Made by a program: the position numbers and the translations under genes. This document shows positions 1 to 41,356 of a stretch of DNA of 41,356 nucleotides, piece by piece. Within the stretch, counting starts at the first letter, position 1, and every line of letters starts with the position of its first letter. Source of the stretch: Limisphaerales bacterium (GTDB lineage: Bacteria > Verrucomicrobiota > Verrucomicrobiia > Limisphaerales > UBA11358); the NCBI GenBank assembly GCA_003161635.1, contig PMOA01000121.1:15291-56646 (forward strand), read 5' to 3'. A model generated the notes under the pieces. The model saw only the letters and a list, made by a program, of their open reading frames with translations. It was not told the origin of the DNA and made no database searches.

Positions 1-95
1 GCGAAGCGCCACGCCGCTTTGGCCGGGGCTGACGAGGTCTCCAAAAGCGGTGTCGCCGCTGCGCTCTGCCACCGCAGTCCAAAATCGCGTTCCGT
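1..95. repeat. Repeat-like segment with imperfect inverted repeat
   Basis: The arms CCGCTTTGG (14-22) and CCAAAAGCGG (41-50) are complementary apart from one bulged base, and they are followed by a GC-rich stretch up to about 95. Its read-through peptide does not resemble a radical-SAM N-terminus. It reminds me of interspersed palindromic repeats in Verrucomicrobia genomes, but that is memory, not a search result. Confidence 0.35.
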
Positions 96-360
96 CCTAG
101 CCCGCGAACGGGCGCGGATTGCGCGCGCGGGACTGGCGGATTGCCGGTTGTGTGCGCATGAGTGCGGCGTGAACCGTTTGGTGGGGGAAGCGGGCCTCTG
201 TCACGCGGGCGCGGAGGCCCGCATTTTCATGGCTCAAGCCGAAGTGTCGGACGAGCTGGAATTGATCCCGACGTTCGCCATTGCGTTGAGCGGATGCGAC
301 CTGCGCTGCGATTTCTGCATCACGGGCGGGCCGAGTTGGAACCCGCGCGCGGGCGAACCG
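1..360 (+). pseudogene. Truncated radical SAM protein (N-terminal part only)
   Basis: The reading frame is open from the left window edge. It encodes the N-terminal part of a radical-SAM enzyme of the PflA/PflX-like kind: a Cys-rich lead-in (CRLCAHECGVNRL, nt 139-180) and then the cluster motif CDLRCDFC (nt 295-318), which has the canonical C-x3-C-x2-C spacing for a SAM-binding 4Fe-4S cluster. Recognisable protein stops near nt 355, after NPRAGEPL. The rest of the barrel is missing and the frame runs through a GC-rich hairpin array to a stop at 546. The first ~95 nt are also repeat-like and I see no convincing start codon, so the gene appears cut at both ends. I infer a non-functional relic. 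An assembly join is an alternative explanation. The substrate is unknown. Confidence 0.7.
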
Positions 361-368
361 CTATCGGT

Positions 369-466
369 GGCGGCGGCGCCCCGCCGCCGGGAGGGTGGCG
401 GCGACGCCCTCGTCGCCGCACGCGGCGGCGGCGCCGCGTTCACCGGACTGCGACGGGGCGTCGCAG
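369..466. repeat. Array of three GC-rich hairpins
   Basis: Three perfect inverted repeats follow each other within 100 nt. The first pairs GGCGGCGG (369-376) with CCGCCGCC (381-388). The second pairs GCGGCGAC (398-405) with GTCGCCGC (412-419). The third pairs CTGCGAC (448-454) with GTCGCAG (460-466). The loops are 4-6 nt. The array starts where radical-SAM homology stops and ends about 30 nt before the alpha-galactosidase signal peptide. It could be a REP-like or mobile palindromic element or an RNA-structured region. No T-run follows, so a classical terminator is unlikely. Confidence 0.6.
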
Positions 467-496
467 CCACACGCAGGCCAGCTTCGGCTTTCGGGT

Positions 497-2998
497 TTGA
501 TCAAGCCCTTCGCTGTCGCATTATTGGCTGCGGCTCTGCCCTGTGAAGACCTCTTTGCCCAAAAGGCTGCTGTCGGCCAGGCGTGGCCAAGCGCCATTCC
601 GTGCCGCATTCAGGACGGAATGAACCCGGATTTGTTCGTCATGACACTTGGGGAGGTTCAGACGCCGATTGCCGATGGTGTTTTCGATCCGGTCAAGGAC
701 GAGGTTGTGCTGAAGGACGGGACGGTCAAAACGAATTATTACCGGGACGTGCTGGGAGTGAAGTTCTACCAACCGCTGGACAAATCCCATTTTCCGCAAC
801 CACCGTCCGGCTGGTGCACATGGTATTACTACTACAATCGAATCACTGCCGCGGAGGTACAGCGCAACGCGGAATGGATCGCCGCCAACCTGAAGGATTA
901 CGGCGCGCACTATGTGCAGATTGACGATGGCTGGCAGGGAACAGGCGCGAAAGGCAGCGCCCGCAACTGGGAAGCCACTAACACGGAGCGTTTCCCCAAA
1001 GGCATGGCGGACATGGCAAAACATATCAAATCGCTCGGTCTGACGCCGGGGCTTTGGATCGCACCGCACGGGCAGAACAACGACGACGTCGTGAAGGCAA
1101 ATCCCGGCGTGTTCCTGCTCAAACCAGACGGCTCGACCGCTTCCGATACGTGGGAAGGGAGATTCCTGGTTGATCCCTCGAATCCCGCGTCGCACGAATA
1201 CTTGGGCCGCCTTTTCAAACGGCTGTCCGACTGGGGCTACGACTATTTCAAAATTGATGGCCAGCCAATCGTCGTGGACAAATACGGCAAAACAAGAGAG
1301 TTCATGAAATCACCTTCCGGCGATGCTGCGGGGTTGTATCGCAAGACGATCCAGACAATTCACAGTGCGATCGGGCCGAACCGTTATCTGCTCGGTTGCT
1401 GGGGGATTCCGCTGGAAGGAGCGGGAATCCTGAACGGCTCGCGCACCGGCGGCGACATCGTGCTTGGCTGGGGCGGATTCCAGGTCGCACTGCGGCCGAC
1501 GCTGCAATACTACTACCTCCACAACATCGTCTGGTATTCCGACCCGGACGTCGTGCTGGTCCGGTCGCCGCTCACGCTCGAACAGGCGCGCGCGTGGGCC
1601 ACGCTGCAAGGACTCACCGGCCAGGCTCTGATGTCGAGCGACCGGTTGATGGATTTGGGAGCAGAGCGGGTGGAATTGCTGAGGCGCATTTATCCGGCGA
1701 CAGACATCCGTCCGCTCGACCTGTTCCCGACCGAGCGTTACAAGCGCATCTGGGATTTGAAGGTGAACCATCTCGAACGCCGTTACGATGTCGTGGGAGT
1801 ATTCAACTTCGACCCGGAGAAGGCGGACCAGGTTTATCTCAACTGGAAAGAACTTGGCCTGCCGACGGACAAGCTGGTCCACGTCTTCGATTTCTGGAAC
1901 AAGGAGTATCTCGGCGAGTGGGCGAATGGGATGGCCGTGCCGACTTCGCCGACGAGTTGCCGCGTGCTGACGCTGCTTCCGGCTTCCGACAAGATCCAGC
2001 TCATCTCCACCAGCCGCCACATCACGCAAGGGCCGGTTGATCTTGTCGCGGTGAGCCAGAGCGCGGCGGGCGATTCGTTCAAGGGCACGAGCCGTCTGGT
2101 CAAAAACGATCCTTACCAACTGAGCTTCGCGTTCCCGCGCGGAACGAACCATGTAGTGGCGCGCGCCACGGCCCGCGCCGGCCGCAGCAAGTTGCCGGTG
2201 AAAATTTCAAATCATCAGGGCTGGGCCACGGTGGAGATCACCTCGCCTGAGACGCGGAAAGTGGATTGGGAAATCCAGTTTGCCCCCGGCGAGCTTTATC
2301 AGTTCCCGCCAAGCGAACCGGTTCACCTGGCGGCGCAGCGCGTTGGTCTCGACGGGGTGAACTTGAGCTGGCAGGAGCAGTATTACTTGAATGCGGGGTA
2401 TCAGGTTTATCTCGACGGCCAATTGCTGGGCTACACGCCCGAGGCGAAGTTCCCGATCCGGGGGCTTGATGCGCAAGCGACTTATACCGCCAAGGTGAAG
2501 GCCGTCTGGGAAGATGGACGGGAAAGCGTCCGGAGCGGGCAAATCAAATTCAGCCTGGCCGCGTTGCTGCCGGACAAACTTTCGCTGGCCGAGCTTGAGC
2601 CGGCGCGTTCCACAGGACAGTGGGATGGTTATGAAATTGAGGAATTGCTGACACCCGCGCCGCTGTCGGTGGCCGGGACGCATTGCGATCAGGGGCTGAG
2701 TTCTTTCGCAAACTCGGAAACCGAATTCGATTTGAAAGGGCTTTACGGGAAATTCACGGCCTTGGTCGGCGTGGATGACCGCTCGGATGAAAACGCCTCG
2801 GCCCAATTCCTGATTTTCGGCGATGGCAAGGAACTCTGGCGCAGCGGCACTTTGAAAAAATCCGATCAGCCGAAGTCCGTGGAATTCACCATTGCCGGCG
2901 TCCGGAAGCTCACATTGAAAATCAGCAGCCCGGAACAGAATGCAAACCGGACTCAAGCTGACTGGATCGAGCCAAAAGTGTCAAAACGCGACAGGTGA
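497..2998 (+). CDS. Secreted alpha-galactosidase-like glycoside hydrolase (clan GH-D, GH27/GH36) with NPCBM domain
   Basis: The product is predicted to remove terminal alpha-galactosyl residues outside the cytoplasm. From the TTG at 497 it has 833 residues: a signal peptide (about 1-20, ending DLFAQ), then a (beta/alpha)8 melibiase domain with GWCTWYYYY and YVQIDDGWQ. The likely nucleophile is Asp254 in YFKID, and the likely acid/base lies in SDPD (Asp349/Asp351). A C-terminal beta domain and a fibronectin-III-like stretch (about 608-690) follow, and an NPCBM-like carbohydrate-binding domain ends the protein (about 696-830). The frame is open back to an ATG at 395, but that start would add 34 residues of hairpin-repeat translation before the signal peptide, so I prefer TTG 497, although no good ribosome site is visible. 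It is the first intact gene of the + strand hydrolase cluster. The exact GH family and the linkage it cuts are not settled. Confidence 0.85.
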   Translation: MIKPFAVALLAAALPCEDLFAQKAAVGQAWPSAIPCRIQDGMNPDLFVMTLGEVQTPIADGVFDPVKDEVVLKDGTVKTNYYRDVLGVKFYQPLDKSHFPQPPSGWCTWYYYYNRITAAEVQRNAEWIAANLKDYGAHYVQIDDGWQGTGAKGSARNWEATNTERFPKGMADMAKHIKSLGLTPGLWIAPHGQNNDDVVKANPGVFLLKPDGSTASDTWEGRFLVDPSNPASHEYLGRLFKRLSDWGYDYFKIDGQPIVVDKYGKTREFMKSPSGDAAGLYRKTIQTIHSAIGPNRYLLGCWGIPLEGAGILNGSRTGGDIVLGWGGFQVALRPTLQYYYLHNIVWYSDPDVVLVRSPLTLEQARAWATLQGLTGQALMSSDRLMDLGAERVELLRRIYPATDIRPLDLFPTERYKRIWDLKVNHLERRYDVVGVFNFDPEKADQVYLNWKELGLPTDKLVHVFDFWNKEYLGEWANGMAVPTSPTSCRVLTLLPASDKIQLISTSRHITQGPVDLVAVSQSAAGDSFKGTSRLVKNDPYQLSFAFPRGTNHVVARATARAGRSKLPVKISNHQGWATVEITSPETRKVDWEIQFAPGELYQFPPSEPVHLAAQRVGLDGVNLSWQEQYYLNAGYQVYLDGQLLGYTPEAKFPIRGLDAQATYTAKVKAVWEDGRESVRSGQIKFSLAALLPDKLSLAELEPARSTGQWDGYEIEELLTPAPLSVAGTHCDQGLSSFANSETEFDLKGLYGKFTALVGVDDRSDENASAQFLIFGDGKELWRSGTLKKSDQPKSVEFTIAGVRKLTLKISSPEQNANRTQADWIEPKVSKRDR

Positions 2999-3130
2999 CT
3001 TGCTTGCCGCCGGTGAGGCTGCGAGATGAATGCGGGGTGGAAAATCTGCGACCGTGAGCCGCCATGTCCCGCATGCGCGCCAGCATATTCTGCTCGCCAG
3101 ACGAAGTGGGGGGGCATTACCTTCCCAAAC

Positions 3131-4018
3131 ATGACCGGAAGTGAAAAAGAATTGGCCGATGTGACTATTCTCGGCCCGCGCACCCGAATGCGGGGAGTTC
3201 GAGCTGCCAACATTGAATCCCGTCCCTGGCTGGAAGGCTTTCCCGTTTGTCAGACACTGCATCAATATCAGATGGTTCATCTCGGAATTGAGGAAACCAA
3301 CGCGCCCATGCGGATCGTCCGGACGAAGCAGACCACGACATACTTTCTCGCGTGCATTGGCGGGGAGGGCCGGGTGCTGATTGATGGCCGCTGGCGGATT
3401 TGCCGGGAAGGCTACGCGTGCCTGTTGCCCGCCCACACGCTGAACGCTTTTGAGGCGACGCCCAAAGGACACTGGGAATTTTGCTGGGTCTGCTATCAAC
3501 GACCGACGAAACAACGTCCGATTGCCAACGCCACCACGCCCGTCATGGCGCGCTATGATCCGTTACCACTGCGATCGGCGATTCTCGGCTTGATGTATGA
3601 ATGCAACGGGCCAGCACAGCCCACTTTGATTCAAGAGTGGACCGATTTGATTCATGCGTATGTGTTGCGGTTTGCGCAGCCGTCTGACCAGCCCGACCAG
3701 CTACGATTGTTGTGGGAGCGGGTGGCGGCCAATCTGGCTGACAAATGGTCGCTCACGCGGCTGGTGAGCGAGGCGGGTTACAGCAACGAACACTTGCGTC
3801 GGCTGTGCCAGCGCCAGTTGGGTCGCAGCCCGATGCATCAGGTGACGTATCTCAGGATGCGGCGTGCGGCGGAGTTGCTCGCCACGAGCGAGCAGACCAT
3901 CGAATCCATTTCTCTGGAGATTGGTTACCAAAACCCGTTCGTGTTTTCGAACACTTTTACCAAATGGATCGGCTGGCGGCCTTCTGAATACCGTCGCAAG
4001 AAGTTTAACAAGGTTTGA
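3131..4018 (+). CDS. AraC-family transcriptional regulator with cupin-type sensor domain
   Basis: This is a one-component regulator of about 295 residues. The N-terminal half (about 20-150) has the beta-rich pattern of an AraC ligand-binding (cupin) domain, with GGEGRVLIDGRW and a segment following HTLNAFEATPKGHWEF. The C-terminal part (about 200-290) holds the two helix-turn-helix motifs of AraC/XylS proteins, including SLTRLVSEAGYSNEHLRRLC and the hallmark ISLEIGYQNPFVFSNTFTKW. I chose ATG 3131 because the upstream residues back to an alternative ATG at 3026 do not look like part of the fold. It sits between the alpha-galactosidase and the PAS-AraC gene, so it probably senses a sugar and controls neighbouring hydrolase genes. 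Ligand and targets are unknown. Confidence 0.85.
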   Translation: MTGSEKELADVTILGPRTRMRGVRAANIESRPWLEGFPVCQTLHQYQMVHLGIEETNAPMRIVRTKQTTTYFLACIGGEGRVLIDGRWRICREGYACLLPAHTLNAFEATPKGHWEFCWVCYQRPTKQRPIANATTPVMARYDPLPLRSAILGLMYECNGPAQPTLIQEWTDLIHAYVLRFAQPSDQPDQLRLLWERVAANLADKWSLTRLVSEAGYSNEHLRRLCQRQLGRSPMHQVTYLRMRRAAELLATSEQTIESISLEIGYQNPFVFSNTFTKWIGWRPSEYRRKKFNKV

Positions 4019-4101
4019 ACGACCAACTCTTCCGCTTCCCGTTTCAAATCGCGGTCATGGGCGGTTTTTCTTCCGAAGTCGCCCGCCCCTTGGGCAAAAA
4101 T

Positions 4102-4140
4102 TGATGATTCCGAATAGCAAGCGGTGCATTTGAATCATGG
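4102..4140 (+). promoter_or_regulatory. Shared regulatory motif, copy A
   Basis: Contains CGAATAG (4111-4117), then 11 nt with GTG at 4124-4126, then TTTGAATCATGG (4129-4140). The same arrangement occurs at 5233-5263 and 12023-12052. This copy also has a perfect 7-bp inverted repeat, ATGATTC (4104-4110) with GAATCAT (4132-4138), as expected for a protein-binding site. The non-coding stretch 4019-4427 otherwise holds only a small gene relic. I infer an operator/activator site for the PAS-AraC gene at 4428 or for the decayed gene between them. Confidence 0.55.
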
Positions 4141-4276
4141 GCAACAAAGGTGTGATCCGATTTATTAACGAAATTTGCGGACTTGGCAGTATGAAAGGAT
4201 TGGTATTGCCTTTTCTCGTGCTTGCTTGAATTGCAGTTGCATCGTCAGATTCATGTGGGTCAGCGGTGCGTTCCCA

Positions 4277-4357
4277 AAATACATTTATGATGAAAAAGCT
4301 GAAATGGATTTTGTTCACGGCCATGTGGATTGGCGTTACACGTCCCGCCATCTTTGA
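4277..4357 (+). pseudogene. 3' relic of a metallopeptidase-like gene (paralogue of 8336-9970)
   Basis: This short frame ends EMDFVHGHVDWRYTSRHL and stop. Its GHVDWRYT (4319-4342) matches exactly eight residues at the very C-terminus of the metallopeptidase-like lipoprotein (9932-9955), which ends DGHVDWRYTPYRP and stop. The eight codons differ only at third positions (GGC/GGG, CAT/CAC, GAT/GAC, CGT/CGC, ACG/ACC), which argues for coding homology rather than chance. No HExxH or other part of the gene remains upstream. An alternative frame here (from the ATG at 4287) gives a short signal-peptide-like peptide that stops after 35 residues. I treat the region as debris of a lost paralogue. Confidence 0.5.
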
Positions 4358-4427
4358 ATCCCACATGTTACCGGGGCGCGGCGGAAGTTTTTGAAACACT
4401 AGGATTTCGGCACAACGATTGGTACGC

Positions 4428-5180
4428 ATGGCTATCACTGAATCGCAGACTGAGTTTTTTTCGCAACTGGCCGAACCGTTCACCGGCGAAGCGCTGTTTG
4501 ACTGCCTGCCAGACCTGGTCTTTTTCATCAAGAACAGCCGCGGCGAATACGTGGTCGTCAACCAGACCCTGGTCGAGCGATGCGGCTGCCGCGAAAAGCG
4601 CGAGTTGATCGGTCGTCGCGCGGATGAAGTGTTTCCGCCGCCGTTCGGCCAGAGTTACCGGGCGCAGGACGAACGGGTGTTGCGGAGCGGCGACACCATC
4701 CTCAACCAGCTTGAACTGCATTTCCACGCCTCCGGCGGGCGCGGCTGGTGCCTGACCGACAAGCTGCCGTTGCGCGGCCGGAAAGGAAACGTGATCGGAC
4801 TGGTCGGCGTTTCGAAGGACCTCAACCCGGCCAATGAGCGCAGCGAGGATTACTCGCGCGTGGCCAATGCCGTCCAGCAAATCCAGGCGCATTATGACGA
4901 ACCGTTCCGGGTGAAGGAACTGGCGGCGGGTGCGGGGCTTTCGGAGTTCCAGTTCGAGCACCGCATCCGGAAAATCTTCCAGCTTACCCCCGGCCAGTTG
5001 ATCCAGAAAACCCGCACGGAATTTGCGGTGCGCCGCCTGCGCGAGACGGATGATCACATTGTCGCCATTGCGCTGGATTGCGGCTACTCGGACCAAAGCG
5101 CCTTCACCCGCCAGTTTCACCAGACCATCGGATTGTCGCCTTCCGAGTCCCGGCGGACGTTCCGCAAAACGGCGGAATGA
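4428..5180 (+). CDS. AraC-family transcriptional regulator with N-terminal PAS domain
   Basis: This 250-residue regulator has a PAS sensor at about 15-130: FDCLPDLVFFIKNSRGEYV, then NQTLVERCGC, RRADEVFPP and a closing GNVIGLVGVSKDL. An AraC-type double helix-turn-helix follows at about 150-245, with VKELAAGAGLSEFQFEHRIRK and ALDCGYSDQSAFTRQF. ATG 4428 is chosen over an upstream TTG (4419) because it starts a natural N-terminus, MAITESQ. It is encoded directly upstream of, and on the same strand as, the long hydrolase run. Motif A lies 288 nt upstream of its start, and motif B begins about 30 nt after its stop. I infer that it controls the run and perhaps itself. The PAS ligand is unknown. Confidence 0.88.
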   Translation: MAITESQTEFFSQLAEPFTGEALFDCLPDLVFFIKNSRGEYVVVNQTLVERCGCREKRELIGRRADEVFPPPFGQSYRAQDERVLRSGDTILNQLELHFHASGGRGWCLTDKLPLRGRKGNVIGLVGVSKDLNPANERSEDYSRVANAVQQIQAHYDEPFRVKELAAGAGLSEFQFEHRIRKIFQLTPGQLIQKTRTEFAVRRLRETDDHIVAIALDCGYSDQSAFTRQFHQTIGLSPSESRRTFRKTAE

Positions 5181-5185
5181 ACCGT

Positions 5186-5201
5186 GGCCGCCTCCGCGGC
5201 C
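5186..5201. other. GC-rich hairpin after the PAS-AraC gene
   Basis: A perfect 6-bp inverted repeat, GGCCGC (5186-5191) with GCGGCC (5196-5201) and a CTCC loop, lies 5 nt after the stop codon. There is no T-run, so it could be a weak or factor-assisted terminator or simply an mRNA 3' end structure. Confidence 0.4.
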
Positions 5202-5207
5202 GATGGA

Positions 5208-5277
5208 TAATATCGAATGGCCCGCTTGATATCGAATAGCCCGCTGTGTATTTTGAGCATTGGCGGAATTTTCCGCC
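5208..5277 (+). promoter_or_regulatory. Shared regulatory motif, copy B, with duplicated half-site
   Basis: The core is CGAATAG (5233-5239), 11 nt with GTG at 5246-5248, then TTTTGAGCATTGG (5251-5263). Its left part is duplicated: ATATCGAATGGCCCGCT (5210-5226) and ATATCGAATAGCCCGCT (5229-5245) match at 16 of 17 positions, 19 nt apart, close to two helical turns. A perfect palindrome GGCGGAA-TT-TTCCGCC (5262-5277) abuts it, and a TATAGT sequence (5292-5297) could be a -10 element. The site lies about 130 nt before the DUF5695 start at 5391. Direct half-sites spaced this way fit AraC-family binding. Function is inferred. Confidence 0.6.
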
Positions 5278-5304
5278 GGTTATAGCCTCTTTATAGTCTC
5301 AATT

Positions 5305-5325
5305 CGAATAACGAATAACGAATAA
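5305..5325 (+). repeat. Three tandem CGAATAA 7-mers
   Basis: CGAATAA is repeated three times without gaps (5305-5311, 5312-5318, 5319-5325) in the leader between motif B and the first DUF5695 gene. The unit differs from the motif core CGAATAG only in its last base, so it may be extra binding sites or a slippage repeat. Confidence 0.6.
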
Positions 5326-5390
5326 TCCAAAACACGCGATGGGCGGGGAAACGGAGCACTATTTTTTTATCAACGACGCCGGCCCAAACC

Positions 5391-8324
5391 ATGAACAAAT
5401 TCTTCTCTGGAAATATATTCACCCTGGTCTTGTTTTTTTTGTTTGGCCTGATATCCGAATTCCCGGGTTCGGTGTTCGCCCAATCGCAAAGCAACCAGAA
5501 TCAGCAAGCCGTCGTCCCCCAACAAACCGGGCCGGTGCAGACGAATGGCGGTTCAAGCGCCCAGCCGGGACAAGCCAGTCAGCGTCAAAGGAACAATCGG
5601 CGGCGTGGCGACCTGAATGAAGAACCGCCCACGCTCGGACTCGACCAGGGATTCATCGAATTCAGAACACCGGACTTCAATTTGAAATTGGTCAAAGCAT
5701 CGCAAACGGTCGCCGCGCTGCAACCCAAGGGCGCCGACGGTTTCGACTTCACGCCTGCCGACCAGCTCCAGAAACGCGCAGGCGATCGCTACTTCCAGTT
5801 GGGCGACTTGACGATGCGCCTGCGCGAAGGCAACCCCGGCGAATGGAAGGGCTACTCGACCGCTGCCGCCCGCAAGCCCATCACCACACTGCCGGCATTC
5901 AGCCCGGTGCTCGCCGCCGCCGATCTTGCACCGACGCTTCCGGACGATTGCCCGCTCCAGGTCACGCGTACGTGGGCGCTGGATCAAGACCGGCTCGTCC
6001 TGAAGTTCGAACTCAAGAACAAATCGGCGCAGCCGGTGGAGATCGGCTCGTTGGGCATTCCGATGATTTTCAACAATTACATCACGGGCCGCTCGCTGGC
6101 GGAAGCCCACGAAGTCTGTTCCTTTTCGGACCCGGCGATTTGCATGGATGCCAGCTACATCCAGGTCACGCGATTGAACGGCCACGGCCCGGCGCTGGTC
6201 GTCGTGCCGGAAGGCAAGACGCCGCTGGAAGCCTATAATCCCATTCTCAATCCGCAGGACAGTCTGTCCGCGGCCACCCGGATGTTTGCCGACCGCACAC
6301 CGCGCAGCCAGACCTTTGAAGGTTTCTACGAATGGATGCCGTTAAGCCTGGCGTATGCGGAGAACGAATGGAAGAACGCGCAGCCGTGGAATCCGCCGAC
6401 TTCCGAGACGCTGGCCCCCGGCACGACGAGAACCTTTGGACTTAAATTTCTCGTCGCGCCGGAAATTCGCGACATTGAAAAAACGCTGGCCGCGAACAAC
6501 CGTCCTGTGGCTGTGGGCATTCCCGGCTACATTTTGCCGATGGACATGGACGCGCGACTTTTTCTCAAATACTCTCAAGGCGTCAAGTCAGTGCGGGTTG
6601 AACCTAAAGGCGCAATTTCATTCAGCAAAAATTCCCCCACCAAACACGGCTGGCAGGCATACACCTTGCGCGGTCAGCAATGGGGCCGCGCCCAACTGAC
6701 AGTCACTTACGATGATGGCCTAGTGCAAACCATCGGCTATGACATGATCAAGCCCGAGGCGCAGGCCGTGGCCGACCTGGGCAACTTCCTGTTCACCAAA
6801 CAGTGGTTCGTTGATCCCCATGACCCGTTTCATCGCAGTCCCTCGGTAATGACCTATGACCGCGCCCACAATCGCATTGCGACGCAGGACGCCCGCGCCT
6901 GGATTGCCGGTTTGGAGGACGAAGGCGGCGCAGGTTCGTGGCTGGCCGCCGCCATGAAGGAATTCGGGCAGCCCAACAAGGAGGAAGTCGAAAAATTCCA
7001 GCAATTCGTGGATGGCGTGTTGTGGGGCGGCATCCAGTATAAAGACGGGCCGTTGAAGGATGGCGTGCGGAAAAGTCTTTTCTACTATGATACAAACGCA
7101 TTTCCGAATTATTACAACCCGGACATTCCGTATGGCGGCTGGACGAGTTGGAGCAAGCAGGATTCCGAAAGAATTGACCGGGCTTACAATTATCCGCACG
7201 TCGTGGCCGCGTATTGGACGATGTATCGTCTGGCGCGGAATTACGACGGCCTCGTCACCAATCATCCGTGGGAATGGTATCTGGATCACGCCTTTGAAAC
7301 GGCGAAATTTCTCACCGGCCGGAATGCCGGCGGCAATTACAACGTCGGATATATCAACATGGGTTTGATGGAAGGCGACATCTTTTTGCTGCTGCTGAAG
7401 GACTTGAAGCACGAGGGATGGAGCGAAAAAGCCACCGACTTGGAAACGGCGATGAAGGAACGCGCGGACAACTGGAGTCATGAAGCTTTTCCGTTCGGCA
7501 GTGAAATGGCTTGGGATTCAACCGGCCAGGAGGAAGTTTACGCATGGTGCAACTATTTTGGTTTCGCGGACAAGGCGCAAGTGACACTCGACTCCATTTT
7601 GGGCTATATGCCCACCATCCCAAACTGGGGCTATAATGGAAATGCACGACGTTATTGGGATTTTTATTACGGTGCCGCGCCGGGCGGACAATTGGAACGC
7701 CAGATTCATCATTATGGATCGGGCATCAACGCCATTCCCGTCCTGACGGCCTATCGGCAGAATCCGGGCGATTACTATCTTTTGCGCGTTGGCTACGGCG
7801 GCACCATGGGGCCATTGTCCAACATTGATCAGGATGGTTTCGCCGCCGCCGCATTTCATTCGTCGCCATCGTTTTTGAAATGGGACGCTTACAGCGGCGA
7901 CTACGGCCCGAACTTTTTCGGCCACGCCGTGGACACGGCAACCTATGTGATCAACCATCCTGAATTCGGCTGGCAGGCCTTCGGCGGAAACGTGAAAGTG
8001 AGCGGCAAGCGGGTCAGGGTTCAGCCGCTCGATTCATTCCGCACGCGAATCTACATCGCGCCGCTCGGTTTGTGGCTGACGCTGGATGCCGGCACGTTCG
8101 ACGGCGTGGAAGTGAACACAAAGACACACGCCGTTCGCATCGGTTTTTCAGCCGCGACACCGTATGCGCCTCAAGCCCGCTTGCGCGTCGCGCAGCCGGC
8201 GAAATTGCCGGAAGTCGGAACCTTTCATCCCACCGCAAAGTTTGCCATCGAGCGGGACGCGTTCGTTGTCCCGCTCAAGAAGAATGGAATCACCTGGGTC
8301 GAATTAGCCGGCACAACGCCATAA
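5391..8324 (+). CDS. Secreted DUF5695-type protein, putative glycan-active enzyme
   Basis: The product has 977 residues and a clear signal peptide (about 1-31, MNKFF to SVFAQ), followed by a low-complexity Gln/Pro/Asn-rich linker (about 32-85). The remainder resembles the DUF5695 family: an N-terminal beta-sandwich region, then a helical region rich in aromatic motifs such as RAYNYPHVVAAYWTMYRLAR, AWCNYFGFADKAQ and QIHHYGSGINAI that suggests an (alpha/alpha) barrel as in many glycosidases and lyases, then a C-terminal beta domain. No activity is established as far as I know. It is the first gene after motif B. The downstream lipoprotein gene begins 11 nt after its stop, so they are probably co-transcribed. 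A larger relative closes the cluster at 24888. Confidence 0.75.
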   Translation: MNKFFSGNIFTLVLFFLFGLISEFPGSVFAQSQSNQNQQAVVPQQTGPVQTNGGSSAQPGQASQRQRNNRRRGDLNEEPPTLGLDQGFIEFRTPDFNLKLVKASQTVAALQPKGADGFDFTPADQLQKRAGDRYFQLGDLTMRLREGNPGEWKGYSTAAARKPITTLPAFSPVLAAADLAPTLPDDCPLQVTRTWALDQDRLVLKFELKNKSAQPVEIGSLGIPMIFNNYITGRSLAEAHEVCSFSDPAICMDASYIQVTRLNGHGPALVVVPEGKTPLEAYNPILNPQDSLSAATRMFADRTPRSQTFEGFYEWMPLSLAYAENEWKNAQPWNPPTSETLAPGTTRTFGLKFLVAPEIRDIEKTLAANNRPVAVGIPGYILPMDMDARLFLKYSQGVKSVRVEPKGAISFSKNSPTKHGWQAYTLRGQQWGRAQLTVTYDDGLVQTIGYDMIKPEAQAVADLGNFLFTKQWFVDPHDPFHRSPSVMTYDRAHNRIATQDARAWIAGLEDEGGAGSWLAAAMKEFGQPNKEEVEKFQQFVDGVLWGGIQYKDGPLKDGVRKSLFYYDTNAFPNYYNPDIPYGGWTSWSKQDSERIDRAYNYPHVVAAYWTMYRLARNYDGLVTNHPWEWYLDHAFETAKFLTGRNAGGNYNVGYINMGLMEGDIFLLLLKDLKHEGWSEKATDLETAMKERADNWSHEAFPFGSEMAWDSTGQEEVYAWCNYFGFADKAQVTLDSILGYMPTIPNWGYNGNARRYWDFYYGAAPGGQLERQIHHYGSGINAIPVLTAYRQNPGDYYLLRVGYGGTMGPLSNIDQDGFAAAAFHSSPSFLKWDAYSGDYGPNFFGHAVDTATYVINHPEFGWQAFGGNVKVSGKRVRVQPLDSFRTRIYIAPLGLWLTLDAGTFDGVEVNTKTHAVRIGFSAATPYAPQARLRVAQPAKLPEVGTFHPTAKFAIERDAFVVPLKKNGITWVELAGTTP

Positions 8325-8335
8325 ACCGCACAGAA

Positions 8336-9970
8336 ATGAATAAACTTGCCAAACCCATCATCGCCGCCGCCGCGCTGGCTTTTCTGGCGCTGGGCTGTCG
8401 CACACATCCTGAACACCCTCAATCCGCCGCGAATGAAAAAATTCCGCAAGTCACCGCGCCACCCGAAACTTTTTTTGCCAAAATCCCGGAGCGGGACCGG
8501 GCCGTCGCGCGCCAGTTCTACAAAAAATACATTGAGATAAAAGGGGTGCCGCTGGCGGCTTCAGCCAAAGTTTCCGATGCGGCGCTGCAACGCGACTATT
8601 ACATCGTGACCCACATGCTGGCGGGGCGGCCGGACATTTTGGAAGCCATGGCGACCAACGGCACGCGTTTGATTATCATCGGCAAAAACCAGCGCTACAC
8701 GGACATGCCTGAATATCGGAACGCCTCGGATCCGGCGTATTTGAATGAGCGCGTCCGGGGCACGGGCGGTTTCAACATCACGAGCTTCGGCGAGGAAAAT
8801 TTGTTGTGCCTGCCCACCGACCGTTATGATCGTGAAAGCATTGCCGTGCATGAATTTTGCCACACGATTGACGCGGCGCTCCAGCGAATGGACCCGACCT
8901 GGCGCGGGCGGCTTCGCAAGACGTATCAGGATGCCATAAGCAAGGGATTGTGGAAAAATACTTACGCCGGTTCCAATCAGGCCGAGTATTGGGCGGAAGC
9001 CTGCCAGGCATACTTCGACTGCGGCCGCGCCAACAATTGGAACCACGGCCCCATCGCGCGCCGCGAGCAACTCAAACTCTACGACCCGGAAGTCTATGAG
9101 TTGATCCAGACTACTTTCAATTTAAGCCCGGTGCAGGATTGGCGCTATCACTGGTTGCAAAAGCTGCCAACCGTCACTCCACCGCCGACTCAATACAAGA
9201 TTGATCCTTACTACACCAAATTCACCTGGGCCGATGAATTTCCCGTCATCGGCCGGCAGGCGAGCGATGAAGCCATGCTCAAGGCCAACGACACCATTTG
9301 CAAAATGTTTGCCTACCGGCACGATATTCTGAAGGCGCTGATAAACGACAACGTGAAACTGGTGGTGCTGGGCCGGAATGAAAAACTGGGCGATTTGCCG
9401 GAATTGAAAAATGTGACGGACACAAACGTTGACCTCGCCGCGCGTTTCATGGATTACACGCCGGAATTGAAGCTTCTGGTTGTTCCCGAAGAAAACGTCC
9501 TGGGCAATCCCAACGACGCCGACGTAGGTCCCTGCCTCGAAATCCGCGAATTTGCCACGGCGCTGTATGATGTGTGCGGCACGCGGCCGGTGGACCCGAA
9601 TTGGAACAATCGCGGGCGCGACGTTCAGCAATATGAGCTGCGCCTCAAGCGCCTGGACGTTCAATTCGATGACAAGTTGAAGCAGCTTTACGATGCGGCG
9701 ATGAGCAAGGGAATGTGGAAAGACACGTCTGCGGTTCAAAACCCCACCGCCTATTGGGCGGAAGGCGTGCTGGCATATTTCAACGCCGCCGGTCAGGATG
9801 GCGCGCCGTTCAAGGACACGGGCCGGAACGGAGATTTCACGGACACCCCGCATCCGATCAACACACGCGAATTGCTGAAGGCTTATGACCCGGACCTTTT
9901 CGCAATCGTCAACGAAACCATGGCGTATGACGGGCACGTGGACTGGCGCTACACCCCTTACCGGCCGTGA
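8336..9970 (+). CDS. Duplicated metallopeptidase-like lipoprotein with one degenerate active site
   Basis: The product is a 544-residue predicted lipoprotein (LALGC lipobox at about residue 20) made of two homologous halves. The first half has HEFCH (172-176), an HExxH zinc site, followed by AEYWAEACQAYFD (from 216), whose Glu may supply the third ligand. The second half aligns with REFAT (404-408) in place of HEFCH but keeps AYWAEGVLAYFN. It has therefore lost both zinc histidines and should be inactive. Both halves also share RLIIIGKN/KLVVLGRN and DWRY segments. ATG 8336 is chosen because it gives the lipoprotein signal and lies 11 nt after the preceding stop; the frame is open further upstream inside the previous gene. 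Family and substrate are not known to me. Context suggests extracellular peptide cleavage or binding. Confidence 0.72.
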   Translation: MNKLAKPIIAAAALAFLALGCRTHPEHPQSAANEKIPQVTAPPETFFAKIPERDRAVARQFYKKYIEIKGVPLAASAKVSDAALQRDYYIVTHMLAGRPDILEAMATNGTRLIIIGKNQRYTDMPEYRNASDPAYLNERVRGTGGFNITSFGEENLLCLPTDRYDRESIAVHEFCHTIDAALQRMDPTWRGRLRKTYQDAISKGLWKNTYAGSNQAEYWAEACQAYFDCGRANNWNHGPIARREQLKLYDPEVYELIQTTFNLSPVQDWRYHWLQKLPTVTPPPTQYKIDPYYTKFTWADEFPVIGRQASDEAMLKANDTICKMFAYRHDILKALINDNVKLVVLGRNEKLGDLPELKNVTDTNVDLAARFMDYTPELKLLVVPEENVLGNPNDADVGPCLEIREFATALYDVCGTRPVDPNWNNRGRDVQQYELRLKRLDVQFDDKLKQLYDAAMSKGMWKDTSAVQNPTAYWAEGVLAYFNAAGQDGAPFKDTGRNGDFTDTPHPINTRELLKAYDPDLFAIVNETMAYDGHVDWRYTPYRP

Positions 9971-9994
9971 AGCCGGCGAACCCACATCGCTAAC

Positions 9995-11818
9995 ATGAAA
10001 ATGCCGCGGCGAGATTTTCTGAAGGCCGCTCCCGTGGCAACGTTCGCGCTGGTGCAAACGGCCCGCGGCATGGACCTGCCAACTCCGGCTCCGCCGGCCA
10101 GAATCAAACTCGAACCGTTCGATTACCAAGGCGTGCGGCTGCGCGAAAGCCGGTGGCTGAAGCAATATCAGGCCGCCCGCGATTTCTGGCTGGGATTGTC
10201 CGAGGACGACATCCTTCATGGTTATCGCCAGGCCGCCGGGTTGCCGGCACCGGGAAAACCGCTTGGCGGCTGGTGCCGGGTGAACAGCAGCACCGTCTTC
10301 GGCCAATGGTTGAGCGGCCTGTCGCGCCTGTATCGCGCCACTGGCGACGCGGCGATTCGCGACAAAGCGGTGCGTCTGTTCGAGGGCTGGGCGGAAACCA
10401 TGCAGCCGGACGGCAACTGCGGCATGGGACATTATCCCTTCGACAAGCTGGTCGGCGGACTGGTGGACTTGAAGCGCTATGGGGATTACAGCGGCGCCAT
10501 CCCGATGCTGGAGAAGGTCACACGTTGGGCAGAGCAGGCTTTGAGCCGGGAAAACGTGCCGGCGTCGCGCAATGGCCTCCCTTCCGGCCGGCGGGCCGAG
10601 TGGTATACCCTGGCGGAAAATCTCTATCGCGCCTTTCAGTTGACCGGCGATCCGAGATACGAAACGTTTGCCGGAGCGTGGCTGTATCCCTTCTATTGGA
10701 ACAAGTTTGCCGGGACGGCGGACCCGCCCGATGCCTATGGCGTTCACGCCTACAGCCACGTCAACACTTTCAGCAGCGCGGCAATGGCCTATGCGGTCAC
10801 CGGGGAGACGCACTATTTGGATTCGATTCGGAACGCCTATGATTGGCTGCAAGATGTGCAGTGCTACGCCACCGGTGGCTACGGACCTTCGGAGACCATC
10901 GTGGCGAACCGAGGCGGTCTTGGGCAGGTGCTGGATTACCGGTCAGACACCTTCGAAACCGGCTGCGGTTCCTGGGCCGCGTTCAAGCTGACACGCTACC
11001 TCCTGTCTTTCACCGGCGAAGCGCGCTATGGCGATTGGGCGGAACGGATGCTTTACAATGGCATCGGCACCGCGCTGCCGGTCACTCCGGACGGGCGGAC
11101 TTTCTATTATTCGGATTATCGCGGCGGCGGCGGGATGAAGGTCTATTACTGGGACACCTGGCCTTGCTGCTCGGGCACTTATCTTCAGGCCGTGGCCGAC
11201 TATCCCAACCTCATTTACTACAAAGATGCTTCCAGCCTGTATGTGAATCTGTTCCTGCCTTCGGAGGTGGTTTGGCGGCGCCCGGAGGGCGACGTCAAAC
11301 TGGTGCAGGACACGGATTATCCGGAAACCGAAACGACGACGTTGAGACTCGAACTGACCGGCAACATTCGGTTCCCGCTCCGTTTCCGCGTGCCCGCATG
11401 GACCCACGATGTCTCCGTCAAGGTGAATGGCGTGCCGGCGCAAGTGGCGTGCCGGCCCGGGGCCTGGGCTTCCTTGGAACGTGGATGGAACTCCGGGGAT
11501 CGAGTGGAAATCCGGATTCCGCTGACGTTTCGCATGCAGGCAGTGGACAAACAACATCCCCAGCGGGTTGCGGTCGTCCGCGAGCCGGTGGCCATGGTGA
11601 TGGAAGGGCTTTGGCAGGAAACGACGTTCACGTTGCCCAAGACCGACGCCGAACTCGAACAGATGTTCCTGGCCGACAACACGCCGGGCTTCTTCCAGGT
11701 CCGCTCCCCGTCCGGGGGCACCAACCACTCCCGGTTCCGTCCCTTCTACACGGAGGAGGAGCGGCAGCCGTATTATCTCTATTTCGACAAGCCATCGCTG
11801 CCGGTGGTCATGTGGTAA
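9995..11818 (+). CDS. GH127/DUF1680-type beta-L-arabinofuranosidase, Tat-exported
   Basis: The 607-residue protein starts with a Tat signal (MPRRDFLKAAPVATFALV) and is otherwise an all-helical barrel of the DUF1680/GH127 superfamily. Characterised members such as HypBA1 of Bifidobacterium longum remove beta-L-arabinofuranose from hydroxyproline-linked arabino-oligosaccharides using a zinc-bound cysteine nucleophile. Candidate zinc/catalytic residues here are Glu321 and Cys324 (FETGCGSW) and the pair Cys391-Cys392 (WPCCSGTY). In HypBA1 the first pair is spaced E-x-C, whereas here it is E-x-x-C, so this may be a divergent subfamily. The gene follows the metallopeptidase lipoprotein gene by 24 nt and probably shares its transcript. 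GH127 relatives also include other sugar specificities, so the substrate is inferred. Confidence 0.8.
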   Translation: MKMPRRDFLKAAPVATFALVQTARGMDLPTPAPPARIKLEPFDYQGVRLRESRWLKQYQAARDFWLGLSEDDILHGYRQAAGLPAPGKPLGGWCRVNSSTVFGQWLSGLSRLYRATGDAAIRDKAVRLFEGWAETMQPDGNCGMGHYPFDKLVGGLVDLKRYGDYSGAIPMLEKVTRWAEQALSRENVPASRNGLPSGRRAEWYTLAENLYRAFQLTGDPRYETFAGAWLYPFYWNKFAGTADPPDAYGVHAYSHVNTFSSAAMAYAVTGETHYLDSIRNAYDWLQDVQCYATGGYGPSETIVANRGGLGQVLDYRSDTFETGCGSWAAFKLTRYLLSFTGEARYGDWAERMLYNGIGTALPVTPDGRTFYYSDYRGGGGMKVYYWDTWPCCSGTYLQAVADYPNLIYYKDASSLYVNLFLPSEVVWRRPEGDVKLVQDTDYPETETTTLRLELTGNIRFPLRFRVPAWTHDVSVKVNGVPAQVACRPGAWASLERGWNSGDRVEIRIPLTFRMQAVDKQHPQRVAVVREPVAMVMEGLWQETTFTLPKTDAELEQMFLADNTPGFFQVRSPSGGTNHSRFRPFYTEEERQPYYLYFDKPSLPVVMW

Positions 11819-12014
11819 GCGATGTGGCAAAGGAAGCAGCGTGCGCGATGAGAAGAGGCCAGTGATTATGAGCGGGCGGATATTTGCGCTGACAATTTGG
11901 TTGATCATCGCGGTGGTTGTGCCCTGTCTGGCAAGCCGCCATCCGGCCAGCGGCTTGAAAGCGGCCGGCGCATGGTGTCGTGATCAGCGGCTGTGGAACA
12001 TTGGCCATGGCAGA

Positions 12015-12052
12015 GATGATGCCGAATAGGTCGTGGTGGGTTTTGAGCATGG
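12015..12052 (+). promoter_or_regulatory. Shared regulatory motif, copy C
   Basis: CGAATAG (12023-12029), 11 nt with GTG at 12036-12038, then TTTTGAGCATGG (12041-12052). This is the same layout as copies A and B. It lies 64 nt before the S9 peptidase start at 12116 in an otherwise gene-free stretch (11819-12115). A TGTAAT (12080-12085) follows at nearly the same distance as the TATAGT after copy B. I infer that a second transcription unit starts here under the same regulator. Confidence 0.55.
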
Positions 12053-12115
12053 ACGAACGTCGTTGGAAAGATTTGAATTTGTAATCATCATTATCAACCT
12101 TGAGAATTGAAAAAA

Positions 12116-14581
12116 ATGAAACCTGTTCCTGCTTTTCACCAAACCCGACTTGGAAACGCAATTAAAATCACGTCAAATATGCATGCCATAACCAGCAGAC
12201 ACAAAATCCAAGGCGCCGGGCTGACAGTTTTTCTTCTAATGTCCACGGGGTTTGTTTCGGCGCAAACTGCCACTTCGCCGTCCGTCTCCGGTTCATCAGC
12301 GCTGCAACAGCCAACCGCCATCAGGCCGGAAGCGCCTCAACAGCGACGTGGGTTTGGGCGGCCGGAGCGCGGTGTGTATAAAGCGCGCATCACGCCGCAC
12401 TGGTTTGCCGGCGCGAACGGCGAGACCAACCGGTTCTGGTATCGCAATGACTTGAGCGGCGGCGCGAAGGAATTCATTCTGGTAGATGCCGAAAAAGGAA
12501 TCCGTCAGTCCGCGTTCGACCACGGGAAACTGGCGGCGGCGTTGTCGAAAGCCGCCGGCGGGGAATTCCAGGCGGACCACTTGCCGTTTTCCGAAATTGA
12601 ATTCGTCGCGGGCGGCATGGCGGTCAGGTTTGAGGCCGCCGACAAGACCTGGCAGTGCGACTTGAATTCGTATGCCTGTGCTCCCGCCGTGAGTGCGGCA
12701 GGGAATTCGCAAAGCCAGGGTCAGGACGAAGGCGAGCGTTCGGGACGGGGTGAACGCGGGTTCAGCCGCCGTTCGCCGGACGGCCAATGGACCGTCATAG
12801 TCAGGAACGACAACGTCTATGTTCGTTCCGAGGCGGACGGGAAGGAAATCCAATTGAGTCAGGACGGTGTGACCAACAACACCTACCGCCTGCCGGAATG
12901 GTCTCCCGATTCCCAAGCGCTCGTGGCCTGGCGCGTGGAACCGGGCGCCATTGGAGACGTTTACTTGATTCAATCGTCGCCTTCGGGCGGCGGCCGGGCG
13001 CGGCTCCAGACGCATCCTTATTCCCAGGCCGGAGACAAGTTTTCCCGTTATGAGTTGAACCTCTTTGAGATTGGCAGCCGCAAACAGATCAAACCGGAAG
13101 TGGACCGGTTCGAGCACGAGTGGGAATCGCCGCAACTGCATTGGGAGAAGGACACCAATCATTTCACCTACCGGCAGGAGGACCGCGGACATCAACGGTT
13201 GCGGCTCATCGAGGTGGACGACCGCAGCGGCGCGGTGCGCAACCTCGTGGATGAACAGACGAAGACTTTCATCTGGACTGCGCACATGGAAGGCCCGGAA
13301 GGCCTAGGTATTCGCATCTTCAGTTATCTGACAAACAGCGACGAGATCATTAATGCGTCCGAACGAGACGGCTGGCGGCATCTCTACCTGGTTGACCCGA
13401 AGGCCGGCGGAATCACGAACCAAATCACCAAAGGCGATTGGGTGGTGCGCGGCATCAATTACAATGACGAGGCGCGCCGCCAAATCTGGTTCCTGGCCAG
13501 CGGCATGAATCCGGGACAGGACCCTTACTTCCTCCAGTATTACCGCATCAATTTCGACGGCAGCGGACTGGTCGCGCTGACGGACGGCAATGGAAATCAC
13601 ACGGTGCAATTTTCACCGGACCGGAAATACCTGATTGACACTTACAGTCGCGTGGACATGGCGCCGATAAATGAACTCCGGCGTTGTTCGGATGGCGCGC
13701 TGGTCTGCAAGCTCGAGGAAGCCGACATCTCGGAATTGAAGGCCACCGGCTGGGAACCGCCGGAGGTGTTCGTCGCCAAAGCCAGGGATGGCAAAACGGA
13801 TATCTGGGGAAACATTTATCGTCCGCACAAACTGGACCCAAACCAAAAATATCCCGTCCTGGAAGACATTTACGCCGGCCCGCAGCATTCTTACACGCCA
13901 AAATCGTTCAGCAGTATTAATCGCTATAGCTGGTATAACGAACACGGGTTCATTGTGGTGAAACTGGATGGCATGGGCACCGCCAACCGCTCCAAAGCCT
14001 TTCACGATGTCTGCTGGCACAACCTCAAGGACGCCGGTTTTCCGGATCGCATCCTTTGGATCAAAGCCGCCACCGCGGAATATCCATACATGGACCTCGA
14101 TCGGGTGGGCCTGTTCGGCAATTCCGCCGGCGGCCAGAGCGCAGCCGGCGCGCTGTTGTTCCATCCGGATTCTTACAAGGTCGCGGTGGCCAATAGCGGC
14201 TGCCACGACAATCGGCTGGACAAAGCTTCGTGGAACGAACAGTGGATGGGCTACATGCCGCCCGACAAACTCTGGAGCCACGACCCGGACAACTGGTATT
14301 CGCAGTGCTCGAACATTGACAACGCCGCCAAGCTCAAGGGCAAGCTCCTGTTGATCGTCGGCGAGATGGACTCCAACGTTCCGACGGAATCAACGCTGCG
14401 ATTTGTGGACGCGCTGATCAAGGCGGGCAAGGACTTCGACATGCTGGTTGTCCCCGGTGCCGACCATGGTGCACCTAGCCGGATCACGCAGCGCAAGACG
14501 CATGACTTTTTCCTGCGCAACCTGCTCCACGAGGAACCGCCGGACTACAATGCATCTTTCACCGAAAGCAGTTCGGATTAA
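12116..14581 (+). CDS. Secreted S9 family (DPP-IV-like) prolyl peptidase
   Basis: This is an 821-residue enzyme with a signal peptide ending FVSAQ, an N-terminal beta-propeller (about 90-560) and a C-terminal alpha/beta hydrolase domain. The catalytic triad is visible: Ser670 in GNSAGG, Asp752 in GEMDSNV, His784 in GADHG. DPP-IV-type S9B enzymes remove N-terminal X-Pro dipeptides. ATG 12116 is taken as the start; ATG 12179 would give a shorter, also plausible signal peptide. It is a paralogue of the 18758 gene (shared GETNRFWYR, FILVDAEKG, GMGTANRSKAFHDVCW) but has a Gly/Ser/Arg-rich linker where that protein carries a VHL domain. Motif C lies just upstream. Confidence 0.9.
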   Translation: MKPVPAFHQTRLGNAIKITSNMHAITSRHKIQGAGLTVFLLMSTGFVSAQTATSPSVSGSSALQQPTAIRPEAPQQRRGFGRPERGVYKARITPHWFAGANGETNRFWYRNDLSGGAKEFILVDAEKGIRQSAFDHGKLAAALSKAAGGEFQADHLPFSEIEFVAGGMAVRFEAADKTWQCDLNSYACAPAVSAAGNSQSQGQDEGERSGRGERGFSRRSPDGQWTVIVRNDNVYVRSEADGKEIQLSQDGVTNNTYRLPEWSPDSQALVAWRVEPGAIGDVYLIQSSPSGGGRARLQTHPYSQAGDKFSRYELNLFEIGSRKQIKPEVDRFEHEWESPQLHWEKDTNHFTYRQEDRGHQRLRLIEVDDRSGAVRNLVDEQTKTFIWTAHMEGPEGLGIRIFSYLTNSDEIINASERDGWRHLYLVDPKAGGITNQITKGDWVVRGINYNDEARRQIWFLASGMNPGQDPYFLQYYRINFDGSGLVALTDGNGNHTVQFSPDRKYLIDTYSRVDMAPINELRRCSDGALVCKLEEADISELKATGWEPPEVFVAKARDGKTDIWGNIYRPHKLDPNQKYPVLEDIYAGPQHSYTPKSFSSINRYSWYNEHGFIVVKLDGMGTANRSKAFHDVCWHNLKDAGFPDRILWIKAATAEYPYMDLDRVGLFGNSAGGQSAAGALLFHPDSYKVAVANSGCHDNRLDKASWNEQWMGYMPPDKLWSHDPDNWYSQCSNIDNAAKLKGKLLLIVGEMDSNVPTESTLRFVDALIKAGKDFDMLVVPGADHGAPSRITQRKTHDFFLRNLLHEEPPDYNASFTESSSD

Positions 14582-14690
14582 AGTGGAGAGCCCATTGCGT
14601 TTTTGCTGAATGAAATCCAGACGAATCTCAACTTCCCTCACGCCGCCTTTGGCTGGCCGGGGAAAAGATTCACGGCAAACCAACCCAATC

Positions 14691-15788
14691 ATGAATCGAA
14701 TTCATTCTGTACGAGAAAAAATCATTTGTCTGCTCCTGTTCGCGCTCCTTCTCGGCGTGGTCGGATCGCGAGCGGCGAGCTATCCTGCGCCCACGGAAGG
14801 TGATTACACCATTCACGATTTCCATTTCCGCGATGGGGAATCGTTGCCTGAAGTCCGCATACATTACCTCACCTTGGGCACACCCCGACGGGACGACCAA
14901 GGCGTCGTCCGTAACGCCGTCCTGATCCTGCACGGCACCACAGGGAGCAGCGCCCAGTTCCTGCGCTCTGAATTCGCCGGCGAACTCTATTGCAAGGGCC
15001 AGCCCCTCGATGCGACGCGCTATTATCTCATCATTCCCGATAACCTCGGCCACGGACAATCCAGCAAACCGAGCGACGGCTTGCATGCGCGGTTTCCGCA
15101 ATACGGCTGCCTCGACATGGTTGAAGCGCAGTACCGTCTGTTGACTGAAGGTCTGGATGTGAATCATCTGCGGCTGGTTACGGGCACTTCGATGGGCGGA
15201 ATGCACACGTGGCTGTGGGGCGAGGTGTATCCGGATTTCATGGATGCGCTCATGCCGCTGGCCAGCCTGCCCATGCCGATTTCCGGCCGCAACCGCGTGT
15301 GGCGGCGCGTCATCATTGACGGCATCCGCGACTCGCCGGACTGGCACAATGGCGATTATCAATCCCAGCCTTCCGGGCTGCGCATCGCAGCGGAGATGCT
15401 TTATTTCATGGGCAGCAATCCGGTGTTGCGCATGAAAGAAGCGCCCACGCTCAAGCAGGCCGATGAAGTGCTCGACAGTTACGTGACCAACGTCATGACG
15501 AATCTCGACGCCAATGACGTGATGTACGCGTTCGCGGATTCTGAAGATTACGATCCAGGTCCGGGACTGGAAAAAATCACGGCGCCGCTGCTGGTGATCA
15601 ATTCCGCCGACGATTTAATCAACCCGCCGGAGTTGCGTGTCCTCGAACACGCAATCAAACGGGTGAAGCACGGCCGGGCCATCGTGATTCCCTACAGCGA
15701 CCAGACGGTGGGGCATGGCAGCCACACCAAGGCAGTCCTCTGGAAGAAATACTTGGTGCGTCTGTTGAGAAAGACGGAAAGGAAATGA
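14691..15788 (+). CDS. Secreted alpha/beta hydrolase related to homoserine O-acetyltransferase
   Basis: The product has 365 residues with a signal peptide (MNRIHSVREK then a Leu-rich core ending SRAAS). It has the alpha/beta hydrolase fold of the MetX-like family: oxyanion-region LILHGTTGSS, nucleophile elbow Ser167 in GTSMGG, Asp307/Asp308 in NSADD, His342 or His345 in VGHGSH. Because it is exported, an acetyltransferase role in methionine synthesis is unlikely. An esterase or acyl-group hydrolase acting on the cluster's substrate is more plausible. ATG 14691 is chosen because it yields the signal peptide; the frame is open a little further upstream. The PPIase gene begins 10 nt after its stop. 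Confidence 0.82.
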   Translation: MNRIHSVREKIICLLLFALLLGVVGSRAASYPAPTEGDYTIHDFHFRDGESLPEVRIHYLTLGTPRRDDQGVVRNAVLILHGTTGSSAQFLRSEFAGELYCKGQPLDATRYYLIIPDNLGHGQSSKPSDGLHARFPQYGCLDMVEAQYRLLTEGLDVNHLRLVTGTSMGGMHTWLWGEVYPDFMDALMPLASLPMPISGRNRVWRRVIIDGIRDSPDWHNGDYQSQPSGLRIAAEMLYFMGSNPVLRMKEAPTLKQADEVLDSYVTNVMTNLDANDVMYAFADSEDYDPGPGLEKITAPLLVINSADDLINPPELRVLEHAIKRVKHGRAIVIPYSDQTVGHGSHTKAVLWKKYLVRLLRKTERK

Positions 15789-15798
15789 ACTCAAACCC

Positions 15799-16506
15799 AT
15801 GAAACCTGGTGTGCGGTCGTTGTCCGGCATCGCCATTGGTGCGCTGTTCATCGCGTCCTGTACGGGCGCTTCACACCAGGCACACGAACAGGTCGAGGCC
15901 GCTTCGCTGCTGCTCGACCCGGACGCGCCGGAGATGAACCGCCGCGCGCCGGAGCTTTTCCATGTCCGCCTCGAAACCAGCAAAGGCGTGATCGTGATCG
16001 AAGCTCACCGCGACTGGGCGCCTCACGGTGCGGACCGTTTTTATAATCTTGTGCAGGCCGGTTATTACGACGATGCGCGTTTCTTCCGGGTGATTCGCGG
16101 ATGCTGGGCCCAGTTCGGCATCAACGGCGATCCCAAAATCTCGAACGTGTGGCGGACGCGGACGATTCCCGACGACCCGCGCCGCGAGTCGAATGTACGC
16201 GACACCGTCGCTTTCGCCTTTGCCGTCCCGAATGGCCGGACCACGCAGGTGTTCATCAACTTGCGGGATAACGCGGCCACCCATGACCCCGGGTCGTTCG
16301 TGCCGTTCGGAAAGGTGGTTGAAGGCATGAGCGTGGCGGACGCGCTTAATTCGGAATATGGCGAGGCGGCGGGCAGCGGCATCCGCGCCGGCAAGCAAGG
16401 GCCGCTTTTCCAAATGGGGAACGCATATCTCGAACGTAATTTCCCGCGCCTCGATTACATCCGGCGGACGACAGTCGGTGAACCACCCAGTGCCAACGGA
16501 CGATGA
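15799..16506 (+). CDS. Cyclophilin-type peptidyl-prolyl cis-trans isomerase, lipoprotein
   Basis: This 235-residue protein has a lipobox (FIASC) and a cyclophilin domain at about 52-215, with VIVIEAHRDWAPHGADRFYNLVQ-type strands, FFRVIRGCWAQFG and FGKVVEGMSVAD. Relative to human cyclophilin A, the catalytic Arg (FFRVI) and Gln (AQFG) are kept, while the position of Phe60 is Cys. It catalyses cis-trans isomerisation of X-Pro bonds, here probably in the periplasm or at the outer membrane. Its stop overlaps the ATG of the GH31 gene by 4 nt (ATGA), indicating one operon. Two post-proline peptidases in the same cluster make a role in processing proline-rich substrates attractive, but general folding is possible. 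Confidence 0.88.
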   Translation: MKPGVRSLSGIAIGALFIASCTGASHQAHEQVEAASLLLDPDAPEMNRRAPELFHVRLETSKGVIVIEAHRDWAPHGADRFYNLVQAGYYDDARFFRVIRGCWAQFGINGDPKISNVWRTRTIPDDPRRESNVRDTVAFAFAVPNGRTTQVFINLRDNAATHDPGSFVPFGKVVEGMSVADALNSEYGEAAGSGIRAGKQGPLFQMGNAYLERNFPRLDYIRRTTVGEPPSANGR

Positions 16507-18761
16507 AACCGGACACGCATCTTGACAGGGCCACCGTATCGCAATGCTTGACGCTATTCTGCCTGTTGTCCCTGGCTTGCCCAGCGGCAAAAGCCGACTC
16601 GCGCATTCAGTTCGGCGGTGTTCCGGTCGAGTTAATGATCGGCCAGGTAAGCGAGCGCACGTTGCGTCTCGAATTATCGCCGCTGGATGAGCAGGGGCAA
16701 ACGCGAGCGGAACTGCCCTCTGCCGTTCTCGTGCCACTTTCCATAACCGAGAAACTGCGCGTGCGTGAACTTGCCGGTGAAAGGAAACTTCGCGTCGGCC
16801 GGCTCCAGGTGACCATCAAGCCTCAACCGCTCACAATTTCTGTGCGCCGAGCGGATGGAACACTGGTGCAGGAACTTGCTTTTGACAGTGACGACGGCAC
16901 GAACTTCATCACGTTCCAAACCGATGCGTCCGTGTTGGGGTTGGGAGAGGGCGGGCCGCAGTTTGACCGGCGGGGACATTTTTATCCCCTGCTGAATGGC
17001 GAGCGCGCGCCGTCGCTGGCAACGGATGGCGCGAGGATTCTGGTCCCATTCCTCATCGGCACAGAGGGTTGGGCGCTGTTTGTGCCTGAACCCTCGGGCG
17101 AGTTTGATTTGCGCGGTGCGCGGGGTGTGTTCCATCCGCGAGAAGGCGCGACGCCGGGGCGGTTGGATGTGTTTGTGATGGACGCGCAGGAGCCGGCGAA
17201 CGCGATGCGCGATTTCGTGCGGCTGACGGGCACGCCGGCCATGCCGCCGAAATGGGCGCTCGGTTACATGCAGTCGCATCGCACGCTTTCCACGGAAGCG
17301 GACATTCTTGCCGAGGCGCGCACCTTCCGGGAAAAGCAACTGCCGTGCGACGCGTTCATCTTTCTGGGCACGGGCTTTTGCCCGGCCGGCTGGAACTTCG
17401 GACACAACTCGTTCCAGTTCAACACGAATGTCTTTGTTCACGACGCGGCCACCGTAATCCAGGAGTTGCACGCGGACCATTTGCATGTGGTGTTGCACGT
17501 CGTGCCACTGCAGCGAGATTACCCAACGCTCCACGGTCAGATTCCGCCCGCGCCGGGCGAGAAGCTGGATGCCCAGGACATCGGAGTGTATTGGGCGCGG
17601 CATCGCGAGTTGTTCGCTGACGGCGTGGACGGCTGGTGGCCGGACGAAGGCGACTGGTTCGACGTGCCGAGCCGGCTGGCGCGGCACCGGATGTATTATG
17701 AAGGCCCGCTGAGTGACCAGCCAAACGTCCGTCCGTGGAATTTGCAGCGCAACGGCTATGCCGGCATCGCGCGCTACGGCGGCTGGGTATGGTCCGGCGA
17801 CATCAGTTCAAGCTGGAAGACGCTGGCGGCACAGGTTGAAGTGGGGCAAAACTCGTCGCTGAGTGTCTCACCGTTCTGGGGCACGGACATCGGCGGTTTC
17901 TACCCGGGTGCGAACCGGGAATACACCGGCGAGCTTTATGTCCGCTGGTTTCAATTTGCCGCGTTCTGCCCCTTGTTCCGTTCCCACGGGCGCACCTGGC
18001 ATTTGCATCTGCCTTGGGGTTGGAACACCGGCGAAACCGGTCCGGTTGAGTCGAGACCGGCGCCCGACCCCGCCGAGTTGCACAATGCCGCAGTCGAGCC
18101 GATTTGCTGCAAGTATCTCGACTTGCGGTATCAGCTCATGCCTTACACGTACACCATCACGCGTGAGGCGCACGACACCGGGCTGCCGTTAATGCGCGCT
18201 TTATGGCTGCAATATCCGCACGACCCGCAGGCCGTGACACTCGGCGACGAATATCTTTGGGGCCGCGATCTCCTCATTGCGCCGGTTTTGGAGAAGGGCG
18301 CCAGGTCGCGCCGCGTCTATTTGCCGGCCGGAACATGGTTTGACTGGTGGACGGACGAGAAAGTCGCGGGCCAGCGCTGGATTGAGCGGCCGGTAGATTT
18401 GGAAACGATGCCGATTTACGCCCGCGCCGGCGCGATCATCCCGCTCGATCCGGTTCGACAATTCACCGCGCAGCCCGTGTCCGAACCCGCGACGTTGCGG
18501 GTGTACCCGGGCGCGGACGGCACTTTCAACCTTTACGATGACGACGGCCAAAGCCTCGGCTACCGTGACGGCTCGGATCCGAAGATGGTTTGGATTCGCA
18601 TCCATTGGAATGATTCCACACACTGTCTCACGCTGCGGCCGGAAGGCCGAATGAAGCATTGGACGGGCGGCACGCGGGTGTACGCCGTAAAAGTCATCGG
18701 CAGTGACGTGGAGCCAAAGCGCATTGAATTCCGCGGCACGCCTGTGGAAATGAACCTATGA
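16503..18761 (+). CDS. Secreted GH31 family alpha-glycosidase
   Basis: The product has 752 residues and a signal peptide ending AAKAD. An N-terminal beta-sandwich (about 35-245) precedes the GH31 (beta/alpha)8 barrel (PPKWALGYMQSHRT onward) and C-terminal beta domains ending with a DUF5110-like segment. The likely nucleophile is Asp381 in GWWPDEGDW and the likely acid/base is Asp433 in WSGDISSSW; SPFWGTDIGGF is also typical of GH31. Family members are alpha-glucosidases, alpha-xylosidases or alpha-galactosidases, and the exact sugar cannot be read from the sequence. Start and stop overlap both neighbours by 4 nt (ATGA at each end), so it is translated within the cyclophilin-GH31-S9 operon. 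Confidence 0.92.
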   Translation: MKPDTHLDRATVSQCLTLFCLLSLACPAAKADSRIQFGGVPVELMIGQVSERTLRLELSPLDEQGQTRAELPSAVLVPLSITEKLRVRELAGERKLRVGRLQVTIKPQPLTISVRRADGTLVQELAFDSDDGTNFITFQTDASVLGLGEGGPQFDRRGHFYPLLNGERAPSLATDGARILVPFLIGTEGWALFVPEPSGEFDLRGARGVFHPREGATPGRLDVFVMDAQEPANAMRDFVRLTGTPAMPPKWALGYMQSHRTLSTEADILAEARTFREKQLPCDAFIFLGTGFCPAGWNFGHNSFQFNTNVFVHDAATVIQELHADHLHVVLHVVPLQRDYPTLHGQIPPAPGEKLDAQDIGVYWARHRELFADGVDGWWPDEGDWFDVPSRLARHRMYYEGPLSDQPNVRPWNLQRNGYAGIARYGGWVWSGDISSSWKTLAAQVEVGQNSSLSVSPFWGTDIGGFYPGANREYTGELYVRWFQFAAFCPLFRSHGRTWHLHLPWGWNTGETGPVESRPAPDPAELHNAAVEPICCKYLDLRYQLMPYTYTITREAHDTGLPLMRALWLQYPHDPQAVTLGDEYLWGRDLLIAPVLEKGARSRRVYLPAGTWFDWWTDEKVAGQRWIERPVDLETMPIYARAGAIIPLDPVRQFTAQPVSEPATLRVYPGADGTFNLYDDDGQSLGYRDGSDPKMVWIRIHWNDSTHCLTLRPEGRMKHWTGGTRVYAVKVIGSDVEPKRIEFRGTPVEMNL

Positions 18762-21379
18762 CCGTAAAATTTTTTATGATCATAAAACCGCACCGGAAAA
18801 CAATCGTCCTAGTCCTCACCCTACTCGCGGCGGCTTGCGTCTCGGCGCAAAATGCGGGAACCAACGCCACCAGGCTCGTTTTCCGCGACCGTGTCGAGCC
18901 GAACTGGTTTGCCGATTCCAGCGGGGAGACCAACAAGTTCTGGTATCGCCTCGATCTCGCGAAAGGCAAGCGGGAGTTCATTCTTGTGGACGTGATCCAG
19001 GGAACGCGGCAACCCGCCTTCGACCAGGCGCGCGGCGCCGGCGCTTTGGCGAAATTGACCAAGCATGAAGTGGATGCCGAACATCTGCCCATTGAATCCA
19101 TCGAGTTCTCGAGCGATGGCAAGACGGTGACACTCCACGGAACCGACGGCGATTGGAAATTGGACCTGACGTCATACACAGTCACAGCCGAGACCAACAA
19201 CCTTTCGTCCGGGCGCCAGTTGCCCGCCGGGCGCATGCCGCATCCGTCGCAAACGACCGGACCGGAAACGGAAATCACCTTTGTGAACCAACTACCGGCG
19301 CCGGTGGACGTGTTCTGGATTGACCCGGACGGAAAGCGAGTTCCCTATGGCAATCTTGCGCCCGGTCAACGCCGGACCCAGCACACCTTCGCCGGGCACG
19401 TCTGGGTGGTCACCGGTCGCGCCGGCATCGTCCTCGCCGTGTTTGAGGCGGAAGCGAAACCCGGCCTCGCCGTCATCAGTGGTCGTGCTGCCGGCTTTGG
19501 TTTCGGGCGGTTCCGGCGCGAAGGTGGCCCGAGTCCGTCCGCACCCACCGGCGTGTCACCCGACGGCAAGTGGCAGGCTATCGTGTATGGCAACAACCTC
19601 TACTTGCGCGACCTGAAGACGGGTAAAGAAACGCCGCTGACCTACGACGCGAACCCCAACAGCACCTATGCGCGCGACGAGGAATTCAATCAAAGCATTG
19701 ACATGCAGTATGACGTCAGCAATCCAGCGACGCCGACGCCCGAAGAGTATTGGTCGCCGGATTCGCGGCATCTGGTCGCGATGCGCCTGCAACCGGGCAC
19801 GCAGCGCCGGGTTTACGAGGTCGAATCGTCACCGGAGGACCAGCTTCAGCCCAGGCTGACGTCTTATCCCTACCTCAAGCCCGGAGATCAGGTTCCCATT
19901 AGCAAACCGCACCTGTTCGACATCGAAACCGGGAAGGAAATTCCCGTCAGCGACGCGCTCTTTCCCAATCCATGGTCCATTGGCGAGGTCCGATGGGCCA
20001 CCAATTCCGAGCGGTTCACATTTCTCTACAACCAACGCGGCCATCAGGCGTTGCGCATCCTGGCCGTGGACGCGCAGACCGGTGACGTCAAACCCATTGT
20101 GGATGAGGAAAGCAAAACGTTCATTGATTACTCCGGCAAATTCTTTTCCGAATATCTGGACGACACGCATGAAATCGTCTGGATGTCCGAGCGTGACGGC
20201 TGGAATCATCTCTACCTCTACGACGCGAAAACCGGCAAGGCGAAAAACCAGATCACCAGGGGCGAATGGGTCGTGCGCAATGTGGATTACGTGGACGAGA
20301 AAAAGAGACAAATCTTGTTTCAAGCCGGCGGCATCGTGCCGGGACAGGATCCTTACTGCATCCAGGAATGCCGGGTGAACCTTGACGGGACGGGTTTGAC
20401 GATCCTCACCGACGGCGACGGCACGCACTCGGTCCAGTTTTCGCCGGACCGGCGTTTCTTCATTGACACCTGGTCGCGGGTGGACCTGCCGCCCGTCAAC
20501 GAATTGCGCCGCAGCGACGACGGTAAACTGGTTTGCAAACTTGAGGAAGCCGATGCCACCGAGTTGTATGCGACCGGCTGGAAACCGCCGGAGCCGTTTG
20601 TTGCGAAGGGCCGCGATGGCGTCACCGACATTTACGGCGTGATCTGGCGGCCCAAGAATTTTGACCCGAACAAAAAATATCCGGTCATCGAGGACATTTA
20701 CGCCGGCCCACAGGATTCGTTTGCGCCCAAGGCTTTTAACGACTCTTACACGCAACAGGAACTGGCTGATGGCGGATTCATCGTCGTGCAGATGGACGGC
20801 ATGGGCACAGCCAACCGCTCGAAGAAATTCCACGACGTTTGCTGGAAAAACCTGCGCGACGCCGGTTTTCCCGACCGCATCCTTTGGATCGAGGCGGCGG
20901 CGGCAAAGTATCCTTGCATTGACCTGACCCGCGTGGGCATTTACGGCACTTCGGCGGGGGGACAGGACGCTTTGCGCGAAATGTTGGATCACGGGGATTT
21001 CTACAAGGTGTGCGTCTCCGATTCGGGTTGCCAGGACAACCGCATGGATAAAATCTGGTGGAACGAACAATGGATGGGCTGGCCGGTGGACGACAGCTAC
21101 GTTCGCAGTTCGAACGTGGTGGACGCGCACAAACTGCAGGGCCGGCTGCTCCTGATGGTCGGTGAGATGGACAAAAACGTGGACCCGTCCAGCACGATGC
21201 AGGTCGTCAACGCGCTGATCAAGGCGGACAAGGATTTCGACCTGCTCTACATGCCCGGAGCCGGTCACGGGGTGGCAAGAACGCCCTACGGCTGGCGGCG
21301 CTTGCAGGAGTTTTTCAAAAAGGATCTCCTCGGCACTGAGGTGAAAATAGATTCTCATCATGCCGCGACTGCGCCCTGA
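18758..21379 (+). CDS. Secreted S9 (DPP-IV-like) prolyl peptidase with inserted VHL beta domain
   Basis: This 873-residue exported enzyme has a signal peptide ending CVSAQ, an interrupted N-terminal propeller and a C-terminal alpha/beta hydrolase with triad Ser732 (GTSAGG), Asp805 (GEMDKNV), His837 (GAGHG). Between about 171 and 245, where its paralogue at 12116 has only a linker, lies a domain closely matching the beta domain of human von Hippel-Lindau protein. Trp187, Tyr197, His209, Thr210, His214 and Trp216 fall exactly at the spacing of VHL Trp88, Tyr98, His110, Ser111, His115 and Trp117, the hydroxyproline-binding residues. The start overlaps the GH31 stop (ATGA); ATG 18776 is an alternative. 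I infer a peptidase targeted to hydroxyproline- or proline-containing substrates. Confidence 0.92.
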   Translation: MTVKFFMIIKPHRKTIVLVLTLLAAACVSAQNAGTNATRLVFRDRVEPNWFADSSGETNKFWYRLDLAKGKREFILVDVIQGTRQPAFDQARGAGALAKLTKHEVDAEHLPIESIEFSSDGKTVTLHGTDGDWKLDLTSYTVTAETNNLSSGRQLPAGRMPHPSQTTGPETEITFVNQLPAPVDVFWIDPDGKRVPYGNLAPGQRRTQHTFAGHVWVVTGRAGIVLAVFEAEAKPGLAVISGRAAGFGFGRFRREGGPSPSAPTGVSPDGKWQAIVYGNNLYLRDLKTGKETPLTYDANPNSTYARDEEFNQSIDMQYDVSNPATPTPEEYWSPDSRHLVAMRLQPGTQRRVYEVESSPEDQLQPRLTSYPYLKPGDQVPISKPHLFDIETGKEIPVSDALFPNPWSIGEVRWATNSERFTFLYNQRGHQALRILAVDAQTGDVKPIVDEESKTFIDYSGKFFSEYLDDTHEIVWMSERDGWNHLYLYDAKTGKAKNQITRGEWVVRNVDYVDEKKRQILFQAGGIVPGQDPYCIQECRVNLDGTGLTILTDGDGTHSVQFSPDRRFFIDTWSRVDLPPVNELRRSDDGKLVCKLEEADATELYATGWKPPEPFVAKGRDGVTDIYGVIWRPKNFDPNKKYPVIEDIYAGPQDSFAPKAFNDSYTQQELADGGFIVVQMDGMGTANRSKKFHDVCWKNLRDAGFPDRILWIEAAAAKYPCIDLTRVGIYGTSAGGQDALREMLDHGDFYKVCVSDSGCQDNRMDKIWWNEQWMGWPVDDSYVRSSNVVDAHKLQGRLLLMVGEMDKNVDPSSTMQVVNALIKADKDFDLLYMPGAGHGVARTPYGWRRLQEFFKKDLLGTEVKIDSHHAATAP

Positions 21380-21409
21380 AAGACAACCCACAGTTTTAGC
21401 AACGATTTT

Positions 21410-23179
21410 ATGAATAAAACAACATGGATGATGCTGATCGGAGCGTTGACCTTTTTGATGGCGGCCACGCCGGTTCTTGCCCAACCATCGGAGGATGACA
21501 AATTGAACGCGTTTTTCAAAAATTACCTGGACAAATATTCCCAGCAGCAACCGCTCGCCGCCACGCAGCTGGGCGACCACCGGTTTGATAATCTGCTCGA
21601 TGACATTTCGCCAAAGGCGCGCGAAGGCTGGCTGGCCTTGACGGAGAAAACGCTCCGGGAATTGCCGCGGCAGGTGGATTACCGGAAGCTGCCGCGAAAC
21701 GGCCAGATTGACTTCGAGATTTTTCAACACAATTTGCAGACGCAGATATGGGAGACAAAAAATTTCCAGCCATTCCAGGAAGACCCGCGCACTTACGGCG
21801 GTTACATCAACGACAGCGTCTATCTGCTGCTCACGCAGTCCACGCTGCCGAAGGAGACCAACATCGCCAACTGCATCGCCCGCATGGCGCAAATCTCACG
21901 CATCGTGGCCGGGGCGGAGAAGACGCTGACCCATCCGCCCAAACCGATTCTGGAGACCGCCATCCGCCAGAATCAGGGTTCGATTGACTTTTATGAAAAG
22001 GAAATTTTTCAACTCGCCGGAGACACTCCACAACTCGACAAACTCAAAGCCGCCGCCGCGCCGGTGGTTGCCGTGCTGAAGGATTACCAGAAATTCCTCG
22101 AAAGGCCGTTGATGGCGCGCGCCACCAGCGAATGGCGGCTTGGTAAACGGATGTTCGGCAAGAAATTCGAGCTGGAGACCGACGCGGGAATCACCGCCGG
22201 GCAAAACCTGGCGGACGCGGAAACGGAGTTCGCCCACGTCCGGCGCGACATGTATGTTCTCGCGCGCCAGCTTTGGTACCAGTATTTCCCGCAACAACCG
22301 TTGCCGCCGGACGACGACGCCGGTGAGCGCGAAACCGTCCTGAAAGTCATTGACGCGATTGACCAGGACCATGGCAAGCCGGAGGACCTGGTATTGGATG
22401 CGCGCGCCACCATTGAGCGCATCAAGGCTTTCATCCGCAAAAGGAATTACATCCGGCTGCCTGACCCCGACACCTGCGAAGTGATCGAGATGCCGGAATT
22501 CCGTCGCGGGAACTCGCTGGCGTATCTCGACAACGCGCCGCCGCTGGACCCCGACACGCACAGTTATTACGCCGTCAGCCCGCCGCCGTCGGACTGGACG
22601 CCGCGGCAGGTGGAGAGTTTTCTGGAGGAATACAACCGTTACATGCTGCAAATCCTGACCATCCACGAAGGCTATCCCGGACATTACGTGCAACTGGCGC
22701 AGGCCGTGCGCGTGCCTTCACTGATCCGGCGCGTCTATCAATCCGGCGTTTACGTCGAGGGCTGGGCGGTCTATGGCGAGATGACGATGCTGAACGAGGG
22801 CTACGGCGACGGCGATATGCGGCTGCGGCTGATGGAACTCAAATTCTATCTGCGCGCGGTGGCCAACTCGATTCTCGACTACAAAATGCACTGCACACAG
22901 ATGACGGATGCCGAAGCGCTCAAGTTTTTGACGGAGGACGCGTTTCAGTCGGAGGGCGAGGCGAGATTGAAATTGATCCGCGCCAAGCAAAGTTCCGTGC
23001 AGCTTAGCACCTACTTTGTCGGGCGCATGGCGCATTACCGGCTGCACCAGCAAATCGAACGTGAAATGGGCGGCAAGTTCAGCCTTGCCGCGTATCACAA
23101 CGCAGTGATTGCCCCCGGCTCGATTCCGGTGAAATATCTGCCGGAACTGGTTCGCGCGCAGTTGGGTTTGCCCAAATAA
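21410..23179 (+). CDS. Secreted DUF885-family metallopeptidase
   Basis: This 589-residue protein has a signal peptide (MNKTTWMMLIGAL to PVLAQ) and is otherwise the largely helical DUF885 fold. It carries HEGYPGH (419-425), the family's zinc site, and a downstream VEGWAVYGE motif that supplies a further Glu ligand. DUF885 proteins are zinc peptidases or carboxypeptidase-like enzymes of uncertain specificity. It starts 30 nt after the VHL-S9 peptidase gene and is followed by the peptide transporter, so it probably trims peptides released by the S9 enzymes before import. Confidence 0.87.
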   Translation: MNKTTWMMLIGALTFLMAATPVLAQPSEDDKLNAFFKNYLDKYSQQQPLAATQLGDHRFDNLLDDISPKAREGWLALTEKTLRELPRQVDYRKLPRNGQIDFEIFQHNLQTQIWETKNFQPFQEDPRTYGGYINDSVYLLLTQSTLPKETNIANCIARMAQISRIVAGAEKTLTHPPKPILETAIRQNQGSIDFYEKEIFQLAGDTPQLDKLKAAAAPVVAVLKDYQKFLERPLMARATSEWRLGKRMFGKKFELETDAGITAGQNLADAETEFAHVRRDMYVLARQLWYQYFPQQPLPPDDDAGERETVLKVIDAIDQDHGKPEDLVLDARATIERIKAFIRKRNYIRLPDPDTCEVIEMPEFRRGNSLAYLDNAPPLDPDTHSYYAVSPPPSDWTPRQVESFLEEYNRYMLQILTIHEGYPGHYVQLAQAVRVPSLIRRVYQSGVYVEGWAVYGEMTMLNEGYGDGDMRLRLMELKFYLRAVANSILDYKMHCTQMTDAEALKFLTEDAFQSEGEARLKLIRAKQSSVQLSTYFVGRMAHYRLHQQIEREMGGKFSLAAYHNAVIAPGSIPVKYLPELVRAQLGLPK

Positions 23180-23243
23180 TCCCGGTGCGTGAAACGATGA
23201 ACGGTAAAAATTCAGAATTGAGCTTCAACCAGGATCATAAACC

Positions 23244-24683
23244 GTGAGCAATCAAACCAAACCTGTCACCGAAACCGCGCCCGCCGCCGGCAAATCCGAC
23301 CGTTTCCCGTCGCAAATCAAATACATCGTCGGCAACGAGGCCTGCGAGCGGTTCAGTTATTACGGGATGATGGGCATTCTGGAATTGTTCCTGGCGAACC
23401 GGATGGCAATGAGCGACGAAGGCGCGACGGAAATTCTGCACCTGTTCGGAGCGGCGGTTTATTTTCTGCCGCTGTTCGGCGGCTGGCTGGCGGATCGCTG
23501 GATTGGACGTTACTGGACGATTCTGATCATTTCGTTTTTTTATTGCCTGGGACATGGCACGCTGGCGCTGTTTGGAACCAGCCGCGCGGGCCTTTTCACC
23601 GGCCTGGCGCTCATCGCCATCGGCGCGGGCGGAATCAAGCCCTGTGTCTCGGCGTTTGTGGGCGACCAATTCGGGCCGCATCAGGAGCATCTGCTGATGA
23701 AAGTCTATGGCTGGTTTTATTGGACCATCAATTTCGGCGCCGCCGCCGCTTTTTTCATCATCCCGTGGATTCACCTGAAGGTAAGCTACAGTTGGGCATT
23801 TGGCGTGCCGGGCATTGCGATGGCACTGGCGACGCTGATTTTCTGGCTGGGAACAAGGTATTACGTGCGCCAGCCGCCTTCGCGACGGGAAAAGCGAATG
23901 CATTTTTTCCCGGTCATCTGGCATGCGTTGACGCATCAAAAGGAAAGAAAACGCGGTGAAAAATTTCTGGACGTTGCCATGAAACATTTTTCCCGCGAGG
24001 AAGTCGAAGGCGCGCGGGTCGTGATCGGCATTCTCATCATTTTTGCGACCGTGCCGATGTTTTGGGCGTTGTTCAACCAGGTGAATTCCACCTGGGTTTT
24101 GCAGGGGAAAAACATGAGGCCGTTTTACCTGCTCAATGGCGAGACGATGCAGGGCGCCGGCGCGGTGCTGGTGATGATCTGGGTGCCGATCCTGACGCTC
24201 GGCGTTTATCCGCTGCTCGAACGGCTTGGACTGCGCCCGACGGCGTTGCGCCGGATGTCCGCGGGCATGGTGCTGGGCGCGGCGGCGTTTTTTATCTGCG
24301 GCCTCATGCAAGCCCGGATGGACCGGGGCGAATCATTGAGCATTGTCTGGCAGTTGGTGCCCTATGTCGTGCTGGAGGCCGGCGAGGTTTTGCTCTCGGC
24401 CACGGCGCTGGAATTCGCCTTTGAACAGGCGCCCAAACAACTGAAGAGCGTCATCATGAGCTTCTGGCTGATGACCATTGCCGGCGGCCATTTTTTGATC
24501 GCGGTCATCACGGGTTTGAACTCACGGTTCGTCCATGCCAAAGGCGCGTCGGAATTCTTCTTTTACGCGGTCATGATGCTGGTGGTTGCCGGCGCGTTTA
24601 TTTTTTGCGCCAGCCGTTACCGCCAACGAAGACAGGTCGAACCGGAAAATGGTTTCACTGGCATGGATCACGGGCATCAATGA
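23244..24683 (+). CDS. POT/PTR family proton-dependent oligopeptide transporter
   Basis: The product has 479 residues and about twelve to fourteen hydrophobic segments. The family signature ACERFSYYGMMGIL near the N-terminus corresponds to the ExxERFxYY motif of POT transporters, and GAGGIKPCVSAFVGDQF matches the second PTR signature. POT proteins import di- and tripeptides with protons across the cytoplasmic membrane. A GTG start is used (23244). It lies 64 nt after the DUF885 gene on the same strand, so it is the likely uptake step for dipeptides cut by the two DPP-IV-like enzymes. Confidence 0.92.
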   Translation: MSNQTKPVTETAPAAGKSDRFPSQIKYIVGNEACERFSYYGMMGILELFLANRMAMSDEGATEILHLFGAAVYFLPLFGGWLADRWIGRYWTILIISFFYCLGHGTLALFGTSRAGLFTGLALIAIGAGGIKPCVSAFVGDQFGPHQEHLLMKVYGWFYWTINFGAAAAFFIIPWIHLKVSYSWAFGVPGIAMALATLIFWLGTRYYVRQPPSRREKRMHFFPVIWHALTHQKERKRGEKFLDVAMKHFSREEVEGARVVIGILIIFATVPMFWALFNQVNSTWVLQGKNMRPFYLLNGETMQGAGAVLVMIWVPILTLGVYPLLERLGLRPTALRRMSAGMVLGAAAFFICGLMQARMDRGESLSIVWQLVPYVVLEAGEVLLSATALEFAFEQAPKQLKSVIMSFWLMTIAGGHFLIAVITGLNSRFVHAKGASEFFFYAVMMLVVAGAFIFCASRYRQRRQVEPENGFTGMDHGHQ

Positions 24684-24887
24684 GCTTTAACCATGCTTCC
24701 GTCACCGCCAAAGCCGGTTGGTCCGGATGAAAAGTGCATTTGGAGCAGACAACAGTGGATTTCACTCATATACAAAAAATTAATTGAACGTATCCTTGAG
24801 TCTTGTGGGGACAAGCCAAGGTCTCTGCTGGCATGGGATGGCTTTGGCATTGCACGATTTCTGAAAATTTTCACATCCAATGAATTT

Positions 24888-27800
24888 ATGAGAATGATGT
24901 CGGACTTGAAGCAGGTTGCAGGCCTCGCGTTTTTACTCCTGTTGGGAATGATGTCCCCGGCCCAGACGCTCTACACGAATTCATTCAATGCCAGCGTCAA
25001 CTATCTAACCAATGGCATCGCCGGCACAATTTGGGATGGCGTTTATTTCGGCGCCGGAGAGTTCAATAACACCGGCGTTTTAGGGCCGGGCGCGACGGTT
25101 CAATGCGATGCAAACATCACCACCGCCGGCACGCTGACGCTCCAAACCACTGGAACCGCCTGGGAGAATGCCGATGACGACGGTTTTTTTCTCTTCAAGG
25201 TTGTGCCGGGAGATTTTTCCGCTGCGGTTCACGTCGTCAGCCCGTTTAACAACTCGGCTTACAACTCCGCCGGGTTGCAGGCGCGGGCGTTTTCGGCGGG
25301 CGGTGATCCTTTCAATGGCTCGGAAAATTTCGTTTCATGGACTCGTTTCGATGAATATAATTTTGCCAATTATCTCCGGAGCGAAGTCAACGGCGGAGTG
25401 GCTCAAATCAATCCCGGCGATTATCCCAACACCAATTATTGGTTGAGGATAGATCGTGTGAGCGGCACGAATTTCTTTTTCTACCAAAAAGCCACCAAAG
25501 CGGCAGCCTGGCAACAAAAGAGCTTTCCTTCGCCGGTAAGCGGGACAAAGCTCATGCGCGCCGATCTGGCCGGACAGCCGCTCCAAGTGGGCATCATCCA
25601 CGCAACATTCAGCGGCCAGTTGGGCGTTCAATTCACAGACTTCAGCTTGAGCGTTTCCAATACCAGCACAGTCACCGCTCCATCGCCGCCGTCAGGATTG
25701 ACTTTGACGACCAATGCCGGGAACGGTCTGAATGTCTCCTGGCATCCAGGCACTGGCGGCCTTGGTTTTGTCGACAGTGTGGTGGTGGTCTGGCCCGGAA
25801 CAAATAACGCGGTTAAAGAAATGCCGGCCAATGGCTTCACTTACACCGGCAATGCCAGTTATGGATTAGGCAGCCACCTGCCAGCCGCCGGTTATTATGT
25901 GGTCTATGCGGGTTTTGGCACAAATGTGACCGTCAACAATCTGGCGCTCAGCACGACCTATAACGTGGCGGTCTTCAGTTACGCCGGTTCGGGCAGTTCC
26001 ACCACTTACAATCATGCTCCCGCCGCCGGCAGCGTCACCATCCCGCCGAACCAGATTTGGGCGCAGGTGGGCGTTGAATCCGGGGGAGTCACGGTGATGT
26101 TCAGCGCCAATCCGGGCAAATGGTATTGGCTGCAATACTCGGACTCATTGAATCCCGCAAACTGGCAGAACGTGGTTCCGGGTCCGGTGCTGGCCACCAG
26201 CGCGCTCATGAGCATTGTTGATGCGGCTGGCGGTTCGACGCCACAACGGTTTTATCGCTTGCAACAAGTGGACCCGCTTTTCGCCGCCAAGGTCAACTCT
26301 GGAAGCATCACCAGTCTTCACTACACGGATGACAGTTATTCCACGGAATATATCAGCGGCGGAAAATTGGGCGACGCCATCATCAACTACCAGCCTTCCG
26401 GCGGCACAACCTGGAATCAGGCGGAAGCCGCTACTTTGAGCGGAGTGGCTTCCGTTTCCTATTCCACGAACGCAAATACGGACGGAACTCAATACATGGC
26501 CCATTATGTAATCACCAATGGATTATCGGGAAAATTTGTTTTCGAGTCAGTGTTCACGTTTCAACAAGACAACCTCTTCTGGACTTTGAACCTAACTAAT
26601 CTTACGGGGCAACCCATGACCATCGGCAACCTGGCGCTGCCGCTGCCGATGAACACAACTTATTCGAGCATTACTTCAAGCACGATGAAGCATAGTTTCA
26701 TTTCAGGTTACGACTCGTTTATTTTCTGGATGCGTCCCGACAGCGTGGGGCCTTATCTGCTGATGACACCTGACGATGACACCAAGCTCGAATATTGGGA
26801 CGTTCTAAACGGATACGAGGTCTATATTCACTCCCATGTGGCGGGCACAAACGCGGCGGCGAAATATCCGTCTGTCACCACCCAGGGCGTCCGATGGCGG
26901 CAGCCCAACACCAGTCTGACGCTGGCCGCCGGCGGTTCCCAAACCTACGGTTTCAAATTTCAGTGGGCCAATGATTACGACGCCATCCGGCAGGCGCTGG
27001 TCAACAACGGGAAGGTGGATGTTCACATTGTTCCCGGCATGACGGTGCCGACCAACCTGTTCGCTGAAATTGCGCTGAATACGACGCAGACCGTTTCCAG
27101 TGTCACCGCCGAGTTCCCGGCGCAGACGCAGCTTCAATTTCTGGGCGCCACCAATGTCAGCACCAATACTTATCAAATCTATCAGGTTCAGTTTTCAAAA
27201 CTGGGTGAGAACAAACTGACCATCAATTATGGCAACAGCCAGACGATGTATCTGGAATTTTTTGTCACCGAGCCGCTCGAAACACTGATCAAAAAGCGCG
27301 CGGCGTATCTGATCAGCCACCAGATCATCACCAACCAGTGGTATAGCGGGCTATTTTGTGATTTTAACATGAACGACGGGCAGTTGATCACGCCTGATAA
27401 TCACGACACGCTGGACAGCAGCTTCCAAGTTTATGAGATTGCGAGCGACGATGCGGGTGAATCCCGGCCCGCATATCTGGCGGCAAAGGAGGCGGTATAT
27501 CCGGTACAGAGCGAGGTTTCGGCGCTGGATTATTACATCACCAATTTCGTCTGGGGCGGCCTGCAACGCACGACGAATGAAACGTATTCCTACGGTATTT
27601 ACGGTGTTCCTGACTGGCACACGCTCCGCACCAACAATAATTTGAGCATCGGACGGGGTTATGATTATCCGCACATCATCGTGATGTATTACGGCATGTA
27701 TCAAGTGGCGAAATACCATCTGGAAATCACAACGGCCTTGAGCGCGGATGAATATTTGCAGCGCGCCTGGGGAACGGCGATGGCGATGTGGAGTTATGGC

Positions 27801-28922
27801 GGGTCACAGGCAACCGAGGTCGGTTTGATGAACGAAGTGGTCATTCCTGACGTGATAGAAGCATTGCAGGCCGAGGGCATGACCAGTCAGGCGGCGAGCT
27901 TGCGGGCGAATTGGGAGGCAAAGGTGAACTATTACGTCGGCGGCAATGCGAATTTGTTCGCCTCGGAGTATGCGTTTGACGCCACCGGATTCGAGTCCCA
28001 GGAAGCCTATGCCAAATATGCCGCGCAGCACGCCGGGAGCGATCCGGCGATGGGTTCCACTAATCTGACCCTCTTTCTCGGTCAATTGCAGCAATTCATG
28101 GTGATTCAAATCACGGCCAACGTCTTTGACCGCGGCTGGCTGGAAACAGCTTACTATGACTATGGCAGTGATTATCGTGGCGACATGGGCGACGATTTCG
28201 TGGTAACTTACATGGCGCAGATGGGCGGCTGGGGACTGCTTGATTATGCGCTGAACTATGCCACCAACTCCACCGACTATCTCCGGCTGGGTTATGCATC
28301 GTATCTTTGCGGCTGGTCCACGATGAACACCGGCACGCCCGATTCCAACTACGGTTTCTGGTATCCGGGTGCCGCCAATGACGGCGGATGCGGCGGCGGA
28401 TTCGAACCTTCCCCTTACAACACCACATGGCTGGGCGGTCAGCCGATGCACCGAGGACCGTGGTATTACTCCGCTGAACAGAACCTGGGCTTTTGCGGAG
28501 CCATTCGCATGGCGGCAACCATCCTGGCGGACGATCCAATCTTCGGCCGGTTCTGTTACGGCGGCACCTGGCAGCAGACGACCAACATTCAAGTCATCCC
28601 GCTCGACGGCGTGCGCAAACGATTTCATGCGATGCTGAACAGCGGAAACATTCACATCGTTGTGGACACCGACCGCTATGCAAACACTCTGCCGATCACC
28701 CTGAAGTCCGACTTGTCACAACTCGGTTTCACACTCGAAACCGGCAATGCGGCGAGCCACACGGCAAAACTCCACATCACTGCCTCAATAGCCGGGATGT
28801 ACACCGTCAGCGGCCCGTCGGGCACAATCGCGACGCCGACTTTGCAGGCGGGGGTGGAATACACCGTTGACCTTCCCATCGCCGCCAGCACAACCACGAC
28901 GGCGTTCACCGTCTCACGGTAG
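24888..28922 (+). CDS. Large secreted multidomain DUF5695-type protein
   Basis: The product has 1344 residues from ATG 24888, which opens a signal peptide (MRMMSDLKQVAGLAFLLLLG to SPAQ); the open frame extends upstream to 24693 but without signal-like sequence. In order: a concanavalin-like/DUF1349-type domain (about 25-245), a fibronectin-III-like domain (about 250-385), a short YWLQYSDSLNPANW segment common in Verrucomicrobia surface proteins, then a DUF5695 region (about 460-1340) with RGYDYPHIIVMYYGMYQVAK, related to RAYNYPHVVAAYWTMYRLAR of the 5391 protein. The extra N-terminal domains probably bind glycans. A 204-nt gap separates it from the transporter gene, so it may have its own promoter. 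Enzyme activity is unknown. Confidence 0.75.
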   Translation: MRMMSDLKQVAGLAFLLLLGMMSPAQTLYTNSFNASVNYLTNGIAGTIWDGVYFGAGEFNNTGVLGPGATVQCDANITTAGTLTLQTTGTAWENADDDGFFLFKVVPGDFSAAVHVVSPFNNSAYNSAGLQARAFSAGGDPFNGSENFVSWTRFDEYNFANYLRSEVNGGVAQINPGDYPNTNYWLRIDRVSGTNFFFYQKATKAAAWQQKSFPSPVSGTKLMRADLAGQPLQVGIIHATFSGQLGVQFTDFSLSVSNTSTVTAPSPPSGLTLTTNAGNGLNVSWHPGTGGLGFVDSVVVVWPGTNNAVKEMPANGFTYTGNASYGLGSHLPAAGYYVVYAGFGTNVTVNNLALSTTYNVAVFSYAGSGSSTTYNHAPAAGSVTIPPNQIWAQVGVESGGVTVMFSANPGKWYWLQYSDSLNPANWQNVVPGPVLATSALMSIVDAAGGSTPQRFYRLQQVDPLFAAKVNSGSITSLHYTDDSYSTEYISGGKLGDAIINYQPSGGTTWNQAEAATLSGVASVSYSTNANTDGTQYMAHYVITNGLSGKFVFESVFTFQQDNLFWTLNLTNLTGQPMTIGNLALPLPMNTTYSSITSSTMKHSFISGYDSFIFWMRPDSVGPYLLMTPDDDTKLEYWDVLNGYEVYIHSHVAGTNAAAKYPSVTTQGVRWRQPNTSLTLAAGGSQTYGFKFQWANDYDAIRQALVNNGKVDVHIVPGMTVPTNLFAEIALNTTQTVSSVTAEFPAQTQLQFLGATNVSTNTYQIYQVQFSKLGENKLTINYGNSQTMYLEFFVTEPLETLIKKRAAYLISHQIITNQWYSGLFCDFNMNDGQLITPDNHDTLDSSFQVYEIASDDAGESRPAYLAAKEAVYPVQSEVSALDYYITNFVWGGLQRTTNETYSYGIYGVPDWHTLRTNNNLSIGRGYDYPHIIVMYYGMYQVAKYHLEITTALSADEYLQRAWGTAMAMWSYGGSQATEVGLMNEVVIPDVIEALQAEGMTSQAASLRANWEAKVNYYVGGNANLFASEYAFDATGFESQEAYAKYAAQHAGSDPAMGSTNLTLFLGQLQQFMVIQITANVFDRGWLETAYYDYGSDYRGDMGDDFVVTYMAQMGGWGLLDYALNYATNSTDYLRLGYASYLCGWSTMNTGTPDSNYGFWYPGAANDGGCGGGFEPSPYNTTWLGGQPMHRGPWYYSAEQNLGFCGAIRMAATILADDPIFGRFCYGGTWQQTTNIQVIPLDGVRKRFHAMLNSGNIHIVVDTDRYANTLPITLKSDLSQLGFTLETGNAASHTAKLHITASIAGMYTVSGPSGTIATPTLQAGVEYTVDLPIAASTTTTAFTVSR

Positions 28923-29164
28923 TTATGATTCAATCGTCGCCGGCAACGCGCGGGTTTTGCAGCATGGCGAAATCACCGCAACAAGTGTGTGTTCTTCACA
29001 CCTGACGACTTTTCCTGCAAGTTCAGGGTTTATAGATCCGGTGACCGTGTGCGTCAAAGTGTCAATCCATTACAAGGGCTGGCCTACACAGCTATACACA
29101 GCGTCATAAATATTTGGCCGGCATTTCCCGGCACACTTTTTTTGCGCAAGTTTTTCACCATTGA

Positions 29165-29335
29165 ACGCCCAACGGATTTCCAGCACGTCGGAATGGGCGC
29201 GCAAGGTCGGGCATTGACGAAATCATGCGCGCGAGCGGGTTGCCGAGTTCGGTGGTGGGCGTGACGCTGCCGGGGTTGAAGACGAAGCGGTTGGTGAAAC
29301 AACTGCCGGGCAAGTTGTTTGCGAAAAATTCCTGA
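29165..29335 (+). pseudogene. dprA: 3' relic of dprA (C-terminal winged-helix domain)
   Basis: The frame ending at the stop 29333-29335 reads GIDEIMRASGLPSSVVGVT, then LPGLKTKRLVKQLPGKLF. This is the usual C-terminus of DprA, the DNA-processing protein that loads RecA on incoming single-stranded DNA. Only about 45 residues remain; the Rossmann-fold body is absent and an upstream stop (29162-29164) closes the frame. The rest of the gene-free stretch 28923-29164 shows nothing I recognise except a weak hairpin around 28985-29000. It lies tail-to-tail with the DAHP synthase fragment, suggesting an ancestral dprA-aroF convergent pair broken by rearrangement. Confidence 0.6.
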
Positions 29336-29361
29336 GCGCTCCGTTTTGGCCGGTAGGTGTC

Positions 29362-29754
29362 CTATTCCCTTCCCGCCGCCAGAATCAGCGGCCGCAGTTC
29401 GCGCATCAGTTTCGCGAAAACATCCAACGACACTTGTTGCGCGCCGTCGCTCCACGCTTCGGCGGGATTCGGATGCACCTCGATGAGCAATGCGTCCGCG
29501 CCCATGACCACTGCGCCTTTGCACATCGCGACCACGAGATCGGCGCGGCCCGCGCCCTGACTGGGATCAATCACAATCGGACAGTGCGACTCCTTCTTGA
29601 TGATCGGAATTGTGCCGAGATCGAGCGTGTTGCGCGTGTAAGTCTCGAACGTGCGGATGCCGCGCTCACAGAACATGAGGTTTGGATTTTCGTTAGCCAG
29701 AATATATTCGCCAGCCAGCAACCATTCCTCGATCTTCATCGAAAGCCCGCGCTT
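29362..29754 (-). pseudogene. aroF: C-terminal fragment of DAHP synthase (AroF/AroA-beta type)
   Basis: This is the 3' part of the preceding chimeric frame. Diagnostic segments are FCERGIRTFETYTRNTLDL, SHCPIVIDPSQGAGRADLV and GADALLIEVHPNPAEAWSDG, all near the C-terminus of type I-beta DAHP synthases, the first step of aromatic amino acid synthesis. About 130 of an expected 340 residues are present. The N-terminal two thirds of the barrel, including the phosphoenolpyruvate-binding start, have been replaced by recombinase sequence at nt 29754/29755. The coding sequence kept here has no internal stop, so the event is probably recent. Confidence 0.8.
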
Positions 29755-30663
29755 GGGTATGAGCCGCCGCGACTGCGTTTTCGTGACCTCCGAGGGCACG
29801 TCGATCAAACCGCGTGCCAGTTTAAGGTGGCTCCACCGCAAGCGCTTTATTTCTTCGGTGCGGATGCCAGCAAATGCACCGAGTGCCAGTGCTGGGATCA
29901 ATTCGCTTTTGGCACCGGACAACAGCGTCGTCATCTCGTCCGGGCTGAAAATAGAAATCTTAGGCCCACGCTTTGGTACTTTCGGGACACCCGATATTCC
30001 GGGATGATCGGGTTTCAGATAGCGGTGAGCTTTGGCGAAGTTGAAAAGTGTGACGATGCTTTGCCGGTAGTTTCTGCGGCTGCGGAAGCCGAGTCCAAGC
30101 GAAACTAAAAACTGCTGAATTTCTGCGGCTGTCACGGATGTCAGCGGACAGTGAAACGCATTCGCAAAGTGCGTCAGGCGTGACCGAAGGTCTTTCCAGT
30201 GGAAAACTGAAACGCCCGCCTTCGTTTTCTCATCCAACAGTTCGTCGACCACATCTCGAACAGATTTGACAGGGAGATTTGTCGAGTGCTGCCGCACGTA
30301 GTGTTTTGCCGCTTCCCCCAACGAAGCAGCACCGTTCAAAGTCTTGACCGCTTCGGCAAACTGTATGATGGCTGTGTCCAAATCCATGTGCAGCGGGCGG
30401 AGCGTTTCCATGGCGCGTTCGTAGCAGGGGCGCTCTTTGCCGCTGAACATCAACACGTCCGACCCGCCTGCCGCGAGTTCTGCCGCAACCGATTTCGCAG
30501 TCTCTTTGGCTGTGTCATAGTCGCGAAACATCCGTCGCTGACGATTACCATTGGCGTCATAGTAGCTGAGCGTGAAATGATCCTTGCCCCGGTTCAGGAC
30601 GTGGTAGATCGTGACGATGCTCGACCTGCACCGCACTGTTTCTGGAAAGTTCACATCGCTCAT
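29362..30663 (-). CDS. Chimeric ORF: truncated tyrosine recombinase fused to DAHP synthase C-terminus
   Basis: This is one 433-residue frame made of two unrelated parts. Residues 1-303 are a phage-type integrase: an N-terminal DNA-binding part, a SAM-like core-binding domain (about 105-215) and the start of the catalytic domain, with the box-I Arg268 (AGIRTEEIKRLRW) and the beta-hairpin Lys295 (VTKTQSRRL). The HxxR box and the tyrosine nucleophile are missing. From residue 304 (KRGLSMKIEEWLLAGEY) it is the C-terminal part of 3-deoxy-7-phosphoheptulonate synthase. The start has a strong ribosome site (GGAGGAG, 3 nt before ATG). Neither enzyme should work. It may be a genuine recombination scar, or an assembly chimera. 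Confidence 0.8.
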   Translation of the reverse strand: MSDVNFPETVRCRSSIVTIYHVLNRGKDHFTLSYYDANGNRQRRMFRDYDTAKETAKSVAAELAAGGSDVLMFSGKERPCYERAMETLRPLHMDLDTAIIQFAEAVKTLNGAASLGEAAKHYVRQHSTNLPVKSVRDVVDELLDEKTKAGVSVFHWKDLRSRLTHFANAFHCPLTSVTAAEIQQFLVSLGLGFRSRRNYRQSIVTLFNFAKAHRYLKPDHPGISGVPKVPKRGPKISIFSPDEMTTLLSGAKSELIPALALGAFAGIRTEEIKRLRWSHLKLARGLIDVPSEVTKTQSRRLIPKRGLSMKIEEWLLAGEYILANENPNLMFCERGIRTFETYTRNTLDLGTIPIIKKESHCPIVIDPSQGAGRADLVVAMCKGAVVMGADALLIEVHPNPAEAWSDGAQQVSLDVFAKLMRELRPLILAAGRE

Positions 30664-30688
30664 ACACTCCTCCAGAACAGGATTTTTT

Positions 30689-30727
30689 GGCGTCCACAGA
30701 CGCCACTGTCATGCAGTTGTCATGCAG
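30689..30727. repeat. Hairpin plus 10-bp direct repeat upstream of the recombinase
   Basis: A perfect inverted repeat GGCGTC-CACA-GACGCC (30689-30704) is followed by two copies of TGTCATGCAG (30707-30716 and 30718-30727). They lie just upstream of the recombinase start on the - strand. Further on, TGTCC-type units recur at 30780, 30791 and 30806. Such clusters near an integrase gene can be recombinase arm sites or an attachment site; no matching copy was found on the far side at 28923-29361. Confidence 0.4.
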
Positions 30728-30966
30728 CGGTCTATACGGGCACCAAGGCAGGTTAAACCCTTGAAAATCAATGTAGATTGTCCGATAAGTTGTCCCGTTT
30801 TGGCATGTCCCAGGTCCAAGCCGACTGACAATTGGTGGGAATTTTGATGCAGGCGTTGTAACGCGGATCAAAGGTGAACCGCTCCCGCCCCAGATAGACT
30901 CCGCCTCAGGCAAAGCGCGCAAGTAGAACAGTGGCGACGGCAATGCCCCATGAAATTAATCGCAGA

Positions 30967-31006
30967 CTGCTGCGATAATCCTGCACCAAGCATTATCGCA
31001 ACGCAG
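30967..31006 (+). promoter_or_regulatory. Inverted repeat in the leader of the NADH dehydrogenase gene
   Basis: TGCGATAAT (30971-30979) and ATTATCGCA (30992-31000) are perfectly complementary, and the stem extends by CTGC/GCAG after a 2-nt bulge. It ends 40 nt before the ATG at 31046. It could be an operator for a repressor or an mRNA hairpin. The rest of the gap 30728-30966 shows only the TGTCC repeats. Confidence 0.4.
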
Positions 31007-31045
31007 ATTTGCTTTTGTTCACCGCGCACTTCAAATTGTCCCAAG

Positions 31046-32320
31046 ATGGAAGCCAAGAATCCTCTCATTGTCGTTCTGGGCGCGGGTTTCGGTGGCCTGA
31101 CGTTTTGCCAAACGTTCAATCACCGCACAGCTCGAGTCATGCTCTTTGATCGACAAAATCACCACTTGTTCCAGCCGTTGCTCTATCAGGTGGCCACCGC
31201 CGGCCTCTCCGCGCCGGAAATCGCGCAGCCAATCCGCTCCATTCTTTCCAACCAGCCAAACGTCACCGTGCTGCTCGATCAGGTCACGGGCTTCAACCTT
31301 GCGGAGAAAATGGTGCGGCTCGAAGGAAGCACGCTGAAATACGACTACCTCGTGCTCGCGCTCGGTGGTTGCACCAGTTATTTCGGCCATCCTGAATGGG
31401 AGCACTTCGCACCCGGGTTGAAATCGCTTGACGACGCGATGGGGATTCGCAGCCGCATTCTGCTCGCGTTCGAAAAAGCGGAGAACGCAAGCCACCCGGC
31501 GGAGCACGACCGATGGATGACCATAGTCGTGGTGGGCGGTGGGCCGACCGGGGTGGAACTGGCCGGAGCGTTTGCCGAATTGACACGAACCGTTTTGCAG
31601 AGGGACTTCAAACGGATTGACCCGTCCCATGCGCGCGTGATGATGATTGAAGTTGGACCGCGCGTCCTGGCGCAATACTCCCCGAAGCTTTCCGCCAGCG
31701 CCGAGCAGCAGCTCAAGGCCTTGGGCGTTGAAGTGCGGACGGCCACCAAGGTGAAATCCATCAGCCAAGGCCGTGTGGATTTGGAAAACGGTGAAACCAT
31801 TTTTGCCGAGAACATCATCTGGGCGGCCGGGGTATCGGCCTCATCTTTGACGCCAAAGCTGGGAGTTGAACTGGACCGGGTGGGTCGCGTGAAGGTGAAT
31901 CCTGACCTCAGCGTGCCCGGCTACCCGGAAGTGTTCGCCATCGGCGACATGGCGTTGGTGTTGGGAGCCGACGGCAAGCCGGTGCCCGGCGTTTCTCCCG
32001 CCGCGATGCAAATGGCCAAACATGTCGCGAGGCTGATTGAACGCGAACTCGTGCCGGGAAAAAAACCCTCGCGACCTCCGTTCCAGTATCGGGATAAAGG
32101 TTCGATGGCGACGATTGGCCGCTCCGCGGCTGTGGCGAAGATGGGGCGGCTCGAGTTCTCCGGCTTTCCAGCGTGGCTGGCGTGGCTGGGCGTGCATCTG
32201 ATTTTTCTCATCGGTTTCCGCAACAAGCTGGCGGTGCTCCTGCAGTGGGCATACGCCTACTTCACCTACAAACGCGGTGCGCGCATCATCACCGGCCTTT
32301 CGGACGAACCCAAACGATGA
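31046..32320 (+). CDS. ndh: Type II NADH dehydrogenase (NDH-2)
   Basis: This 424-residue FAD enzyme oxidises NADH and reduces quinone at the membrane without pumping protons. It has two dinucleotide-binding motifs: VVLGAGFGGL at the N-terminus for FAD, and TIVVVGGGPTGVELAG at about 160 for NADH. NHHLFQPLLYQVATAGL and a VFAIGDMA FAD-binding motif are typical, and the C-terminus ends with the amphipathic membrane anchor and AYFTYKRGARIITG common to NDH-2. ATG 31046 is chosen over an upstream in-frame start because it begins right before the Rossmann fold. It stands alone between rearranged segments, with an inverted repeat in its leader. Confidence 0.93.
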   Translation: MEAKNPLIVVLGAGFGGLTFCQTFNHRTARVMLFDRQNHHLFQPLLYQVATAGLSAPEIAQPIRSILSNQPNVTVLLDQVTGFNLAEKMVRLEGSTLKYDYLVLALGGCTSYFGHPEWEHFAPGLKSLDDAMGIRSRILLAFEKAENASHPAEHDRWMTIVVVGGGPTGVELAGAFAELTRTVLQRDFKRIDPSHARVMMIEVGPRVLAQYSPKLSASAEQQLKALGVEVRTATKVKSISQGRVDLENGETIFAENIIWAAGVSASSLTPKLGVELDRVGRVKVNPDLSVPGYPEVFAIGDMALVLGADGKPVPGVSPAAMQMAKHVARLIERELVPGKKPSRPPFQYRDKGSMATIGRSAAVAKMGRLEFSGFPAWLAWLGVHLIFLIGFRNKLAVLLQWAYAYFTYKRGARIITGLSDEPKR

Positions 32321-32390
32321 AGGGCCGCTTCCGACAACGTTTGGAAGAGTGGAACGAAGTAGAACTGACGGTGGTGAAGTTCAGCCGAAT

Positions 32391-32906
32391 TCAAGCCTCG
32401 TCACTGGCTAATTTCAGTTCGCATAACTCTCTCACGCGGACTGACGCTGGACCTCGGATGGGAAAATGCATGAGATAAACCTTGGAATTACCAATGTTCT
32501 CCTGCCACCCATAGTCGCATGTTCGACTGTCTCGAAAGATGTTGAGTGTGATCTTGCCGATGAAACAAACGATCTTGGGCTTGCGGATTCGAATGGTTTC
32601 CAGTGCGCGTTCTATTCCCGCCTGCTCCTCGCCTTTTTTAAGTTCTGTCACGTCTTTCGTGGGCCGATCCACCAGATTTATAAAGTTCAATGCGTATTTC
32701 GGAACGAATCTATTCTCATAGATGTGCTTGAGCAATTCGTCGTTTTTGAGATCACTTTCAACTTCATCCAGCAGCCCTGCCCGAGTTAGCAGATACCAAA
32801 ACATCTTGTTGTTGGAAAATGGAACCCCACGCCGATACGAACCTGGATGCGGATTGATGTCCACAAAAAGTATCCTCGCATTCTTTGAAACTTTATACGC
32901 GATCAA
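32391..32906 (-). CDS. Uracil-DNA glycosylase superfamily protein (Mug/TDG-like)
   Basis: This is a small protein of 171 residues. The segment ARILFVDINPHPGSYRRG followed by PFSNNKMFWYLLTRAGLL corresponds to motif 1 of mismatch-specific uracil/thymine DNA glycosylases (usually GINPG...F...FW..L..AGL), and KPKIVCFIGKITLNIFR fits the central strand. The C-terminal HFPIRGPASVRVREL is at the position of the second active-site loop. The only available start is a TTG (32906) and the residue usually Gly before INP is Asp, so specificity may differ. A stop lies 16 nt upstream, so the N-terminus could be slightly truncated. The gene is unlinked in function to its neighbours. Confidence 0.65.
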   Translation of the reverse strand: MIAYKVSKNARILFVDINPHPGSYRRGVPFSNNKMFWYLLTRAGLLDEVESDLKNDELLKHIYENRFVPKYALNFINLVDRPTKDVTELKKGEEQAGIERALETIRIRKPKIVCFIGKITLNIFRDSRTCDYGWQENIGNSKVYLMHFPIRGPASVRVRELCELKLASDEA

Positions 32907-33067
32907 GCATGCCTTTCTTTGTCAAAAGTCCACTGAGAAATCTCCAATAACCCCTCTTTGCACGCAAAAGACGAAATCCAGTTGAAAGAACGCGGGAATT
33001 TGCCATGACAATTGACCAAGGATTCGCTGTTTCGTAATGCCATGCCACATTTTTCGTTCATAAAAAT

Positions 33068-34156
33068 TCAGGCTTTCAGTTCCGACGACAGGCGTTCCGG
33101 CACGTCGAGTCGTGCTACGCCGATGCGGTAGTCGGCCATTCCATAATAAACGTCGAAGCGGTCCACTGAGCCAAGATCGTCGCGCCGGTCAATGCCGGTG
33201 GGGAACACGATGTTGGGGATGGTTCCGAGCCGTTCTTGCGGCAGCACTGGCATCAACACCGGCTTCGCCGAACGATAGCGGATCTCTCGCGGATGCTCCT
33301 TCGAGAGCACCATTACCCCGGCCGAGTAGCATAACTGGTGTCGAGCGTTGTCCGGCTCCGCCATCTTACTCACGCCGTGGTATAGAATCAGCCAGCCATG
33401 CCGGGTCAGGATGGGCGGAGTTCCGCCGCCGATTTTGAGCCGTTCCCAGGGTGCAACCGGGGCGGCCAGCCGGTGATGCGAGGTAAAGTGGCACAGGTGA
33501 CACGGATCACGGCCCTCGATGGCCATGGCGCGGTAGGAAATCCAGATGCTTTCCCGATCGAGATCGGTTACGCCAGATGCCGGGTCGCTTGCCTTTTCTT
33601 CCGGACGAGTTCCGGGAAAGAGCGGCCGGTGCAGGATCGCCAGGGCTGGTTGTCCCGTTGGATTCGGAACGGCGACCGGAAAGACGCTGGCATCCTTGTT
33701 GTCCACGCCGTCGAACTCAATGCCCTTATACGGCAGGAAGGTAACCAGTCCCAGGCGCTGCCAGTGGAATAAATCCTCAGATATGGCCAGGGCGATCCGT
33801 GGACCTGTAGATGAAAGGCCCGTGTATGTCATCACGTAGTGCCCAAGGGGTTCGACAAAGGTGATGCGGGGATCTTCGCAGCCACCACCGCCGTCGGGCA
33901 GCCGTTCGTAATCAGCTTCGGGCTCAAGTGCAATGCCGAGTCGCTCGACACCAAACGGGTCCCCGACTTTATTGAACATTACGCGGGCGATGCCGATGCG
34001 TGAATAGTTGCCCTTTGCGACGAGCCGTGGGAACAGGTAAAGCTTGCCATCGGGGCCACGAGCGGCAGCCGGATTCAGGACGCCTTCGACCTCCTGTGGA
34101 TTGCCCGGCTCCGGCTCCATTAACATTCCCAGGCGCTGTAATTGAAATCCACTCAT
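33068..34156 (-). CDS. GH130 family beta-mannoside phosphorylase-like enzyme
   Basis: This 362-residue protein has the five-bladed propeller pattern of GH130. GGGGCEDPRITFVEPLGHYVMTY-type sequence carries the family's EDPR motif, whose Asp is the catalytic acid; LNPAAARGPDGKLYLFPRLV, FDGVDNKDASVFP and IGGGTPPILTRHGWLILYHGV are other conserved blades. GH130 enzymes phosphorolyse beta-1,2- or beta-1,4-mannosides to alpha-mannose-1-phosphate, and some are hydrolases. ATG 34156 has a strong ribosome site (AGGAGGAG) and overlaps the stop of the upstream HAD gene by 1 nt (TGATG). There is no signal peptide, so it acts in the cytoplasm. The exact linkage is not determined. Confidence 0.88.
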   Translation of the reverse strand: MSGFQLQRLGMLMEPEPGNPQEVEGVLNPAAARGPDGKLYLFPRLVAKGNYSRIGIARVMFNKVGDPFGVERLGIALEPEADYERLPDGGGGCEDPRITFVEPLGHYVMTYTGLSSTGPRIALAISEDLFHWQRLGLVTFLPYKGIEFDGVDNKDASVFPVAVPNPTGQPALAILHRPLFPGTRPEEKASDPASGVTDLDRESIWISYRAMAIEGRDPCHLCHFTSHHRLAAPVAPWERLKIGGGTPPILTRHGWLILYHGVSKMAEPDNARHQLCYSAGVMVLSKEHPREIRYRSAKPVLMPVLPQERLGTIPNIVFPTGIDRRDDLGSVDRFDVYYGMADYRIGVARLDVPERLSSELKA

Positions 34157-34935
34157 CAACTCTCCTCCTCAACCGATTTTGTATGTGAAACGCGGTCCAG
34201 ACAAGCGACAATCGTTTCAATCACCCTTTTAGACTCATTGGGATCTCTGACCCGGATGGACGCAACACCAGCTTCTTTGGCCGGATAGTCGTTTCCACCG
34301 GGAAACAAGGCATCCCCGACAAAAATCATTTCTTGAATCGCAATGCCAAGGGTGTCCCGGAGTTTTCGAATCCCGTAGGCTTTATCAATGCCGGGCTTGG
34401 TGACGTCAACGGATGTCGTGCCACCCAGGCGCACGGAAAACTCGGGCATCAGCTTATCGAGAAATTCCTTTATCTTCTTCCGCTTGGTGAAGTCAGGGTC
34501 CCATTTCTTCTTTTGCTCGATGGGCGCCTGCTGCCCTAATGCGGAGAATGTAATCTGGCTGCCCCGGTCTTCAATTGTTTCTCCCCAGACCTTTTCGACC
34601 TTGAAACCCGCTGCTTCGAGCGCCTGCTTTAGAGAACCGATGATTTTCGTTTTTTCATCCGCGATGAAATCTTCTGAGTAGATCTTTACCCAATCCCCTG
34701 CATATCGGTAAAACTTTGTTCCACAGGTGGGAAGGAGGGACAGATTCTTCAGGCGCTCGTCGTGGGGAAGATTGGAAAGAACTTGTTTCTCAAACTGCGG
34801 CCAATCTCCGCCGGAAATCACGGCCACCTTCACAATACCTAGCAGCGTGCTGAGCAGTGTGGCCATCTCGGCATCGAGAGATGCTTTGCTTTCGGCAAGC
34901 GTGCCGTCCAGATCGAAAACAATGAGTTTTTTCAT
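34156..34935 (-). CDS. HAD-IIB protein related to eukaryotic-type phosphomannomutase
   Basis: This 259-residue cytoplasmic HAD enzyme has motif I FDLDGTLAESK (Asp nucleophile and Asp acid/base), motif II VISGGD, and motif IV FVGDALFPGGNDYPAKEAGV. The cap region SALGQQAPIEQKKKWDPD and TTSVDVTKPGIDKAYGI line up with human PMM2 features (GRSCSQEER, FDVFPDGWDKRY), and PGGND is also shared. It could interconvert mannose-1-P and mannose-6-P, or be a sugar phosphatase. It lies between manA and the GH130 gene with overlapping or 3-nt junctions, which favours the phosphomannomutase reading because GH130 yields mannose-1-P and ManA uses mannose-6-P. Confidence 0.82.
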   Translation of the reverse strand: MKKLIVFDLDGTLAESKASLDAEMATLLSTLLGIVKVAVISGGDWPQFEKQVLSNLPHDERLKNLSLLPTCGTKFYRYAGDWVKIYSEDFIADEKTKIIGSLKQALEAAGFKVEKVWGETIEDRGSQITFSALGQQAPIEQKKKWDPDFTKRKKIKEFLDKLMPEFSVRLGGTTSVDVTKPGIDKAYGIRKLRDTLGIAIQEMIFVGDALFPGGNDYPAKEAGVASIRVRDPNESKRVIETIVACLDRVSHTKSVEEES

Positions 34936-34938
34936 AGG

Positions 34939-35934
34939 TCAGGCGCCCTCCGGCAGCGAAATTTCAAACAAGCTGATGGCGCCACGCGGTCGGCACAAAC
35001 AAGCTCCGACCACGGCCGGCAGGAGGAGCATGTCGCCTTTGCCGACGGCATAATCGGCGCCATCGTGCTCCACCTTCCCGTCGCCAGCTATGCACACCAG
35101 AACACGCGGCGTTCCCACTGCGCCAACCATGAACGGCGATTTTCCGCTCAGTCGCCACAACCCAAAATGTTCGCAAAAAAAGAGCCGCTCTCGGAGTGCC
35201 GGCTTTGCCTCTTCCACCACCGGCACCACCGGACCGATTGCATCTTGCGCAAAATCAATGCAGGCCATCGCCTGATCCACTTGCAGAGGTCGGGGCTGGC
35301 CGGTCTTGGCATCAACGTGGCCCCAGTCGAAAAGACGAAACGTCACGTCGCTGTTTTCCTGCACTTCAAAAACCACCAGATCACCCAGCGAATGAACAGT
35401 GCCAGCTGGCAGGAAGATCCCGTCCCCGGGTTTTGGCCTGAAGCTGGCCAGGTGGTCCACTACTGTCCGGTTCGCGATCGCCCGCCGCAGATCGGCTGCC
35501 GTGGTCGCTGGCTTCAGGCCTGCGTAGATACGACATTCTGGCCCCGCCTCCAGCACCACCCAGGCTTCAGTCTTGCCGCTTTCGCCCGCGGGTAGATATT
35601 TTGTTTGCTGATCCGATGGATGCACCTGGACCGAGAGCGTTTCGCGCGCATCGAGGAACTTCAGCAGCAAGGGGAACCGGCGGAAGCGCCCGGCCAGTTT
35701 TCCCAGCAACTGCTCCGGCCACTGCTTAAGCAATTGATCGATGGTCTTCCCTTTGAGCGATCCATTGACAACATAGCTCGGATGATCATCACGGTCGCTC
35801 AGCAGCCAGGCTTCACCAATGGGGCCATCGCCGGGCAGAGGCGCAGAAAGCAGGTTGGCCAGATGCCGGCCACCCCAGAGCCGATATTGATAGATCGGTT
35901 CGAATCTCAATGGATACAGAGTCGTGTGATTCAT
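34939..35934 (-). CDS. manA: Mannose-6-phosphate isomerase, class I
   Basis: This 331-residue cupin-fold zinc enzyme interconverts mannose-6-P and fructose-6-P. Visible features are YRLWGGRHLANLL, GEAWLLSDRDDHPS, the zinc region LSVQVHPSDQQ with KTEAWVVL, and GIFLPAGTVHSLGD. ATG 35934 is preceded by AAGGA at a suitable distance; an in-frame extension to 35967 lacks support. It is the first gene of a tight manA-HAD-GH130 unit (3-nt gap, then 1-nt overlap). Confidence 0.93.
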   Translation of the reverse strand: MNHTTLYPLRFEPIYQYRLWGGRHLANLLSAPLPGDGPIGEAWLLSDRDDHPSYVVNGSLKGKTIDQLLKQWPEQLLGKLAGRFRRFPLLLKFLDARETLSVQVHPSDQQTKYLPAGESGKTEAWVVLEAGPECRIYAGLKPATTAADLRRAIANRTVVDHLASFRPKPGDGIFLPAGTVHSLGDLVVFEVQENSDVTFRLFDWGHVDAKTGQPRPLQVDQAMACIDFAQDAIGPVVPVVEEAKPALRERLFFCEHFGLWRLSGKSPFMVGAVGTPRVLVCIAGDGKVEHDGADYAVGKGDMLLLPAVVGACLCRPRGAISLFEISLPEGA

Positions 35935-36009
35935 GGCAGGTCCTTCCGTGGTCGAAAAATGTGACAACGACCTTGTCGTCCACCGACGATGGATTGACGT
36001 TCGAGAACC

Positions 36010-37677
36010 TCAAATGTTGGGCACGATGTCAAAGTATTCATCATCCTCGTTTTTGCCTCCTGCTCCCTTGCCAAGAGTCTTTTCCGTTTCTACGAATTCA
36101 ATGCGCTCTATCCACTTCACCATTTTATAGCCGAGTTGGTTTTCAACACGCAGCCGAAGCGGAGCGCCATACACTTCAGGCAGCGGAGCTTGGTTCATCT
36201 CGTAGGCGAGCAAACACCTCGCTTTGAGCGCCGTCTCAATGTTTTGCGTATCATAGTATTCCCCACCGTATAATGCCTCGCCGTAGGAATAAAAAGCCAC
36301 GACTTTTGCTTCGGGCTTGGGCCTGACGATCTCCACTAAACGCTTGAACGGGAGCCCGCCCCATTGGGCGATTCCCGACCAGCCCTGGATGCAATGGTGC
36401 ATGGAGATGTATTCTTCCTTCCCGAGCGCACGAAGCTCCTCAAGTGAAAGCTCGATCGAATTTTCCACCAAACCGCCAATCTTTAATTTGTAATCCTGGA
36501 ATCCATTTGCGGCGAGTTGCTTCCATTTGTCGGAATCCGGCAGCTTTCCATTCGGCCAGAAGAAGGGGGAAATATCCTTTTGGGTATAATGTTCATCGGG
36601 TTTGAGACGGCTCAACACATTCCAGTGAAACAGCCTGGCGAGGGCTTCATATGTATGCTGCATGGCGCGAGGATATTGCCATGCGATAAAGTGAAAGAGG
36701 ACCCATGAAAGCATTACGAGGGCAATGGCAATGAGACCGACAATCATCCCCATGGGGTGTGCGTCATCACGCCCTGTAACGATGTGGTTCATATTTCTCA
36801 CGAAACCAGTGATAACAACCATTCCCACATGCCCTGCCAGAAAGCATAGGTAACCCACCAGCAAAATGAAATGGATGGATCGTGCTCCCTGCCTGCTCCC
36901 GAAGAGCTTTGGGAATGACGGGAACCGATTATCAACCGCCGGGGACATCGCAATTCCGGTCAACATGGACAGCGGTGCCATGACGAAAATGACCGCGAAG
37001 TATGATAGCTGTTGCAATGGATTGAATTGGTAGAAGCCATTTGGTTCTGATGGCAGATGAAAGGTGGCGTAATAGACAAAAGTTTTCCAAGCGGCGGGGA
37101 CAATTTCCCATGAAGTCGGAACCAAGCGCCGCCATTGGTCGGTGAAGAAAAGCAATGCTAGAAAAATGAAACCGTTGAGAAGGAATCCATAAACCGAGAG
37201 GAAATGCCACGCGCGAGCCATCCCCACGGTGTGCCGATATCCAGGCAACGCCACCAATGGGGAGATATAGCGTGCGTCATCCTTCGCCGTCCACAAGCGG
37301 TCCATTGGCACTTCGAGCGGCGTAAATCGCATCCATTCCGAGTTTGGCGTGCAATGACGGTTCCAATAAAGTCGCGGGTGATCCATCAAAATGGAGAGTC
37401 CGCTGCGGACAAGGAGCATCAGAAAAAAGAAGTTCACAAAATGGGTCAGCCGCAGCCACCCGGGGAAACCGTGCGGAACTGGAGGACTTTGCAGATTGAT
37501 TGGCGGCAGGAAAGTCTCCGCTGGAAGCCCGGCAATCAAATATTGTCCCCACGCAATCGCGACTGAAGCGAGAGCGACAACGGCAAACGCAAAAACGAAC
37601 CAGGGATTTATCCAGACACGAAAACGGCGATCCGGCGGATAGTGGATAGCTTGATGGACTTCGTCGAATGCCGGCAT
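36010..37677 (-). CDS. Cytochrome b561-like membrane domain fused to sulfite-oxidase-type molybdopterin domain
   Basis: In this 555-residue protein the first ~340 residues contain about six hydrophobic segments with histidines placed for b-type hemes (GWLRLTHFVNFFFLML, AWHFLSVYGFLL, SIHFILLVGYLCFLAGHVGM, LFHFIAWQYPRAMQ). The C-terminal ~180 residues are an oxidoreductase molybdopterin-binding domain of the sulfite oxidase/YedY type, with HHCIQGWSGIAQWGG, where the Cys is the expected molybdenum ligand, and YSYGEALYGGEYYD. I infer a quinone-linked membrane molybdoenzyme. Usually these two parts are separate subunits (as in MsrP/MsrQ). The substrate is unknown, and no molybdenum cofactor genes are nearby. 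Confidence 0.85.
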   Translation of the reverse strand: MPAFDEVHQAIHYPPDRRFRVWINPWFVFAFAVVALASVAIAWGQYLIAGLPAETFLPPINLQSPPVPHGFPGWLRLTHFVNFFFLMLLVRSGLSILMDHPRLYWNRHCTPNSEWMRFTPLEVPMDRLWTAKDDARYISPLVALPGYRHTVGMARAWHFLSVYGFLLNGFIFLALLFFTDQWRRLVPTSWEIVPAAWKTFVYYATFHLPSEPNGFYQFNPLQQLSYFAVIFVMAPLSMLTGIAMSPAVDNRFPSFPKLFGSRQGARSIHFILLVGYLCFLAGHVGMVVITGFVRNMNHIVTGRDDAHPMGMIVGLIAIALVMLSWVLFHFIAWQYPRAMQHTYEALARLFHWNVLSRLKPDEHYTQKDISPFFWPNGKLPDSDKWKQLAANGFQDYKLKIGGLVENSIELSLEELRALGKEEYISMHHCIQGWSGIAQWGGLPFKRLVEIVRPKPEAKVVAFYSYGEALYGGEYYDTQNIETALKARCLLAYEMNQAPLPEVYGAPLRLRVENQLGYKMVKWIERIEFVETEKTLGKGAGGKNEDDEYFDIVPNI

Positions 37678-37788
37678 AAAGAAATGGTTCCTACGGTGAA
37701 TCAGGTTCCGTTGCTTGGCATAGTCCCGAACCCGACCGTGGACTATAGCGGGATACCGCGCGCCGAAAATGAGGTCCGCCAGAAGTTT

Positions 37789-39432
37789 TCATTTCGCCGA
37801 CTTCAATTTGCGATAACAGCGGATTAAATTATTTGTCGAACTATCATGTTTCAGTTTCGGAACAGTTTTACTTTCAAGTTCGGGAACAATGCGCTGCGCC
37901 AAAACTTTTCCAAGTTCAACGCCCCATTGATCGAACGAATCAATGTTCCAAATCGCGCCCTGCGTGAAGACACTGTGTTCGTAAAGCGCGACGAGTTTGC
38001 CGAGCATTTCCGGCGTCAATTTTTCCGCGAGAATTGTGTTCGATGGACGATTGCCTTCAAACACGCGATGCGGCACGAGTGAATCCGCTGTGCCTTCCGC
38101 TTTGACTTCTTCAGCGGTTTTGCCAAAAGCCAGCGCCTCGGCCTGCGCAAAAACATTCGCCATGAGAATATCGTGATGCCGGCCCAGCTTCGTGAGCGCC
38201 TGACCGAACGCAATGAAGTCGCACGGAATCAGTCGCGTGCCTTGATGAATGAGCTGGTAAAACGAGTGCTGGCCGTTCGTGCCCGGTTCGCCCCAATAAA
38301 CCGGGCTGGTCTGGTAATCCACTTTTTTGCCGTCGAGCGTTACGTGCTTGCCGTTGCTCTCCATCGTCAACTGTTGGAGATACGCTGGAAAGCGTTTCAA
38401 GTATTGTTCGTAAGGCAAAACCGCCACGGTTTCTGCGCCGAGGAAATCCGTGTTCCAGATAGAGAGCAGCGCCATCAGCACCGGCAAATTATTCTCGAAC
38501 GATGTGGTGCGAAAATGTTCATCCAATTCGTGAAAGCCCGTGAGCATTGCGCGGTAATTTGTCGGTCCAATCGCCAGCATCGTAGAAAGGCCGATGGCTG
38601 AATCCATCGAATAACGTCCGCCAACCCAATCCCAGAAAACGAACATATTGGCTGTATCAATTCCGAACGCGGAAACTTTTTCGGCGTTCGTCGAGACGGC
38701 GACGAAATGTTTCGCCACGGCTTTGACATCGCCGCTGAATTTGGCCAGCAGCCAGTCGCGCGCACTTCGGGCGTTGGTCATGGTTTCCAGCGTCGTGAAA
38801 GTTTTGGACGAAATGATGAACAGCGTTTCCGTCGGATCGAGATCGTGCGTCGCCTCCACAAAGTCAATGCCATCCACATTGGACACAAAACGGAAGGTCA
38901 GGTTGCGTTCGCTGTAATGCTTGAGCGCTTCGTAAGCCATCACCGGCCCAAGGTCGGAACCGCCGATGCCGATGTTGATGATGTTCTTGATGTGTTTGCC
39001 CGTGAAACCTTTCCACTCGCCGCTGCGGACGCGATTGGAAAATTCCGCCATCTTGTCGAGGACGGCGTGGACTTCCGACACGACATTTTTTCCATCCACG
39101 AGAATGGAAGCACCTTTTGGCTCACGTAGCGCGACGTGCAGCACGGCGCGGTTTTCCGTGACGTTGATTTTTTTACCACTGAACATCGCATCAATTTTTC
39201 CACGCAAATTCGATTCCTTCGCCAATTGCAATAACAGTTTCAGCGTTTTGTCCGTAATGCGGTTCTTGGAGTAATCGAGAAACAGTCCGGCAGCTTCGGC
39301 GATAAATCTTTGGCCTCGTTTCGGGTCTTTAGCAAATAATTTCCGCAAATGCAGTTTTTGAATTTGTTTGTGATGCGTCGCGAGCGCTTTCCACGCCGCG
39401 CACTGCGTGAGAGATTTGATTTTGGTTGCCAT
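37789..39432 (-). CDS. pgi: Glucose-6-phosphate isomerase
   Basis: This 547-residue cytoplasmic enzyme interconverts glucose-6-P and fructose-6-P. It has [35 protein letters not shown], the signature region [17 protein letters not shown], and [20 protein letters not shown] (with the catalytic Glu and His), plus a C-terminal [10 protein letters not shown]. Length is normal for the family. ATG 39432 starts MATKIKSL; the frame extends upstream without support. It follows tal by 34 nt on the same strand. Confidence 0.97.
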
Positions 39433-39466
39433 ACTCGTAGTTCTTTTCGTTATTTCCACTGCCGGA

Positions 39467-40549
39467 TCAGGTGGCTTGCTTGAGTGCGGTGCTCTTGGTT
39501 GCAATCACCGCCAGTAATTCGTTCCAGGATTTCACAAACGATTTTGCGCCCTCGTCCTGAAGTTGCGCGGCCACGCTGTCCACGTTGACACCAGCCTTGG
39601 CGAGCTGTTCCAAAATCTTTTCACTGTCGCCACCGTCCGCCGCCATGATCTTGCCAAGTTCGCCATGATCAGCGAGGGCTTCCAATGTTTCTTCGGGCAT
39701 AGTGTTGACCGTAAAAGGAGCGGCGAGGGCTTTGATGTAAAGAATGTCGGAGGCTTTCGGATCCTTGGTGCCGGTGCTGGCCCAGAGCAAGCGCTGCGGT
39801 TGGGCACCGGCATTATACGCACGCTGCGAGCGCGGGTTGCTTAATAGTTTGAGGTATGCCTGGTAAATGCGACCGGCAATGGCGATGCCGAGCCGGTTCT
39901 CCAACGTCTTTGGAACTTTGCCTGCCACGGCCACATCCCAACGGCTGATGAACATCGAGGCCACGGAGCCGACCTGCGGGTTAAGTCCGGCGGCGATGCG
40001 TCGTTCGATGCCGCTCAAATACGCCTCTGCCGCTGCCACATATTGTTCTGGTGAAAATAGTAGCGTCACATTGACCGGCACGCCTGCAAAAATCGCTTCC
40101 TCGATGGCCGGCAAACCTTCCTTGGTTCCAGGAATCTTGATGAACAGATTTGGCCGTCCTGCCCGCGCGAAAAGTTTTTTGGCGGCGGTGATGGTGCTGC
40201 TCGTGTCATGCGCCAACAATGGCGATACTTCCAACGACACCCATCCGTCCACGCCGTTCGTGCGGTCGTGAACTGGCCGGAACAGGTCGGCGGCACGAGT
40301 CAGATCGTCCAGTGCCAGATCAAAAAAGAGGCTCTCGCCGGATTTTCCCTTTTCCAGCCCCTCGCGGATGGCAACGTCGTAGGAGGCACTCTTGATGGCG
40401 TGATCAAAGATGGTCGGGTTTGAGGTCAGCCCTGTTACCGATAATTCGCCAATGTAGCGTTTGAGCGTGCCGCTGTTCAGCAGGTCGCGCGTGATGTTGT
40501 CGAGCCAGAGGCTCTGGCCCAAGTTGTGCAGCAGTTGGGTAGCTTTCAT
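39467..40549 (-). CDS. tal: Transaldolase
   Basis: This 360-residue cytoplasmic enzyme of the non-oxidative pentose phosphate pathway transfers dihydroxyacetone units. [16 protein letters not shown] is the N-terminal signature. [21 protein letters not shown] carries the Schiff-base lysine, and [17 protein letters not shown] with [15 protein letters not shown] are conserved. The length and C-terminal extension match the longer bacterial transaldolases often encoded next to pgi and zwf, as here. Confidence 0.96.
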
Positions 40550-40620
40550 AGTGTTTGATTGATGTTCCAGATTGCAATTGCGGATAAGATGAGTGCTAAT
40601 TTAGTTTCCTTTTCCCCGCT

Positions 40621-40809
40621 GTGATTGCCGGACAGGAACGCAGAACCGAGCGGGCCGCAGAAACCGTGGCGCTGTTTTGTTATTAGGCGAAAAAATGGAT
40701 TGGCTCCTTCGCCGCTGCGCTCGGAGGCTTGGACACGCTCGTTTTCGCCGGAGGCATCGGTGAAAATGCACCACCAGTCCGCGAGCGCATTTGCGGTGTC
40801 CGCAAATAA
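40621..40809 (+). pseudogene. ackA: Acetate kinase relic with in-frame stop
   Basis: The frame reads RAAETVALFCY, a TAG stop (40684-40686), then [20 protein letters not shown] and [17 protein letters not shown] before a second stop (40807-40809). This is a C-terminal piece of acetate kinase, in which the TAG sits at the position of the Arg in the usual FCYRAKKWIG. The ATP-binding GGIGEN motif is kept but the rest of the gene is missing. It lies antisense in the gap between the DUF1737 gene and tal (40550-40850). Acetate kinase is often encoded with phosphoketolase and pentose-phosphate genes, so an old operon member may have decayed here. Confidence 0.72.
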
Positions 40810-40850
40810 TGCGGTAATTGGTGTGCTTTTTTTCATGTAGTCGCCGCCAG

Positions 40851-41033
40851 TCAGTTTGGCGAAACTGGTTTTGTCATTGCCTGATACATCATTTCCTCGC
40901 TGAAGAACGGTGGACCATATAGTTTGTAGCCGCTGCTTAGCTTTTCATTAACTTTACGCGCCAGCTCCTCATGGGTTGCGGCATCGGCGTGAAAAGGCAC
41001 CGCGACGATTGTATATTCGATCGAAGTTTTCAT
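40851..41033 (-). CDS. Small DUF1737-like protein
   Basis: A 60-residue cytoplasmic protein. VNEKLSSGYKLYGPPFF followed by MMYQAMTKP resembles the DUF1737 family (small proteins with a GW/GYxLYG core). Its ATG overlaps the TGA of the upstream zwf gene (ATGA), so it is translationally coupled to zwf. The function is unknown. Confidence 0.7.
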   Translation of the reverse strand: MKTSIEYTIVAVPFHADAATHEELARKVNEKLSSGYKLYGPPFFSEEMMYQAMTKPVSPN

Positions 41034-41356
41034 TTCATTTTGAGTCCCGAATTCTTGCCCTTCGTCTTACAAGGCGCCACCAATTCGGTCGGCAGCGGCC
41101 AACGGTGCCCATGAGCCAGCAATCCCTGAGCATCCTCCGGTCCCCAGGTGCCGGCGGAGTAATTGGGGAAATCGCTCGGCGGAGCGGCCTGCCACCCTTG
41201 GAGCACAGGCATCAGCAACTGCCAGGCCGCCTCCACCTGATCGGCGCGCATGAACAGCGTGGCGTCATTTTTCATGACGTCCCACAGCAGTGTCTCGTAG
41301 GCGTCGGGGGAAGGCGCGGCAAAGCTCTCGCGGTAATTGAACCGCATGTCCACCGG
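41030..41356 (-). CDS. zwf: Glucose-6-phosphate 1-dehydrogenase, C-terminal part (runs off window)
   Basis: The frame is open to the right edge; the last 108 residues are seen. VDMRFNYRESF, then SPDAYETLLWDVMKNDATLF with MRADQVEAAWQLLMPVLQGW, and FPNYSAGTWGPEDAQGLL are the standard C-terminus of G6PD, the NADP-dependent entry enzyme of the oxidative pentose phosphate pathway. It is the first gene of the visible - strand central-metabolism run. Confidence 0.95.
   Translation of the reverse strand, partial: PVDMRFNYRESFAAPSPDAYETLLWDVMKNDATLFMRADQVEAAWQLLMPVLQGWQAAPPSDFPNYSAGTWGPEDAQGLLAHGHRWPLPTELVAPCKTKGKNSGLKMK

What the first reader, a model, noticed from the sequence alone, without database searches (positions are those of the whole stretch)
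19268..19493. VHL beta domain with an intact hydroxyproline pocket inserted in a bacterial DPP-IV-like peptidase
Residues ~171-245 match human VHL beta domain without gaps across the pocket: Trp187, Tyr197, His209, Thr210, His214, Trp216 sit where VHL has Trp88, Tyr98, His110, Ser111, His115, Trp117, the residues contacting hydroxyproline in HIF. The paralogous peptidase at 12116 lacks the insert, so it is an added module. A hydroxyproline reader fused to a post-proline peptidase suggests targeting to hydroxyproline-containing proteins (plant HRGPs, collagen).
Basis: partly seen in the sequence, partly recalled or inferred. Interest (0 to 1): 0.88.

Follow-up and report, generated by a model that had tools for sequence, protein, structure and literature searches.

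The report
VHL-domain peptidase linked to hydroxyproline use
A bacterium carries a probably secreted protein-cutting enzyme with the same pocket that human cells use to recognise hydroxyproline, and in related bacteria this gene repeatedly sits beside genes for eating hydroxyproline, so the domain probably steers the enzyme to hydroxyproline-containing proteins such as plant cell-wall proteins.

The parts
18758..21379 (+). VHL-bearing S9 (DPP-IV-like) peptidase, 873 aa, hydrophobic N-terminal helix that looks like an export signal
19268..19492 (+). VHL beta domain, residues 171-245
19316..19405 (+). Codons of the Hyp pocket: Trp187 (W88) 19316-19318, Tyr197 (Y98) 19346-19348, Thr210 (S111) 19385-19387, His214 (H115) 19397-19399, Trp216 (W117) 19403-19405
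   Evidence: conservation; human contacts and Thr at the S111 site of Drosophila VHL from passages of PMC4195687
20951..21268 (+). Catalytic triad: codons of Ser732, Asp805 and His837 (first and last base of the span)
   Evidence: invariant in the 29 aligned proteins of A2, window included; assignment by alignment to solved DPP4 chains
12107..14581 (+). Second S9 peptidase, without the VHL domain (probable loss)
21410..23179 (+). DUF885 protein, putative metallopeptidase; the family is fused to VHL-S9 in P0040
23244..24683 (+). POT/PTR2-family di/tripeptide transporter
8072..9970 (+). Metallopeptidase-like protein with HEFCHTID motif; ATLF (M34-like) Pfam match of 21.9 bits, below the cut-off of 27.4
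   Evidence: relatives lie directly upstream of VHL-S9 in L039 and L060; L037 and L045 have an N-terminal extension with the HEFAHxxD motif on the VHL-S9 protein itself
9995..11818 (+). GH127-type (beta-L-arabinofuranosidase-like) hydrolase
   Evidence: 115 bits; PDB relatives; substrate not resolved
15799..16506 (+). Cyclophilin-type peptidyl-prolyl isomerase
16503..18761 (+). GH31 glycoside hydrolase, overlaps the VHL-S9 start
4419..5180 (+). PAS-AraC regulator, 79% identical to the regulator beside the Hyp operon on another contig
14610..15788 (+). alpha/beta hydrolase of the same gene run
5391..8324 (+). DUF5695 protein (function unknown); relatives lie between the epimerase and VHL-S9 in L029, L030 and L045
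24693..28922 (+). Second DUF5695 protein, last gene of the co-directional run

Best explanation
The VHL beta domain is a hydroxyproline-docking module. It is strung between low-confidence segments (residues 147-151 and 243-263), after the first propeller strands of a probably exported S9 peptidase. It binds unglycosylated 4-Hyp in peptides through Trp187, Tyr197, Thr210, His214 and Trp216, much as pVHL binds hydroxylated HIF, and so concentrates the peptidase on Hyp-containing proteins. In this organism these are most likely plant or algal Hyp-rich glycoproteins. Arabinofuranosidases (GH127, GH51 type) first strip the Hyp arabinosides; the metallopeptidase-like protein, the S9 pair and the DUF885 protein cut the peptide chain; the POT transporter takes up di/tripeptides; and a separate operon converts Hyp by epimerase, D-Hyp oxidation, deamination and a semialdehyde dehydrogenase. 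Shown by computation: domain, fold, pocket conservation, linkage to Hyp genes, candidate operon. Inferred: export, Hyp binding, substrate, roles of the single enzymes, order of steps.
For: Domain and fold. Pocket: in 141 domains from Pfam-HMM-found loci the six lowest-entropy columns of 75 are N78, W117, W88, Y98, S111 (T 121, S 18) and H115; all five contacts are kept in 55 of 57 rows with an S9 motif in the longer loci, and in 5 of 5 proteins of metallopeptidase type. Drosophila VHL also has Thr at S111 (PMC4195687 passages). Linkage: 46 of 115 VHL+ genomes have an epimerase of >=270 bits and 14 of 115 have it within 5 kb, 14 of 14 on one strand, rough expectation 0.14. Gene orders: L173-L175, L178-L180, L182; L029, L030, L045, L049, L069, L105. 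Control: 17 of 28 epimerase+ VHL- Verrucomicrobiota genomes have a DPPIV_N match of >=80 bits and none of these is near the epimerase, against 3 of 7 VHL+ (Fisher p 0.017). Own genome: the epimerase fits the 4-Hyp epimerase model best (432 bits; proline racemase 214), with DHDPS, ALDH and DAO families beside it, then GH127 and GH51-type genes. Regulator 79% identical.
Against: 69 of 115 VHL+ genomes show no epimerase of >=270 bits. Ten of the 14 close pairs are in one phylum, so they are not independent events. Presence alone is weakly linked: at >=270 bits 20 of 38 against 7 of 30 in Armatimonadota (p 0.024) but 19 of 56 against 11 of 50 in Planctomycetota (p 0.20) (counts; tests). Genome size was not controlled. 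In the window's genome the VHL gene and the Hyp operon are on different contigs. The own epimerase is under its model's cut-off (432 against 450). The Pfam model is partly built on eukaryotic VHL (recalled), which favours pocket residues. Only 110 of 141 domains keep all five contacts; 17 have Ala for His115, and one linked S9 gene (L180) has Phe for Trp117. DAO- and ALDH-like neighbours in relatives are only 22-27% identical to those of the window's genome. No binding or activity data exist.
Confidence: 0.72

Rival explanations
1. The S9 enzyme serves Hyp catabolism, but its VHL domain binds free Hyp or a Hyp dipeptide as a product or allosteric sensor rather than docking substrate protein.
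For: Same pocket and linkage evidence. The human pocket binds small Hyp compounds (capped Hyp, 4awj, among the rows).
Against: The domain lies between low-confidence segments and recurs at the C-terminus of metallopeptidase-type proteins, as a docking module would. The pVHL groove binds longer peptides (recalled).
Confidence: 0.12
2. VHL is a proline-rich or general polypeptide-binding module; the neighbourhood concerns proline-rich protein and Hyp is incidental.
For: Neighbours include a cyclophilin and S9 enzymes, which act on proline peptides in general. Many VHL+ genomes lack the epimerase.
Against: Ser/Thr111 and His115, which bind the 4-hydroxyl in pVHL (recalled), are among the six most conserved columns. 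The epimerase of the window's genome scores as 4-Hyp epimerase over proline racemase (432 against 214 bits).
Confidence: 0.1
3. The domain is a structural spacer of the propeller; pocket residues are kept for folding.
For: Asn78, the most conserved column, is thought to be structural (recalled). The peptidase appears to have lost the domain twice and remained.
Against: The next five columns are the Hyp contacts. Domains on sulfatases, SASA-type esterases and LRR proteins have changed one or more of them, often His115 (0 of 9 checked intact), so the fold does not need them all, while S9 rows keep them (55 of 57).
Confidence: 0.06

Closest known systems
Animal pVHL (VHL beta domain; 1lm8, 1lqb, 4ajy)
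   Different: No VHL alpha-domain family matched; the domain is part of a bacterial peptidase, not an E3 ligase adaptor; about 27% identity in the structural alignment.
Family S9B: bacterial DPP4 and prolyl tripeptidyl peptidase (5yp1, 2d5l/2z3z)
   Same: Propeller plus alpha/beta hydrolase, triad and YAGP region.
   Different: VHL insert after the first propeller strands; GTSAGGQ where the solved enzymes have GWSNGGY or GWSYGGF; the Glu pair is not conserved in the family.
HypBA1/HypBA2/HypAA extensin systems of Bifidobacterium and Xanthomonas, with an adjacent prolyl oligopeptidase gene in X. euvesicatoria
   Same: Arabinofuranosidases with a post-proline peptidase for Hyp-rich glycoproteins; PMC6085000 suggests that this peptidase may degrade them (passages).
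   Different: The passages read mention no VHL domain and no Hyp catabolic genes; the window's GH127 is not clearly HypBA1-like.
Litorilituus sediminis hypothetical protein with a VHL domain (PMC9002001, passages)
   Same: A bacterial VHL domain in print.
   Different: A hypothetical protein (domain at about 131-212), discussed there as a tumour suppressor; no Hyp pocket or neighbourhood analysis in the passages seen.
Carbohydrate-binding modules of glycoside hydrolases (recalled)
   Same: Would work like one: a binding module attached to several hydrolases.
   Different: The proposed ligand is a modified amino acid in a protein.

Membership tests
VHL beta domain (Pfam PF01847) | HMM score over the curated cut-off | tested here: met
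   31.5 bits against 21; 34.6 bits in the genome search
VHL beta domain (Pfam PF01847) | VHL beta-sandwich fold | tested here: met
   Domain model against PDB:
VHL beta domain (Pfam PF01847) | Hyp contacts W88, Y98, S111, H115, W117 | tested here: met
   In the window four identical and Thr for Ser111; family
VHL beta domain (Pfam PF01847) | Binding of 4-hydroxyproline peptides | not testable with these tools
   No binding assay; no coordinates returned for docking
pVHL E3-ligase adaptor | VHL alpha domain with elongin-binding helix | tested here: not met
   Of 7 Pfam families none is a VHL alpha domain; a linker and DPPIV_N follow the beta domain
Peptidase family S9B (DPP4-like) | DPPIV_N propeller plus Peptidase_S9 domain | tested here: met
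   structure rows
Peptidase family S9B (DPP4-like) | Ser-Asp-His triad | tested here: met
   Ser732, Asp805, His837 invariant in the 29 rows of A2
Peptidase family S9B (DPP4-like) | Glu-Glu motif that anchors the substrate N-terminus | tested here: inconclusive
   Asp-Glu-Glu occurs near this place in the window but is not aligned with the DPP4 pair and is not conserved in relatives
trans-4-Hyp catabolic operon (own genome) | 4-Hyp epimerase | tested here: inconclusive
   Best NCBIfam model is 4-Hyp epimerase at 432 bits, under its cut-off of 450; proline racemase 214 bits
trans-4-Hyp catabolic operon (own genome) | DHDPS-family deaminase, DAO-type oxidase, ALDH beside it | tested here: met
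   PF00701, PF01266, PF00171 on one strand; exact activities not tested
HypBA-type extensin deglycosylation | GH127 acting on Hyp-linked beta-L-Araf | tested here: inconclusive
   GH127 family present; nearest NCBIfam model for the L158 genes is aceric acid hydrolase, far below cut-off

The most novel reading that the evidence does not exclude
The VHL beta domain is at root a bacterial hydroxyproline-binding module, the protein counterpart of a carbohydrate-binding module. S9 peptidases and HEFAHxxD metallopeptidase-type proteins of Planctomycetota, Verrucomicrobiota and Armatimonadota carry it with an intact pocket to dock on Hyp-rich glycoproteins, while copies on sulfatases and esterases changed the pocket and bind something else. 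Reading Hyp for food is the older use of this fold, from which animals recruited VHL for oxygen sensing.
Probability: 0.35. Interest if true: 0.95.

Novelty: new variant of a known kind. Interest (0 to 1): 0.85.

Why it matters
VHL is known as the human oxygen-sensing reader of hydroxyproline. A large bacterial set with the same pocket, tied by gene neighbourhood to hydroxyproline breakdown, would give the domain a second and perhaps older job. It would also supply many small Hyp-binding domains for detecting or enriching Hyp proteins, and point to enzymes by which bacteria attack extensins and other Hyp-rich proteins. The claim can be tested directly with one purified 91-residue domain and two peptides.

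Tried and rejected
Rejected: that the paralogue at 12107 shows the enzyme before insertion. A first tree with a too distant outgroup left this open; the second is a quick tree without bootstrap, rooted at the midpoint, which falls on a long VHL-less branch (L191). Not supported: that the organism makes its own Hyp with a PF13640-type prolyl hydroxylase; none was found in its genome (other hydroxylase families not searched). Dropped as weak: that the window's GH127 is a HypBA1-type enzyme; its PDB relatives are mixed.

Led nowhere: search of viral contigs with the whole protein (no relative); PDB search with the metallopeptidase-like protein (one hit at E 0.31, an antibody chain); promoter and terminator scan of 4900-24800 (7 promoter-like sites against 7.4 expected, 26 terminator-like against 25.8). 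Placing the VHL domain relative to the active site was not possible because model coordinates are not returned.

Pocket statistics: the A4 loci were fetched by the pattern HT[FY][AG]GHVW (best 80 of 175 kept), so they were not used for this. A first count on 78 domains held only the best-scoring Pfam matches, eight of them (L107-L114) from genomes first chosen by that pattern, and put two probably cut-off S9 genes (L122, L149) under non-S9. It was redone with the remaining Pfam matches fetched and L107-L114 left out: 141 domains in 131 loci, five of them repeats in L025. Domains were located with my own profile built from A4. The redo kept the ranking but showed the group with Ala for His115.

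Literature: no paper on a VHL domain in a bacterial peptidase or on bacterial Hyp-binding domains was found in searches (open-licence PMC library only). Papers were seen as passages; the others only as listings.

Full report

Distribution. The phylum of the window's genome is taken as Verrucomicrobiota from the names of close relatives. Among genomes searched with the Pfam model, VHL occurs in 21 of 387 of that phylum, 56 of 392 in the phylum of the Tautonia genome G387 (Planctomycetota) and 38 of 151 in the phylum of the Chthonomonas genome G388 (Armatimonadota), and in 0 of 14 control genomes each time. A protein search with residues 150-262 returned 59 proteins including the window's own. 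A DNA scan gave 175 relatives among 176 pattern matches in genome contigs; the best 80 were kept, and most of these carry an S9 peptidase. Other carriers: 400-460-residue proteins with a HEFAHxxD motif and a C-terminal VHL (L124, L125, L133, and L142, the same gene as L176), a longer VHL plus ATLF-family protein (L132), sulfatases (L024, L026, L215, L225), SASA-type esterases (L195, L204, L213), LRR proteins (L195, L200), small proteins (L006, L022, L127) and a repeat protein (L025). L026 reaches the Pfam cut-off (21.9 bits) but is not listed, and the L225 sulfatase but not.

Pocket. I used 141 domains in 131 loci found by the Pfam model, leaving out genomes first chosen by the DNA pattern. 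The six lowest-entropy columns of 75 are Asn177 (N78, 141 of 141), Trp216 (W117, 138), Trp187 (W88, 136), Tyr197 (Y98, 132), Thr210 (S111; Thr 121, Ser 18) and His214 (H115, 119). The last five are the human Hyp contacts named in PMC4195687 (passages), which also reports Thr at the S111 site of Drosophila VHL. His209 (H110) is His in 51 of 141. All five contacts are kept in 110 of 141. The breaks are not random: of rows with an S9 motif in the longer loci 55 of 57 are intact (two have Phe for Trp117), and so are 5 of 5 of metallopeptidase type and 3 of 3 small proteins, while 0 of 9 checked domains on sulfatases, esterases and LRR proteins are intact, mostly through Ala or Asn for His115. One further propeller protein, L207, has Tyr for Trp88. 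The remaining short loci were not classed by protein type. So the complete pocket goes with peptidases. Some bias towards the eukaryotic pattern remains, since the Pfam model includes eukaryotic VHL (recalled).

Genome context. The window's co-directional run 5391-28922 holds DUF5695, a HEFCHTID metallopeptidase-like protein, GH127, two S9 peptidases, an alpha/beta hydrolase, a cyclophilin, GH31, DUF885, a POT peptide transporter and a second DUF5695. A PAS-AraC regulator lies upstream (4419-5180). The same genome has one Pro_racemase-family gene, in a one-strand cluster with DHDPS-, ALDH-, Pyr_redox- and DAO-family genes. NCBIfam ranks it as 4-Hyp epimerase (432 bits, slightly under the cut-off of 450) far above proline racemase (214). 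Next to it are a PAS-AraC regulator, two GH127-type genes (one split into two ORFs) and an arabinofuranosidase of GH51 type. That regulator is 79% identical to the one in the window. Relatives of it stand in 17 of the 80 named loci. No PF13640 hydroxylase was found.

Linkage test. Of 115 VHL+ genomes, 46 have an epimerase of at least 270 bits, and in 14 of 115 it lies within 5 kb of a VHL gene: 10 Armatimonadota, 3 Verrucomicrobiota, 1 Planctomycetota, 14 of 14 on the same strand. The rough expectation is 0.14, assuming 4.5-Mb genomes (positions). The pairs are not independent events and the p-value should not be quoted as such. In the one Planctomycetota case the VHL protein is the metallopeptidase type (L176). 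Gene orders seen directly: epimerase, DHDPS, VHL-S9 (L174); DHDPS, epimerase, DAO-like, VHL-S9 (L180, whose VHL has Phe for Trp117); epimerase, VHL-S9, POT transporter, DAO-like (L175); and both genes close together in L173, L178, L179 and L182. In L030 and L045 the Hyp genes are divergent from DUF5695 and the VHL-S9 gene; in L049 only the regulator lies between epimerase and VHL-S9; in L029, a close relative, the window-type run starts next to the epimerase; L069 and L105 also hold both. Epimerase was found in these 6 of the 80 named loci, many of which are cut short.

Presence and controls. In Verrucomicrobiota 7 of 21 VHL+ against 28 of 366 VHL- genomes have an epimerase of >=270 bits (p 0.0013). 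In the other two phyla it is 36 of 80 against 19 of 80 at E 1e-3 (p 0.007), or 31 of 80 against 18 of 80 at >=270 bits (p 0.039); by phylum 20 of 38 against 7 of 30 (Armatimonadota, p 0.024) and 19 of 56 against 11 of 50 (Planctomycetota, p 0.20). The two samples of 80 differ in make-up (56+24 and 50+30) and genome size was not controlled, so presence alone is modest evidence and the linkage carries the weight. As a control for the peptidase itself, 17 of 28 epimerase+ VHL- Verrucomicrobiota genomes have a DPPIV_N match of >=80 bits and none lies near the epimerase, against 3 of 7 VHL+ genomes.

History. The window's VHL-less paralogue is 59-65% identical to proteins that carry VHL at the same place. 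In a tree with VHL-less S9 proteins of other genomes, it and its relative in L028 fall inside VHL-bearing groups (SH-aLRT 97 and 100), and well-supported branches force at least three changes. The tree is a quick one, rooted at the midpoint. The domain was most likely lost here; L189 is a second apparent loss.

Mechanism. In pVHL the 4-hydroxyl is buried against Ser111 and His115 (recalled; contacts), so arabinosylated Hyp should not fit. I infer that glycosidases act first, then the VHL module docks on bare Hyp and the peptidases work nearby. Fusions support joint action of the peptidases: a HEFAHxxD-bearing extension on VHL-S9 in L037 and L045, and DUF885 with VHL-S9 in P0040. The S9 cleavage mode is open: the Glu pair of DPP4 is not conserved, and the residue after the catalytic Ser is Ala, where the solved relatives have Tyr (2d5l) or Asn (5yp1).

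What is known. Automatic Pfam annotation already records the domain pair. Papers seen in passages describe one bacterial VHL protein discussed as a tumour suppressor (PMC9002001), Hyp-arabinoside enzymes with a neighbouring prolyl oligopeptidase gene (PMC6085000), GH127 and extensin use in Latescibacteria (PMC4454575) and neighbourhood networks of the proline racemase family, whose text does not contain VHL (PMC4113996). None of the passages makes the link proposed here. The verdict is a new variant of a known kind: a known domain on a known peptidase with a role that I did not find described.

Noticed in passing
L024, L026, L215, L225 (sulfatases); L195, L204, L213 (SASA-type esterases); L195, L200 (LRR proteins): Non-peptidase proteins with a VHL domain whose Hyp pocket is changed, mostly His115 to Ala or Asn; they may read another ligand.
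   Followed up: partly
L025 (genome G234): A protein with at least five VHL-like repeats, none with all five Hyp contacts.
   Followed up: partly
L124, L125, L133, L142 (= L176): A family of 400-460-residue HEFAHxxD metallopeptidase-like proteins with a C-terminal VHL domain, one of them near a Hyp epimerase.
   Followed up: partly
L006, L022, L127: Small proteins of 127-180 residues that are little more than a VHL domain, with TH or SH in place of GH before Pro-Trp; pocket intact.
   Followed up: no
window 5391-8324 and 24693-28922: Two DUF5695 proteins at either end of the gene run; relatives recur in L029, L030, L037 and L045 next to VHL-S9, so DUF5695 may act on the same substrate.
   Followed up: partly
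L158:7639-10134: A GH127-type gene split into two ORFs, a frameshift or an assembly error.
   Followed up: no
L076, L081, L085, L090: MAG records titled Klebsiella pneumoniae or Akkermansia muciniphila carry this gene; the titles are probably misnamed bins.
   Followed up: no
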